Positions 1 to 64,000 of a stretch of 64,000 nt of DNA are shown in pieces. A program made the translations under genes and the position numbers. The stretch spans positions 11,988,501-12,052,500 of the forward strand of contig AP031356.1 of NCBI GenBank assembly GCA_037833965.1, written 5' to 3'. Below the pieces are notes generated by a model that worked only from the letters and a program-made list of their open reading frames with translations, was not told where the DNA came from and did no database searches. Source of the DNA: Marchantia polymorpha subsp. ruderalis. Its lineage: Eukaryota > Streptophyta > Marchantiopsida > Marchantiales > Marchantiaceae. Positions within the stretch are counted from its first letter, which is position 1. The number at the start of each line of letters is the position of its first letter.

Positions 1-1
1 A

Positions 2-676
2 TTGGGTGTGAGGACCCAAACTTCTTATGCAATTCTTCTTGCGGAAACAGGTTGTCTACCTCTTGAGGCTGAAGCTCTCTTCTTGACTATCACTTACGTC
101 AAAAGAGTGAGATCTCTTGATGCTTCTCGACTTCCTCTTGAAGCTTTGCGTGCCACACGTCCCAAGGGTTGGTTTGCAGATGTGGTGACTTGGTCTTTGA
201 GGTGGAATGTGACGGAACTCGATTGGAATTTGCAACCTATTGCCCTACGCGAGCGTATTAAGGAGGAATTTCTCAGCATTATGTGGAGCACACGAGGCAC
301 CAAGATGCAGTTTTATCAACTTCATGTGAATCCTATGCTTGTTTATTGTGAGCAAGGATACTTACTTGCAGAGATATCTACTTCTTTACGTCATATTATT
401 GCTAGACATAGAACTGGATCCCATAGTCTTGGGATTGAAGAAGGGCGTTGGTTGAACATTGATAGGAGTGAACGTATTTGTAGGCTATGTGATGGAAGAA
501 AAGTTGAGGATGAAGAGCATGTATTTCTTACTTGTTCTAGGTATGTAGAGATTCGAGTGGCGCATAAAGTTGATGTCGAGAATTTCTTTTCTCTGCTTCA
601 ACTCGAGCCTTATGATTTAGGTTGTTACATTAGAGATATTATTAGTTACCGTTCTAGTGCTTTGGGCACTAGCTAG
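2..676 (+). CDS. LINE-A ORF2, C-terminal part (cut by window edge)
   Basis: C-terminal 224 residues of a LINE ORF2 polyprotein, the region after the reverse transcriptase. It ends with the CCHC finger ICRLCDGRKVEDEEHVFLTC followed by the family-A terminus ending SSALGTS. The reading frame is open to the window edge, so the true start lies outside. It is almost identical to the C terminus of the intact copy at 23483-26683. The CCHC finger is typical of L1-clade ORF2 proteins and probably binds RNA or DNA during target-primed reverse transcription. Whether this copy is intact upstream cannot be judged here. Confidence 0.9.
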   Translation: MGVRTQTSYAILLAETGCLPLEAEALFLTITYVKRVRSLDASRLPLEALRATRPKGWFADVVTWSLRWNVTELDWNLQPIALRERIKEEFLSIMWSTRGTKMQFYQLHVNPMLVYCEQGYLLAEISTSLRHIIARHRTGSHSLGIEEGRWLNIDRSERICRLCDGRKVEDEEHVFLTCSRYVEIRVAHKVDVENFFSLLQLEPYDLGCYIRDIISYRSSALGTS

Positions 677-792
677 GGGGTTCTTTTGGTTCTCTCCTAG
701 TTTGGAGTTGGATTGTTTGTATTGTGTTTTTTAGCCTTTTGACCCTTTGGGTCCCACGGGCTTGATCTATTTACCATTTACCATTTACCATT
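677..792 (+). repeat. LINE-A 3' UTR with (TTTACCA)n tail
   Basis: A short 3' UTR follows the ORF2 stop and ends in about three TTTACCA heptamers (770-792). The same 3' UTR, with GGGTCCCACGGGCTTGATCT just before the tail, closes every family-A copy in the window. The next base belongs to a LINE-C on the other strand, so this A copy is inserted in that C element. Confidence 0.9.
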
Positions 793-2155
793 CCTCTCCT
801 TCCGAAAATAATCCAGGTGTTGCTTCGCAATATGGCATAGATGTGGCTTCTGGAAAGAAATAGAGCTTTTCGGCAAAAGCTACCAAAGACTCGGAATCAA
901 GAGAAGGTTTTGACGATGGTGTAGCTAATCGTCTCCAAAAGGACTTGGGATCCTTCATCAGGTCCTTTGTCAAGGATTCTTGCTTTCGTCTTAAGAAAGC
1001 TCGTTTCTTAGACTTCACCAAGTCTTTGTATATCCTTGTCAAAAGAAGCTGACTTTGAATATCCAAAGACCTATCAACAGACCTTGCCCTTGCTAGCTTG
1101 CATTTGGAGTCAAACTATCCATTGCAAGGTAGCCCCTTAGCAATCCTAGTACTATGCCTCAAAAAGAACTTCGATGCAGAAGTTTTGAGCAATTCTATGA
1201 GCTGTAAACTAGCGGTATGCGAATCTGGACTCCATATGGTGTGAGTCAAAAGATCTTGTAGATGTTCTGCATAAAGGTCTCTTTTACAAGGATCTAAGCG
1301 AAACTTGGGAGAAGCTAAAAGAGATTGGCAAGGTGAAGTAGAGATTGATTTTGACATTGAAAGTGTGAACAAAAGAGGTGCATGATCTGATTCAGGTTGA
1401 GGATCCAAAACATCAAAATTGGAGATCAGAGAGGTACTAACCAAGGAAGACAAGAGAAAATCTATTGTGCTAGCACCGGTAGGGGAAAAACAAGTATTGG
1501 ACTGAGAGTTGGGAAAGCGAGAGGTTCCATTGAGAACCTTCAAGTTACAAGTGGCTCCAAATGTCAAAAAGTGCTCTGTCAAAGAGTTTGTGGAAGGATC
1601 AAAAGAGGTTCTAGACCACAAACTATCGTAAATTTCTTCAAACATAGAAGAAGCCAAGGGATCACTAAATTGAGTAAATTGAGCACAACGTATACGAGCA
1701 TTGAAATCTCCAGCAAGAAAGACATCCCCTTTACTTTGGAATCTAAGAACATCTTCAATAAGCCGATGGAATGGTTCACTTCGGTTGCAAAAGCGTGTTG
1801 AGTAGATACCCATGGACAATGGTGCAAAATAACAAATTGCCAAATAGCAATAAGATCCTCCAACCACCCCGAGACGTAGCCAATGATACTGTCCACCAAC
1901 ATCTTGAGCTTCTAGATGTATGAGAGGTAGAAGATGAGACCTGATGAAAGTAGCAATACCTCCTTGACCCCTTCCCGCATGTTGTCTTCTCTGGTTCCAT
2001 GTCGACCCCACCAAGGTAAACCCTTCCAACTCAGCAATAGTATTGCTTTCATGTTCCCAAGTCTCCACAATGTTGATGACGTCAGCCATCTTCCAAATCG
2101 GAGCAGCACTCACATACTTTGTTGTTGAAAGTCCTCGGATATTCCACACCAACAC
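793..2155 (-). pseudogene. LINE-C ORF2, endonuclease and start of RT, one nonsense codon
   Basis: Family-C ORF2 read on the minus strand from about 2155. The endonuclease domain shows WNIRGLS, the VETWEHES glutamate, GDFNAR, STIDFLLSS and SDHAPLLF. A TAG at 1115-1117 replaces the Trp of the conserved PCNGWFD motif. The frame then continues unbroken (1066 to 793) until the family-A insertion cuts it before the RT core. No ATG is present at the expected ORF2 start, where A and B have ATG TGG; C has GTG TGG. The same nonsense codon recurs in the C copies at 7827 and 56211, so it is an inherited defect and not local decay. Confidence 0.88.
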
Positions 2156-2173
2156 CCTTATCTTCTCGGATTG

Positions 2174-2929
2174 CTATGTTGACGACACCTTCCTCCTCTG
2201 AGTAACGATTGCTCTCCCATCGTGTAAATAAGCAACAAAACCCGATTCTTGAGCCTCTTTTACCTTCGCAAGCTCCTTTCTCCTAACTTCCACTTGTAGA
2301 GGAGTCAGATCAGGATCCAACCATATTCTACGTCCCTTTAACATAGCCTTATTAGCCAAGGCAACATCACGTTGAGTTTGATTGACAAACTTCACTATAA
2401 TACCACGAGGTTGAGCTCCCTTGTTTCCAATACGATAAGCTTGAGCCAATTCCGCATTGGAAACCTGAAGTGTTTCATCCAAAAACTTGGTGACAACACT
2501 CTTGACATCTTCATTCTCTATTTCAGGTAAACCTGAAATTCTCACATTCTTCCTACGTGCAAGCTGGTTGGACTTTTCAATCTCTTGTTCTTGACAAAAA
2601 GAGATTTGAGCAGCCTTTGTAGCTTCAGCGTAGGATTTGATCTTCAAATCTAAGCTTTCGACCACCTCATGCAATCTAGGACTATCCGCACTTGTCATCT
2701 GAGAGCATACCTTCCCTTGGATGTCATCAACAGATTTAGATACATCCCACATCACACCCACACTATCCTTGAACATCTTCTCCACGTTCTTCTTTGATCC
2801 CTTCAACTCTCGAATTTGATTATGTGCGAGAGTTAAAGCAGCCTGTTGCATCTTGAATTCATGTCGAAGTTCCTTCAATTCTTCAAAAATTGTTTGCAGA
2901 AGCTGAAAAATATCGTCTTGAGAAGCCAT
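2174..2929 (-). CDS. LINE-C ORF1 (L1-type RNA-binding protein)
   Basis: Intact 251-aa ORF beginning MASQDD. Residues about 5-60 and 80-115 look coiled-coil forming (heptad-like ELKELRHEF). An RRM-like domain follows, starting at KNVRISGLPE, and then a C-terminal domain with GRRIWLDPDLTPLQVE and RRKELAKVKEAQ. This is the layout of vertebrate L1 ORF1p (Transposase_22 family), a trimeric nucleic-acid chaperone that coats the LINE RNA. The stop is TAG followed by CAATCC, with ORF2 in the same frame immediately downstream. The 5' UTR monomer array sits directly upstream, as expected for a complete 5' end. Confidence 0.85.
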   Translation of the reverse strand: MASQDDIFQLLQTIFEELKELRHEFKMQQAALTLAHNQIRELKGSKKNVEKMFKDSVGVMWDVSKSVDDIQGKVCSQMTSADSPRLHEVVESLDLKIKSYAEATKAAQISFCQEQEIEKSNQLARRKNVRISGLPEIENEDVKSVVTKFLDETLQVSNAELAQAYRIGNKGAQPRGIIVKFVNQTQRDVALANKAMLKGRRIWLDPDLTPLQVEVRRKELAKVKEAQESGFVAYLHDGRAIVTQRRKVSST

Positions 2930-2949
2930 GTCGTATCAACCGAAACACT

Positions 2950-3858
2950 CTAAATTCTAGGTCGAAACACCAAAAAATATCGTAACTTCTCACTCAAGCG
3001 TCCATGCACCTTCAAACTTGATGAGCTTCTGCCGAATATCAATCCCCAAGTCCTCAAAAATTTTCAGCCTCAGATCATGCTTTGTCGAAAAGATAAAAAT
3101 GTCTGAACATTTTTGAGACCACCGGAACACTCGAAACAAAAAGTTGAAACTCAAAATGGTCTGTAACTTCTGACTCAAGCGTCCGTTCACCTTCAAACTT
3201 TTTATGCTACTGCCGAATATTGATCTCCAAGTCCTCAAAAATTTTCAGCCTCAGGTCATGCTTCGTCAAAAAGATAAAAATGTCTGAACATTTTTGAGAC
3301 CACCGGAACACTCGAAACAAAAAGTCGAAACTCCAAATGGGCTGTAACTTCTGACTCAAGCGTCCGTTGATCTTCAAACTTTTAATGCTACTGCCAAATA
3401 TTGATCTCCAAGTCCCCAAAACTTTTCAGCCTCAGATCATGCTTCGTCAAAAAGATAAAAATGTCTGAACATTTTTGATACCACCGGAACACTCGAAACA
3501 AAAAGTCGAAACTCCAAATGGGCTGTTACTTCTGACTTAAGCGTCCGTTGACCTTCAAACTTTTTATGCTACTGCCAAATATTAATTTCCAAGTCCCCAA
3601 AAATTTTCAGCCTCAGATCATGCTTCGTCAAAAAGATAAAAATGTCTGAACATTTTTGTGACCACTAGAACACTCGAAACAAAAAGTCGAAACTCCAAAT
3701 GGGCTGTAACTTCTGAATCAAGCGTCCGTTGACCTTCAAACTTTTTATGCTACTGCCGAATATTAATCTCCAAGTTTCCAAAAATTTTCAGCCTCAGATC
3801 ATACTTCTCCAAAAAGATAAAAATGTCTGAACATTTTTGTGACCACGTGAAACACTCG
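2950..3858 (-). repeat. LINE-C 5' UTR monomers, type 1 (5 x 181 bp)
   Basis: Tandem direct repeat with exact 181-bp spacing: the marker GTCTGAACATTTTT recurs at 3101, 3282, 3463, 3644 and 3825. It abuts the LINE-C ORF1 start and reads antisense on the plus strand, so it is the 5' UTR of that element. By analogy with mouse L1 monomers it probably carries the promoter; no promoter motif is demonstrated. Short ORFs across it are translations of the repeat and not genes. Confidence 0.85.
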
Positions 3859-5130
3859 CAATTGACACTCTTCGCTGAAGAAATTCGTGAACTTCGGCGT
3901 CCCAATTCCAAAATGCGTGAAATTTTGCAGGCTGGAGCGCGCTACCCAACTCCACGCCCCTGCAAATTTTCAGCTTCCGTGGACACTCAGACGCGAAGAA
4001 ACGATCTCTGCAAGAAACTATCTCGACCCCAACACTCGAAAACTCCAACTCGAAACTTGAGAGATACGTGAACTTCGGCGTCCCAACTCCAAAATGCGTG
4101 AAATTTTGCAGGCTGGAGCGCGCTACCCAACTCCACGCCCCTGCAAATTTTCAGCTTCCGTGGACACTGGGACGCGAAGAAACAATCTCTCCAAGAAACG
4201 ATCTCGACCCCAACACCTGAAAACTCCAACTCGAAACTTGAGAAATCCGTGAACTTCGGCGTCCCAACTCCAAAATGCGTGAAATTTTGCACGCTGGAGC
4301 GTGCTACCCAACTCCACGCCTCTGCAAATTTTCAGCTTCCGTGGACACTCAGACGCGAAGAAACAATCTCTGCAAGAAACGATCTCGACCCCAACACTCT
4401 AAAACTCCAACTCGAAACTTGAGAAATCCGTGAACTTCGGCGTCCCAACTCCAAAATGCGTGAAATTTTGCAGGCTGGAGCGCGCTACCGAACTCCACGC
4501 TCCTGCAAATTTTCAGCTTCCGTGGACACTCCGACGCGAAGAAACGATCTCTGCAAGAAATGATCTCGACCCCAACACTCGAAACTTGAGAAATCCGTGA
4601 ACTTCGGCGTCCCAACTCCAAAATGCGTGAAATTTTGCAGGCTGGAGCGCGCTACCCAACTCCACGCTCCTGCAAATTTTCAGCTTCCGTGGACACTCCG
4701 ACGCGAAGAAACGATCTCTGCAAGAAACGATCTCGACCCCAACACTCGAAAACTCCAACTCGAAACTTGAGAAATCCGTGAACTTCGGCGTCCCAACTCC
4801 AAAATGCGTGAAATTTTGCAGGCTGGAGCGCGCTACCCAACTCCACGCCCCTGCAAATTTTCAGCTTCCGTGGACACTCAGACGCGAAGAAACAATCTCT
4901 GCAAGAAACGATCTCGACCCCAACATTCGAAAACTCCAACTCGAAACTTGAGAAATCCGTGAACTTCGGCGTCTCAACTCCAAAATGCGTGAAATTTTGC
5001 AGGCTGGAGCGCGCTACCCAACTCCATGCTCCTGCAAATTTTCAGCTTCCGTGGACACTGAGACGCGAAGAAACGATCTCTGCAAGAAACGATCTCGACC
5101 CCAACTCCTGAAAACTCCAACTCGAAACTT
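3859..5130 (-). repeat. LINE 5' UTR monomers, type 2 (7 units, 181 bp)
   Basis: A second tandem array directly upstream of the type-1 monomers. ACGCGAAGAAAC recurs at 3991, 4172, 4353, 4534, 4701, 4882 and 5063. Spacing is 181 bp except one unit of 167 bp that lost 14 bp. It shares AACACTCGAAA and AAATTTTCAGC blocks with the type-1 monomer and has the same length, so I read it as a diverged monomer class of the same LINE-C 5' UTR. Membership of another LINE cannot be excluded. It is cut at about 5130 by a LINE-B fragment. Confidence 0.75.
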
Positions 5131-6775
5131 GAGATATCTTGGCTTTGCGTGTTTTATGGGAGAAATCGAAGGGCAATGGCAAAGCTTTGTTTTGCGCCTT
5201 CATTGATTTTAAGAAAGCTTTTGACACCGTACCTCGTGAGCTATTATGGGAAAGGCTGCAAGTCATTGGAGTACCATCAGATCTTCTAGCAGCTGTGGCC
5301 ACGCTTTACCAATCTGTTCGAGCCAAGATCAACACTTCTCAAACTGAAGAGGTTTTGAGTACCATTGGAGTGATTCAAGGTTGTCCTCTCTCTCCTACTC
5401 TATTTGGAGTTTTTATAGATGATATCGAAGAGTGGTTGGAGGCATGTGATAGCGAAGGTGTCAAGCTTGGAAACTTTGTTATCAAAGCTCTCTTGTATGC
5501 AGATGATATCATATTACTAGCACGTGATGCAATTAGTTTACAGAAACACCTATACACTTTGGCTAGCTTTTGTACCCAGAATCAGATGAAGGTAAATATA
5601 GAGAAGTCCAAAGTCATGATAGTGGGCACTAGATCCAAGTTTTCCTTCTATTACCAGGATCTACAATTAGAAGAGGTGAAGAGTTATAAATATCTAGGCA
5701 TTGATTTTTCTAATGATTATAGTTGGGCACTTTGTGTGCAAAAGAGAGTAGAAGGTGGTTACAAAGCTCTATATTCATTGCTAAATCGGTGTAGAAGGGC
5801 TCATCTTGTGTCTTGGAGTCTTAGGAAATTTTTATTCAGAAGCTTAGTGTTGCCGGTAGTATTGTATGGAACCCAAGTGTGGGGTCCTGGTTGTAAGAAG
5901 ACAGGATGGGAGCGTGTGGAGAGGGTGCAAAAGATATTTCTACAAGAAGAATTGGGTGTGAGAAACCAAACCTCATATGCTATTCTTCTTGCGGAAACAG
6001 GTTGTTTACCTCTAGAGGCTGAAGCTCTATACTTGACCATCACTTACATCACAAGGGTGAGATCTCTTGATGCTTCTCGCCTTCCTCCTCAGGCTTTGAG
6101 TGCCACACGTGCCAAAGGATGGTTAGCGGATGTAAATGGTAAATGGTAAATGGTGATAACTTGTAAAATGTGATAACTTGGTCTTTGAGGTGGAATGTGA
6201 CGGAACGCGATTGGGACCTACAACCTATAGCACTACGTGAACGTCTAAAGGAGGAGTTTCTGAACATTATTTGGAGCAAGCGCGGCACCAAGATGCAGTT
6301 TTATCAACTTCAAGTGAATCCTATGCTTGTTTATTGTGAACAGGATTACCTACTTGCAGGAATCTCTACGTCCTTACGTCATCTTATTGCTAGGCATAGA
6401 ACTGGATCTCATAGGCTAGGAATTGAGGAAGGACGTTGGCTTAATATTGATAGGAGTCAACGTATTTGTAGGCTATGTGATGGAAGAGAAGTTGAGGATG
6501 AAGAGCATGTATTTCTTACTTGTACTAGATATGCAGAGATTAGAATGACCCATAATATAGATGTAGAGAATTTTTATTCTTTGTTACAGTTAGTTCCTTT
6601 TGATTTAGGTTGTTATATTAGGGACATTATTAGTTATCGTTCTAGTGCTCTTGGCACTAGCTAGGGTTTGGCCTTTGGGGTCTTTTTCCTTGTTTGTGGC
6701 TGTTGCTTGTATTGTGTTTTTCAGCCTTTTGACCCTTTGGGTCCCCCGGGCTTGATCTATTACCATTTACCATTA
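5131..6775 (+). pseudogene. LINE-B 3' half: RT, CCHC finger, 3' UTR and tail
   Basis: 5'-truncated family-B copy. It enters inside the RT at LALRVLWEKSKGNGKALF and includes FIDFKKAFDTV, QGCPLSP and the catalytic YADD. The CCHC finger and family-B terminus LVPFDLGCYIRDIISY follow, then the B-type 3' UTR (GGGTCCCCCGGG) and tail at about 6762-6775. The ORF runs 5139-6149, is broken by a heptamer insertion at 6132-6165, and resumes at 6170-6664. It is inserted between the type-2 monomer array on the left and a LINE-C RT on the right, so a deletion accompanied or followed insertion. Confidence 0.88.
6132..6165 (-). other. Tail-only LINE insertion: (TAAATGG)3 with duplicated target
   Basis: Within the ORF2 codons that elsewhere read GCGGATGTGATAACTTGG, this copy has GCGGATG followed by three TAAATGG heptamers, then TGATAACTTG, TAAAATG and the target again. 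Only the LINE tail (as its complement) is present, with a duplicated TGATAACTTG. This fits an aborted target-primed reverse transcription that copied just the RNA tail. Confidence 0.8.
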
Positions 6776-8330
6776 TGATATCATCTGCCTACAAAAGAGC
6801 TTTGATCACAAAGTCTCCAAGTTTGATTCCTTCACTCTCACAATCATCCAACCACCTTTCTATATCATCTATGAATATTCTGAATAGAGTAGGAGAGAGA
6901 GGACAACCTTGAATAACTCCAATGGTGCTTGAGATCTCTTGAGGCTGAGAGGCATCAATCTTAGCTCGAACTGAAGTGTATAAAGTGGCCACAGCTCCGA
7001 GTAGATTAGCCGATACTCCAATGTCTTGTAGTCTTTCCCATAAAAGCTTTCGAGGAACAGTATCAAAAGCTTTCTTCAAATCGATGAAGGCACAAAATAA
7101 AGCTTTCCCATTGCCCTTGGATTTCTCCCATAAAACACGTAAGGCCAAAATATGGTCAATAGTGTTGTATGTAGGACGAAAACCAGCTTGGGCCTTTGCT
7201 CTCTTCTGAAAATCCTCTGTCCATGTGCTCAACTTCGATTCTACCAACTTCCCAAACAACTTGGCAAAAACACTACCAACCATGATGGTGCGATAGTTTG
7301 TCACCACGTCCTTCCTTCCTGATTTATGAATAAGAACAATCTTCCGCATGGACCAAGTTGATGGAAAACCATGAACCATAGCATCTTCCAAAAGCTTAGT
7401 GAGAACCGGTCCAATACAATCTCCTCCCCACTTGATAAGTTCAATGGACAAGCCATCTAAATCCTCACATTTGCCATTTGCTAATTTTCGGAGAATAGTC
7501 ATCACCTCTCCTTCCGAAAATAATCCAAGTGTTGCTTCGCAATATGGCATAGATGTGGCTTCTGGAAAGAAATAGAGCTTTTCGGCAAAAGCTACCAAAG
7601 ACTCGGAATCAAGAGAAGGTTTTGACGATGGTGTAGCTAATCGTCTCCAAAAGGACTTGGGATCCTTCATCAGGTCCTTTGTCAAGGATTCTTGCTTTCG
7701 TCTTAAGAAAGCTCGTTTCTTAGACTTCACCAAGTCTTTGTATATCCTTGTCAAAAGAAGCTGACTTTGAATATCCAAAGACCTATCAACAGACCTTGCC
7801 CTTGCTAGCTTGCATTTGGAGTCAAACTATCCATTGCAAGGTAGCCCCTTAGCAATCCTAGTACTATGCCTCAAAAAGAACTTCGATGCAGAAGTTTTGA
7901 GCAATTCTATGAGCTGTAAACTAGCGGTATGCGAATCTGGACTCCATATGGTGTGAGTCAAAAGATCTTGTAGATGTTCTGCATAAAGGTCTCTTTTACA
8001 AGGATCTAAGCGAAACTTGGGAGAAGCTAAAAGAGATTGGCGAGGTGAAGTAGAGATTGATTTTGAGATTGAAAGTGTGAACAAAAGAGGTGCATGATCT
8101 GATTCAGGTTGAGGATCCTGAACATCAAAATTGGAGATCAGAGAGGTACTAACCAAGGAAGACAAGAGAAAATCTATTGTGCTAGCACCGGTAGGGGAAA
8201 AATTATGTATTGTATTTATTGGAAAATTAAGTATTGGACTGAGAGTTGGGAAAGCGAGAGGTTCCATTGAGAACCTTCAAGTTACAAGTGGCTCCAAATG
8301 TCAAAAAAAGTTCTGTCAAAGTTTCAATCT
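6776..8330 (-). pseudogene. LINE-C ORF2 (RT to endonuclease), truncated and internally deleted
   Basis: Family-C ORF2 on the minus strand. The RT runs from 7778 to 6789 and is cut inside the YADD region by the LINE-B tail. Upstream is the inherited TAG (7827-7829) and the C-terminal half of the endonuclease. About 26 extra bases (near 8205-8230) lie in the NTCFSPTG region. At about 8330 the frame jumps from the endonuclease middle to the middle of ORF1, so roughly the ORF1 3' half and the endonuclease N terminus are missing. The equivalent region in the duplicate copy (55147-57587) keeps these parts. Confidence 0.85.
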
Positions 8331-8607
8331 CTTGTTCTTGACAAAAAGAGATTTGAGCAGCCTTTGTAGCTTCAGCGTAGGATTTGATCTTCAAATCTAA
8401 GCTTTCGACCACCTCATGCAATCTAGGACTATCCGCACTTGTCATCTGAGAGCATACCTTCCCTTGGATGTCATCCACAGATTTAGATACATCCCACATC
8501 ACACCCACACTATCCTTGAACACCTTCTCCACGTTCTTCTGTGATCCCTTCAACTCTCGAATTTGATTATGTGCGAGAGTTAAAGCAGCCTGTTGCATCT
8601 TGAATTC
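8331..8607 (-). pseudogene. LINE-C ORF1 fragment (coiled-coil part)
   Basis: Minus-strand fragment from MQQAALTLAHNQIREL to SFCQEQEIE, the coiled-coil region of LINE-C ORF1. It lacks its start on the right, replaced by a LINE-A 3' end, and its RRM on the left, removed by deletion. It joins the ORF2 endonuclease remnant at about 8330. Confidence 0.82.
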
Positions 8608-9361
8608 TAAAACAGGAAACAGGTTGTCTACCTCTTGAGGCTGAAGCTCTCTTTTTGACTATCACTTACGTCAAAAGAGTGAGATCTCTTGGTGCTTCTC
8701 GACTTCCTCTTGAAGCTTTGCGTGCCACACGTCCCAAGGGTTGGTTTGCAGATGTGGTGACTTGGTCTTTGAGGTGGAATGTGACGGAACTCAATTGGAA
8801 TTTGCAACCTATTGCCCTACGCGAGCGTATTAAGGAGGAATTTCTCAGCATTATGTGGAGCACACGAGGCACCAAGATGCAGTTTTATCAACTTCATGTG
8901 AATCCTATGCTTGTTTATTGTGAGCAAGGATACTTACTTGCAGAGATATCTACTTCTTTACGTCATATTATTACTAGACATAGAACAGGATCTCATAGTC
9001 TTGGGATTGAAGAAGGGCGTTGGTTGAACATTGATAGGAGTGAACGTATTTGTGGACTATGTGATGGAAGAAAAGTTGAGGATGAAGAGCATGTATTTCT
9101 TACTTGTTCTAGGTATGTAGAGATTCGAGTGGCCCATAAAGTTGATGTGGAGAATTTCTTTTCTCTGCTTCAACTCGAGCCTTATGATTTAGGTTGTTAC
9201 ATTAGGGATATTATTAGTTACCGTTCTAGTGCTTTGGGCACTAGCTAGGGGGTTCTTTTGGTTCTCTCCTAGTTTGGAGTTGGATTGTTTGTATTGTGTT
9301 TTTTAGCCTTTTGACCCTTTGGGTCCCACGGGCTTGATCTATTTACCATTACCATTACCAT
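8608..9361 (+). pseudogene. LINE-A 3' end: ORF2 C terminus, 3' UTR, tail
   Basis: 5'-truncated family-A insertion entering at the ETGCLPLEAEA region of ORF2. ORF2 runs to the stop at 9248 with an intact CCHC finger (ICGLCDGR variant). The 3' UTR ends in a hexamer-register tail (ACCATT)n at about 9342-9361. It joins LINE-C ORF1 on the left and LINE-B on the right. The same arrangement recurs at 60172-60967. Confidence 0.85.
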
Positions 9362-10104
9362 AGAATATCAAATTTCGAAATAAAGGAGCTATGAGTGGCT
9401 GAAGATAGAAGATAATCAATGGTGCTAACACCTGTAGGAGAAAAGCACGTATTGGAAAGGGAGTTGGAAAAGAGAGAGATACCGTTGAGAACTTTCAAAT
9501 TACATGTGGCTCCAAAGGTTAGAAAGTGTTCTGTCAAAGGATTTGTACAAATATCAGAAGACTTTCTACACCACATACTATCTTCAAGTTCTTCAAAGGA
9601 GGGAGAACTCAAGAGATCACCAACTTGAGTAAATTGTGCACAACCTATTCGAGCATTGAAATCTCCAACCAGAAAAACTTCACCTTTGCTCTGATAATTG
9701 AGAACATCTCCTATAAGTCGATGGAATGGTTGACTCCGATTGCAAGTGTGTGTGGAGTAGATAGGCATGGACAATGGTGCAAAGTAACAAACAGCCAAAT
9801 AACTATAAGATCCTCCAACCAAACCAAGACGAAGCCAATGATATTGACCTCCAATATCCTAACCTTCTAAATGTATCAAAGGTAGAAATTGAGATCTGAT
9901 GAAAGTAGCAATACCGCCATAGCCTCTTCCAGCTCGTTGACTTCTCTGGTTCCAAGTGGATCCCACCAAAGTAAACCCTGGTATCTCTCCAATAGTGTTG
10001 CTCTCATGTTCCCACGTCTCCACAATGTTGATGATGTCCGCCATCTTCCAAATCGGATTAGCACTCACATACTTGGTTGTAGAAAGACCTCTAATATTCC
10101 ACAT
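9362..10104 (-). pseudogene. LINE-B ORF2 endonuclease domain, nonsense and 3' truncation
   Basis: Family-B endonuclease beginning ATG TGG AAT at 10104 and showing WNIRGLS, VETWEHES, GDFNARIG and STIDYLLSS. A CAG-to-TAG change at about 9859-9861 interrupts it in the HLEGQD motif; the duplicate copy has CAG here. The 3' side ends at ISKFDIL where the family-A tail is joined, so the RT is absent. ORF1 of the same element lies upstream in frame. Confidence 0.85.
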
Positions 10105-10128
10105 TAACACCCTCAAGCTCTTGGATTG

Positions 10129-10870
10129 CTATGTGGATGATTGTCTCTTCCTTTGAGTGACAATTGCTTGTCCATCACGAAGATAAGCAAAAAATCCAGC
10201 ATCTTGAGCTTCTTTGACTTTTGCAAGCTCCTTTCTCCTTGCCTCTACTTGTAGAGGTGTGAGATCGGGATCTAACCAAATCCTACGTCCTTTGAGTACA
10301 GCTTTGTTGGCTAAAGCTGTATCACGTTGAGTTTGGTCATTGAACTTAACTATGATGGCTCGAGGTTGGGTTCCTATTGTTCCAATGCGAAAAGCTTGAG
10401 CCACATCCGCATTAGGAACATCAAGTGTTTCAGCTAAAAACTTGGTGACAACACTCTTCACCTCTTCCTTCTCAGATTCAGGTAGACCAGAAATTCTCAC
10501 ATTCTTTCTACGAGCAAATTGATTAGTCTTTTCAATCTCTTGCTCTTGACTTAAAAAGATATGAGCAGACTTAGTGGCTTCTGCATAAGATTTCATCTTC
10601 ACCTCTAGACTTTCAACTAACCACTTCATGCAATCTAGGAGTAGCAGCAGTGGAAGCTTGAGAATCAACTTTCTCCTGGATATCCTCTACGTGTTCTGAA
10701 ATATCAACCATAATCTTCTTGAAACTCTTTTGAGAGAGCTTCAACTCTCTAATTTCATATTGAGCTGCAATTAAAGTAGAGCTCTGTACCTTGAACTCTG
10801 CACGTAGTACTTTCAACTCTTCCAAAACCGTTTGCAACAGATTGAGTATGAAATTGTCTTGAGACGCCAT
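10129..10870 (-). pseudogene. LINE-B ORF1 with 4-bp frameshift
   Basis: Family-B ORF1 from ATG at 10870 (MASQDNFILN). The N-terminal coiled coil is followed by the L1-type RRM (KNVRISGLPE) and C-terminal domain (GRRIWLDPDL). Four extra bases near 10616-10620, absent from the duplicate at 61735-62472, shift the frame before the RRM. The stop is TAG CAATCC with ORF2 in frame. Confidence 0.86.
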
Positions 10871-11796
10871 TGAAAAGCTCAGAACTCCAAGGCACGTCAA
10901 CTTCTCGCTCCGAATGGCATTCTGCTTGAAATTTTGCACGCTGATGCGCCCTGCCCTACTCCAGCGTTCCACTCGATTTCAGCTCCAGATCACTCCGAAC
11001 GTAGAAGATACAGCTCCCGTAAGAATCTCTTGCCCTCAAATCTTGAAACTCAAAGCTCGAAAATCAAAATTGGACGCACTCTGACTCTGAAACTCCGTTC
11101 GACCTGAAAATTGACACGCTTGAGCGCTCTACCCAACGTCACAACGCCACAAAATTTCAGCCCCCGTTCACACTCGAGCCCAAAGTTACGGCCCCTACAA
11201 GATTTTGCCCTCCCCTCTCAAAAAGCTCAGACCTCCAAGACACGTCTACTTCTCGCTCCGAATGGCGTTCTGCTTGAAATTTTGCAGGCTGATGCGCCTT
11301 GCCATACTTCAGCGTTCCACCAAGTTTGAGCTCCAGATCACTCCGAACGTAGAAGATACAGCTCCCGTAAGAATCTCTTGCCCTCAAATCTTGAAACTCA
11401 AAGCTCGAAACTGAAAATTGGACGCACTGTGACTCTGAAACTCCGTTCGACCTGAAAATTGACACGCTTTAGCGCTCTACCTAACGTCACAACGCCACAA
11501 AATTTCAGCCTCCGTTCACACTCGAGCCCAAAGTTACGGCCTCTGCAAGATTCGGCCCTCCCCTCTCAAAAAGCTCAGTCCTCCAAGACACGTCAACTTC
11601 TCGCTCCGATTGGCGTTCTGCTTGAAATTTTGCAGGCTGATGCGCCTTGCCCTACTCCAGCGTTCCACCAAGTTTGAGCTCCAGATCACTCCGAACGTAG
11701 AAGATACAGCTCCCGTAAGAATCTCTTGCCCTCAAATCTTGAAACTCAAAGCTCGAAACTCAAAATTGGACGCACTGTGACTCTGAAACTCCGTTC
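10871..11796 (-). repeat. LINE-B 5' UTR monomers (348-bp period, about 2.7 units)
   Basis: Tandem repeat directly upstream of LINE-B ORF1. GCTCCCGTAAGAATC recurs at 11013, 11361 and 11709, exactly 348 bp apart. It contains the shared GAAATTTTGCAG and AAAATTTCAGC motifs. It ends at 11796 against a family-A 3' UTR scrap. Confidence 0.85.
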
Positions 11797-11887
11797 AGAG
11801 TTGGATTGTTTGTATTGTGTTTTTTAGCCTTTTGACCCTTTGGATCCCACGGGCTTGATCTATTTACCATTTACCATTTACCATTTA
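11797..11887 (+). mobile_element. LINE-A insertion reduced to 3' UTR and tail
   Basis: About 65 bp of the family-A 3' UTR, starting AGAGTTGGATTGTTTG, followed by the heptamer tail. No coding sequence remains. The same scrap sits at the same place in the duplicate (63747-63831). Confidence 0.85.
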
Positions 11888-12299
11888 CAAAACCGTTTGC
11901 ACAAGATTGAGAAGTTTGTTTTCAGAATCCATCATGAACCCAACTTTGCAAGATGTTACACAAGCTCAAAGTTTCGGAATAAAAACTTCTTGACTGCAGC
12001 TCCGTTGGGGCTGAAAATTTGCAAGTATGTGCGCACGGCCGTCGTGAACAAGCCCACCAAATCTCAGCTTCTGTTGACACTCCAGCAAGAAGATATGACC
12101 CCCGCAAGATTCATGCTCAAATCCCTAAACTCAAAGTTTTGAAATGACAACTTCTTGAGAGCAGCTCCGTTGGGGCTAAAAATTTGCAGGTATGTGCGCC
12201 CGGCCGTCGTGAACAAGCCCACCAAAACTCAGCTCCTGTTAACACTTTGGAGGAATTGAAAGTGTTACTCCAAGAATTTTTTGAAAGTGCAACGCCAAA
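11888..12299 (-). repeat. LINE-A ORF1 start and 5' UTR, antisense, next to sense copy
   Basis: Minus-strand family-A sequence: the first codons of ORF1 (around the ATG at about 11930) followed outward by about two 165-bp 5' UTR monomers. At about 12250-12300 a short stretch resembles plus-strand ORF1 (TTGGAGGAATTGAAAGTG) joined to a T-rich piece. Plus-strand A 5' UTR then starts. The two A 5' ends are therefore head to head, forming an imperfect inverted repeat with arms of about 0.35 kb. Confidence 0.75.
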
Positions 12300-12711
12300 T
12301 TTTTAACCCCAATGGAGCTGCTGTCAAGAAGTTGTCATTTCGAAACTTTGAGTTTAGGGATTTGAGCATGAATCTTGCGGGGGCCATATCTTCTTGCTGG
12401 AGTGTCAACAGGAGCTGAGATTTAGTGAGCTTGTTCACAACGGCCGGGCGCACATACCTGCAAATTTTCAGCCCCAACGGAGCTGCTGTCAAGAAGTTGT
12501 CATTTCGAAACTTTGAGTTTAGGAATTTGAGCATGAATCTTGCGGGGGCCATATCTTCTTGTTAAAGTGTCAACAGGAGCTGAGATTTGGTGGGCTTGTT
12601 CACGACGGCCGGGCGCACATACCTGCAAATTTTCAGCCCCAACGGAGCTGCTGTCAAGAAGTTTTCATTCCGAAACTTTGAGCTTGTGTAACATCTTGCA
12701 AAGTTGGGTTC
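12300..12711 (+). repeat. LINE-A 5' UTR monomers (165 bp)
   Basis: About 2.5 tandem units of the A monomer. CGGCCGGGCGCACATACCTG recurs at 12441 and 12606. It leads straight into ORF1 at 12712 and probably serves as the element's promoter region by analogy with monomeric L1 5' UTRs. Confidence 0.85.
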
Positions 12712-13446
12712 ATGATGGATTCTGAAAACAAACTTCTCAATCTTGTGCAAACGGTTTTGGAGGAATTGAAAGTGCTACGCCAAGAATTCAAGGCACAAAA
12801 TGTTGCTTTGACTGCTGCAAAGAATGAAATCAGGGAGTTAAAGATTTCTCACAAAAGTTTTGAGAAGATCATGCTCCAAATCTCTGGATCTGTTGAGGAC
12901 ATTCAAGACAAGGTTGGTTCTCAAGCTTCTACTGTTACTACTCCTGCTTTGCATGAATTGGTTGAAACTCTTGAAATGAAAATGAAGTCTTATGCTGAAG
13001 CTACCAAGTCTGCTCATATCTCTTTCTGTCAAGAGCAAGAGATTGAAAAGGCTAATCAATTTGCTCGTATGAAGAATGTGAGGATTTCGGGTCTACCTGA
13101 ATCTGAGAAGGAAGAGGTGAAGAGTGTGGTCACCAAGTTTTTGACTGAAACACTTGATGTTCCTAATTCGGATTTGGCTCATGCTTATCGTATTGGCAAC
13201 AAAGGCGCACAACCTCGTGCCATTATTGTTAAGTTTGTAGATCAAGCTCAACGTGATATGGCTTTAGCTAACAAGGCCATTCTCAAGGGACGGAGGATTT
13301 GGTTAGATCCAGATCTTACACCTCTTCAAGTTGAAGCAAGGAGGAAGGAGCTTGCAAAAGTCAAAGAAGCTCAAGATGCAGGTTTTGTAGCTTATCTACG
13401 TGATAGTCAAGCTATTATCACCAAGGAGATTACTGAAGGAGATTAG
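12712..13446 (+). pseudogene. LINE-A ORF1 with altered C terminus
   Basis: ORF1 from MMDSENKLLN through coiled coil, RRM (KNVRISGLPE) and C-terminal domain (GRRIWLDPDL). It is complete to ...DSQAIITK, where a tRNA-related insertion (13426-13561) replaces the native RRRQSST end with EITEGD and an early stop. The essential domains are intact, so the protein might still fold, but the native TAG CAATCC context now lies behind the insertion (13587-13595). Confidence 0.82.
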
Positions 13447-13561
13447 CGGCTAATGGCCATTCCGGCTCCGCCACCTCAATCTGCATCCATTGAGAGTTGA
13501 ACTAAGGACCTCCCGCTTACAAAACGCGTGCTCTAGCCGACTGAGCTATAGAAGCTCAGCT
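13426..13561 (-). mobile_element. SINE-like tRNA-derived insertion, CAAG target duplication
   Basis: 136 bp absent from all other A copies at this site, flanked by CAAG (13422-13425 and 13562-13565). On the minus strand it starts with a tRNA-Thr-like head and continues for about 60 nt of unrelated sequence (GCGGAGCCGGAATGG region), ending without poly(A) or TTTACCA. This is the layout of a short tRNA-derived SINE or a processed extended tRNA transcript. I recognise no named family. Confidence 0.65.
13483..13555 (-). pseudogene. tRNA-Thr(UGU)-like sequence
   Basis: Reads GCTTCTATAGCTCAGTCGG at the 5' end, with a GCTC/GAGC D stem, anticodon loop TTTGTAA (anticodon TGT) and a T-loop TTCAACT. 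The A box and B box are recognisable. Mismatches occur in the acceptor stem (T3:T70), anticodon stem (28:42) and T stem (49:65 and 51:63). It is therefore probably not a working tRNA gene but the head of a retroposed element. Confidence 0.75.
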
Positions 13562-13589
13562 CAAGAGGAGGAGACAATCATCAACCTAG

Positions 13590-13967
13590 CAATCCGAGAG
13601 ATTGAGGGTGTTGATGTGGACATTTCCAAGACCTCTTGAGTGGTACTACTTTGAGCCTTGATCCACATACATCTAGTTTGCAACTAACTGAGTTGCTCCA
13701 AAACTCTGCTTCTAAGTTCTTTTTGAGACATAAGACCAGGAGAGCTAGAGGTCTTCCTTGCAATGGATGGTTTGACTTTGATTGCAAGCAAGCGAGGGCG
13801 AGATCACTTGATAAATCCTTGGATCTTCACAATCGGCTGATTATGACAAGACTTTACAAAGACTTGGTGAAGTCCAAGAAACGAGCATTTTTGAGGCAGA
13901 AGCAAGAGTGCTTGACAAAGGAGCTCTTGGAGAATCCCAAATCCTTTTGGAGGCGGTTGGTAGTACG
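13590..13967 (+). pseudogene. LINE-A ORF2 piece with endonuclease deleted
   Basis: After the TAG CAATCC boundary, ORF2 starts normally (TTGATGTGGA) but at about 13620 jumps to the CATTTCCAAGACC region. Nearly all of the endonuclease (about 1 kb) is gone. The linker (FFLRHKTRRARGLPCNGWFDFDC) and the early RT-proximal region (SKKRAFLRQKQECL) then continue to 13967, where a LINE-B is inserted. The element could not have mobilised itself after this deletion. Confidence 0.82.
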
Positions 13968-16329
13968 TAAATGGTAAATGGTAAATGGTAATAGATCAAG
14001 CCCGGGGGACCCAAAGGGTCAAAAGGCTGAAAAACAGAATACAAGCGACAGCCACAAACAAGGGAAAAGACCCCAAAGGCCAAACCCTAGCTAGTGCCAA
14101 GAGCACTAGAACGATAACTAATAATGTCCCTAATATAACAACCTAAATCAAAAGGAACTAACTGTAACAAAGAATAAAAATTCTCTACATCTATATTATG
14201 AGTCACTCTAATCTCTGCATATCTAGTACAAGTAAGAAATACATGCTCTTCATCCTCAACTTCTCTTCTATCACATAGCCTACAAATACGTTGACTCCTA
14301 TCAATATTAAGCCAACGTCCTTCCTCAATTCCTAGCCTATGAGATCCAGTTCTATGCCTAGCAATAATATGACGTAAGGACGTAGAGATTCCTGCAAGTA
14401 GGTAATCCTGTTCACAATAAACAAGCATAGGATTCACATGAAGTTGATAAAACTGCATCTTGGTGCCGCGCTTGCTCCAAATAATGTTCAGAAACTCCTC
14501 CTTTAGACGTTCACGTAGTGCTATAGGTTGTAGGTCCCAATCGCGTTCCGTCACATTCCACCTCAAAGACCAAGTTATCACATCCGCTAACCATCCTTTG
14601 GCACGTGTGGCACTCAAAGCCTGAGGAGGAAGGCGAGAAGCATCAAGAGATCTCACCCTTGTGATGTAAGTGATGGTCAAGTATAGAGCTTCAGCCTCTA
14701 GAGGTAAACAACCTGTTTCCGCAAGAAGAATAGCATATGAGGTTTGGTTTCTCACACCCAATTCTTCTTGTAGAAATATCTTCTGCACCCTCTCCACACG
14801 CTCCCATCCTGTCTTCTTACAACCAGGATCCCACACTTGGGTTCCATACAATACTACCGGCAACACTAAGCTTCTAAATAAAAATTTCCTAAGACTCCAA
14901 GACACAAGATGAGCCCTTCTACACCGATTTAGCAATGAATATAGAGCTTTGTAACCACCTTCTACTCTCTTTTGCACACAAAGTGCCCAACTATAATCAT
15001 TAGAAAAATCAATGCCTAGATATTTATAACTCTTCACCTCTTCTAATTGTAGATCCTGGTAATAGAAGGAAAACTTGGATCTAGTGCCCACTATCATGAC
15101 TTTGGACTTCTCTATATTTACCTCCATCTCATTCTGGGTACAAAAGCTAGCCAAAGTGTATAGGTGTTTCTGTAAACTAATTGCATCACGTGCTAGTAAT
15201 ATGATATCATCTGCATACAAGAGAGCTTTGATAACAAAGTTTCCAAGCTTGACACCTTCACTATCACATGCCTCCAACCACTCTTCGATATCATCTATAA
15301 AAACTCCAAATAGAGTAGGAGAGAGAGGACAACCTTGAATCACTCCAATGGTACTCAAAACCTCTTCAGTTTGAGAAGTGTTGATCTTGGCTCGAACAGA
15401 TTGGTAAAGCGTGGCCACAGCTGCTAGAAGATCTGATGGTACTCCAATGACTTGCAGCCTTTCCCATAATAGCTCACGAGGTACGGTGTGAAAAGCTTTC
15501 TTAAAATCAATGAAGGCGCAAAACAAAGCTTTGCCATTGCCCTTCGACTTCTCCCATAAAACACGCAAAGCCAAGATATGGTCAATGGTGTTGTATGTGG
15601 GGCGAAAGCCTGCTTGAAACCGCGCTCTCTTTCGGTGAGATTCAGTCCATGTGCTCAACTTTGACTCCACCAATTTGCCAAACAACTTGGCAAAAACACT
15701 ACCCACCATGATAGTGCGATAGTTTGTCACCAAGTCCTTCCTTCCTGACTTGTGAATAGGCACAATCTTCCGTAATGACCAAGCTGAAGGAAAACCATAC
15801 ATAGCTGCATTCTCTAACGCTTTGGTGAGTCTCGGTCCAATAAGATCTCCTCCCCACTTCAAAAGTTCAATAGAGAGACCATCCAAATCCTCCGATTTAC
15901 CATTTGCTAATTTTCTAACTTGAGTCATCACCTCTGATTCAGAAAATAAGCCTGATGTTCCTTCACAACAAGGCATTGATGCAGCGTTGGGAAAGAAATA
16001 AAGCTTTTCAGCAAAGTCAATCAAACTCTTGGGATCAAGAGTAGGTTTTGAAGACCTTACAGCTAACCGTCTCCAAAAGGATTTGGGATTCTCCATCAAC
16101 TCCTTTGTCAAGGATTCCTGCTTCGTCCTCAAAAAAGCTCTTTTTTTAGACTTCACCAAGTCTTTGTAAAGCCTTGTCAAGGTAAGCCGACTTTGGAAAT
16201 CCAAAGACTTGTCAACTGATCTCATCCTCGCTTGCTTACAATCCAAGTCAAACCATCCATTGCAAGGAAGCCCCCTAGCTCTTCGATCCTTGTGCCGCAA
16301 AAAGAACTTAGAAGCAGTGTCTTTGAGTC
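13968..16329 (-). mobile_element. LINE-B insertion, 5'-truncated, TACG target duplication
   Basis: Complement of the heptamer tail (13968-13990), B-type 3' UTR (CCCGGGGGACCC) and ORF2 up to its linker region. It is flanked by TACG at 13964-13967 and 16330-16333. The host sequence is LINE-A ORF2, which resumes in register after it. The endonuclease and ORF1 are missing through 5' truncation. Two extra bases (16328-16329) lie at the 5' junction. Confidence 0.9.
14087..16327 (-). CDS. LINE-B ORF2 fragment: complete RT and CCHC domains
   Basis: Open frame of about 747 residues from KDTASKFFLRHKDRRARG to SSALGTS. RT blocks in order: LRKIVPIHKSGRKDLVTNYR, QAGFRPTYNTIDHIL, FIDFKKAFHTV (usual D replaced by H in FDTV), QGCPLSP, YADDIILLA and KYLGIDFS. 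The finger is altered to ICRLCDRREVEDEEHVFLTC, with all four metal ligands kept. It has no start codon of its own as a truncated copy. The H in block A follows the catalytic Asp (FID), which is intact. Confidence 0.85.
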   Translation of the reverse strand, partial: LKDTASKFFLRHKDRRARGLPCNGWFDLDCKQARMRSVDKSLDFQSRLTLTRLYKDLVKSKKRAFLRTKQESLTKELMENPKSFWRRLAVRSSKPTLDPKSLIDFAEKLYFFPNAASMPCCEGTSGLFSESEVMTQVRKLANGKSEDLDGLSIELLKWGGDLIGPRLTKALENAAMYGFPSAWSLRKIVPIHKSGRKDLVTNYRTIMVGSVFAKLFGKLVESKLSTWTESHRKRARFQAGFRPTYNTIDHILALRVLWEKSKGNGKALFCAFIDFKKAFHTVPRELLWERLQVIGVPSDLLAAVATLYQSVRAKINTSQTEEVLSTIGVIQGCPLSPTLFGVFIDDIEEWLEACDSEGVKLGNFVIKALLYADDIILLARDAISLQKHLYTLASFCTQNEMEVNIEKSKVMIVGTRSKFSFYYQDLQLEEVKSYKYLGIDFSNDYSWALCVQKRVEGGYKALYSLLNRCRRAHLVSWSLRKFLFRSLVLPVVLYGTQVWDPGCKKTGWERVERVQKIFLQEELGVRNQTSYAILLAETGCLPLEAEALYLTITYITRVRSLDASRLPPQALSATRAKGWLADVITWSLRWNVTERDWDLQPIALRERLKEEFLNIIWSKRGTKMQFYQLHVNPMLVYCEQDYLLAGISTSLRHIIARHRTGSHRLGIEEGRWLNIDRSQRICRLCDRREVEDEEHVFLTCTRYAEIRVTHNIDVENFYSLLQLVPFDLGCYIRDIISYRSSALGTS

Positions 16330-17659
16330 TACGATCTTCTAAACTTACTCTTGATCCCAAGTCTTTGATTTCTTTTGCTGAAAAGCTTTATTTCTTTCCC
16401 AAAGCCTTTTGACCCTTTGGGTCCCACGGGCTTGATCCATTTACCATTTACCATTTACCAATGTTGCATCTATGCCACATTGTGAAGGAAATCCAGGCTT
16501 ATTTTCAGAAGTTGAAGTGATGACTCAACTCAGACAATTGGCAAATGGTAAATGTGAGGATTTGGATGGGCTTTCCATTGAACTTCTCAAGTGGGGAGGA
16601 GATGCTATTGGGCCTATACTCACAAAAGTGTTAGAGGATGCTGCTATTCATGGCTTTCCTTCATCTTGGTCTCTACGGAAGATTGTTCCTATTCACAAAT
16701 CTGGGAGCAAGGCCTTGGTGACAAACTATCGCACTATCATGGTGGGTAGTATTTTTGCCAAGTTATTTGGCAAATTGGTGGAGTCAAAGTTGAGCACATG
16801 GGCTGAATCTTGTCAAAAAAGAGCACAGTTCCAAGCTGGTTTTCGTCCTACATTCAACACTATAGACCATATCTTGGTTTTACGTGTTCTATGGGAGAAA
16901 TCCAAGGGTAATGGAAAAGCTTTGTTTTGTGCCTTCATTGATTTCAAGAAAGCTTTTGACACAGTACCTCTTGAGCTTTTATGGCAAAGATTGCAAACCA
17001 TTGGAGTACCATCAGATCTGGCTGCTGCAAAGAATGAAATCAGGGAGTTGAAGATTTCTCACAAAAGTTTTGAGAAGATCATGCTCCAAATCTCTGGATC
17101 TGTTGAGGACATTCAAGACAAGGTTGGTTCTCAAGCTTCTACTGTTACTACTCCTGCTTTGCATGAAGTGGTTGAAACTCTAGAAGTGAAAATGAAGTCC
17201 TATGCTGAAGCTACCAAGTCTGCTCATATCTCTTTCTGTCAAGAGCAAGAGATTGAAAAGGCTAATCAATTTGCTCGTATGAAGAATGTGAGGATTTCGG
17301 GTCTACCTGAATCTGAGAAGGAAGAGGTGAAGAGTGTGGTCACCAAGTTTTTGACTGAAACACTTGATGTTCCTAATCCGGATTTGGCTCATGCTTATCG
17401 TATTGGCAACAAAGGCACACAACCTCGTGCCATTATAGTTAAGTTTGTGGATCAAGCTCAACGTGATATGGCTTTAGCTAACAAGGCCATTCTCAAGGGA
17501 CGGAGGATTTGGTTAGATCCAGATCTTACACCTCTTCAAGTTGAAGCAAGAAGGAAGGAGCTTGCAAAAGTCAAAGAAGCTCAAGATGCAGGTTTTGTAG
17601 CTTATCTACGTGATAGTCAAGCTATTATCACCAAGAGGAGGAGACAATCATCAACCTAG
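16330..17659 (+). pseudogene. LINE-A ORF2-ORF1 chimera
   Basis: ORF2 resumes after the LINE-B insertion, is interrupted by the 3'-UTR scrap, and then runs through RT blocks (LRKIVPIHKSG, QAGFRPTFNTIDHI, FIDFKKAFDTV). At about 17018 it passes in frame into the ORF1 coiled coil (AAAKNEIRELKISHKS) and on to the ORF1 end and its TAG at 17657. The open frame 16472-17659 (395 aa) thus fuses an RT N-terminal half lacking YADD to most of ORF1. It looks like recombination between two A copies at GATCT-TGGC similarity. No function is implied. Confidence 0.82.
16403..16460 (+). mobile_element. LINE-A 3'-UTR-only insertion
   Basis: 58 bp consisting of the last part of the A 3' UTR (AGCCTTTTGACCC...) plus three heptamers, inserted in the ORF2 sequence TTTCCCAA/TGTTGC. 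The tail's CCA coincides with target CCA at the 3' junction. Confidence 0.85.
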
Positions 17660-17683
17660 CAATCCAAGAGATTGAGGGTGTTG

Positions 17684-18721
17684 ATGTGGAACATAAGAGG
17701 CCTATCTACAACTAAGTATGTGAGTGCACATCCGATTTGGAAGATGGCGGACATCCTCAACATTGTTGAGACTTGGGAGCATGAAAGTAATGTTATTGGA
17801 GAGATACAAGGTTTTACTCTGGTGGGATCTACTTGGAACCATAGAAATCGACGAGCAGGAAGAGGCTTTGGAGGCATTGCTACTTTCATCAGATCTAAAC
17901 TTCTTCCTATGATACATTTGGAAAGCCAAGATATTGGGAAACAATATCATTGGTAAATGGTAAATAGATCAAGCCCGTGGGACCCAAAGGGTCAAAAGGC
18001 TAAAAAACACAATACAAACAATATAACTCCAACTCCATTGGCTTCGTCTTGGATCAATTGGAGGATCTTACAGTTATTTGGCAGTTTGTTACTTTGCACC
18101 ATTATCCATGCAGATCTACTCCACGAGTACTTGCAATCGAAGTCAACCATTCCATCGGCTCATTGGAGATGTTCTCAAATATCAAGACAAAGGTGAAGTT
18201 TTTCTTGTTGGAGACTTCAATGCCCGCATACGTTCCACTCAATTTACACAATTTGATAGTTCCTTGTCTTCCCACTCTTTTGAAGAAAGTAGAGATAGTT
18301 TGTGGTCTAGAGTCTCTTGTGATACTTTCACAAATGATTTGACTGAGCATTTCTTGACTTTTGGAGCCACTTGTAATCTGAAAGTTCTCAATGGTGTTTC
18401 TTTCTTTCCCAACTCTCACTCCAATACATGTTTTTCCTCTACTGGTGTTAGCACTATAGATTATCTTTTGTCCTCTGCCACTAATAGTTCATTTATCTCA
18501 ACGTTTGATATTCTAGAGCCTCAACCAGAATCAGATCATACACCTCTTTTATTTACTCTTTTGTTGTCAACGTCAATCCCTCTCACTACATGTCACTTTG
18601 TTTCTACTTCCCCCAAGTTTTGTTTAGATGCTAGTAAGAAGCAACTTTATAGTGAACATTTCCAAGACCTCTTGGCTTGTACTACTTGGAGCCTTGATCC
18701 ACATACATCTAGTTTGCAACT
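17684..18721 (+). pseudogene. LINE-A ORF2 endonuclease, split by a 3'-UTR insertion
   Basis: ORF2 from ATG at 17684, in the same frame as the preceding ORF1. Endonuclease motifs WNIRGLS, VETWEHES, GDFNARIR, STIDYLLSS and SDHTPLLF are present. The frame is broken at 17953 by an 83-bp minus-strand 3'-UTR insertion and again at 18721 by a truncated A insertion. The remainder of the same ORF2 continues at 18911. Confidence 0.85.
17954..18036 (-). mobile_element. LINE-A 3'-UTR-only insertion, ATTGG duplication
   Basis: Complement of the heptamer tail and about 70 bp of A 3' UTR in ORF2, flanked by ATTGG at 17949-17953 and 18037-18041. The 3' junction shares TGG between tail and target. Confidence 0.85.
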
Positions 18722-18910
18722 CGAGCCTTATGATTTAGGTTGTTACATTAGAGATATTATTAGTTACCGTTCTAGTGCTTTGGGCACTAGCTAGGGGGTT
18801 CTTTTGGTTCTCTCCTAGTTTGGAGTTGAATTGTTTGTTTTGTGTTTTTTAGCCTTTTGACCCTTTGGGTCCCACGGGCTTGATCTATTTACCATTACCA
18901 TTACCATTAC
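18722..18910 (+). mobile_element. 5'-truncated LINE-A insertion, CAACT duplication
   Basis: Last 24 codons of A ORF2 (LEPYDLGCYIRDIISY...), 3' UTR and hexamer-register tail. It is inserted in the ORF2 linker and flanked by CAACT at 18717-18721 and 18911-18915. It produces an apparent in-frame fusion SLQLEPYDL that is an insertion artefact. Confidence 0.87.
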
Positions 18911-21163
18911 CAACTAACTGAGTTGCTCCAAAACTCTGCTTCCAAGTTCTTTTTGAGACATAAGACCAGGAGAGCTAGAGGTCTTCCTTGCAATGGATGG
19001 TTTGACTTTGATTGCAAGCAAGCGAGGGCGAGATCACTTGATAAATCCTTGGATCTCCACAATCGGTTGATTATGACAAGACTTTACAAAGACTTGGTGA
19101 AGTCCAAGAAACGAGCATTTTTGAGGCAGAAGCAAGAGTGCTTGACAAAGGAGCTCTTGGAGAATCCCAAATCCTTTTGGAGGCGGTTGGCAGTACGATC
19201 TTCTAAACCTACTCTTGATGCCAAGTCTTTGATTTCTTTTGCTGAAAAGCTTTATTTCTTTCCCAATGTTGCATCTATGCCACATTGTGAAGGAAATCCA
19301 GGCTTATTTTCAGAAGTTGAAGTGATGACTCAACTCAGACAATTGGCAAATGGTAAATGTGAGGATTTGGATGGGCTTTCCATTGAACTTCTCAAGTGGG
19401 GAGGAGATGCTATTGGGCCTATACTCACAAAAGTGTTAGAGGATGCTGCTATTCATGGCTTTCCTTCATCTTGGTCTCTACGGAAGATTGTTCCTATTCA
19501 CAAATCTGGGAGCAAGGCCTTGGTGACAAACTATCGCACTATCATGGTGGGTAGTATTTTTGCCAAGTTATTTGGCAAATTGGTGGAGTCAAAGTTGAGC
19601 ACATGGGCTGAATCTTGTCAAAAAAGAGCACAGTTCCAAGCTGGTTTTCGTCCTACATTCAACACTATAGACCATATCTTGGTTTTACGTGTTCTATGGG
19701 AGAAATCCAAGGGTAATGGAAAAGCTTTGTTTTGTGCCTTCATTGATTTCAAGAAAGCTTTTGACACAGTACCTCGTGAGCTTTTATGGCAAAGATTGCA
19801 AACCATTGGAGTACCATCAGATCTCTTGGCAGCGGTGGCTGCATTATACCACTCAGTTCGGGCCAAGATCAACACTTCTCAGACCGAAGAGATTATCAGC
19901 ACCATTGGAGTCATTCAAGGTTGTCCTCTCTCTCCCACTCTCTTTGGAGTTTTCATAGATGATATAGAAAGGTGGTTGGAGGATTGTGATAGCGAAGGTG
20001 TTAAACTTGGAGGCTTTGTCATCAAAGCTCTTTTGTATGCAGATGATGTCATATTACTAGCACGTGATGCCACTAGTTTACAGAAACACCTCGACACTTT
20101 GGCTAGCTTTTGTACTCAAAATCAGATGGAAGTCAATTTGGAGAAGTCCAAAGTCATTCTTGTGGGCACTAGATCCAAGCTCTCTTTCTGTTACAAAGGA
20201 TTAGAGTTGGAACAAGTGAAAAGTTACAAATATTTGGGCATTGATTTCTCATCTGATTATAGTTGGGCACTTTGTGTGCAAAAGAGGGTAGAAGCTGGTT
20301 TCAAAGCTCTATATTCATTGCTTAATAGATGTAGAGGAGCTCATCTAGTGTCTTGGAGTCTTAGGAAATTCTTATTCAGGAGCTTAGTGTTTCCCGTTAT
20401 CTTATATGGAACACAAGTGTGGGGTCCTAGTTGTAAGAAGACAGGTTGGCAGCGTTTGGAGAGGGTGCAAAAGATCTTCTTACAAGAAGAATTGGGTGTG
20501 AGGACCCAAACTTCTTATGCAATTCTTCTTGCGGAAACAGGTTGTCTACCTCTTGAGGCTGAAGCTCTCTTTTTGACTATCACTTACGTCAAAAGAGTGA
20601 GATCTCTTGATGCTTCTCGACTTCCTCTTGAAGCTTTGCGTGCCACACGTCCCAAGGGTTGGTTTGCAGATGTGGTGACTTGGTCTTTGAGGTGGAATGT
20701 GACGGAACTCGATTGGAATTTGCAACCTATTGCCCTACGCGAGCGTATTAAGGAGGAATTTCTCAGCATTATGTGGAGCAGACGAGGCACCAAGATGCAG
20801 TTTTATCAATTTCATGTGAATCCTATGCTTGTTTATTGTGAGCAAGGATACTTACTTGCAGAGATATCTACTTCTTTACGTCATATTATTGCTAGACATA
20901 GAACTGGATCCCATAGTCTTGGGATTGAAGAAGGGCGTTGGTTGAACATTGATAGGAGTGAACGTATTTGTAGGCTATGTGATGGAAGAAAAGTTGAGGA
21001 TGAAGAGCATGTATTTCTTACTTCTAGGTATGTAGAGATTCGAGTGGCGCATAAAGTTGATGTCGAGAATTTCTTTTCTCTGCTTCAACTCGAGCCTTAT
21101 GATTTAGGTTGTTACATTAGAGATATTATTAGTTACCGTTCTAGTGCTTTGGGCACTAGCTAG
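18911..21163 (+). pseudogene. LINE-A ORF2, linker to C terminus, finger Cys lost
   Basis: Continuation of the ORF2 begun at 17684. RT is complete: QAGFRPTFNTIDHI, FIDFKKAFDTV, QGCPLSP, YADDVILLA, KYLGIDFS. Three bases are missing in the CCHC region, so HVFLTCSRY becomes HVFLTSRY and the last zinc ligand is gone. The open frame from 18923 is 746 aa. Together with 17684-18721 it would be a complete ORF2 apart from the two insertions and this 1-codon loss. Confidence 0.87.
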
Positions 21164-21278
21164 GGGGTTCTTTTGGTTCTCTCCTAGTTTGGGGTTGGAT
21201 TGTTTGTATTGTGTTTTTTAGCCTTTTGACCCTTTGGGTCCCACGGGCTTGATCTATTTACCATTTACCATTTACCAT
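21164..21278 (+). repeat. LINE-A 3' UTR and tail
   Basis: Standard A 3' UTR with three heptamers at about 21257-21278. It abuts the RT interior of another A copy (CTTGGCAGCGGTGGC), so this A element is itself inserted in an A element. Confidence 0.9.
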
Positions 21279-21578
21279 CTTGGCAGCGGTGGCAGCATTA
21301 TACCACTCAGTTCGGGCCAAGATCAACACTTCTCAAACCGAAGAGATTATCAGCACCATTGGAGTCATTCAAGGTTGTCCTCTCTCTCCCACTCTCTTTG
21401 GAGTTTTCATAGATGATATAGAAAGGTGGTTGGAGGATTGTGATAGCGAAGGTGTTAAACTTGGAGGCTTTGTCATCAAAGCTCTTTTGTATGCAGATGA
21501 TGTCATATTACTAGCACGTGATGCCACTAGTTTACAGAAACACCTCGACACTTTGGCTAGCTTTTGTACTCAAAATCA

Positions 21579-21654
21579 TATTGTATTGTGTTTTTTAGCC
21601 TTTTGAGCCTTTGGGTCCCACGGGCTTGATCTATTTACCATTTACCATTTACCA
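21579..21654 (+). mobile_element. LINE-A 3'-UTR-only insertion
   Basis: 76 bp: TATTGTATTGTG... to TTTACCA, in target AAAATCA/GATGG. Tail CA coincides with target CA. One base of the UTR differs from the family (TTTTGAGCC). Confidence 0.83.
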
Positions 21655-21767
21655 GATGGAAGTCAATTTGGAGAAGTCCAAAGTCATTCTTGTGGGCACT
21701 AGATCCAAGCTCTCTTTCTGTTACAAAGGATTAGAGTTGGAACAAGTGAAAAGTTACAAATATTTGG

Positions 21768-21783
21768 TAAATGGTAAATGGTA
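21768..21783 (-). other. Tail-only insertion (16 bp), ATTTGG duplication
   Basis: TAAATGGTAAATGGTA inserted in ORF2, flanked by ATTTGG at 21762-21767 and 21784-21789. The 3' junction overlaps target TGG. Confidence 0.85.
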
Positions 21784-21956
21784 ATTTGGGCATTGATTTC
21801 TCATCTGATTATAGTTGGGCACTTTGTGTGCAAAAGAGGGTAGAAGCTGGTTTCAAAGCTCTATATTCATTGCTTAATAGATGTAGAGGAGCTCATCTAG
21901 TGTCTTGGAGTCTTAGGAAATTCTTATTCAGGAGCTTAGTGTTTCCCGTTATCTTA

Positions 21957-22039
21957 TACAAGGATCACAAGAGACTCTAGACCACAAACTATCTCTACTT
22001 TCTTCAAAAGAGTGAGAAGACAAGAAACTATCAAATTTG
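21957..22039 (-). pseudogene. Inverted LINE-A endonuclease fragment
   Basis: About 75 bp identical to the complement of ORF2 around SSLSSHSFEESRDSLWSRVSCD, joined to plus-strand RT on the left. On the right it meets an imprecise AT-rich join (about 22030-22060) to A 5' UTR. No tail or target duplication is seen; it is probably a rearrangement or repair filler. Confidence 0.7.
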
Positions 22040-22603
22040 AACTTTGAAATTGAAACTTTGGTCATTTCGAAACTTTGAGTTTAGGGATTTGATCATGAAT
22101 CTTGCGGAGTCCATATCTTCTTACTGGAGTGTCAACGGGAGCTGAGATCTGGTGGGCTTGTTCACAACGGCCGGGCAAACATACCTGCAAATTTTCAGCC
22201 CCAACGGAGCTGCTGTCAAGAAGTTGTCATTTCGAAACTTTGAGTTTAGGGATTTGAGCATGAATCTTGCGGAGGCCATATCTTCTTGCTGGAGTGTCAA
22301 CGGGAGCTGAGATTTGGTGGGCTTGTTCACGACGGCCGGGCGCATATACCTGCAAATTTTAAGCCCCAACGGTGCTGCTGTCAAGAAGTTGTCATTTCAA
22401 AACTTTGAGTTTATGGATTTGAGCATGAATCTAGCGGAGGCCATATCTTCTTGCTGGAGTGTCAACAGGAGTTGAGATTTGGTGGGCTTGTTCACGACGG
22501 CCGGGCGCACATACCTGCAAATTTTCAGCCCCAACGGAGCTGCTGTCAAGAAGTTTTCATTTCAAAACTTTGAGCTTGTGTAACATCTTGCAAAGTTGGG
22601 TTC
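22040..22603 (+). repeat. LINE-A 5' UTR monomers (about 3.4 x 165 bp)
   Basis: CGGCCGGGC recurs at 22168, 22333 and 22498 (165-bp period), running into ORF1 at 22604. Confidence 0.85.
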
Positions 22604-22963
22604 ATGATGGATTCTGAAAACAAACTTCTCAATCTTGTGCAAACGGTTTTGGAGGAATTGAAAGTGCTACGCCAAGAATTCAAGGCACAAAATGTTGCTT
22701 TGACTGCTGCAAAGAATGAAATCAGGGAGTTGAAGATTTCTCACAAAAGTTTTGAGAAAATCATGCTCCAAATCTCTGGATCTGTTGAGGACATTCAAGA
22801 CAAGGTTGGTTCTCAAGCTTCTACTGTTACTACTCCTGCTTTGCATGAAGTGGTTGAAACTCTAGAGGTGAAAATGAAGTCCTATGCTGAAGCTACCAAG
22901 TCTGCTCATATCTCTTTCTGTCAAGAGCAAGAGATTGAAAAGGCTAATCAATTTGCTCGTATG
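22604..22963 (+). pseudogene. LINE-A ORF1, N-terminal half
   Basis: MMDSENKLLN through the coiled coil to ANQFARM, then cut by a LINE-C tail. The RRM and everything downstream are not found next to it. No matching right half follows the inserted C element in this window, since its 5' side at 29947 joins other sequence. Confidence 0.82.
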
Positions 22964-23372
22964 GTAAATGGTAAATGGTAATGGTAAATGGTAAATAGAT
23001 CAAGCCCGTGGGACCCAAAGGGTCAAAAGGCTAAAAAACACAAACAAACAATCCAACTCCAAACTATGAGAGAACCAAAAGAACCCCCTAGCTAGTGCCC
23101 AAAGCACTAAAACGGTAACTAATAATATCTCTAATGTAACAACCTAAATCATAAGGCTCGAGTTGAAGCAGAGAAAAGAAATTCTCGACATCAACTTTAT
23201 GCGCTACTCGAATCTCTATATATCTAGTACAAGTAATAAACACATGCTCTTCATCCTCAACATTTCTCCCATCACATAGCCTACAAATCCGTTCACTCCT
23301 ATCAATATTCAACCAACGTCCTTCCTCAATTCCAAGCCTATGAGATCCTGTTCTATGCCTGACAATAATATG
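22964..23372 (-). pseudogene. LINE-C 3' end: ORF2 C terminus, 3' UTR, tail
   Basis: Mixed hepta/hexamer tail (22964-22990), 3' UTR and ORF2 terminus (stop at 23088). The finger reads ICRLCDGRNVEDEEHVFITC. It is cut at 23372 by the full-length LINE-A and continues at 28003, as the matching ATATG duplication shows. This gives the 3' end of family C, which resembles A more than B. Confidence 0.85.
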
Positions 23373-23482
23373 GTAATGGTAATGGTAAATAGATCAAGCC
23401 CGTGGGACCCAAAGGGTCAAAAGGCTAAAAAACACAATACAAACAATTCAACCCCAAACTAGGAGAGAACCAAAAGAACCCC

Positions 23483-26400
23483 CTAGCTAGTGCCCAAAGC
23501 ACTAGAACGGTAACTAATAATATCTCTAATGTAACAACCTAAATCATAAGGCTCGAGTTGAAGCAGAGAAAAGAAATTCTCGACATCAACTTTATGCGCC
23601 CCTCGAATCTCTACATACCTAGAACAAGTAAGAAATACATGCTCTTCATCCTCAACTTTTCTTCCATCACATAGCCTACAAATACGTTCACTCCTATCAA
23701 TGTTCAACCAACGCCCTTCTTCAATCCCAAGACTATGAGATCCAGTTCTATGTCTAGCAATAATATGACGTAAAGAAGTAGATATCCCTGCAAGTAAGTA
23801 TCCTTGCTCACAATAAACAAGCATAGGATTCACATGAAGTTGATAAAACTGCATCTTGGTGCCTCGTGTGCTCCACATAATGCTGAGAAATTCCTCCCTA
23901 ATACGCTCGCGTAGGGCAATAGGTTGCAAATTCCAATCAAGTTCCGTCACATTCCACCTCAAAGACCAAGTCACCACATCTGCAAACCAACCCTTGGGAC
24001 GTGTGGCATGCATAGCTTCAAGAGGAAGTCGAGAAGCATCAAGAGATCTCACTCTTTTGACGTAAGTGATAGTCAAAAAGAGAGCTTCAGCCTCAAGAGG
24101 TAGACAACCTGTTTCCACAAGAAGAATGGCATAAGAAGTTTGGGTCCTCACACCCAATTCTTCTTGTAAGAAGATCTTTTGCACCCTCTCCAAACGCTGC
24201 CAACCTGTCTTCTTACAACCAGGACCCCACACTTGTGTTCCATATAAGATAACGGGAAACACTAAGCTCCTGAATAAGAATTTCCTAAGACTCCAAGACA
24301 CTAGATGAGCTCCTCTACATCTATTTAGCAATGAATATAGAGCTTTGAAACCAGCTTCTACCCTCTTTTGCACACAAAGTGCCCAACTATAATCAGATGA
24401 GAAATCAATGCCCAAATATTTGTAACTTTTCACTTGTTCCAACTCTAATCCTTTGTAACAGAAAGAGAGCTTGGATCTAGTGCCCACAAGAATGACTTTG
24501 GACTTCTCCAAATTGACTTCCATCTGATTTTGAGTACAAAAGCTAGCCAAAGTGTCGAGGTGTTTCTGTAAACTAGTGGCATCACGTGCTAGTAATATGA
24601 CATCATCTGCATACAAAAGAGCTTTGAAGACAAAGCCTCCAAGTTTAACACCTTCGCTATCACAATCCTCCAACCACCTTTCTATATCATCTATGAAAAC
24701 TCCAAAGAGAGTGGGAGAGAGAGGACAACCTTGAATGACTCCAATGGTGCTGATAATCTCTTCGGTTTGAGAAGTGTTGATCTTGGCACGAACTGAGTGG
24801 TATAATGCAGCCACCGCTGCCAAGAGATCTGATGGTACTCCAATGGCTTGCAATCTTTGCCATAAAAGCTCACGAGGTACTGTGTCAAAAGCTTTCTTGA
24901 AATCAATGAAGGCACAAAACAAAGCTTTTCCATTACCTTTGGATTTCTCCCATAGAACACGTAAAACCAAGATATGGTCTATAGTGTTGAATGTAGGACG
25001 AAAACCAGCTTGGAACCGCGCTCTCTTCTGACAAGATTCAGCCCATGTGCTCAACTTTGACTCCACCAATTTGCCAAATAACTTGGCAAAAATACTACCC
25101 ACCATGATAGTGCGATAGTTTGTCACCAAGGCCTTGCTCCCAGATTTGTGAATAGGAACAATCTTCCGTAGAGACCAAGATGAAGGAAAGCCATGAATAG
25201 CAGCATCCTCTAACACTTTCGTGAGTATAGGCCCAATAGCATCTCCTCCCCACTTGAGAAGTTCAATGGAAAGCCCATCCAAATCTTCACATTTACCATT
25301 TGCCAATTGTCTGAGTTGAGTCATCACTTCAACTTCTGAAAATAAGCCTGGATTTCCTTCACAATGTGGCATAGATGCAACATTGGGAAAGAAATAAAGC
25401 TTTTCAGCAAAAGAAATCAAAGACTTGGGATCAAGAGTAGGTTTAGAAGATCGTACTGCCAACCGCCTCCAAAAGGATTTGGGATTCTCCAAGAGCTCCT
25501 TTGTCAAGCACTCTTGCTTCTGCCTCAAAAATGCTCGTTTCTTGGACTTCACCAAGTCTTTGTAAAGTCTTGTCATAATCAACCGATTGTGAAGATCCAA
25601 GGATTTATCAAGTGATTTCGCCCTTGCTTGCTTGCAATCAAAGTCAAACCATCCATTGCAAGGAAGACCTCTAGCTCTCCTGGTCTTATGTCTCAAAAAG
25701 AACTTAGAAGCAGAGTTTTGGAGCAACTCAGTTAGTTGCAAACTAGATGTATGTGGATCAAGGCTCCAAGTAGTACAAGTCAAGAGGTCTTGGAAATGTT
25801 CACTATAAAGTTGCTTCTTACTAGCATCTAAACAAAACTTGGGGGAAGTTGAAACATAGTGACATGTAGGGAGAGGGATTGACGTTGACAACAAAAGAGT
25901 AAATAAAAGAGGTGTATGATCTGATTCTGGTTGAGGCTCTAGAATATCAAACGCTGAGATAAATGAACTATTAGTGGCTGAGGACAAAAGATAATCTATA
26001 GTGCTAACACCAGTAGAGGAAAAACATGTATTGGAGTGAGAGTTGGGAAAGAAAGAAACACCATTGAGAACTTTCAGATTACAAGTGGCTCCAAAAGTCA
26101 AGAAATGCTCAGTCAAATCATTTGTACAAGGATCACAAGAGACTCTAGACCACAAACTATCTCTACTTTCTTCAAAAGAGTGAGAAGACAAGGAACTATC
26201 AAATTGTGTAAATTGAGCGGAACGTATGCGGGCATTGAAGTCTCCAACAAGAAAAACTTCACCTTTGTCTTGATATTTGAGAACATCTCCTATGAGCCGA
26301 TGGAATGGTTGACTTCGATTGCAAGTGCTTGTGGAGTAGATCTGCATGGATAATGGTGCAAAGTAGCAAACTGCCAAATAACTGTAAGATCCTCCAATCA

Positions 26401-26683
26401 ATCCAAGACGAAGCCAATGATATTGTTTCCCAATATCTTGGCTTTCCAAATGTATCATAGGAAGAAGTTCAGATCTGATGAAAGTAGCAATGCCTCCAAA
26501 GCCTCTTCCTGCTCGTCGATTTCTATGGTTCCAAGTAGATCCCACCAGAGTAAACCCTTGTATCTCTCCAATAACATTGCTTTCATGCTCCCAAGTCTCA
26601 ACAATGTTGAGGATGTCCGCCATCTTCCAAATCGGATGTGCACTCACATACTTAGTTGTAGATAGGCCTCTTATGTTCCACAT
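23483..26683 (-). CDS. LINE-A ORF2: endonuclease / reverse transcriptase, intact
   Basis: 1066 residues from ATG at 26683 (MWNIRGLS). Residues about 1-235 are an APE-type endonuclease: WNIRG Asn, VETWEHES Glu, VGDFNAR, STIDYLLSS and SDHTPLLF. Residues about 480-800 are RT: LRKIVPIHKSG, QAGFRPTFNTIDHI, FIDFKKAFDTV (near 595), QGCPLSP, YADDVILLA (near 690), KYLGIDFS. A CCHC finger (ICRLCDGRKVEDEEHVFLTC) lies near 1005. The protein nicks target DNA and copies the LINE RNA at the nick. The frame is continuous with ORF1 except for one TAG, so it may be made by readthrough; the ATG has a weak context (T at -3). L1-clade assignment is by motif only. Confidence 0.95.
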   Translation of the reverse strand: MWNIRGLSTTKYVSAHPIWKMADILNIVETWEHESNVIGEIQGFTLVGSTWNHRNRRAGRGFGGIATFIRSELLPMIHLESQDIGKQYHWLRLGLIGGSYSYLAVCYFAPLSMQIYSTSTCNRSQPFHRLIGDVLKYQDKGEVFLVGDFNARIRSAQFTQFDSSLSSHSFEESRDSLWSRVSCDPCTNDLTEHFLTFGATCNLKVLNGVSFFPNSHSNTCFSSTGVSTIDYLLSSATNSSFISAFDILEPQPESDHTPLLFTLLLSTSIPLPTCHYVSTSPKFCLDASKKQLYSEHFQDLLTCTTWSLDPHTSSLQLTELLQNSASKFFLRHKTRRARGLPCNGWFDFDCKQARAKSLDKSLDLHNRLIMTRLYKDLVKSKKRAFLRQKQECLTKELLENPKSFWRRLAVRSSKPTLDPKSLISFAEKLYFFPNVASMPHCEGNPGLFSEVEVMTQLRQLANGKCEDLDGLSIELLKWGGDAIGPILTKVLEDAAIHGFPSSWSLRKIVPIHKSGSKALVTNYRTIMVGSIFAKLFGKLVESKLSTWAESCQKRARFQAGFRPTFNTIDHILVLRVLWEKSKGNGKALFCAFIDFKKAFDTVPRELLWQRLQAIGVPSDLLAAVAALYHSVRAKINTSQTEEIISTIGVIQGCPLSPTLFGVFIDDIERWLEDCDSEGVKLGGFVFKALLYADDVILLARDATSLQKHLDTLASFCTQNQMEVNLEKSKVILVGTRSKLSFCYKGLELEQVKSYKYLGIDFSSDYSWALCVQKRVEAGFKALYSLLNRCRGAHLVSWSLRKFLFRSLVFPVILYGTQVWGPGCKKTGWQRLERVQKIFLQEELGVRTQTSYAILLVETGCLPLEAEALFLTITYVKRVRSLDASRLPLEAMHATRPKGWFADVVTWSLRWNVTELDWNLQPIALRERIREEFLSIMWSTRGTKMQFYQLHVNPMLVYCEQGYLLAGISTSLRHIIARHRTGSHSLGIEEGRWLNIDRSERICRLCDGRKVEDEEHVFLTCSRYVEIRGAHKVDVENFFSLLQLEPYDLGCYIRDIISYRSSALGTS

Positions 26684-26701
26684 CAACACCCTCAATCTCT
26701 T

Positions 26702-26710
26702 GGATTGCTA
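26702..26710 (-). promoter_or_regulatory. In-frame UAG-CAA-UCC between ORF1 and ORF2
   Basis: ORF1 ends TAG CAA TCC, and the eight codons from the stop to the ORF2 ATG contain no further stop and keep the frame. TAG followed by CAA resembles the tobamovirus-type readthrough context (UAG-CARYYA), differing at the last base. The same nonamer stands at this place in every A, B and C copy that retains the boundary. Readthrough is inference. Confidence 0.6.
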
Positions 26711-27445
26711 GGTTGATGATTGTCTCCTTCTCTTGGTGATAATAGCTTGACTATCACGTAGATAAGCAACAAAACCTGCATCTTGAGCTTCTTTGACTTT
26801 TGCAAGCTCCTTCCTCCTTGCTTCAACTTGAAGAGGTGTAAGATCTGGATCTAACCAAATCCTCCGTCCCTTGAGAATGGCCTTGTTAGCTAAAGCCATA
26901 TCACGTTGAGCTTGATCTACAAACTTGACAATAATGGCACGAGGTTGTGTGCCTTTGTTGCCAATACGATAAGCATGAGCCAAATCCGGATTAGGAACAT
27001 CAAGTGTTTCAGTCAAAAACTTGGTGACCACACTCTTCACCTCTTCCTTCTCAGATTCAGGTAGACCCGAAATCCTTACATTCTTCATACGAGCAAATTG
27101 ATTAGCCTTTTCAATCTCTTGCTCTTGACAGAAAGAGATATGAGCAGACTTGGTAGCTTCAGCATAGGACTTCATTTTCACCTCTAGAGTTTCAACCACT
27201 TCATGCAAAGCAGGAGTAGTAACAGTAGAAGCTTGAGAACCAACCTTGTCTTGAATGTCATCAACAGATCCAGAGATTTGGAGCATGATCTTCTCAAAAC
27301 TTTTGTGAGAAATCTTCAACTCCCTGATTTCATTCTTTGCCGCTGCCAAGGCAACATTTTGTGCCTTGAATTCTTGGCGTAGCACTTTCAATTCCTCCAA
27401 AACCGATTGCACAAGATTGAGAAGTTTGTTTTCAGAATCCATCAT
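26708..27445 (-). CDS. LINE-A ORF1, intact
   Basis: 245 aa starting MMDSENKLLN. Residues about 5-115 form a coiled coil with regular leucine/lysine heptads. About 120-200 is an RRM (KNVRISGLPE ... AIIVKFVDQAQRD), and about 200-240 is a basic C-terminal domain (GRRIWLDPDLTPLQVEARRK, ending KRRRQSST). The layout matches L1 ORF1p of animals, an RNA-binding chaperone in the LINE ribonucleoprotein. No CCHC knuckle is present, unlike many flowering-plant L1 ORF1 proteins. Confidence 0.92.
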   Translation of the reverse strand: MMDSENKLLNLVQSVLEELKVLRQEFKAQNVALAAAKNEIRELKISHKSFEKIMLQISGSVDDIQDKVGSQASTVTTPALHEVVETLEVKMKSYAEATKSAHISFCQEQEIEKANQFARMKNVRISGLPESEKEEVKSVVTKFLTETLDVPNPDLAHAYRIGNKGTQPRAIIVKFVDQAQRDMALANKAILKGRRIWLDPDLTPLQVEARRKELAKVKEAQDAGFVAYLRDSQAIITKRRRQSST

Positions 27446-28002
27446 GAACCCAACTTTGCAAGATGTTACACAAGCTCAAAGTTTTGAAATGACAACTTCT
27501 TGAAAGCAGCTCCGTTGGGGCTGAAAATTTGCAGGTATGTGCGTCCGTCCGTTGTGAACAAGCCCACTAAATCTCAGCTCCTGTTGACACTCCAGCAAGA
27601 AGATACGGCCCCCGCAAGATTCATGCTCAAATCCATAAACTCAAAGTTTCGAAATGACAACTTCTTGACAGCAGCTCTGTTGGGGCTGTAAATTTGCAGG
27701 TATGTGCGCCCGGCCGTTGTGAACAAGCCCACCAAATCTCAGCTCCTGTTGACACTCCACCAAGAAGATATGGCCCCCGCAAGATTCATGCTCAAATCCC
27801 TAAACTCAAAGTTTCGAAATGACAACTTCTTGACAGCAGCTCCGTTGGGGCTGAAAATTTGCAGGTATGTGCGTCCGTCCGTTGTGAACAAGCCCACCAA
27901 ATCTCAGCTCCTGTTGAAACTCCACCAAGAAGATATGGCCCCCGCAAGATTCATGCTCAAATCCATAAACTCAAAGTTTCGAAATCGAAACTCAAAGTTT
28001 CG
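27446..28002 (-). repeat. LINE-A 5' UTR monomers of the full-length copy
   Basis: About 3.3 units of the 165-bp monomer, reading antisense on the plus strand (GGGGCTGAAAATTTGCAGGT recurring). The element's 5' terminus is the CGAAACTTTGAG repeat at the ATATG duplication. Probably the promoter region. Confidence 0.85.
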
Positions 28003-28075
28003 ATATGACGTAAAGATGTAGCAATCTCTGCAACAAGGTATCCTTGCTCACTATAAATAAGCATAGGATTCACAT

Positions 28076-28099
28076 TTTACCATTTACCATTTACCATTT
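28076..28099 (+). other. Tail-only insertion (24 bp), ACAT duplication
   Basis: TTTACCA repeats flanked by ACAT at 28072-28075 and 28100-28103, inside LINE-C ORF2. Confidence 0.85.
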
Positions 28100-28514
28100 A
28101 CATGAAGTTGATAAAACTGCATTTTAGTGCCTCCTCTCCTCCAAATGATGTTGAGAAACTCCTCCTTAATACGCTCGCGAAGGGCCATAGGTTGCAGATC
28201 CCAATCCAATTCCGTCACATTCCACCTCAAAGACCAAGTCATCACATCTGCAAACCATCCCTTGGAACGTGTGGCACGCAAAGCATGAAGAGGAAGTCGA
28301 GAAGCATCAAGAGATCTCACCCTTCTAATATAAGTGATGGTCAAGTAGAGAGCTTCAGCCTCAAGAGGTAGACAACCGGTTTCCGCAAGAAGAATAGCAT
28401 AAGGAGTTTGGTTCCTTACACTTAACTCTTCTTGTAAGAAGATCTTTTGCACCCTCTCCACACGCTCCCAACTTGTCTTCTTACTACCAGGACCCCACAC
28501 TTGTGTCCCATATA

Positions 28515-28558
28515 TGGACCATTTCTCGATTTGTGCGTGTCATCCTTGCGCAGGGGCC

Positions 28559-28590
<32 letters not shown>

Positions 28591-28610
28591 TCGGATGTCC
28601 CCGAAGGGAC
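28515..28610 (-). ncRNA. U6: U6 snRNA retrocopy (inserted in LINE-C ORF2)
   Basis: 96 nt reading as near-complete plant U6 on the minus strand. It has the 5' hairpin GTCCCTTCGGGGAC, the ACAGAGA box (ATACAGAGAAGATTAGC), CCCCTGCGCAAGGATG and the 3' end AAATCGAGAAATGGTCCA without the terminal U run. It interrupts the codons for VVLYGTQ of ORF2. No U6 promoter (upstream sequence element or TATA) precedes it, only LINE coding sequence, so it is a retrotransposed copy and not a gene. A 12-nt inverted extension follows its 5' end (28611-28622). Confidence 0.93.
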
Positions 28611-28622
28611 ATCCGATAAAAT
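28611..28622 (+). other. Fold-back extension of the U6 5' end
   Basis: ATCCGATAAAAT directly follows the U6 5' end and is the reverse complement of the U6 stretch next to its 5' hairpin, making an inverted repeat with 17-nt arms and a CGAA loop (28589-28622). It fits self-priming: the 3' end of the U6 cDNA folds on its hairpin and copies 12 nt of itself. Confidence 0.8.
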
Positions 28623-29570
28623 AGAACCACCGGCAACACTAAACTCCTAAATAAAAATTTCCTAAGACTCCAAGATACTAGATGAGCTCTTCTACATCGA
28701 TTTAACAATGAATATAGAGCTTTGTAACCAGCTTCTACTCTCTTTTGTACACAAAGTGCCCAACTATAATTCTGAGAAAAATCAATGCCTAAATATTTGT
28801 AACTCTTCACTTGCTCCAATTCTAGTCCCTTGTAAAAGAGAGAGAACTTGGATCTAGTGCCCACAAGAATGATCTTTGATTTTTCCAGATTGACCTCCAT
28901 CTGATTTCGAGTACAAAAGCTAGCCAAAGTATCAAGGTGTTTCTGTAAACTAATTGCATCACGTGCTAGTAATATGATATCATCTGCATACAAAAGAGCT
29001 TTGATCACAAAGTCTCCAAGTTTGACTCCTTCACTCTCACAATCATCCAACCACCTTTCTATATCATCTATGAATATTCCGAATAGAGTAGGAGAGAGAG
29101 GACAACCTTGAATAACTCCAATGGTGCTCGAGATCTCTTGAGGCTGAGAGGCATCAATCTTAGCTCGAACTGAAGTGTATAAAGTGGCCACAGCTCCGAG
29201 TAGATTAGCCGGTACTCCAATGTCTTGTAGTCTTTCCCATAAAAGCTTTCGAGGAACAGTATCAAAAGCTTTCTTCAAATCGATGAAGGCACAAAATAAA
29301 GCTTTCCCATTGCCCTTGGATTTCTCCCATAAAACACGTAAGGCCAAAATATGGTCAATAGTGTTGTATGTAGGACGAAAACCGGCTTGGGCCTTTGCTC
29401 TCTTCTGAAAATCCTCTGTCCATGTGCTCAACTTCGATTCTACCAACTTCCCAAACAACTTGGCAAAAACACTACCAACCATGATGGTGCGATAGTTTGT
29501 CACCACGTCCTTCCTTCCTGATTTATGAATAGGAACAATCTTCCGCATGGACCAAGTTGATGGAAAACCA

Positions 29571-29591
29571 TTTACCATTTACCATTTACCA
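29571..29591 (+). other. Tail-only insertion, exactly (TTTACCA)3
   Basis: 21 bp inserted after target AAAACCA, followed by TGAACC. Target ACCA coincides with tail ACCA. The insertion splits the C RT frame at residues WSTSFPNG. Confidence 0.85.
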
Positions 29592-29947
29592 TGAACCGTA
29601 GCATCTTCCAAAAGCTTAGTGAGAACCGGTCCAATACAATCTCCTCCCCACTTGATAAGTTCAATGGACAAGCCATCTAAATCCTCACATTTGCCATTTG
29701 TTAATTTTCGGAGAATAGTCATCACCTCTCCTTCCGAAAATAATCCAGGTGTTGCTTCGCAATATGGCATAGATGTGGCTTCTGGAAAGAAATAGAGCTT
29801 TTCGGCAAAAGCTACCAAAGACTCGGAATCAAGAGAAGGTTTTGACGATGGTGTAGCTAATCGTCTCCAAAAGGACTTGGGATCCTTCATCAGGTCCTTT
29901 GTCAAGGATTCTTGCTTTCGTCTTAAGAAAGCTCGTTTCTTAGACTT

Positions 29948-30064
29948 ACTTAAGAACGCTGCATCAATGCCTTGTTGTGAAGGAAAACATCAAATTATCA
30001 TGTTGTTTATTTATAATGAAAATTGAAAACATGTTGTTGCATTTCAAAACTTTGAGGCAACATC
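29948..30064. other. Scrambled junction with filler DNA
   Basis: Joins LINE-C ORF2 to LINE-A 5' UTR. It contains about 30 bp of plus-strand LINE-B RT (GCTGCATCAATGCCTTG) and about 75 bp of AT-rich sequence with short internal repeats (AACATCA, CATGTTGTT). No tail or target duplication is visible. Probably a repaired break. Confidence 0.65.
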
Positions 30065-30604
30065 ATTTCGAAACTTTGAGTTTAGGGATTTGAGCATGAA
30101 TCTTGCGGGGGCCATATCTTCTTGCTGGAGTGTCAACAGGAGCTGAGATTTGGTGAGCTTGTTCACAACGGCCGGGTGCACATACCTGCAAATTTTCAGC
30201 CCCAACGGAGCTGCAGTCAAGAAGTTGTCATTTCGAAACTTTGAGTTTAGGGATTTGAGCATGAATCTTGCGGGGGCCATATCTTCTTGCTAGAGTGTCA
30301 ACAGGAGCTGAGATTTGGTGGGCTTGTTCAAAACGGCCGGGCGCACATACCTGCAAATTTTCAGCCCCAACGGAGCTGCTGTCAAGAAGTTGTCATTTCG
30401 AAACTTTGAGTTTAGGGATTTGAGCATGAATCTTGCGGGGGCCATATCTTCTTGCTGGAGTGTCAACAGGAGCTGAGATTTGTTGGGCTTGTTCACAACG
30501 GACGGACGCACATACCTGCAAATTTTCAGCCCCAACGGAGCTGCTTTCAAGAAGTTGTCATTTCAAAACTTTGAGCTTGTGTAACATCTTGCAAAGTTGG
30601 GTTC
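30065..30604 (+). repeat. LINE-A 5' UTR monomers (about 3.3 x 165 bp)
   Basis: CGGCCGGG-type core at 30169, 30334 and 30499 (165-bp period), ending at the ORF1 ATG. It faces the 5' UTR of the minus-strand A at 27446-28002, about 2 kb away. Confidence 0.86.
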
Positions 30605-31342
30605 ATGATGGATTCTGAAAACAAACTTCTCAATCTTGTGCAATCGGTTTTGGAGGAATTGAAAGTGCTACGCCAAGAATTCAAGGCACAAAATGTTGCC
30701 TTGGCTGCTGCAAAGAATGAAATCAGGGAGTTGAAGATTTCTCTCAAAAGTTTTGAGAAGTTCATGCTCCAAATCTCTGGATCTGTTGAGGACATTCAAG
30801 ACAAGGTTGGTTCTCAAGCTTCTACTGTTACTACTCCTGCTTTGCATGAAGTGGTTGAAACTCTAGAGGTGAAAATGAAGTCCTATGCTGAAGCTACCAA
30901 GTCTGCTCATATCTCTTTCTGTCAAGAGCAAGAGATTGAAAAGGCTAATCAATTTGCTCGTATGAAGAATGTGAGGATTTCGGGTCTACCTGAATCTGAG
31001 AAGGAAGAGGTGAAGAGTGTGGTCACCAAGTTTTTGACTGAAACACTTGATGTTGCTAATCCGGATTTGGCTCATGCTTATCGTATTGGCAACAAAGGCA
31101 CACAACCTCGTGCCATTATTGTTAAGTTTGTGGATCAAGCTCAACGTGATATGGCTTTAGCTAACAAGGCCATTCTCAAGGGACGGAGGATTTGGTTAGA
31201 TCCAGATCTTACACCTCTTCAAGTTGAAGCAAGGAGGAAGGAGCTTGCAAAAGTCAAAGAAGCTCAAGATGCAGGTTTTGTTGCTTATCTACGTGATAGT
31301 CAAGCTATTATCACCAAGAGAAGGAGACAATCATCAACCTAG
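30605..31342 (+). CDS. LINE-A ORF1, intact
   Basis: 245 aa, MMDSENKLLN to KRRRQSST, with coiled coil, RRM and C-terminal domain as in 26708-27445. Differences from that copy are a few residues (for example ISLKSFEKFM, DVANPD). It ends TAG CAATCC (31340-31348), in frame with ORF2. It belongs to the element whose ORF2 is split by a LINE-B at 32866. Confidence 0.92.
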   Translation: MMDSENKLLNLVQSVLEELKVLRQEFKAQNVALAAAKNEIRELKISLKSFEKFMLQISGSVEDIQDKVGSQASTVTTPALHEVVETLEVKMKSYAEATKSAHISFCQEQEIEKANQFARMKNVRISGLPESEKEEVKSVVTKFLTETLDVANPDLAHAYRIGNKGTQPRAIIVKFVDQAQRDMALANKAILKGRRIWLDPDLTPLQVEARRKELAKVKEAQDAGFVAYLRDSQAIITKRRRQSST

Positions 31343-31366
31343 CAATCCAAGAGATTGAGGGTGTTG

Positions 31367-32865
31367 ATGTGGAACATAAGAGGCCTATCTACTACTAAGT
31401 ATGTGAGTGCACATCCGATTTGGAAGATGGCAGACATCCTCAACATTGTTGAGACTTGGGAGCATGAAAGTAATGTTATTGGAGAGATACAAGGGTTTAC
31501 TCTTGTGGGATCTACTTGGAACCATAGAAATCGACGAGCAGGAAGAGGCTTTGGAGGCATTGCTACTTTCATCAGATCTGAACTTCTTCCTATGATACAT
31601 TTGGAAAGCCAAGATATTGGGAAACAATATCATTGGCTTCGTCTTGGATCGATTGGAGGATCTTACAGTTATTTGGCAGTTTGCTACTTTGCACCATTAT
31701 CCATGCAGATCTACTCCACAAGCACTTGCAATCGAAGTCAACCATTCCATCGGCTCATAGGAGATGTTCTCAAATATCAAGACAAAGGTGAAGTTTTTCT
31801 TGTTGGAGACTTCAATGCCCGCATAAGTTCCGCTCAATTTACACAATTTGATAGTTCCTTGTCTTCTCACTCTTTTGAAGAAAGTAGAGATAGTTTGTGG
31901 TCTAGAGTCTCTTGTGATCCTTGTACAAATGATTTGACTGAGCATTTCTTGACTTTTGGAGCCACTTGTAATCTGAAAGTTCTCAATGGTGTTTCTTTCT
32001 TTCCCAACTCTCACTCCAATACATGTTTTTCCTCTACTGGTGTTAGCACTATAGATTATCTTTTGTCCTCTGCCACTAATAGTTCATTTATCTCAGCGTT
32101 TGATATTCTAGAGCCTCAACCAGAATCAGATCATACACCTCTTTTATTTACTCTTTTGTTGTCAACGTCAATCCCTCTCCCTACATGTCACTATGTTTCT
32201 ACTTCCCCCAAGTTTTGTTTAGATGCTAGTAAGAAGCAACTTTATAGTGAACATTTCCAAGACCTCTTGACTTGTACTACTTGGAGCCTTGATCCACATA
32301 CATCTAGTTTGCAACTAACTGAGTTGCTCCAAAACTCTGCTTCTAAGTTCTTTTTGAGACATAAGACCAGGAGAACTAGAGGTCTTCCTTGCAATGGATG
32401 GTTTGACTTTGATTGCAAGCAAGCGAGGGCGAGATCACTTGATAAATCCTTGGATCTTCACAATCAGTTGATTATGACAAGACTTTACAAAGACTTGGTG
32501 AAGTCCAAGAAACGAGCATTTTTGAGGCAGAAGCAAGAGTGTTTGACAAAGGAGCTCTTGGAGAATCCCAAATCCTTTTGGAGGCGGTTGGCAGTACGAT
32601 CTTCTAAACCTACTCTTGATCCCAAATCTTTGATTTCTTTTGCTGAAAAGCTTTATTTCTTTCCCAATGTTGCATCTATGCCACATTGTGAAGGAAATCC
32701 AGGCTTATTTTCAGAAGTTGAAGTGATGACTCAACTTAGACAATTGGCAAATGGTAAATGTGAGGATTTGGATGGGCTTTCCATTGAACTTCTCAAGTGG
32801 GGAGGAGATGCTATTGGGCCTATACTCACAAAAGTGTTAGAGGATGCTGCTATTCATGGCTTTCC
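31367..32865 (+). pseudogene. LINE-A ORF2, N-terminal part (endonuclease, linker)
   Basis: ATG at 31367. Endonuclease motifs are complete, and the linker (FFLRHKTRRTRGLPCNGWFDFDC) and RT-proximal region run to EDAAIHGFP. The frame is cut at 32865 by a LINE-B, whose 5' junction shares TTTCC with the target. The remainder is at 35533-37232; joined, the two parts would lack no codon that I can see. Confidence 0.9.
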
Positions 32866-35415
32866 AATACGTGCTTTTCTCCTACAGGTGTTAGCACCAT
32901 TGATTATCTTCTATCTTCAGCCACTCATAGCTCTTTTATTTCGAAATTTGATATTCTAGAACCTCAGCCAGAGTCAGATCATGCACCTCTCTTATTTACT
33001 CTCTTGTTATCAAAAACAATCCCTCTCTCTCCATGCCATTCTGTTTTAGCTTCTCCCAAGTTTCGTTTAGATCCTAGTAAGAAAGAGTTGTACATGTTAC
33101 ATTTTCAAAACCTTTTGACTCACACTTCATGGAGCCTTGATCCACATACAGCGAGTGGGCAATTAATAGAGTTGCTCAAAGACACTGCTTCTAAGTTCTT
33201 TTTGCGGCACAAGGATCGAAGAGCTAGGGGGCTTCCTTGCAATGGATGGTTTGACTTGGATTGTAAGCAAGCGAGGATGAGATCAGTTGACAAGTCTTTG
33301 GATTTCCAAAGTCGGCTTACCTTGACAAGGCTTTACAAAGACTTGGTGAAGTCTAAAAAAAGAGCTTTTTTGAGGACGAAGCAGGAATCCTTGACAAAGG
33401 AGTTGATGGAGAATCCCAAATCCTTTTGGAGACGGTTAGCTGTAAGGTCTTCAAAACCTACTCTTGATCCCAAGAGTTTGATTGACTTTGCTGAAAAGCT
33501 TTATTTCTTTCCCAACGCCGCATCAATGCCTTGTTGTGAAGGAACATCAGGCTTATTTTCTGAATCAGAGGTGATGACTCAAGTTAGAAAATTAGCAAAT
33601 GGTAAATCGGAGGATTTGGATGGTCTCTCTATTGAACTTTTGAAGTGGGGAGGAGATCTTATTGGACCGAGACTCACCAAAGCGTTAGAGAATGCAGCTA
33701 TGTATGGTTTTCCTTCAGCTTGGTCATTACGGAAGATTGTGCCTATTCACAAGTCAGGAAGGAAGGACTTGGTGACAAACTATCGCACTATCATGGTGGG
33801 TAGTGTTTTTGCCAAGTTGTTTGGCAAATTGGTGGAGTCAAAGTTGAGCACATGGACTGAATCTCACCGAAAGAGAGCGCGGTTTCAAGCAGGCTTTCGC
33901 CCCACATACAACACCATTGACCATATCTTGGCTTTGCGTGTTTTATGGGAGAAGTCGAAGGGCAATGGCAAAGCTTTGTTTTGCGCCTTCATTGATTTTA
34001 AGAAAGCTTTTGACACCGTACCTCGTGAGCTATTATGGGAAAGGCTGCAAGTCATTGGAGTACCATCAGATCTTCTAGCAGCTGTGGCCACGCTTTACCA
34101 ATCTGTTCGAGCCAAGATCAACACTTCTCAAACTGAAGAGGTTTTGAGTACCATTGGAGTGATTCAAGGTTGTCCTCTCTCTCCTACTCTATTTGGAGTT
34201 TTTATAGATGATATCGAAGAGTGGTTGGAGGCATGTGATAGTGAAGGTGTCAAGCTTGGAAACTTTGTTATCAAAGCTCTCTTGTATGCAGATGATATCA
34301 TATTACTAGCACGTGATGCAATTAGTTTACAGAAACACCTATACACTTTGGCTAGCTTTTGTACCCAGAATCAGATGGAGGTAAATATAGAGAAGTCCAA
34401 AGTCATGATAGTGGGCACTAGATCCAAGTTTTCCTTCTATTACCAGGATCTACAATTAGAAGAGCTGAAGAGTTATAAATATCTAGGCATTGATTTTTCT
34501 AATGATTATAGTTGGGCACTTTGTGTGCAAAAGAGAGTAGAAGGTGGTTACAAAGCTCTATATTCATTGCTAAATCGGTGTAGAAGGGCTCATCTTGTGT
34601 CTTGGAGTCTTAGGAAATTTTTATTTAGAAGCTTAGTGTTGCCGGTAGTATTGTATGGAACCCAAGTGTGGGGTCCTGGTTGTAAGAAGACAGGATGGGA
34701 GCGTGTGGAGAGGGTGCAGAAGATATTTCTACAAGAAGAATTGGGTGTGAGAAACCAAACCTCATATGCTATTCTTCTTGCGGAAACAGGTTGTTTACCT
34801 CTAGAGGCTGAAGCTCTATACTTGACCATCACTTACATCACAAGGGTGAGATCTCTTGATGCTTCTCGCCTTCCTCCTCAGGCTTTGAGTGCCACACGTG
34901 CCAAAGGATGGTTAGCGGATGTGATAACTTGGTCTTTGAGGTGGAATGTGACGGAACGCGATTGGGACCTACAACCTATAGCACTACGTGAACGTCTAAA
35001 GGAGGAGTTTCTGAACATTATTTGGAGCAAGCGCGGCACCAAGATGCAGTTTTATCAACTTCATGTGAATCCTATGCTTGTTTATTGTGAACAGGATTAC
35101 CTACTTGCAGGAATCTCTACGTCCTTACGTCATCTTATTGCTAGGCATAGAACCGGATCTCATAGGCTAGGAATTGAGGAAGGACGTTGGCTTAATATTG
35201 ATAGGAGTCAACGTATTTGTAGGCTATGTGATGGAAGAGAAGTTGAGGATGAAGAGCATGTATTTCTTACTTGTACTAGATATGCAGAGATTAGAGTGAC
35301 TCATAATATAGATGTAGAGAATTTTTATTCTTTGTTACAGTTAGTTCCTTTTGATTTAGGTTGTTATATTAGGGACATTATTAGTTATCGTTCTAGTGCT
35401 CTTGGCACTAGCTAG
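32866..35415 (+). CDS. LINE-B ORF2 fragment, open, RT and CCHC complete
   Basis: About 849 open residues, from the end of the endonuclease (STIDYLLSS, SDHAPLLF) through RT (QAGFRPTYNTIDHI, FIDFKKAFDTV, QGCPLSP, YADDIILLA, KYLGIDFS) to the finger ICRLCDGREVEDEEHVFLTC and SSALGTS. The frame is undamaged but lacks the endonuclease N terminus and any proper start. It is the cleanest B RT in the window together with 41363-43737. Confidence 0.9.
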   Translation, partial: NTCFSPTGVSTIDYLLSSATHSSFISKFDILEPQPESDHAPLLFTLLLSKTIPLSPCHSVLASPKFRLDPSKKELYMLHFQNLLTHTSWSLDPHTASGQLIELLKDTASKFFLRHKDRRARGLPCNGWFDLDCKQARMRSVDKSLDFQSRLTLTRLYKDLVKSKKRAFLRTKQESLTKELMENPKSFWRRLAVRSSKPTLDPKSLIDFAEKLYFFPNAASMPCCEGTSGLFSESEVMTQVRKLANGKSEDLDGLSIELLKWGGDLIGPRLTKALENAAMYGFPSAWSLRKIVPIHKSGRKDLVTNYRTIMVGSVFAKLFGKLVESKLSTWTESHRKRARFQAGFRPTYNTIDHILALRVLWEKSKGNGKALFCAFIDFKKAFDTVPRELLWERLQVIGVPSDLLAAVATLYQSVRAKINTSQTEEVLSTIGVIQGCPLSPTLFGVFIDDIEEWLEACDSEGVKLGNFVIKALLYADDIILLARDAISLQKHLYTLASFCTQNQMEVNIEKSKVMIVGTRSKFSFYYQDLQLEELKSYKYLGIDFSNDYSWALCVQKRVEGGYKALYSLLNRCRRAHLVSWSLRKFLFRSLVLPVVLYGTQVWGPGCKKTGWERVERVQKIFLQEELGVRNQTSYAILLAETGCLPLEAEALYLTITYITRVRSLDASRLPPQALSATRAKGWLADVITWSLRWNVTERDWDLQPIALRERLKEEFLNIIWSKRGTKMQFYQLHVNPMLVYCEQDYLLAGISTSLRHLIARHRTGSHRLGIEEGRWLNIDRSQRICRLCDGREVEDEEHVFLTCTRYAEIRVTHNIDVENFYSLLQLVPFDLGCYIRDIISYRSSALGTS

Positions 35416-35532
35416 GGTTTGGCCTTTGGGGTCTCTTCCCTTGTTTGTGGCTGTCGCTTGTATTGTGTTTTTCAGCCTTTTGACCCTTTGGGTCCCCCGG
35501 GCTTGATCTATTACCATTTACCATTTACCATT
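32866..35532 (+). mobile_element. LINE-B insertion, 5'-truncated, splits LINE-A ORF2
   Basis: Starts inside the B endonuclease (NTCFSPTGVSTIDYLL) and runs through ORF2, 3' UTR (GGGTCCCCCGGG) and heptamer tail (about 35510-35532). LINE-A resumes at CATCTTGGTC with no obvious target duplication. Confidence 0.9.
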
Positions 35533-37232
35533 CATCTTGGTCTCTACGGAAGATTGTTCCTATTCACAAATCTGGGAGCAAGGCCTTGGTGACAAACTAT
35601 CGCACTATCATGGTGGGTAGTATTTTTGCCAAGTTATTTGGCAAATTGGTGGAGTCAAAGTTGAGCACATGGGCTGAATCTTGTCAGAAGAGAGCGCGGT
35701 TCCAAGCTGGTTTTCGTCCTACATTCAACACTATAGACCATATCTTGGTTTTACGTGTTCTATGGGAGAAATCCAAGGGTAATGGAAAAGCTTTGTTTTG
35801 TGCCTTCATTGATTTCAAGAAAGCTTTTGACACAGTACCTCGTGAGCTTTTATGGCAAAGATTGCAAGCCATTGGAGTACCATCAGATCTCTTGGCAGCG
35901 GTGGCTGCATTATACCACTCAGTTCGGGCCAAGATCAACACTTCTCAAACCGAAGAGATTATCAGCACCATTGGAGTCATTCAAGGTTGTCCTCTCTCTC
36001 CCACTCTCTTTGGAGTTTTCATAGATGATATAGAAAGGTGGTTGGAGGATTGTGATAGTGAAGGTGTTAAACTTGGAGGCTTTGTCATCAAAGCTCTTTT
36101 GTATGCAGATGATGTCATATTACTAGCACGTGATGCCACTAGTTTACAGAAACACCTCGACACTTTGGCTAGCTTTTGTACTCAAAATCAGATGGAAGTC
36201 AATTTGGAGAAGTCCAAAGTCATTCTTGTGGGCACTAGATCCAAGCTCTCTTTCTGTTACAAAGGATTAGAGTTGGAACAAGTGAAAAGTTACAAATATT
36301 TGGGCATTGATTTCTCATCTGATTATAGTTGGTCACTTTGTGTGCAAAAGAGGGTAGAAGCTGGTTTCAAAGCTCTATATTCATTGCTAAATAGATGTAG
36401 AGGAGCTCATCTAGTGTCTTGGAGTCTTAGGAAATTCTTATTCAGGAGCTTAGTGTTTCCCGTTATCTTATATGGAACACAAGTGTGGGGTCCTGGTTGT
36501 AAGAAGACAGGTTGGCAGCGTTTGGAGAGGGTGCAAAAGATTTTCTTACAAGAAGAATTGGGTGTGAGGACCCAAACTTCTTATGCAATTCTTCTTGCGG
36601 AAACAGGTTGTCTACCTCTTGAGGCTGAAGCTCTCTTTTTGACTATCACTTACGTCAAAAGAGTGAGATCTCTTGATGCTTCTCGACTTCCTCTTGAAGC
36701 TTTGCGTGCCACACGTGCCAAGGGTTGGTTTGCAGATGTGGTGACTTGGTCTTTGAGGTGGAATGTGACGGAACTCGATTGGAATTTGCAACCTATTGCC
36801 CTACGCGAGCGTATTAAGGAGGAATTTCTCAGCATTATGTGGAGCAGACGAGGCACCAAGATGCAGTTTTATCAACTTCATGTGAATCCTATGCTTGTTT
36901 ATTGTGAGCAAGGATACTTACTTGCAGAGATATCTACTTCTTTACGTCATATTATTGCTAGACATAGAACTGGATCCCATAGTCTTGGGATTGAAGAAGG
37001 GCGTTGGTTGAACATTGATATGAGTGAACGTATTTGTAGGCTATGTGATGGAAGAAAAGTTGAGGATGAAGAGCATGTATTTCTTACTTGTTCTAGGTAT
37101 GTAGAGATTCGAGTGGCGCATAAAGTTGATGTCGAGAATTTCTTTTCTCTGCTTCAACTCGAGCCTTATGATTTAGGTTGTTACATTAGAGATATTATTA
37201 GTTACCGTTCTAGTGCTTTGGGCACTAGCTAG
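35533..37232 (+). pseudogene. LINE-A ORF2, C-terminal part (RT, CCHC)
   Basis: Continuation of 31367-32865. Opens at SSWSLRKIVPIHKSG, then RT blocks including YADDVILLA and the finger ICRLCDGRKVEDEEHVFLTC, with stop at 37230-37232. It carries private changes such as DYSWSLC and NIDMSER. Intact apart from the LINE-B split. Confidence 0.9.
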
Positions 37233-37348
37233 GGGGTTCTTTTGGTTCTCTCCTAGTTTGGAGTTGGATTGTTTGTATTGTGTTTTTTAGCCTTTTGACC
37301 CTTTGGGTCCCACGGGCTTGATCTATTTACCATTTACCATTTACCATT
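37233..37348 (+). repeat. LINE-A 3' UTR and tail
   Basis: A-type 3' UTR with three heptamers at about 37326-37348. The following base is inside ORF1 of another A copy (ATCACCAAGAGG); tail ATT and target ATT coincide. Confidence 0.9.
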
Positions 37349-37926
37349 ATCACCAAGAGGAGGAGACAATCATCAACCTAGCAATCCAAGAGATTGAGGG
37401 TGTTGATGTGGAACATAAGAGGCCTATCTACGACTAAGTATGTGAGTGCACATCCGATTTGGAAGATGGCGGACATCCTCAACATTGTTGAAACTTGGGA
37501 GCATGAAAGTAATGTTATTGGAGAGATACAAGGTTTTACTCTGGTGGGATCTACTTTGAACCATAGAAATCGACGAGCAGGAAGAGGCTTTGGAGGCATT
37601 GCTACTTTACCATTTACCATTTACCATTTTACTTTCATCAGATCTGAACTTCTTCCTATGATACATTTGGAAAGCCAAGATATTGGGAAACAATATCATT
37701 GGCTTCGTCTTGGATCGATTGGAGGATCTTACAGTTATTTAGCAGTTTGTTACTTTGCACCATTATCCATGCAGATCTACTCCACAAGCACTTGCAATCG
37801 AAGTCAACCATTCCATCGGCTCATAGGAGATGTTCTCAAATATCAAGACAAAGGTGAAGTTTTTCTTGTTGGAGACTTCAATGCCCGCATACGTTCCGCT
37901 CAATTTACACAATTTGATAGTTGGAG
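37349..37926 (+). pseudogene. LINE-A: ORF1 end and partial endonuclease
   Basis: Last codons of ORF1 with TAG CAATCC (37379-37387), then ORF2 from ATG at 37406 to about QFDS of the endonuclease. A tail-only insertion sits at 37609. At about 37921-37930 a deletion of more than 1 kb joins the endonuclease to the RT (LVESKLSTW) out of frame. Confidence 0.85.
37609..37630 (+). other. Tail-only insertion (22 bp), ACTTT duplication
   Basis: ACCATTTACCATTTACCATTTT flanked by ACTTT at 37604-37608 and 37631-37635, inside the endonuclease. The 3' junction keeps TAC in common with the target. Confidence 0.86.
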
Positions 37927-39726
37927 GTCTTGGTGGAGTCAAAGTTGAGCACATGGGCTGAATCTTGTCAGAAGAGAGCGCGGTTCCAAGCTGGTTTTCG
38001 TCCTACATTCAACACTATAGACCATATCTTGGTTTTACGTGTTCTATGGGAGAAATTCAAGGGCAATGGAAAAGCTTTGTTTTGTGCCTTCATTGATTTC
38101 AAGAAAGCTTTTGACACAGTACCTCGTGAGCTTTTATGGAAAAGATTGCAAACCATTGGAGTACCATCAGATCTCTTGGCAGCGGTGGCTGCATTATACC
38201 ACTCAGTTCGGGCCAAGATCAACACTTCTCAAACCGAAGAGATTATCAGCACCATTGGAGTCATTCAAGGTTGTCCTCTCTCTCCCACTCTCTTTGGAGT
38301 TTTCATAGATGATATAGAAAGGTGGTTGGAGGATTGTGATAGCGAAGGTGTTAAACTTGGAGGCTTTGTCATCAAAGCTCTTTTGTATGCAGATGATGTC
38401 ATATTACTAGCACGTGATGCCACTAGTTTACAGAAACACCTCGACACTTTGGCTAGCTTTTGTACTCAAAATCAGATGGAAGTCAATTTGGAGAAGTCCA
38501 AAGTCATTCTTGTGGGCACTAGATCCAAGCTCTCTTTCTGTTACAAAGGATTAGAGTTGGAACAAGTGAAAAGTTACAAATATTTGGGCATTGATTTCTC
38601 ATCTGATTATAGTTGGGCACTTTGTGTGCAAAAGAGGGTAGAAGCTGGTTTCAAAGCTCTATATTCATTGCTAAATAGATGTAGAGGAGCTCATCTAGTG
38701 TCTTGGAGTCTTAGGAAATTCTTATTCAGGAGCTTAGTGTTTCCCGTTATCTTATATGGAACACAAGTGTGGGGTCCTGGTTGTACGAAGACAGGTTGGC
38801 AGCGTTTGGAGAGGGTGCAAAAGATCTTCTTACAAGAAGAATTGGGTGTGAGGACCCAAACTTCTTATGCAATTCTTCTTGCGGAAACAGGTTGTCTACC
38901 TCTTGAGGCTGAAGCTCTCTTTTTGACTATCACTTACGTCAAAAGAGTGAGATCTCTTGATGCTTCTCGACTTCCTCTTGAAGCTTTGCGTGCCACACGT
39001 GCCAAGGGTTGGTTTGCAGATGTGGTGACTTGGTCTTTGAGGTGGAATGTGACGGAAGTCGATTGGAATTTGCAACCTATTGCCCTACGCGAGCGTATTA
39101 AGGAGGAATTTCTCAGCATTATGTGGAGCACACGAGGCACCAAGATGCAGTTTTATCAACTTCATGTGAATCCTATGCTTGTTTATTGTGAGCAAGGATA
39201 TTTACTTGCAGAGATATCTACTTCTTTACGTCATATTATTGCTAGACATAGAACTGGATCTCATAGTCTTGGGATTGAAGAAGGGCGTTGGTTGAACATT
39301 GATAGGAGTGAACGTATTTGTAAGCTATGTGATGTGATGCTATGTAGAAAGAATGTGAGAATTTCTGGTCTACCTGAATCTGAGAAGGAAGAGGTGAAGA
39401 GTGTTGTCACCAAGTTTTTAGCTGAAACACTTGATGTTCCTAATGCGGATGTGGCTCAAGCTTTTCGCATTGGAACCATAGGAACTCAACCTCGAGCCAT
39501 CATAGTTAAGTTCAATGACCAAACTCAACGTGATACAGCTTTAGCCAACAAAGTTGTACTCAAAGGACGTAGGATTTGGTTAGATCCCGATCTCACACCT
39601 CTACAAGTAGAGGCAAGGAGAAAGGAGCTTGCAAAAGTCAAAGAAGCTCAAGATGCTGGATTTTTTGCTTATCTTCGTGATGGACAAGCAATTGTCACTC
39701 AAAGGAAGAGACAATCATCCACATAG
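37927..39726 (+). pseudogene. LINE-A ORF2 (RT) fused in frame to LINE-B ORF1 RRM
   Basis: Open frame from LVESKLSTW through the A RT (FIDFKKAFDTV, QGCPLSP, YADDVILLA) and thumb to ICKLCDVMLC. At about 39343 it passes into family-B ORF1 (KNVRISGLPE to the end, TAG at 39724). The CCHC finger is lost at the join. The B part has VVLKGRRIW (A to V relative to other B copies). It looks like an A-B recombination or deletion join; about 600 aa are open, but it has no native start. Confidence 0.85.
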
Positions 39727-39750
39727 CAATCCAAGAGCTTGAGGGTGTTA

Positions 39751-40576
39751 ATGTGGAATATTAGAGGTCTTTCTACAACCAAGTATGTGAGTGCTAATCC
39801 GATTTGGAAGATGGCGAACATCATCAACATTGTGGAGACGTGGGAACATGAGAGCAACACTATTAAAGAGATACCAGGGTTTACTTTGGTGGGATCCACT
39901 TGGAATCAGAGAAGTCAACGAGCTGGAAGAGGCTATGGCGGTATTGCTACTTTCATCAGATCTCAATTTCTACCTTTGATACATTTAGAAGGTCAGGATG
40001 TTGGAGGTCAATATCATTGGCTTCGTCTTGGTTTGGTTGGAGGATCTTATAGTTATTTGGCTGTTTGTTACTTTGCACCATTGTCCATGCCTATCTACTC
40101 CACACACACTTGCAATCGGAGTCAACCATTCCATCGACTTATAGGAGATGTTCTCAATTATCAGAGCAAAGGTGAAGTTTTTCTGGTTGGAGATTTCAAT
40201 GCTCGAATAGGTTGTGCACAATTTACTCAAGTTGGTGATCTCTTGAGTTCTCCCTCCTTTGAAGAACTTGAAGATAGTATGTGGTGTAGAAAGTCTTCTG
40301 ATATTTGTACAAATCCTTTGACATAACACTTTCTAACCTTTGGAGCCACATGTAATTTCAAAGTTCTCAACGGTATCTCTCTCTTTCCCAACTCCCTTTC
40401 CAATACGTGCTTTTCTCCTACAGGTGTTAGCACCATTGATTATCTTCTATCTTCAGCCACTCATAGCTCTTTTATTTCGAAATTTGATATTCTAGAACCT
40501 CAGCCAGAGTCAGATCATGCACCTCTCTTATTTACTCTCTTGTTATCAAAAACAATCCCTCTCTCTCCATGCCATT
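39751..40576 (+). pseudogene. LINE-B ORF2 endonuclease with nonsense codon
   Basis: ATG at 39751, in frame with the B ORF1 part before it. Motifs WNIRGLS, VETWEHES, GDFNARIG, STIDYLLSS and SDHAPLLF are present. A GAA-to-TAA change at about 40324-40326 (LTEHF becomes LT-stop) truncates it at 192 aa. The codons continue to 40576, where another LINE-B is inserted, and resume at 41363. Confidence 0.87.
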
Positions 40577-41362
40577 GTGAGAAACCAAACCTCATATGCT
40601 ATTCTTCTTGCGGAAACAGGTTGTTTACCTCTAGAGGCTGAAGCTCTATACTTGACCATCACTTACATCACAAGGGTGAGATCTCTTGATGCTTCTCGCC
40701 TTCCTCCTCAGGCTTTGAGTGCCACACGTGCCAAAGGATGGTTAGCGGATGTGATAACATGGTCTTTAAGGTGGAATGTGACGGAACGCGATTGGGACCT
40801 ACAACCTATAGCACTACGTGAACGTTTAAAGGAGGAGTTTCTGAACATTATTTGGAGCAAGCGCGGCACCAAGATGCAGTTTTATCAACTTCATGTGAAT
40901 CCTATGCTTGTTTATTGTGAACAGGATTACCTACTTGCAGGAATCTCTACGTCCTTACGTCATATTATTGCTAGGCATAGAACTGGATCTCATAGGCTAG
41001 GAATTGAGGAAGGACGTTGGCTTAATATTGATAGGAGTCAACGTATTTGTAGGCTATGTGATGGAAGAGAAGTTGAGGATGAAGAGCATGTATTTCTTAC
41101 TTGTACTAGATATGCAGAGATTAGAGTGACCCATAATATAGATGTAGAGAATTTTCATTCTTTGTTACAGTTAGTTACTTTTGATTTAGGTTGTTATATT
41201 AGGGACATTATTAGTTATCGTTCTAGTGCTCTTGGCACTAGCTAGGGTTTGGCCTTTGGGGTCTTTTCCCTTGTTTGTGGCTGTCGCTTGTATTGTGTTT
41301 TCCAGCCTTTTGACCCTTTGGGTCCCCCGGGCTTGATCTATTACCATTTACCATTTACCATT
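40577..41362 (+). mobile_element. 5'-truncated LINE-B inside LINE-B, CCATT duplication
   Basis: Starts at VRNQTSYAILLAETG of ORF2, stop at 41245, then B 3' UTR and heptamer tail. CCATT stands at 40572-40576 and 41358-41362, the second copy being also the end of the tail. Target and inserted element are the same family. Confidence 0.9.
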
Positions 41363-43737
41363 CTGTTTTAGCTTCTCCCAAGTTTCGTTTAGATCCTAGT
41401 AAGAAAGAGTTGTACATGTTACATTTTCAAAACCTTTTGACTCACACTTCATGGAGCCTTGATCCACATACAGCTAGTGGGCAATTAATAGAGTTGCTCA
41501 AAGACACTGCTTCTAAGTTCTTTTTGCGGCACAAGGATCGAAGAGCTAGGGGGCTTCCTTGCAATGGATGGTTTGACTTGGATTGTAAGCAAGCGAGGAT
41601 GAGATCAGTTGACAAGTCTTTGGATTTCCAAAGTCGGCTTACCTTGACGAGGCGTTACAAAGACTTGGTGAAGTCTAAAAAAAGAGCTTTTTTGAGGACG
41701 AAGCAGGAATCCTTGACAAAGGAGTTGATGGAGAATCCCAAATCCTTTTGGAGACGGTTAGCTGTAAGGTCTTCAAAACCTACTCTTGATCCCAAGAGTT
41801 TGATTGACTTTGCTGAAAAGCTTTATTTCTTTCCCAACGCTGCATCAATGCCTTGTTGTGAAGGAACATCAGGCTTATTTTCTGAATCAGAGGTGATGAC
41901 TCAAGTTAGAAAATTAGCAAATGGTAAATCGGAGGATTTGGATGGTCTCTCTATTGAACTTTTGAAGTGGGGAGGAGATCTTATTGGACCGAGACTCACC
42001 AAAGCGTTAGAGAATGCAGCTATGTATGGTTTTCCTTCAGCTTGGTCATTACGGAAGATTGTGCCTATTCACAAGTCAGGAAGAAAGGACTTGGTGACAA
42101 ACTATCGCACTATCATGGTGGGTAGTGTTTTTGCCAAGTTGTTTGGCAAATTGGTGGAGTCAAAGTTGAGCACATGGACTGAATCTCACCGAAAGAGAGC
42201 GCGGTTTCAAGCAGGCTTTCGCCCCACATACAACACCATTGACCATATCTTGGCTTTGCGTGTTTTATGGGAGAAGTCAAAGGGCAATGGCAAAGCTTTG
42301 TTTTGCGCCTTCATTGATTTTAAGAAAGCTTTTGACACTGTACCTCGTGAGCTATTATGGGAAAGGCTGCAAGCCATTGGAGTACCATCAGATCTTCTAG
42401 CAGCTGTGGCCACGCTTTACCAATCTGTTCGAGCCAAGATCAACACTTCTCAAACTGAAGAGGTTTTGAGTACCATTGGAGTGATTCAAGGTTGTCCTCT
42501 CTCTCCTACTCTATTTGGAGTTTTTATAGATGATATCGAAGAGTGGTTGAAGGCATGTGATAGTGAAGGTGTCAAGCTTGGAAACTTTGTTATCAAAGCT
42601 CTCTTGTATGCAGATGATATCATATTACTAGCACGTGATGCAATTAGTTTACAGAAACACCTATACACTTTGGCTAGCTTTTGTACCCAGAATCAGATGG
42701 AGGTAAATATAGAGAAGTCCAAAGTCATGATAGTGGGCACTAGATCCAAGTTTTCCTTCTATTACCAGGATCTACAATTAGAAGAGGTGAAGAGTTATAA
42801 ATATCTAGGCATTGATTTTTCTAATGATTATAGTTGGGCACTTTGTGTGCAAAAGAGAGTAGAAGGTGGTTACAAAGCTCTATATTCATTGCTAAATCGG
42901 TGTAGAAGGGCTCATCTTGTGTCTTGGAGTCTTAGGAAATTTTTATTCAGAAGCTTAGTGTTGCCGGTAGTATTGTATGGAACCCAAGTGTGGGGTCCTG
43001 GTTGTAAGAAGACAGGATGGGAGCGTGTGGAGAGGGTGCAGAAGATATTTCTACAAGAAGAATTGGGTGTGAGAAACCAAACCTCATATGCTATTCTTCT
43101 TGCGGAAACAGGTTGTTTACCTCTAGAGGCTGAAGCTCTATACTTGACCATCACTTACATCACAAGGGTGAGATCTCTTGATGCTTCTCGCCTTCCTCCT
43201 CAGGCTTTGAGTGCCACACGTGCCAAAGGATGGTTAGCGGATGTGATAACATGGTCTTTAAGGTGGAATGTGACGGAACGCGATTGGGACCTACAACCTA
43301 TAGCACTACGTGAACGTTTAAAGGAGGAGTTTCTGAACATTATTTGGAGCAAGCGCGGCACCAAGATGCAGTTTTATCAACTTCATGTGAATCCTATGCT
43401 TGTTTATTGTGAACAGGATTACCTACTTGCAGGAATCTCTACGTCCTTACGTCATCTTATTGCTAGGCATAGAACTGGATCTCATAGGCTAGGAATTGAG
43501 GAAGGACGTTGGCTTAATATTGATAGGAGTCAACGTATTTGTAGGCTATGTGATGGAAGAGAAGTTGAGGATGAAGAGCATGTATTTCTTACTTGTACTA
43601 GATATGCAGAGATTAGAGTGACCCATAATATAGATGTAGAGAATTTTTATTCTTTGTTACAGTTAGTTCCTTTTGATTTAAATTGTTATATTAGGGACAT
43701 TATTAGTTATCGTTCTAGTGCTCTTGGCACTAGCTAG
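41363..43737 (+). CDS. LINE-B ORF2 remainder: complete RT and CCHC
   Basis: Continues the ORF2 of 39751 after the nested copy, from SVLASPKFRLDPSKKELY. RT blocks LRKIVPIHKSG, QAGFRPTYNTIDHI, FIDFKKAFDTV, QGCPLSP, YADDIILLA and the finger ICRLCDGREVEDEEHVFLTC are all intact. The end reads FDLNCYIRD where others have FDLGCYIRD. The open frame from 41410 is 775 aa. Confidence 0.9.
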
Positions 43738-43850
43738 GGTTTGGCCTTTGGGGTCTTTTCCCTTGTTTGTGGCTGTCGCTTGTATTGTGTTTTTCAGCCA
43801 TTTGACCCTTTGGGTCCCCCGAGCTTGATCTATTACCATTTACCATTTAC
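43738..43850 (+). repeat. LINE-B 3' UTR and tail
   Basis: B-type 3' UTR (GGCCTTTGGGGTC ... GGGTCCCCCGAGC) ending in heptamers at about 43832-43850. It is joined directly to antisense B 5' UTR monomers. Confidence 0.88.
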
Positions 43851-44755
43851 AAAATTTCAGCCCCCGTTCACACTCGAGCCCAAAGTTACGGCCCCTCCAA
43901 GATTCGGCCCTCCCCTCTCAAAAAGCACAGACCTCCAAGACACGTCAGCTTCTCGCTCCGAATGGCGTTCTGCTTGAAATTTTGTAGGCTGATGCGCCCT
44001 GCCCTACTCTAGCGTTCCACCAAATTTCAGCTCCAGATCACTCCGAACGTAGAAGATACAGCTCCCGTAAGAATCTCTTGCCCTCAAATCTTGAAACTCA
44101 AAGCTTGAAACTCAAAATTGGACGCACTGTGACTCTGAAACTCCGTTCGACCTGAAAATTGACAGGCTTGAGCGCTCTACCTAACGTCACAACGCTACAA
44201 AATTTCAGCCCCCGTTCACACTCGAGCCCAAAGTTACGGCCCCTGCAAGATTCGGCCCTCCCCTCTCAAAAAGCACAGACCTCCAAGACACGTCAGCTTC
44301 TTGCTCCGAATGGCGTTCTGCTTGAAATTTTGCAGGGTGATGCGCCCTGCCCTACTCCAGCGTTCCACCAAATTTCAGCTCCAGATCACTCCGAACGTAG
44401 AAGATACAGCTCCCGTAAGAATCTCTTGCCCTCAAATCTTGAAACTCAAAGCTTGAAACTCAAAATTGGACGCACTGTGACTCTGAAACTCCGTTCGACC
44501 TGAAAATTGACAGGCTTGAGCGCTCTACCTAACGTCACAACGCTACAAAATTTCAGCCCCCGTTCACACTCGAGCCCAAAGTTACGGCCCCTGCAAGATT
44601 CGGCCCTCCCCTCTCAAAAAGCACAGACCTCCAAGACACGTCAACTTCTCGCTCCGAATGGCGTTCTGCTTGAAATTTTGCAGGCTGATGCGCCCTGCCC
44701 TACTCCAGCGTTCCACCAAATTTCAGCTCCAGATCACTCCGAACGTAGAAGATAC
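43851..44755 (-). repeat. LINE-B 5' UTR monomers (348-bp period), antisense
   Basis: About 2.6 units. GCTCCCGTAAGAATC is at 44061 and 44409. Orientation is that of a minus-strand B element, but its ORF1 is missing: the array is bounded by a plus-strand B tail and, at 44756, by the middle of a plus-strand A ORF1. ORFs here are repeat translations. Confidence 0.83.
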
Positions 44756-45272
44756 TGTTACTACTCCTGCTTTGCATGAAGTGGTTGAAACTCTAGAGGT
44801 GAAAATGAAGTACTATGCTGAAGCTACTAAGTGTGCTCATATCTCTTTCTGTCAAGAGCAAGAGATTGAAAAGGCTAATCAATTTGCTCGTATGAAGAAT
44901 GTGAGGATTTCGGGTCTACCTGAATCTGAGAAGGAAGAGGTGAAGAGTGTGGTCACCAAGTTTTTGACTGAAACACTTGATGTTCCTAATCTGGATTTGG
45001 CTCATGCTTATCGTATTGGCAACAAAGGCACACAACCTCGTGCCATTATTGTTAAGTTTGTAGATCAAGCTCAACGTGATATGGCTTTAGCTAACAAGGC
45101 CATTCTCAAGGGACGGAGGATTTGGTTAGATCCAGATCTTACACCTCTTCAGGTTGAAGCAAGGAGGAAGGAGCTTGCAAAAGTCAAAGAAGCTCAAGAT
45201 GCAGGTTTTGTAGCTTATCTACGTGATAGTCAAGCTATTATCACCAAGAGGAGGAGACAATCATCAACCTAG
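44756..45272 (+). pseudogene. LINE-A ORF1, 5'-truncated
   Basis: From VTTPALHEVVETLEVKM through RRM and C-terminal domain to SST and TAG CAATCC (45270-45278). The coiled coil N terminus is replaced by LINE-B 5' UTR; the 204-aa open frame from 44658 is therefore a chance fusion. Private changes include MKYYAEATKCAHI. Confidence 0.85.
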
Positions 45273-45296
45273 CAATCCAAGAGATTGAGGGTGTTG

Positions 45297-46234
45297 ATGT
45301 GGAACATAAGAGGCCTATCTACAACTAAGTATGTGAGTGCACATCCGATTTGGAAGATGGCAGACATCCTCAACATTGTTGAGACTTGGGAGCATGAAAG
45401 TAATGTTATTGGAGAGATACGAGGTTTTACTCTGGTGGGATCTACTTGGAACCATAGAAATCGATGAGCAGGATGAGGCTTTGGAGGCATTGCTACTTTC
45501 ATCAGATCTGAACTTCTTCCTATGATACATTTGGAAAGCCAAGATATTGGGAAACAATATCATTGGCTTCGTCTTGGATCGATTGGAGGATCTTACAGTC
45601 ATTTGGCAGTTTGTTACTTTGCATCATTATCCATGCAGATCTACTCCACAAGCACTTGCAATCGAAGTCAACCATTCCATCGGCTCATAGGAGATGTTCT
45701 CAAATATCAAGACAAAGGTGAAGTTTTTCTTGTTGGAGACTTCAATGCCCGCATACGTTCCGCTCAATTTACACAATTTAATAGTTCCTTGTCTTTTCAC
45801 TCTTTTGAAGAAAGTAGAGATAGTTTGTGGTCTAGAGTCTCTTGTGATCCTTGTACAAATGATTTAACTGAGCATTTCTTGACTTTTGGAGCCATTTGTA
45901 ATCTGAAAGTTCTCAATGGTGTTTCTTTCTTTCCCAACTCTCACTCCAATACATGTTTTTCCTCTACTGGTGTTAGCACTATAGATTATCTTTTGTCCTC
46001 TGCCACTAATAGTTCATTTATCTCAGCGTTTGATATTCTAGAGCCTCAACCAGAATCAGATCATACACCTCTTTTATTTACTCTTTTGTTGTCAACGTCA
46101 ATCCCTCTCCCTACATGTCACTATGTTTCTACTTCCCCCAAGTTTTGTTTAGATGCTAGTAAGAAGCAACTTTATAGTGAACATTTCCAAGACCTCTTGA
46201 CTTGTACTACTTAGAGCCTTGATCCACATACATC
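45297..46234 (+). pseudogene. LINE-A ORF2 endonuclease with two nonsense codons
   Basis: ATG at 45297, in frame with ORF1. CGA-to-TGA at about 45465-45467 (in NRNRRAG) and TGG-to-TAG at about 46212-46214 (in CTTWSLD) break the frame. Endonuclease motifs between them are present. It ends at about 46234 in a scrambled junction. The two stops are C-to-T and G-to-A transitions, as expected from decay of methylated DNA. Confidence 0.86.
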
Positions 46235-46468
46235 TAGTTTGCAATATCTGGCCTTGCTCCCAGATCTGTGAATAGGAACAATCTTCCGTAGAGACCAAGA
46301 AGAGCCTCAACCAGAATCAGATCATACACCTCTTTTATTTACTCTTTTGTTGCCAACGTCAATCCCTCTCCCTACATGTCACTATGTTTCTACTTCCCCC
46401 AAGTTTTGTTTAGATGCTAGTAAGAAGCAACTTTATAGTGAACATTTCCAAGACCTCCTGACTTGTAC
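46235..46468. other. Scrambled LINE-A pieces before the LTR element
   Basis: About 50 bp of minus-strand A RT (TGGCCTTGCTCCCAGATCTG...), then plus-strand A linker repeating 46053-46207 (from AGCCTCAACCAGAATCAG to ACTTGTAC). The LTR element interrupts the second piece at GTAC. Probably repair of a break by copying nearby LINE sequence. Confidence 0.72.
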
Positions 46469-47329
46469 TGCAACCTCCGGGCTGACTCTCACTCAGGTCT
46501 ACCTCTGATGGCTTTGTGGTAGCGCATCATGGTTCTAGAAGACTAGGATTCATACTCTCACTCATGTCACAAACACCTTCTCTCACAAACTCTCATGTAT
46601 CACTCCAACTCACACACACAAACTCTCCTCACATCACCCTCTTCACATAAACGCAAACACACGTCGATACTCCAAGATACTCGAAAACTTCACTCCTTCA
46701 TTATTGAAACAAGTCCTCACACATGACTCTCCAAACTTGCTTGAGAGGTGCTACTCTACCTCTCTATTTATACTACTTGAGAAGTTAACATAGTAACGTG
46801 TGGTAATTTCTCCTAACTTACTTTTACCTAGGTAAGTTTGACTAACCTTCTCTACGTGGCAACATGCCATTGGCCTACCTAAACCTTCTAGAAGCTTCCG
46901 GAATCCAAGGTTGAGGTGGCGACATGCCATTGGAAGCTTTTAAACTTCTACAAGCTTCCTAGCCACTAAGTCAACATTAGACTTAGTCTAGCCAATCATC
47001 TTTCATACATTTAGTCAAACCAATCAAATCCAAGCTTCTAGTCAAATATCTAATCCCTTGGAATCTAGAACTTTTGTATGAGACAAAATAGAAGTGCTCA
47101 TTCCTTGTGAAAGACAAAATAGAAGTGCTCACTCCATTCTTCTAGAACTCCGCTAATTATTCCGCCAACTATAGAGATTGTAGCTAAACTTAGTCATGAC
47201 TAGATAAACTTAGTTATAACTAACTAGTTTAGTCATAACTAGCTAGTCTTAGCTATGCCTTGGCTAATCATCCTTATTCCTTTGACCACTTTTAAGACTT
47301 AGTACATATGTGCAACACCCAGTCTTACA
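46469..47329 (-). repeat. 3' LTR
   Basis: 861 bp, plus strand TGCAACCTCC to AGTCTTACA. It contains a TATA-like TATAAATA (46765-46772, minus) and two 21-bp-scale direct repeats around GACAAAATAGAAGTGCTCA and GGCRACATGCCATTGG. Confidence 0.95.
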
Positions 47330-47340
47330 TTTACCCCCGG
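47330..47340 (-). other. Polypurine tract
   Basis: CCGGGGGTAAA on the minus strand, directly before the 3' LTR; the expected plus-strand primer site. Confidence 0.75.
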
Positions 47341-47352
47341 ACCAAGATTTCA

Positions 47353-50300
47353 CTACGCCCTCGGAGTGAAAGAATCTGATCTTCGATGGAATAACTTCAA
47401 CTTGTCGTGGTTGACTCGATCGAAGTGACGTCCTCCTAACTCCTTGATGTCATAAGTGAAATTTCCCCACACCTTCTCAACTATGAAAGGTCCAAAATAC
47501 TTAGGAAGAAACTTTTTCCTAGCTCTCTTGTATCTAATTGCATCAAAGAGCATCACCCAATCACCTTCCTTGAACGGCTTCAAGTTCTGGTTTCCACTTC
47601 GTTTGTCGTGATACTTCTTCTGCAAGTGTTGAGCCCGCTCCACTCGTACCATGGCTAGTGCTCGAGCTTCCTCCAACTCCATCAATTGTTGTTGGCGAGA
47701 CTTGATGGCTTCTGCTCCATTTGATTTCTTCAACCTTTGCTGGATTGTTGTGAATGTTGTCAAGTCAAACTGTATGGGAAGTTTTGACTCAACTCCATAC
47801 ACCATCCGAAAAGGTGAGTATCCAGTAGATGTCTTCCATGTTGTGCGATACTCCCATAAGATAGCATGGAGCCTCTTGTCCCAATTGTGTTTACTCCCGT
47901 CCATGTCTGCATCCTTGGCCAACATCATACACAAAGTGTAGTTGGTCCGCTCCGCCAACCCATTAGCGTTAGGTTTGTAGGAAGTGGTCACTCGAGCCTT
48001 GATGGAAAAGTGCTCCAACATGGCTTGAATCATACTTCCCACAAATTCTCCTCCTCTATCTGATACTAACTCCAATGGACAACCAAATCGAGTAATGATT
48101 CTCTCATATAAAAATCTACCAACCTCCTTCTCATTAGTAGATTTAAGTGGTCTTGCCTCTACCCACTTCGTAAGATAATCTGTAGCTATCACAATGAACT
48201 TATTCCCTCGAGGAGTAAGATTCAAAGGACCTACAAAATCTATTCCCCACTTTTCAAAAGGACCTAACACTGGTACAGAAATCATAGGAGGGGTTTTCAT
48301 GGACTTTTTAGCAAAAGCTTGACACACATCACAACTTTTGCAATATTCCACACAATCCTTAAAAATACCCTTCCAATGATAACCAGCATCAAGAATTTTG
48401 AAGGCAGTTACCTTCCCCGCAAAATGTCCTCCACATACTGCACCATCATGAAACTCCTTCATGAGTTGTAATGCCTCTCCTCTCCCAACCGCCCTTCGTA
48501 GAAGTCCGTCAGCTCCTTGATGAAAAAGTACCTTCTCCATGATCATATATGGTTGACATCTCTTCACTAATGCATTTTTCTCCCTTTGATGCATTCCTTG
48601 AGAAAACTCTCCTTTAGAGATGAAATCCCAAATTTCCTTGTACTCCTCCGGTACTGTTGTCACCGTGTCCATGACTAGCAAGTCCTCATCCGGAAAGGTG
48701 TCATCTACTGACTGATCTCCTCCATCATCATATGCTCTCGACATCAAATCCGCATTAGCATGCTTCTTTCCAGGTCTATCCTCAATGGTATAATCAAACT
48801 CTGCTAGTAGTAGCTTCCATCTAGCTATCCTCCCTTCAGCATTAGGCTTGTTGAAAATGTATTTCAAAGCCTTATGATCAGTCACTATAGTGAATCTCCC
48901 ACCCAACAAATAATGTCGAAACTTCTTAAGTGAGAAGATTACAGCTAAGGCCTCTCTCTCTGTCACTGAGTAATTCTTCTCCGCTTGAACCATTTGTCTA
49001 CTAGCATAGGCAATTGGATGATCATGCTTTTCATCATCTAATTGACTCAAGGTGCATCCTACAGCAATATTTGATGCATCTGTGTAGAGAATGAAAGGTT
49101 TACCCCAATCCGGTTTCGCCAAAATTGGAGCCGTCACCAACGCCTTCTTGAGAACTTCGAACGCCTTCTTTGCAGCTTCATCCTTGAAAATGAGTTCGTA
49201 CTCCACTCCCTTCTTCATGTAATTCGTCAAGGCATGAGCTTTGTTGGAGAAGGACAAGATGAACCGTCGATAGTACCCCACCATACCAAGGAATTGCCTC
49301 AACTTGGTTAAAGTCGCCGGAAAAGGTAACTCCATGATCCGTGTCACCTTCTCTGGGTCCACCGCTATACCATTCTTGGAGATGATATGCCCCAACAATA
49401 GGCCTTCCTCACATCCAAAAATGCATTTTTCTGGATTGAGTGAAGCCTTAGCTTCCTCCAGCCGTTGAAGTATTTTGATCAAATGATCAAAATGATCCGC
49501 TTTCCTCCCGTAAACACAAAAATCATCTATGAAATCCCTTACAAACTTTCCAATGAAAGGTTCAAACACTCTATTCATGAACCTTTGAAAAGTGGCAGGA
49601 GCATTACATAGACCAAACGGCATCACTCTAAAAGCGAAGGTTCCCCATGGAGTAGTAAAAGTTGTTTTGAGTTGGTCTTCTAAGGCAATTTGGATTTGGT
49701 TATAGCCACTATAACCATCTCCAAAACTATACCACTCATGGCCAGCAACCTCCTCTAGAATCTCATCTATGAAAGGCAAGGGATAGTAGTCTTTCTTTGT
49801 GACAGCATTCAACTTTTTGTAATCTACGCACACTCGTAGCTTACCATTCTTCTTCTTCACTATCACAATTGGAGACACCCATTCAGAATTTTCTACCTCG
49901 TAGATGAAGCCAGCCTCCTTGAGCTTGTCGATCTCCTCCTTCACCACAAGAGCCGTAGGTGGATTTATTCGGCGTTGCTTTTGCCGAATAGGACGAGCTT
50001 TCTCCTCCAACTCGATGCAATGAGTCTCCAACGTCACATGCTTAAGATCCTTGTAACTAAAGGCAAAAACATGAATATATTTGCGAAATATATCCAGAAA
50101 CTTTGCCTTTTCCTCCTTGGTAACCTTGGGACCAAACCTGAGAGTGGACAGTCGTCGACACACCTCCTCTTCGCTCATCTCCACTTTGTCAGGATCTTTC
50201 TTCACTCCAGGCCTAGGCAACAACTCCATGGCAGCAATGACTTGTACTTGAACATTATCATCAGAAGAGTACTCCGATGATGTTTCTTGATCAGAAGTTG

Positions 50301-52119
50301 AGATGTCTGTGTCAACTTCTGAAAAGCTACCACTCTCTTCACTCTCAGATTCCCAATACTCGTCAGTTGGTCTATCTGAGTCAGTGGTGGATTCCCCTCC
50401 TCTCGTCAAAGGAACCTTAACTCGATGGTTCTTTGGGCCTATCCTCAAATAGCCCTTGTGCCATCGGTCCGTAGTCCTTACCGCCCTCAACCAAGGACGT
50501 CCCAACAGCAAGTCGTAGCTAGCTTCCTTGAGAATTTGGAAGGAAAGCAAAGTTTGCACTCCCCTCACACTAACCACAACTTTGTCTACCACCCCCAGTG
50601 GTCTTACCTTCTGTTTGTTGGCCATACCAACAATTATGCTAGAAGGTCTAGAAGGTTGCATACCCAACTTCTGCATCAACCTCTCAGACATGGCATTCAC
50701 AGCCGATCCACCATCAACCAACACATCTGATACATCATGTCCATTGATCCTCACTTCGATCTTTGAAGCATGTGTACATACCTCCGAAGCAGCCGCATCC
50801 ACCACCCCAACTCCCACATTGGTCATGTGAGCCTTCCCCTTAGATTTCCGCTTCTTGGTCCTTGTGGAGATAAGACCTCCTCTTAACTCCTTCCGAATGG
50901 CTGGATTCAAGGCAATCAGCTGACCAACTGTTATATTGGCCTTCTGATTTCCTACATCCTCCACCACGTCATACTTAGCTTGAGAAGATGAAATGGAAAA
51001 GTCATCCATGCCCAACTTCTTCCTTGGTACTCTTGGTTGACTCACTCCACTTGACCGTGTACTTCGACTTGGCGTGTCCTCCATGAAAATCGACTCGTCC
51101 GCAAATCGGGCACGCTTCTTCTCATGAGCAAGGATATCCACTTTCGATTTTGAGCTCTCCCCTTTCTCAAAAGTGCATTGATGAGGAAATACATCAATGG
51201 ATGCTACTCCCTTATCCTTGGCTTGTTGCGTGGCCGGTGCATTGTTGTTGTGCCGAACTCCATCATGTTGTCGAGGGTTAGGACAATTCCTCTGGAAATG
51301 AGGACCTCCACAAGAAAAGCAAGAAACCGCAAAGTTTCCTGAAGGTGGATTTCCTCTTGGAGGATAATTTCCATACCCCCTAGAGCCTCCTCCTACGTTC
51401 TGATTCCTCTTCTCCCACAACTGTACTACATTGATCTTGAGATCTGCTAGAGTCTCCGTGATAGATTTTAATTCATTTTGAAAATCCACACTAGGATTCG
51501 CTATCGTGGATGAAGTAGAAGGGTTTGAAACAATGGACCTTCCTACAACTGGTGGAGCTACTTCTCTAGCCACCAAGCTAGAATCATCATCTTCTAAGCT
51601 CTCCTCCATTCTAATAGCAATTCGAATGGCTTCAGCCTTAGAAGAGGGCTTCTCGTATCTCACCTTACTTCGAATCTCAGGTCTCAAACCTCCAACGAAG
51701 TTCTTCATGAGCATCGCCCTTATCCCCACCATTGTAGCATCCACTTCGTCTCCGCCCTTCCTCAACACCACGTGGAATCTAGATTCCAACTTCTCGGTTC
51801 TCTCCACATAGGTCCTCACCTTCTCGTTCTCTCCTTGTTTCAAGAAGGTGACCTCACACATCAACTTTTCATAACTTTCACTGGGAAGAAAGTTTTCGAT
51901 CAGGTTCTCCGTTAATGTCTCCCACGTGTCGTCCTCCGAATGCTCCCTCTTGTACTCCTTGTACCACTTGAGAGCAGAATCCTCCAAGAAATCCGGCAAA
52001 AGCATAGCCCACTCGTCCTTCTTCCTCTCATTGTTTCCTATGCAAGCCCTCTTGAAGTCCCTAACAAAAGCTTCTACATCCTCATTCTCCCTCCCATAAA
52101 ATACCGGAAGCTTCCCCAT
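47353..52119 (-). CDS. Gag-Pol polyprotein of Ty3-type retrotransposon
   Basis: 1588 aa from ATG at 52119 (MGKLPVFYG); a TAG lies just upstream. Approximate order: gag 1-170; CCHC knuckle near 268 (CFSCGGPHFQRNC); protease near 470 (VLVDGGSAVNAM, DGG in place of the usual DSG/DTG); acidic Ser-rich spacer; RT 700-900 with YPLPFIDEIL and FIDDFCVYG (I in place of Y before the catalytic DD); RNase H near 1013 (LYTDASNIAVG). Integrase follows, with an HHCC finger (HFAGK ... CKSCDVC) and D,D,E residues in GIDFVG, SDRGGEF and NGLAERTN. A GPF motif (KYFGPFIVEKV) is near 1540. Gag and pol share one frame with no shift. It looks fully coding. Confidence 0.95.
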   Translation of the reverse strand: MGKLPVFYGRENEDVEAFVRDFKRACIGNNERKKDEWAMLLPDFLEDSALKWYKEYKREHSEDDTWETLTENLIENFLPSESYEKLMCEVTFLKQGENEKVRTYVERTEKLESRFHVVLRKGGDEVDATMVGIRAMLMKNFVGGLRPEIRSKVRYEKPSSKAEAIRIAIRMEESLEDDDSSLVAREVAPPVVGRSIVSNPSTSSTIANPSVDFQNELKSITETLADLKINVVQLWEKRNQNVGGGSRGYGNYPPRGNPPSGNFAVSCFSCGGPHFQRNCPNPRQHDGVRHNNNAPATQQAKDKGVASIDVFPHQCTFEKGESSKSKVDILAHEKKRARFADESIFMEDTPSRSTRSSGVSQPRVPRKKLGMDDFSISSSQAKYDVVEDVGNQKANITVGQLIALNPAIRKELRGGLISTRTKKRKSKGKAHMTNVGVGVVDAAASEVCTHASKIEVRINGHDVSDVLVDGGSAVNAMSERLMQKLGMQPSRPSSIIVGMANKQKVRPLGVVDKVVVSVRGVQTLLSFQILKEASYDLLLGRPWLRAVRTTDRWHKGYLRIGPKNHRVKVPLTRGGESTTDSDRPTDEYWESESEESGSFSEVDTDISTSDQETSSEYSSDDNVQVQVIAAMELLPRPGVKKDPDKVEMSEEEVCRRLSTLRFGPKVTKEEKAKFLDIFRKYIHVFAFSYKDLKHVTLETHCIELEEKARPIRQKQRRINPPTALVVKEEIDKLKEAGFIYEVENSEWVSPIVIVKKKNGKLRVCVDYKKLNAVTKKDYYPLPFIDEILEEVAGHEWYSFGDGYSGYNQIQIALEDQLKTTFTTPWGTFAFRVMPFGLCNAPATFQRFMNRVFEPFIGKFVRDFIDDFCVYGRKADHFDHLIKILQRLEEAKASLNPEKCIFGCEEGLLLGHIISKNGIAVDPEKVTRIMELPFPATLTKLRQFLGMVGYYRRFILSFSNKAHALTNYMKKGVEYELIFKDEAAKKAFEVLKKALVTAPILAKPDWGKPFILYTDASNIAVGCTLSQLDDEKHDHPIAYASRQMVQAEKNYSVTEREALAVIFSLKKFRHYLLGGRFTIVTDHKALKYIFNKPNAEGRIARWKLLLAEFDYTIEDRPGKKHANADLMSRAYDDGGDQSVDDTFPDEDLLVMDTVTTVPEEYKEIWDFISKGEFSQGMHQREKNALVKRCQPYMIMEKVLFHQGADGLLRRAVGRGEALQLMKEFHDGAVCGGHFAGKVTAFKILDAGYHWKGIFKDCVEYCKSCDVCQAFAKKSMKTPPMISVPVLGPFEKWGIDFVGPLNLTPRGNKFIVIATDYLTKWVEARPLKSTNEKEVGRFLYERIITRFGCPLELVSDRGGEFVGSMIQAMLEHFSIKARVTTSYKPNANGLAERTNYTLCMMLAKDADMDGSKHNWDKRLHAILWEYRTTWKTSTGYSPFRMVYGVESKLPIQFDLTTFTTIQQRLKKSNGAEAIKSRQQQLMELEEARALAMVRVERAQHLQKKYHDKRSGNQNLKPFKEGDWVMLFDAIRYKRARKKFLPKYFGPFIVEKVWGNFTYDIKELGGRHFDRVNHDKLKLFHRRSDSFTPRA

Positions 52120-52341
52120 TTCCAACTAATTTTTTTTTTATTTTTATTTTTATTGGAAATTTATATGGGGCTTCCTAATACAATATAAACAACACTAACT
52201 CCATCCTTGAGTAATTCATCAAAGGAAACACAAAAGGAATTGGTTGTTCCAAGATAGCCAAAGCTCTCTCCTCTCCTAGGCATACGATGAGTCTTACCCT
52301 CATCATCATCTTCTCCATCATTCGAATGATGATCTCCATCT

Positions 52342-52785
52342 TCAGTTGGAGCTTGAACCCGCTGAGGTCACTTTCTCTGTTTCAGCACTTAGCTTGCCGT
52401 CAAACCCTTCCACAAGTGATTCCAGAAGTGCCTTCACTCCGCTGCATTCGTGTCCCGCTGGTAGCCCAATCACTCCGCAATTGTCACAGAAGGTCGCGCT
52501 TTGGGATTCATGTGGCGATGATGGTCCCAAGTGAAGTTTCAAATCTCCCAAGTTCCTCTTGCTCCTCAATCTTCTATCTTTGTTCCGTAGGGAACAATTG
52601 ACAACCTTATGGCCCTCCTCTCCACAATAAAAACAAGTTTCACGTTTGACTCTTGGAGATTGACTCACTACTCTTTCTTCAAACTCTACCTTGAATTCTC
52701 TTGTATTGGAGTCTAAAGACACTATAACATCCAAGCCTTGAGGTACTTTGGATAACCTAATCTTCCAACCTTCTTGTTCACTCAT
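52342..52785 (-). CDS. Extra ORF upstream of gag-pol, two zinc-binding clusters
   Basis: 147 aa beginning MSEQEGWKIR, inside the element's leader. It has a CCHC knuckle (CFYCGEEGHKVVNC, residues about 51-64) and a second Cys/His cluster (CDNCGVIGLPAGHEC, about 99-113). The N-terminal part (RLSKVPQGLDVIVSLDSN) is not one I recognise. It ends about 220 nt before the gag-pol ATG, after which a T/A-rich spacer follows. A second nucleic-acid-binding protein or a captured gag/host piece are both possible. I do not know its function. Confidence 0.7.
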   Translation of the reverse strand: MSEQEGWKIRLSKVPQGLDVIVSLDSNTREFKVEFEERVVSQSPRVKRETCFYCGEEGHKVVNCSLRNKDRRLRSKRNLGDLKLHLGPSSPHESQSATFCDNCGVIGLPAGHECSGVKALLESLVEGFDGKLSAETEKVTSAGSSSN

Positions 52786-53441
52786 TTTCCCATAAGACAG
52801 AAACCACTCAAAAGACCTCTCCCAGAAACGCTATCTACTTGACGAAAACTGTGAATGAAGAAATCAAAAACTTTTGCTTTGTTATCTTGCTTTTGTACCC
52901 CCTCAACTTCAAATCATAATAACTTTGTCTCTAGACGTGATCTCTCAGTGAAATTTTGACTCAAACGTAGCTTATCTTCTAATACACACTCGTACGAAGT
53001 TTCAAAGCCTAAATTGAAATACAGAAAAAGTAATCAACTCTGTACAAACTTTCCAGAGAGCAGACTTTTGATACCCGTGAAAACCCCTCAACTTCTAACT
53101 CTCATATCTTTTTGTTTACACATGCTCTAGACCTAAAACAAAAACGTAAACGTTCTCTATCTTCCAATCTAAAATCAATAAAAACTTTGAAGAAAAACTT
53201 CAAAAATACTTCTTCGGTGTCTAAAATCACTTTTCTCTCAAAAAGACATGTTTACGTGAACAAAACATACAAAATCACTTCTAGGCTATCATATGAGACT
53301 ATGGGATAAACAAAGGGAATTTCGCTCTCAAGCACACTCTCCGCTCTTTCATTCCCCAATGTTAACACCAAGTGATCCCTCATGGATACTTTCTCTCGAG
53401 CTAGAAATCGAATCCTAAACATTCCGCCTTCTAGATTGAGG
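52786..53441 (-). other. Untranslated leader of the LTR element
   Basis: About 650 bp between the primer site and the upstream ORF. AT-rich, with Lys/Ser-rich chance ORFs only (for example 53112-53309). I see no gene or clear structure in it; it presumably holds the packaging signal. Confidence 0.6.
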
Positions 53442-53458
53442 TCCCGGCAACGGAACCA
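53442..53458 (-). promoter_or_regulatory. Primer-binding site, complementary to tRNA-Glu
   Basis: TGGTTCCGTTGCCGGGA on the minus strand, 4 nt after the 5' LTR. Its complement TCCCGGCAACGGAACCA equals the 3' end of plant tRNA-Glu (acceptor UCCGUUG...) including CCA. Identification is from memory of the tRNA sequence. Confidence 0.85.
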
Positions 53459-53462
53459 AAAA

Positions 53463-54323
53463 TGCAACCTCCGGGCTGACTCTCACTCAGGTCTACCTCT
53501 GATGGCTTTGTGGTAGCGCATCATGGTTCTAGAAGACTAGGATTCATACTCTCACTCATGTCACAAACACCTTCTCTCACAAACTCTCATGTATCACTCC
53601 AACTCACACACACAAACTCTCCTCACATCACCCTCTTCACATAAACGCAAACACACGTCGATACTCCAAGATACTCGAAAACTTCACTCCTTCATTATTG
53701 AAACAAGTCCTCACACATGACTCTCCAAACTTGCTTGAGAGGTGCTACTCTACCTCTCTATTTATACTACTTGAGAAGTTAACATAGTAACGTGTGGTAA
53801 TTTCTCCTAACTTACTTTTACCTAGGTAAGTTTGACTAACCTTCTCTACGTGGCAACATGCCATTGGCCTACCTAAACCTTCTAGAAGCTTCCGGAATCC
53901 AAGGTTGAGGTGGCGACATGCCATTGGAAGCTTTTAAACTTCTACAAGCTTCCTAGCCACTAAGTCAACATTAGACTTAGTCTAGCCAATCATCTTTCAT
54001 ACATTTAGTCAAACCAATCAAATCCAAGCTTCTAGTCAAATATCTAATCCCTTGGAATCTAGAACTTTTGTATGAGACAAAATAGAAGTGCTCATTCCTT
54101 GTGAAAGACAAAATAGAAGTGCTCACTCCATTCTTCTAGAACTCCGCTAATTATTCCGCCAACTATAGAGATTGTAGCTAAACTTAGTCATGACTAGATA
54201 AACTTAGTTATAACTAACTAGTTTAGTCATAACTAGCTAGTCTTAGCTATGCCTTGGCTAATCATCCTTATTCCTTTGACCACTTTTAAGACTTAGTACA
54301 TATGTGCAACACCCAGTCTTACA
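53463..54323 (-). repeat. 5' LTR
   Basis: 861 bp, same length and, by eye, same sequence as the 3' LTR. Carries the promoter that would drive the element. Confidence 0.95.
53759..53766 (-). promoter_or_regulatory. TATA-like box in the 5' LTR
   Basis: TATAAATA followed by GAGAGG on the minus strand, in the middle of the LTR; a likely core promoter for the genomic RNA. Confidence 0.55.
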
Positions 54324-55146
54324 GTACTACCAAGAAGAAGAATATTTCAATGACCAAGAAGAATTGGGTGTGAGAAACCAAACCTCATATGCTATTCTTC
54401 TTGCGGAAACAGGTTGTTTACCTCTAGAGGCTGAAGCTCTATACTTGACCATCACTTACATCACAAGGGTGAGATCTCTTGATGCTTCTCGCCTTCCTCC
54501 TCAGGCTTTGAGTGCCACACGTGCCAAAGGATGGTTAGCGGATGTGATAACTTGGTCTTTGAGGTGGAATGTGACGGAACGCGATTGGGACCTACAACCT
54601 ATAGCACTACGTGAACGTCTAAAGGAGGAGTTTCTGAACATTATTTGGAGCAAGCGCGGCACCAAGATGCAGTTTTATCAACTTCAAGTGAATCCTATGC
54701 TTGTTTATTGTGAACAGGATTACCTACTTGCAGGAATCTCTACATCCTTACGTCATCTTATTGCTAGGCATAGAACTGGATCTCATAGGCTAGGAATTGA
54801 GGAAGGACGTTGGCTTAATATTGATAGGTGTGAACGTATTTGTAGGCTATGTGATGGAAGAGAAGTTGAGGATGAAGAGCATGTATTTCTTACTTGTACT
54901 AGATATGCAGAGATTAGAGTGACCCATAATATAGATGTAGAGAATTTTTATTCTTTGTTACAGTTAGTTCCTTTTGATTTAGGTTGTTATATTAGGGACA
55001 TTATTAGTTATCGTTCTAGTGCTCTTGGCACTAGCTAGGGTTTGGCCTTTGGGGTCTTTTCCCTTGTTTGTGGCTGTTGCTTGTATTGTGTTTTTCAGCC
55101 TTTTGACCCTTTGGGTCCCCCGGGCTTGATCTATTACCATTTACCA
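54324..55146 (+). pseudogene. LINE-B 3' end: ORF2 C terminus, 3' UTR, tail
   Basis: After GTACTAC (the interrupted A sequence) and a short repeated CAAGAAGAAG join, LINE-B ORF2 runs from QEELGVRNQTSYAI to SSALGTS (stop 55038). The finger reads RCERICRLCDGREVEDEE. The 3' UTR and tail end at about 55146 against LINE-C. This is the left end of duplication copy 2; unlike copy 1 it lacks the tail-only insertion. Confidence 0.87.
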
Positions 55147-57587
55147 TTATGATATCATCTGCCTACAAAAGAGCTTTGATCACAAAGTCTCCAAGTTTGA
55201 TTCCTTCACTCTCACAATCATCCAACCACCTTTCTATATCTTCTATGAATATTCTGAATAGAGTAGGAGAGAGAGGACAACCTTGAATAACTCCAATGGT
55301 GCTTGAGATCTCTTGAGGCTGAGAGGCATCAATCTTAGCTCGAACTGAAGTGTATAAAGTGGCCACAGCTCCGAGTAGATTAGCCGGTACTCCAATGTCT
55401 TGTAGTCTTTCCCATAAAAGCTTTCGAGGAACAGTATCAAAAGCTTTCTTCAAATCGATGAAGGCACAAAATAAAGCTTTCCCATTGCCCTTGGATTTCT
55501 CCCATAAAACACGTAAGGCCAAAATATGGTCAATAGTGTTCTATGTAGGACGAAAACCAGCTTGGGCCTTTGCTCTCTTCTGAAAATCCTCTGTCCATGT
55601 GCTCAACTTCGATTCTACCAACTTCCCAAACAACTTACACAACAACAACAAAAACACTACCAACCATGATGGTGCGATAGTTTGTCACCACGTCCTTCCT
55701 TCCTGATTTATGAATAGGAACAATCTTCCGCATGGACCAAGTTGATGGAAAACCATGAACCATAGCATCTTCCAAAAGCTTAGTGAGAACCGGTCCAATA
55801 CAATCTCCTCCCCACTTGATAAGTTCAATGGACAAGCCATCTAAATCCTCACATTTGCCATTTGCTAATTTTCGGAGAATAGTCATCACCTCTCCTTCCG
55901 AAAATAATCCAAGTGTTGCTTCGCAATATGGCATAGATGTGGCTTCTGGAAAGAAATAGAGCTTTTCGGCAAAAGCTACCAAAGACTCGGAATAAAGAGA
56001 AGGTTTTGACGATGGTGTAGCTAATCGTCTCCAAAAGGACTTGGGATCCTTCATCAGGTCCTTTGTCAAGGATTCTTGCTTTCGTCTTAAGAAAGCTCGT
56101 TTCTTAGACTTCACCAAGTCTTTGTATATCCTTGTCAAAAGAAGCCGACTTTGAATATCCAAAGACCTATCAACAGACCTTGCCCTTGCTAGCTTGCATT
56201 TGGAGTCAAACTATCCATTGCAAGGTAGCCCCTTAGCAATCCTAGTACTATGCCTCAAAAAGAACTTCGATGCAGAAGTTTTGAGCAATTCTATGAGCTG
56301 TAAACTAGCGGTATGCAAATCTGGACTCCATATGGTGTGAGTCAAAAGATCTTGTAGATATTCTGCATAAAGGTCTCTTTTACAAGGATCTAAGCGAAAC
56401 TTGGGAGAAGCTAAAAGAGATTGGCGAGGTGAAGTAGAGATTGATTTTGACATTGAGTTTGTGAACAAAAGAGGTGCATGATCTGATTCAGGTTGAGGAT
56501 CCAGAACATCAAAATTGGAGATCAGAGAGGTACTAACCAAGGAAGACAAGAGAAAATCTATTGTGCTAGCACCGGTAGGGGAAAAACAAGTATTGGACTG
56601 AGAGTTGGGAAAGCGAGAGGTTCCATTGAGAACCTTCAAGTTACAAGTGGCTCCAAATGTCAAAAAAAGTTCTGTCAAAGAGTTTGTGGAAGGATCAAAA
56701 GAGGTTCTAGACCACAAGCTATCGTAAATTTCTTCAAACATAGAAGAAGCCAAGGGATCACTAAATTGAGTAAATTGAGCACATCGTATACGAGCATTGA
56801 AATCTCCAGCAAGAAAGACATCCCCTTTACTTTGGAATCTAAGAACATCTTCAATAAGCCGATGGAATGGTTCACTTCGGTTGCAAAAGCGTGTTGAGTA
56901 GATACCCATGGACAATGGTGCAAAATAACAAATTGCCAAATAGCAATAAGATCCTCCAACCACCCCGAGACGTAGCCAATGATACTGTCCACCAACATCT
57001 TGAGCTTCTAGATGTATGAGAGGTAGAAGATGAGACCTGATGAAAGTAGCAATACCTCCTTGATCCCTTCCCGCATGTTGTCTTCTCTGGTTCCATGTCG
57101 ACCCCACCAAGGTAAACCCTTCCAACTCAGCAATAGTATTGCTTTCATGTTCCCAAGTCTCCACAATGTTGATGACGTCAGCCATCTTCCAAATCGGAGC
57201 AGCACTCACATAATTTGTTGTTGAAAGTCCTCGGATATTCCACACCAACACCCTTATCTTCTCGGATTGCTATGTTGACGACACCCTCCTCCTCTGAGTA
57301 ACGATTGCTCTCCCATCGTGTAAATAAGCAACAAAACCCGATTCTTGAGCCTCTTTTACCTTCGCAAGCTCCTTTCTCCTAACTTCCACTTGTAGAGGAG
57401 TCAGATCAGGATCCAACCATATTCTACGTCCCTTTAACATAGCCTTATTAGCCAAGGCAACATCACGTTGAGTTTGATTGACAAACTTCACTATAATACC
57501 ACGAGGTTGAGCTCCCTTGTTTCCAATACGAAAAGCTTGAGCCAATTCCGCATTGGAAACCTGAAGTGTTTCATCCAAAAACTTGGT
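55147..57587 (-). pseudogene. LINE-C: ORF2 (RT to EN) and ORF1 C terminus
   Basis: ORF2 on the minus strand from 57251 (no ATG) through the endonuclease, the inherited TAG at 56211-56213, and the RT down to the YADD region at 55147. An ACAACAACAAC-type insertion at about 55636-55648 shifts the RT frame next to FAKLFGK. ORF1 C-terminal domain (57270-57578) precedes it, ending TAG CAATCC. The ORF1 remainder lies beyond the LINE-A insertion at 59804-60171. Confidence 0.87.
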
Positions 57588-59803
57588 AAATGGTAAATGG
57601 TAAATAGATCAAGCCCGTGGGACCCAAAGGGTCAAAAGGCTAAAAAACACAATACAAACAATTCAACCCCAAACTAGGAGAGAACCAAAAGAACCCCCTA
57701 GCTAGTGCCCAAAGCACTAGAACGGTAACTAATAATATCTCTAATGTAACAACCTAAATCATAAGGCTCGAGTTGAAGCAGAGAAAAGAAATTCTCGACA
57801 TCAACTTTATGCGCCACTCGAATCTCTACATACCTAGAACAAGTAAGAAATACATGCTCTTCATCCTCAACTTTTCTTCCATCACATAGCCTACAAATAC
57901 GTTCACTCCTATCAATGTTCAACCAACGCCCTTCTTCAATCCCAAGACTATGAGATCCAGTTCTATGTCTAGCAATAATATGACGTAAAGAAGTAGATAT
58001 CTCTGCAAGTAAGTATCCTTGCTCACAATAAACAAGCATAGGATTCACATGAAGTTGATAAAACTGCATCTTGGTGCCTCGTGTGCTCCACATAATGCTG
58101 AGAAATTCCTCCCTAATACGCTCGCGTAGGGCAATAGGTTGCAAATTCCAATCAAGTTCCGTCACATTCCACCTCAAAGACCAAGTCACCACATCTGCAA
58201 ACCAACCCTTGGGACGTGTGGCATGCAAAGCTTCAAGAGGAAGTCGAGAAGCATCAAGAGATCTCACTCTTTTGACGTAAGTGATAGTCAAGAAGAGAGC
58301 TTCCGCCTCAAGAGGTAGACAATCTGTTTCCGCAAGAAGAATTGCATAAGAAGTTTGGGTCCTCACACCCAATTCTTCTTGTAAGAAGATCTTTTGCACC
58401 CTCTCCAAACGCTGCCAACCTGTCTTCTTACAACTAGGACCCCACACTTGTGTTCCATATAAGATAACGGGAAACACTAAGCTCCTGAATAAGAATTTCC
58501 TAAGACTCCAAGACACTAGATGAGCTCCTCTACATCTATTTAGCAATGAATATAGAGCTTTGAAACCAGCTTCTACCCTCTTTTGCACACAAAGTGCCCA
58601 ACTATAATCAGTGCCCATCTTTTTACCATTTACCATTTACCATTTACTTGTTCCAACTCTAATCCTTTGTAACAGAAAGAGAGCTTGGATCTAGTGCCCA
58701 CAACAATGACTTTGGACTTCTCCAAATTGACTTCCATCTGATTTTGAGTACAAAAGCTAGCCAAAGTGTCGAGGTGTTTCTGTAAACTAGTGGCATCACG
58801 TGCTAGTAATATGACATCATCTGCATACAAAAGAGCTTTGATGACAAAGTCTCCAAGTTTAACACCTTCGCTATCACAATCCTCCAACCACCTTTCTATA
58901 TCATCTATGAAAACTCCAAAGAGAGTGGGAGAGAGAGGACAACCTTGAATGACTCCAATGGTGCTGATAATCTCTTCGGTTTGAGAAGTGTTGATCTTGG
59001 CCCGAACTGAGTGGTATAATGCAGCCACCGCTGCCAAGAGATCTGATGGTACTCCAATGGCTTGCAATCTTTGCCATAAAAGCTCACGAGGTACTGTGTC
59101 AAAAGCTTTCTTGAAATCAATGAAGGCACAAAACAAAGCTTTTCCATTACCCTTGGATTTCTCCCATAGAACACGTAAAACCAAGATATGGTCTATAGTG
59201 TTGAATGTAGGACGAAAACCAGCTTGGAACCGCGCTCTCTTCTGACAAGATTCAGCCCATGTGCTCAACTTTGACTCCACCAATTTGCCAAATAACTTGG
59301 CAAAAATACTACCCACCATGATAGTGCGATAGTTTGTCACCAAGGCCTTGCTCCCAGATTTGTGAATAGGAACAATCTTCCGTAGAGACCAAGATGAAGG
59401 AAAGCCATGAATAGCAGCATCCTCTAACACTTTTGTGAGTATAGGCCCAATAGCATCTCCTTCCCACTTGAGAAGTTCAATGGAAAGCCCATCCAAATCC
59501 TCACATTTACCATTTGCCAATTGTCTGAGTTGAGTCATCACTTCAACTTCTGAAAATAAGCCTGGATTTCCTTCACAATGTGGCATAGATGCAACATTGG
59601 GAAAGAAATAAAGCTTTTCAGCAAAAGAAATCAAAGATTTGGGATCAAGAGTAGGTTTAGAAGATCGTACTGCCAACCGCCTCCAAAAGGATTTGGGATT
59701 CTCCAAGAGCTCCTTTGTCAAACACTCTTGCTTCTGCCTCAAAAATGCTCGTTTCTTGGACTTCACCAAGTCTTTGTAAAGTCTTGTCATAATCAACCGA
59801 TGA
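57588..59803 (-). mobile_element. 5'-truncated LINE-A inserted in LINE-C ORF1
   Basis: Tail, A 3' UTR and ORF2 back to IMTRLYKDLVKSKKR. The target reads CTTGGTGACAAC; TGGT of the target coincides with the complement of the tail ACCA. ORF2 pieces are 57698-58612 and 58648-59796, separated by a small rearrangement at 58615. The RT blocks FIDFKKAFDTV, QGCPLSP and YADDVILLA and the CCHC finger are present. This insertion is absent from duplication copy 1. Confidence 0.88.
58615..58646 (+). other. Tail insertion with deletion of target
   Basis: TGCCCATCTTTTTACC... with about three heptamers replaces roughly 35 bp of ORF2 (the YKYLGIDFSSD codons). Unlike the other tail-only insertions the target is deleted, not duplicated. 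Confidence 0.78.
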
Positions 59804-60171
59804 TGACAACACTCTTGACATCTTCATTCTCTATTTCAGGTAAACCTGAAATTCTCACATTCTTCCTACGTGCAAGCTGGTTGGACTTTTCAATCTCTTG
59901 TTCTTGACAAAAAGAGATTTGAGCAGCCTTTGTAGCTTCAGCGTAGGATTTGATCTTCAAATCTAAGCTTTCGACCACCTCATGCAATCTAGGACTATCC
60001 GCACTTGTCATCTGAGAGCATACCTTCCCTTGGATGTCATCCACAGATTTAGATACATCCCACATCACACCCACACTATCCTTGAACACCTTCTCCACGT
60101 TCTTCTGTGATCCCTTCAACTCTCGAATTTGATTATGTGCGAGAGTTAAAGCAGCCTGTTGCATCTTGAAT
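59804..60171 (-). pseudogene. LINE-C ORF1, coiled coil and start of RRM
   Basis: Continuation of LINE-C beyond the LINE-A: MQQAALTLAHNQIREL to KNVRISGLPEIENEDVKSVV. The start codon region is lost at 60171, where a LINE-A 3' end is joined, at the same junction as copy 1 (8607). Confidence 0.84.
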
Positions 60172-60967
60172 TCTAAAACAGGAAACAGGTTGTCTACCTC
60201 TTGAGGCTGAAGCTCTCTTTTTGACTATCACTTACGTCAAAAGAGTGAGATCTCTTGGTGCTTCTCGACTTCCTCTTGAAGCTTTGCGTGCCACACGTCC
60301 CAAGGGTTGGTTTGCAGATGTGGTGACTTGGTCTTTGAGGTGGAATGTGACGGAACTCAATTGGAATTTGCAACCTATTGCCCTACGCGAGCGTATTAAG
60401 GAGGAATTTCTCAGCATTATGTGGAGCACACGAGGCACCAAGATGCAGTTTTATCAACTTCATGTGAATCCTATGCTTGTTTATTGTGAGCAAGGATACT
60501 TACTTGCAGAGATATCTACTTCTTTACGTCATATTATTGCTAGACATAGAACAGGATCTCATAGTCTTGGGATTGAAGAAGGGCGTTGGTTGAACATTGA
60601 TAGGAGTGAACGTATTTGTAGACTATGTGATGGAAGAAAAGTTGAGGATGAAGAGCATGTATTTCTTACTTGTTCTAGGTATGTAGAGATTCGAGTGGCC
60701 CATAAAGTTGATGTGGAGAATTTCTTTTCTCTGCTTCAACTCGAGCCTTATGATTTAGGTTGTTACATTAGGGATATTATTAGTTACCGTTCTAGTGCTT
60801 TGGGCACTAGCTAGGGGGTTCTTTTGGTTCTCTCCTAGTTTGGAGTTGGATTGTTTGTATTGTGTTTTTTAGCCTTTTGACCCTTTGATCGGGCTTGATC
60901 TATTTACCATTTACCATTTACCATTTGGGTCCCACGGGCTTGATCTATTTACCATTACCATTACCAT
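60172..60967 (+). pseudogene. LINE-A 3' end: ORF2 C terminus, 3' UTR, tail
   Basis: Counterpart of 8608-9361. ORF2 terminus to 60814 with intact finger ICRLCDGRKVEDEEHVFLTC, then 3' UTR interrupted at 60888 by a shorter insertion. The tail in hexamer register ends at about 60967. Confidence 0.86.
60888..60923 (+). mobile_element. 36-bp LINE 3'-end insertion inside a LINE 3' UTR, TTTG duplication
   Basis: ATCGGGCTTGATCT plus three heptamers, flanked by TTTG at 60884-60887 and 60924-60927. Absent at the equivalent place in copy 1, so it postdates the duplication. Confidence 0.85.
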
Positions 60968-61710
60968 AGAATATCAAATTTCGAAATAAAGAAGCTATGA
61001 GTGGCTGAAGATAGAAGATAATCAATGGTGCTAACACCTGTAGGAGAAAAGCACGTATTGGAAAGGGAGTTGGGAAAGAGAGAGATACCGTTGAGAACTT
61101 TCAAATTACATGTGGCTCCAAAGGTTAGAAAGTGTTCTGTCAAAGGATTTGTACAAATATCAGAAGACTTTCTACACCACATACTATCTTCAAGTTCTTC
61201 AAAGGAGGGAGAACTCAAGAGATCACCAACTTGAGTAAATTGTGCACAACCTATTCGAGCATTGAAATCTCCAACCAGAAAAACTTCACCTTTGCTCTGA
61301 TAATTGAGAACATCTCCTATAAGTCGATGGAATGGTTGACTCCGATTGCAAGTGTGTGTGGAGTAGATAGGCATGGACAATGGTGCAAAGTAACAAACAG
61401 CCAAATAACTATAAGATCCTCCAACCAAACCAAGACGAAGCCAATGATATTGACCTCCAATATCCTGACCTTCTAAATGTATCAAAGGTAGAAATTGAGA
61501 TCTGATGAAAGTAGCAATACCGCCATAGCCTCTTCCAGCTCGTTGACTTCTCTGGTTCCAAGTGGATCCCACCAAAGTAAACCCTGGTATCTCTCCAATA
61601 GTGTTGCTCTCATGTTCCCACGTCTCCACAATGTTGATGATGTCCGCCATCTTCCAAATCGGATTAGCACTCACATACTTGGTTGTAGAAAGACCTCTAA
61701 TATTCCACAT
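60968..61710 (-). pseudogene. LINE-B ORF2 endonuclease, 3'-truncated
   Basis: ATG at 61710 in frame with ORF1. WNIRGLS, VETWEHES, GDFNARIG and STIDYLLSS are present and there is no nonsense codon (HLEGQDIGG intact, unlike copy 1). It ends at FISKFDIL where the LINE-A tail joins. RT is absent. Confidence 0.87.
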
Positions 61711-61734
61711 TAACACCCTCAAGCTCTTGGATTG

Positions 61735-62472
61735 CTATGTGGATGATTGTCTCTTCCTTTGAGTGACAATTGCTTGTCCATCACGAAGATAAGCAAAAAA
61801 TCCAGCATCTTGAGCTTCTTTGACTTTTGCAAGCTCCTTTCTCCTTGCCTCTACTTGTAGAGGTGTGAGATCGGGATCTAACCAAATCCTACGTCCTTTG
61901 AGTACAGCTTTGTTGGCTAAAGCTGTATCACGTTGAGTTTGGTCATTGAACTTAACTATGATGGCTCGAGGTTGGGTTCCTATTGTTCCAATGCGAAAAG
62001 CTTGAGCCACATCCGCATTAGGAACATCAAGTGTTTCAGCTAAAAACTTGGTGACAACACTCTTCACCTCTTCCTTCTCAGATTCAGGTAGACCAGAAAT
62101 TCTCACATTCTTTCTACGAGCAAATTGATTAGTCTTTTCAATCTCTTGCTCTTGACTTAAAGAGATATGAGCAGACTTAGTGGCTTCTGCATAAGATTTC
62201 ATCTTCACCTCTAGACTTTCAACCACTTCATGCAATCTAGGAGTAGCAGCAGTGGAAGCTTGAGAACCAACTTTCTCCTGGATATCCTCTACGTGTTCTG
62301 AAATATCAACCATAATCTTCTTGAAACTCTTTTGAGAGAGCTTCAACTCTCTAATTTCATATTGAGCTGCAATTAAAGTAGAGCTCTGTACCTTGAACTC
62401 TGCACGTAGTACTTTCAACTCTTCCAAAACCGTTTGCAACAGATTGAGTATGAAATTGTCTTGAGACGCCAT
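61735..62472 (-). CDS. LINE-B ORF1, intact
   Basis: 245 aa from ATG at 62472 (MASQDNFILNLLQTV). Coiled coil about 5-115 with LKLSQKSFKKIM, RRM from KNVRISGLPE, and C-terminal domain GRRIWLDPDLTPLQVE ending QRKRQSST. It ends TAG CAATCC. This is the intact counterpart of the frameshifted copy at 10129-10870 and the best family-B ORF1 in the window. Confidence 0.9.
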   Translation of the reverse strand: MASQDNFILNLLQTVLEELKVLRAEFKVQSSTLIAAQYEIRELKLSQKSFKKIMVDISEHVEDIQEKVGSQASTAATPRLHEVVESLEVKMKSYAEATKSAHISLSQEQEIEKTNQFARRKNVRISGLPESEKEEVKSVVTKFLAETLDVPNADVAQAFRIGTIGTQPRAIIVKFNDQTQRDTALANKAVLKGRRIWLDPDLTPLQVEARRKELAKVKEAQDAGFFAYLRDGQAIVTQRKRQSST

Positions 62473-63746
62473 TGAAAAGCTCAGAACTCCAAGGCACGTC
62501 AACTTCTCGCTCCGAATGGCATTCTGCTTGAAATTTTGCACGCTGATGCGCCCTGCCCTACTCCAGCGTTCCACTCAATTTCAGCTCCAGATCACTCCGA
62601 ACGTAGAAGATACAGCTCCCGTAAGAATCTCTTGCCCTCAAATCTTGTAACTCAAAGCTCGAAACTCAAAATTGGACGCACTGTGACTCTGAAACTCCGT
62701 TCGACCTAAAAATTGACACGCTTGAGCGCTCTACCCAACGTCACAACGCCACAAAATTTCAGCCCCCGTTCACACTCGAGCCCAAAGTTACGGCCCCTGC
62801 AAGATTTGGCCCTCCCCTCTCAAAAAGCTCAGACCTCCAAGACACGTCAACTTCTTGCTCCGAATGGCGTTCTGCTTGAAATTTTGCACGCTGATGCGCC
62901 CTGCCTTACTCCAGCGTTCCACCAAGTTTCAGCTCCATTTCACCCCGAACGTAGAAGATACAGCTCCCGTAAGAATCTCTTGCCCTCAAATCTTGAAACT
63001 CAAAGCTCGAAAATCAAAATTGGACGCACTCTGACTCTGAAACTCCGTTCGACCTGAAAATTGACACGCTTGAGCGCTCTACCCAACGTCAGAACGCCAC
63101 AAAATTTCAGCCCCCGTTCACACTCGAGCCCAAAGTTACGGCCCCTACAAGATTTGGCCCTCCCCTCTCAAAAAGCTCAGACCTCCAAGACATGTCTACT
63201 TCTCGCTCCGAATGGCGTTCTGCTTGAAATTTTGCAGGCTGATGCGCCTTGCCCTACTTCAGCGTTCCACCAAGTTTGAGCTCCAGATCACTCCGAACGT
63301 AGAAGATACAGCTCCCGTAAGAATCTCTTGCCCTCAAATCTTGAAACTCAAAGCTCGAAACTGAAAATTGGACGCACTGTGACTTTGAAACTCCGTTCGA
63401 CCTGAAAATTGACACGCTTGAGCGCTCTACCTAACGTCACAACGCCACAAAATTTCAGCCTCCGTTCACACTCGAGCCCAAAGTTACGGCCTCTGCAAGA
63501 TTCGGCCCTCCCCTCTCAAAAAGCTCAGTCCTCCAAGACACGTCAACTTCTCGCTCCGATTGGCGTTCTGCTTGAAATTTTGCAGGCTGATGCGCCTTGC
63601 CCTACTCCAGCGTTCCACCAAGTTTCAGCTCCAGATCACTCCGAACGTAGAAGATACAGCTCCCGTAAGAATCTCTTGCCCTCAAATCTTGAAACTCAAA
63701 GCTCGAAACTCAAAATTGGACGCACTGTGACTCTGAAACTCCGTTC
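62473..63746 (-). repeat. LINE-B 5' UTR monomers (348 bp, about 3.7 units)
   Basis: GCTCCCGTAAGAATC recurs at 62615, 62963, 63311 and 63659, exactly 348 bp apart. Copy 1 has one monomer fewer, so the array has gained or lost a unit since the duplication. Confidence 0.87.
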
Positions 63747-63831
63747 AGAGTTGGATTGTTTGTATTGTGTTTTTTAGCCTTTTGACCCTTTGGATCCCAC
63801 GGGCTTGATCTATTTACCATTTACCATTTAC
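63747..63831 (+). mobile_element. LINE-A 3'-UTR-only insertion
   Basis: Counterpart of 11797-11887, including the private GGATCCCACGGG variant. The heptamer tail is one unit shorter here. Confidence 0.85.
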
Positions 63832-64000
63832 AAAACCGTTTGCACAAGATTGAGAAGTTTGTTTTCAGAATCCATCATGAACCCAACTTTGCAAGATGTT
63901 ACACAAGCTCAAAGTTTCGGAATAAAAACTTCTTGACTGCAGCTCCGTTGGGGCTGAAAATTTGCAAGTATGTGCGCACGGCCGTCGTGAAAAGTTGTCA
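63832..64000 (-). repeat. LINE-A ORF1 start and 5' UTR, antisense
   Basis: Complement of the first ORF1 codons and the beginning of a 165-bp monomer. It diverges from copy 1 at 63992 (GAAAAGTTGTCA), probably by deletion between monomers, and runs off the window. Confidence 0.78.

Follow-up and report, generated by a model that had tools for sequence, protein, structure and literature searches.

Possible low-level readthrough of a UAG codon between ORF1 and ORF2 in a LINE lineage of Marchantia polymorpha

Three LINE families and their common ORF1/ORF2 junction

The window, the whole 64,000-base stretch that was analysed (C7:11988501-12052500, in a 9-contig genome of 241,466,482 bases), contains many copies of three families, A, B and C, within one lineage of non-LTR retrotransposons (LINEs). 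The reading frames on which the analysis draws are the following.

26711..27445, minus strand: ORF1 of family A, 245 codons counted from ATG
23486..26707, minus strand: ORF2 of family A, endonuclease and reverse transcriptase, 1074 open codons after the TAG
23483-23485, minus strand: stop codon of this ORF2
60964..61734, minus strand: 5' part of ORF2 of family B, 257 open codons, broken copy
2177..2929, minus strand: ORF1 of family C, 251 codons counted from ATG
1118..2173, minus strand: 5' part of ORF2 of family C, 352 open codons, broken copy

The family A ORF2 encodes an apurinic-type endonuclease (PF03372, 2.3e-9) followed by a reverse transcriptase (PF00078, 6.4e-33), the arrangement of an APE-type LINE. 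The best PDB matches of the reverse transcriptase are R2 and L1 chains, which score alike; for the endonuclease part, a profile search of PDB gave no match at E up to 1. A structure prediction of the endonuclease from five sequences was discarded (mean pLDDT 29.5, first strand not visible). For ORF1 of family A, the Pfam search returned no family above cut-off and the PDB comparison no convincing match, and its likeness to coiled-coil and RRM proteins was judged by eye only. Protein identity to family A is 84% in B and 76% in C over the endonuclease stretch, and 81% and 70%, respectively, over ORF1. All three families have a W-N-I-R-G motif near the start of ORF2, and we take the Asn of its W-N to be catalytic. 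Amid the LINE copies there is also an open Ty3-type gag-pol frame of 1590 codons (window 47353-52125, minus strand) with gag, protease, reverse transcriptase, RNase H and integrase.

The nonamer TAGCAATCC occurs 14 times in the window, against 0.48 occurrences expected from shuffles, an excess that arises because repeats share descent. Eleven of these occurrences are ORF1/ORF2 junctions, each reading TAG CAA TCC:

26702..26710, minus strand: family A, stop codon 26708-26710
13587..13595, plus strand: family A, broken copy, open for 23 codons downstream and 14 upstream
17657..17665, plus strand: family A
31340..31348, plus strand: family A, open for 255 codons upstream, ORF2 open for 538 codons
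37379..37387, plus strand: family A, open for only 19 codons upstream
45270..45278, plus strand: family A
10123..10131, minus strand: family B
39724..39732, plus strand: family B
61729..61737, minus strand: family B
2168..2176, minus strand: family C
57264..57272, minus strand: family C

A first-pass annotation of the window had placed TAG CAATCC at the end of ORF1 in all three families, and we find it at each of the 11 sites it named (its minus-strand numbers give the last base of the TAG). Its statement that the ORF1 frame continues past the TAG also holds at all 11 junctions, for at least 23 codons, several copies being broken farther off. The spacer between ORF1 and ORF2 is zero and the frame common at every one of them, and only the junction at 26710 (minus strand) combines an open ORF1 with the full 1074-codon ORF2. 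The other three nonamers (1138, 7850 and 56234, plus strand) were rejected as junctions: they stand in one common context with same-frame stops on both sides, and the one at 1138 lies antisense within ORF2 of a C copy.

Conservation and context of the stop codon

The background for the nonamer was taken from a single copy per family, compared over ORF1, the stop and 600 ORF2 codons. The identical run at the junction is exactly the 9 nt of the nonamer. Runs of at least 9 nt make up 35 of the 488 identical runs in this comparison, and identity across the three families is seen in 53 of 851 in-phase three-codon windows and in 111 of 389 adjacent pairs of amino-acid-invariant degenerate codons. 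The nonamer, which had been put forward as conserved, is thus not exceptional against its coding surroundings, and we dropped its conservation as a main argument for a signal; three families are too few for it alone to carry much weight. CAATCT replaces CAATCC in three older relatives of C (L041, L043 and L057), and also in L037, whose protein is 100% identical to the C query.

Genome-wide, a search pattern that fixed the flanks gave 384 junctions, with TAG in 376, TAA in 5, TGA in 0 and another triplet in 3. The TAG is altered in 8 of 384 and the codon after it in 2 of 378 (p 0.11), so that the stop varies at least as much as its flanking codon. After insertion the TAG is no better kept than the next codon, as expected under neutral decay. 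One TAA copy (C1:3519062) retains an open 1074-codon ORF2 (C1:3519098).

Copies with long open frames were then considered separately. Among 66 junction matches in retrieved loci, some of which overlap, obtained with a pattern that fixed CAATC[CT] and left the stop free, 19 keep an open frame over 245 codons or more ahead of the stop and 600 or more behind it. Within the fixed CAATC[CT] pattern all 19 have TAG, each followed by CAATCC; 17 belong to family C with GTG at codon 9 of ORF2 and two to A or B with ATG. The share of GTG is biased, since the query has V at codon 9 and 16 of the 17 family C copies come from its best 30 matches; the existence of GTG copies is not affected. Among the best 150 of 782 candidates, 33 family C copies (98-100% identical) have an open frame of exactly 1074 codons, a length which implies that a stop directly precedes codon 1, and 25 of these match the query at 100% and hence have V at codon 9. 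No intact ORF1-ORF2 fusion was seen among the same 150, where no frame exceeds 1143 codons (counted by eye, a count that is informative only for copies with an unbroken ORF2).

The junction had also been likened to the UAG-CARYYA readthrough signal. The UAG, the CAR and the two pyrimidines do agree with this type I (TMV-like) signal; the sixth base, at +9, is C or U and not A. The last three bases are UCC in A, B and C and UCU in L037, L041, L043 and L057, and A at +9 occurs at none of the junction sites listed. In a mutational study of UGA in a mammalian context all six CARYYA bases are described as important (PMC4132726), and they are called essential for TMV (PMC2754532). We therefore rejected membership in the type I class on the +9 base. 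The tobamovirus signal likewise consists of UAG, CAA and two pyrimidines, and the polymerase-bearing product of these viruses is a low-amount fusion, like the one proposed here (PMC3542737, PMC2754532). The type I signal as described there belongs to RNA viruses and ends in A, whereas the present one ends in C or U and belongs to a LINE in which readthrough is proposed. The lineage, a LINE, probably operates in the manner of a leaky-stop system, but it does not belong to type I as defined. The residue inserted at UAG in the TMV context is given as tyrosine in N. benthamiana (PMC2754532), and by analogy tyrosine would be the likeliest residue at the LINE UAG. RNA folding 3' of the stop, where type II/III signals have a structure, revealed nothing unusual (z -0.96, 0.46 and -0.79), and none of 37 consensus pairs in this region covaries in an alignment of 7 sequences.

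The start of ORF2 and its translation

Between the TAG and the W-N-I-R-G motif lie a short linker and the codon at which ORF2 might be expected to begin.

26684..26707, minus strand: linker of family A, ORF2 codons 1-8 (QSKRLRVL), in the ORF1 frame and ahead of the first ATG
26681..26683, minus strand: ORF2 codon 9 of family A, ATG, with T at -3 and T at +4
2147..2149, minus strand: ORF2 codon 9 of family C, GTG instead of ATG
2087..2089, minus strand: ORF2 codon 29 of family C, the first in-frame ATG after the stop, past W-N-I-R-G

In A and B, an ATG stands 24 nt past the stop. It is the only AUG ahead of W-N-I-R-G, and it has T at both -3 and +4, the positions by which the Kozak context rates an AUG. 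Family C, a young one, was said to have no ATG at the start of ORF2, and this is borne out: it reads GTG TGG, against ATG TGG in A and B. The first AUG that it has past the stop (offset 61) lies in another frame, and a start at the first in-frame AUG, codon 29, would lose W-N-I-R-G. The GTG is not old in the lineage, since the older C-like copies L043 and L057 carry ATG at codon 9. With ORF1 and ORF2 in one frame, any upstream in-frame start ends at the TAG. The junctions of A, B and C also have no overlapping or adjacent stop and start of the kind that couples the two frames in SART1.

The linker diverges about as slowly as the coding sequence that follows it. In ORF2 codons 1-8, the 72 pairwise site comparisons over the three family pairs turn up 13 differences (0.18), and codons 9-275 have 0.20 differences per site; pS is 0.56 in ORF1 and 0.46-0.48 in ORF2. 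If two thirds of the comparisons are counted as independent, so few differences in codons 1-8 would arise at the synonymous rate with a probability of at most about 9e-5. An untranslated, unconstrained spacer would be expected to diverge more. Within the linker pN/pS is 0.61 and pS 0.26 (4 of 15.3), values drawn from only three families and 8 codons, a sample too small to establish that the linker is coding; beyond it the frame is plainly coding (pN/pS 0.26 over codons 9-275). The slow change of codons 1-8 could also be due to chance or to a cis-acting RNA element.

We compared the lineage with four other LINE loci of the same genome. In two of them (L079 and L082) ORF1 and ORF2 lie in different frames and overlap as ATGA, and the ORF2 AUG is at least 16 residues ahead of the W-N motif; the other two (L080 and L081) have no ATGA overlap at the frame ends inspected. 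The A/B/C lineage is without any ATGA-type overlap.

The means by which a LINE obtains a small amount of ORF2 protein from a single RNA are settled in few cases. For the A/B/C lineage, we think it somewhat probable that the UAG is read through at a low level to give an ORF1-ORF2 fusion. This reading is favoured by the shared frame, the AUG missing in C, the low divergence after the stop and the contrast with the LINEs that overlap as ATGA. A small amount of such a fusion had already been suggested in the first-pass annotation; the suggestion keeps its place as the favoured reading, though not on the strength of the nonamer or of CARYYA, and reinitiation like that of mammalian L1 is still a rival.

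Most ribosomes would stop at the UAG and release ORF1 protein, and a few would decode it by a near-cognate tRNA, extending the chain into a fusion with endonuclease and reverse transcriptase. The leakiness of the stop would set a two-level output of much ORF1p and little enzyme. ORF2 would do without a good start codon of its own, and in C without an AUG near its beginning. What is observed is the single frame, the retained stop, the AUG missing in C and the slow divergence of codons 1-8. From them we infer the occurrence of readthrough and its rate, the working of an uncleaved fusion, and the role of UAG-CAA as a leaky context. A weak stop context may suit a LINE, which would need little enzyme.

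A bolder version of the readthrough reading, on which we are rather evenly divided but lean towards doubt, is that a centromere-rich land-plant LINE lineage has dispensed with a start codon for ORF2, its endonuclease-reverse transcriptase being made only as a fusion, through a weak, non-consensus UAG and always tethered to ORF1p, in a genome with other LINEs that overlap as ATGA. If true, the fusion of ORF2p to ORF1p could explain cis preference without extra parts, the leakiness of the stop would be a simple dial for transposition in a model liverwort, and a naturally leaky UAG context would exist outside viruses that breaks the CARYYA rule.

The main rival of readthrough is termination followed by AUG-independent reinitiation, as proposed for mammalian L1 (PMC5972666), which we regard as unlikely here, if well short of negligible. 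Ribosomes would restart at the AUG of codon 9 in A and B, at the GUG of codon 9 in C, or, in any of the three, at some other near-cognate such as the GUG of codon 7. The position of the ATG in A and B, so soon after the stop, would suit such a restart, and L1 ORF2 is reported to work with any sense codon at its start (PMC1965478), so the GTG of C is not decisive and C could reinitiate without an AUG. Codons 6-7 (AGG GTG) are moreover identical in A, B and C, and the GUG of codon 7 has A at -3 in all three. However, a start at codon 7 or 9 would drop residues just ahead of W-N-I-R-G that all three families keep (R6, V7 and L8), where two other LINEs of the genome leave at least 16 residues between AUG and motif. 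Reinitiation would also leave codons 1-8 untranslated, yet they diverge no faster than coding sequence, and T occupies both context positions of the AUG in A and B.

Far less probable is an accident of layout, in which an old L1-like element came by drift to have both ORFs in the same frame, TAG CAATCC was kept by recent descent only and ORF2 is translated by internal initiation. A nonamer conserved no more than its surroundings and the near-identity of many copies would be expected from such a history; the slow divergence of codons 1-8 speaks against it, as does the GTG of intact C copies. Least probable is a fusion made by frameshifting, bypassing or splicing round the stop instead of UAG decoding: the single frame and the missing AUG would fit this equally, without preferring it, but with zero spacer and the same frame two compensating shifts would be required, the unmatched codons flanking the UAG in A, B and C (Thr-UAG-Gln) disfavour a hop, and splicing should leave stop-less copies, of which there are 0 among the 19 with long open frames.

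Readthrough has counterparts, close and distant, in other retroelements. Among plant LTR retroelements, the Sirevirus SIRE1 has a proposed stop suppression, with a gene order and product that differ from those of A, B and C. For LINEs the idea of ORF1-stop readthrough is not new: the consensus of Paramecium non-LTR group 3 is described as suggesting it, in a ciliate host and for elements of a separate reverse transcriptase clade whose ORF1 ends in a zinc finger (PMC5405496). Among the top-ranked open-licence literature we found no report of readthrough for plant LINEs or for the A/B/C element. Tca2, an LTR element with an in-frame stop, counts against the readthrough model, since by the account in PMC7175516 readthrough was looked for there and not found.

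Known LINEs differ from the A/B/C lineage mainly at the junction. Mammalian LINE-1 resembles it in having two ORFs, with endonuclease and reverse transcriptase in ORF2 and a start of ORF2 that need not be AUG; its ORFs are separated by 63 nt, against zero spacer and a common frame here (PMC5972666, PMC1965478). In SART1, as described, translation of ORF2 is coupled to the end of ORF1, as it would be here, but through a UAAUG overlap of stop and start (PMC5972666); A, B and C have no such overlap, in contrast to the ATGA of two other LINE loci in the genome. Zorro3 of Candida is an L1-superfamily element with non-overlapping ORFs, as here, but is reported to need the ATG of ORF2 and to have an A-rich inter-ORF region with several stops (PMC1965478, PMC7175516).

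Distribution of copies in the genome

Homologues were scored among the best 150 of 782 and the best 150 of 474 candidates, so that further families may be missed. A search for deeper families, by a pattern for the endonuclease motif G-D-F-N-A that used a codon absent from the retrieved A/B/C copies, gave 29 places, and the 20 examined included no new family: 9 were junction-region DNA matches (8 best to A, 1 to B) and 11 had short or no protein matches. None of 33 pattern matches in viral contigs was confirmed as a relative.

Of the best 150 of 782 candidates, 130 (counted by eye) are grouped in patches, one to a chromosome: C2 14.17-14.39, C3 14.90-15.30, C4 19.86-20.17, C5 15.89-16.11, C6 12.74-12.97, C7 11.93-12.11, C8 12.83-13.03 and C9 10.40-10.79 Mb, with the window inside the C7 patch. 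These patches are perhaps centromeres; such clustering is described for Zepp-type LINE/L1 elements of certain green algae (PMC11005252). Tandem duplication seems to account for part of the amplification, with same-strand copies at constant spacing on C5 (15974660, 15981174 and 15987688; 6514 bases) and C3 (15135486, 15140331 and 15145176; 4845 bases).

Another LINE lies at contig ends. Among the best 150 of 474 candidates, nine of its endonuclease matches are found at C5 12-24 kb, C6 2-94 kb and C7 28.231 and 28.242 of 28.253 Mb; seven of the nine have open frames of 1356-1368 codons, and spacings are about 10.6-11.1 or 26.7 kb. The copy examined, L079, is one of the two loci with the ATGA overlap described above, and the similar locus L082, elsewhere, has a weak zinc-knuckle match in ORF1. 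This LINE is perhaps located in rDNA or subtelomeric arrays; no Rfam family was found in the 2.2 kb examined.

The 5.59 Mb contig C1, perhaps the V sex chromosome, has no entry among the best 150 of 782 candidates. All 36 of its listed junctions are of the family A type, and families B and C may be absent from it. The junctions at 2.599-2.607, 2.965-2.974 and 3.323-3.327 Mb on C1 suggest large duplicated blocks: a set of three is repeated with a constant shift of 366,083 bases, and two of the set return after a further 357,910 bases.
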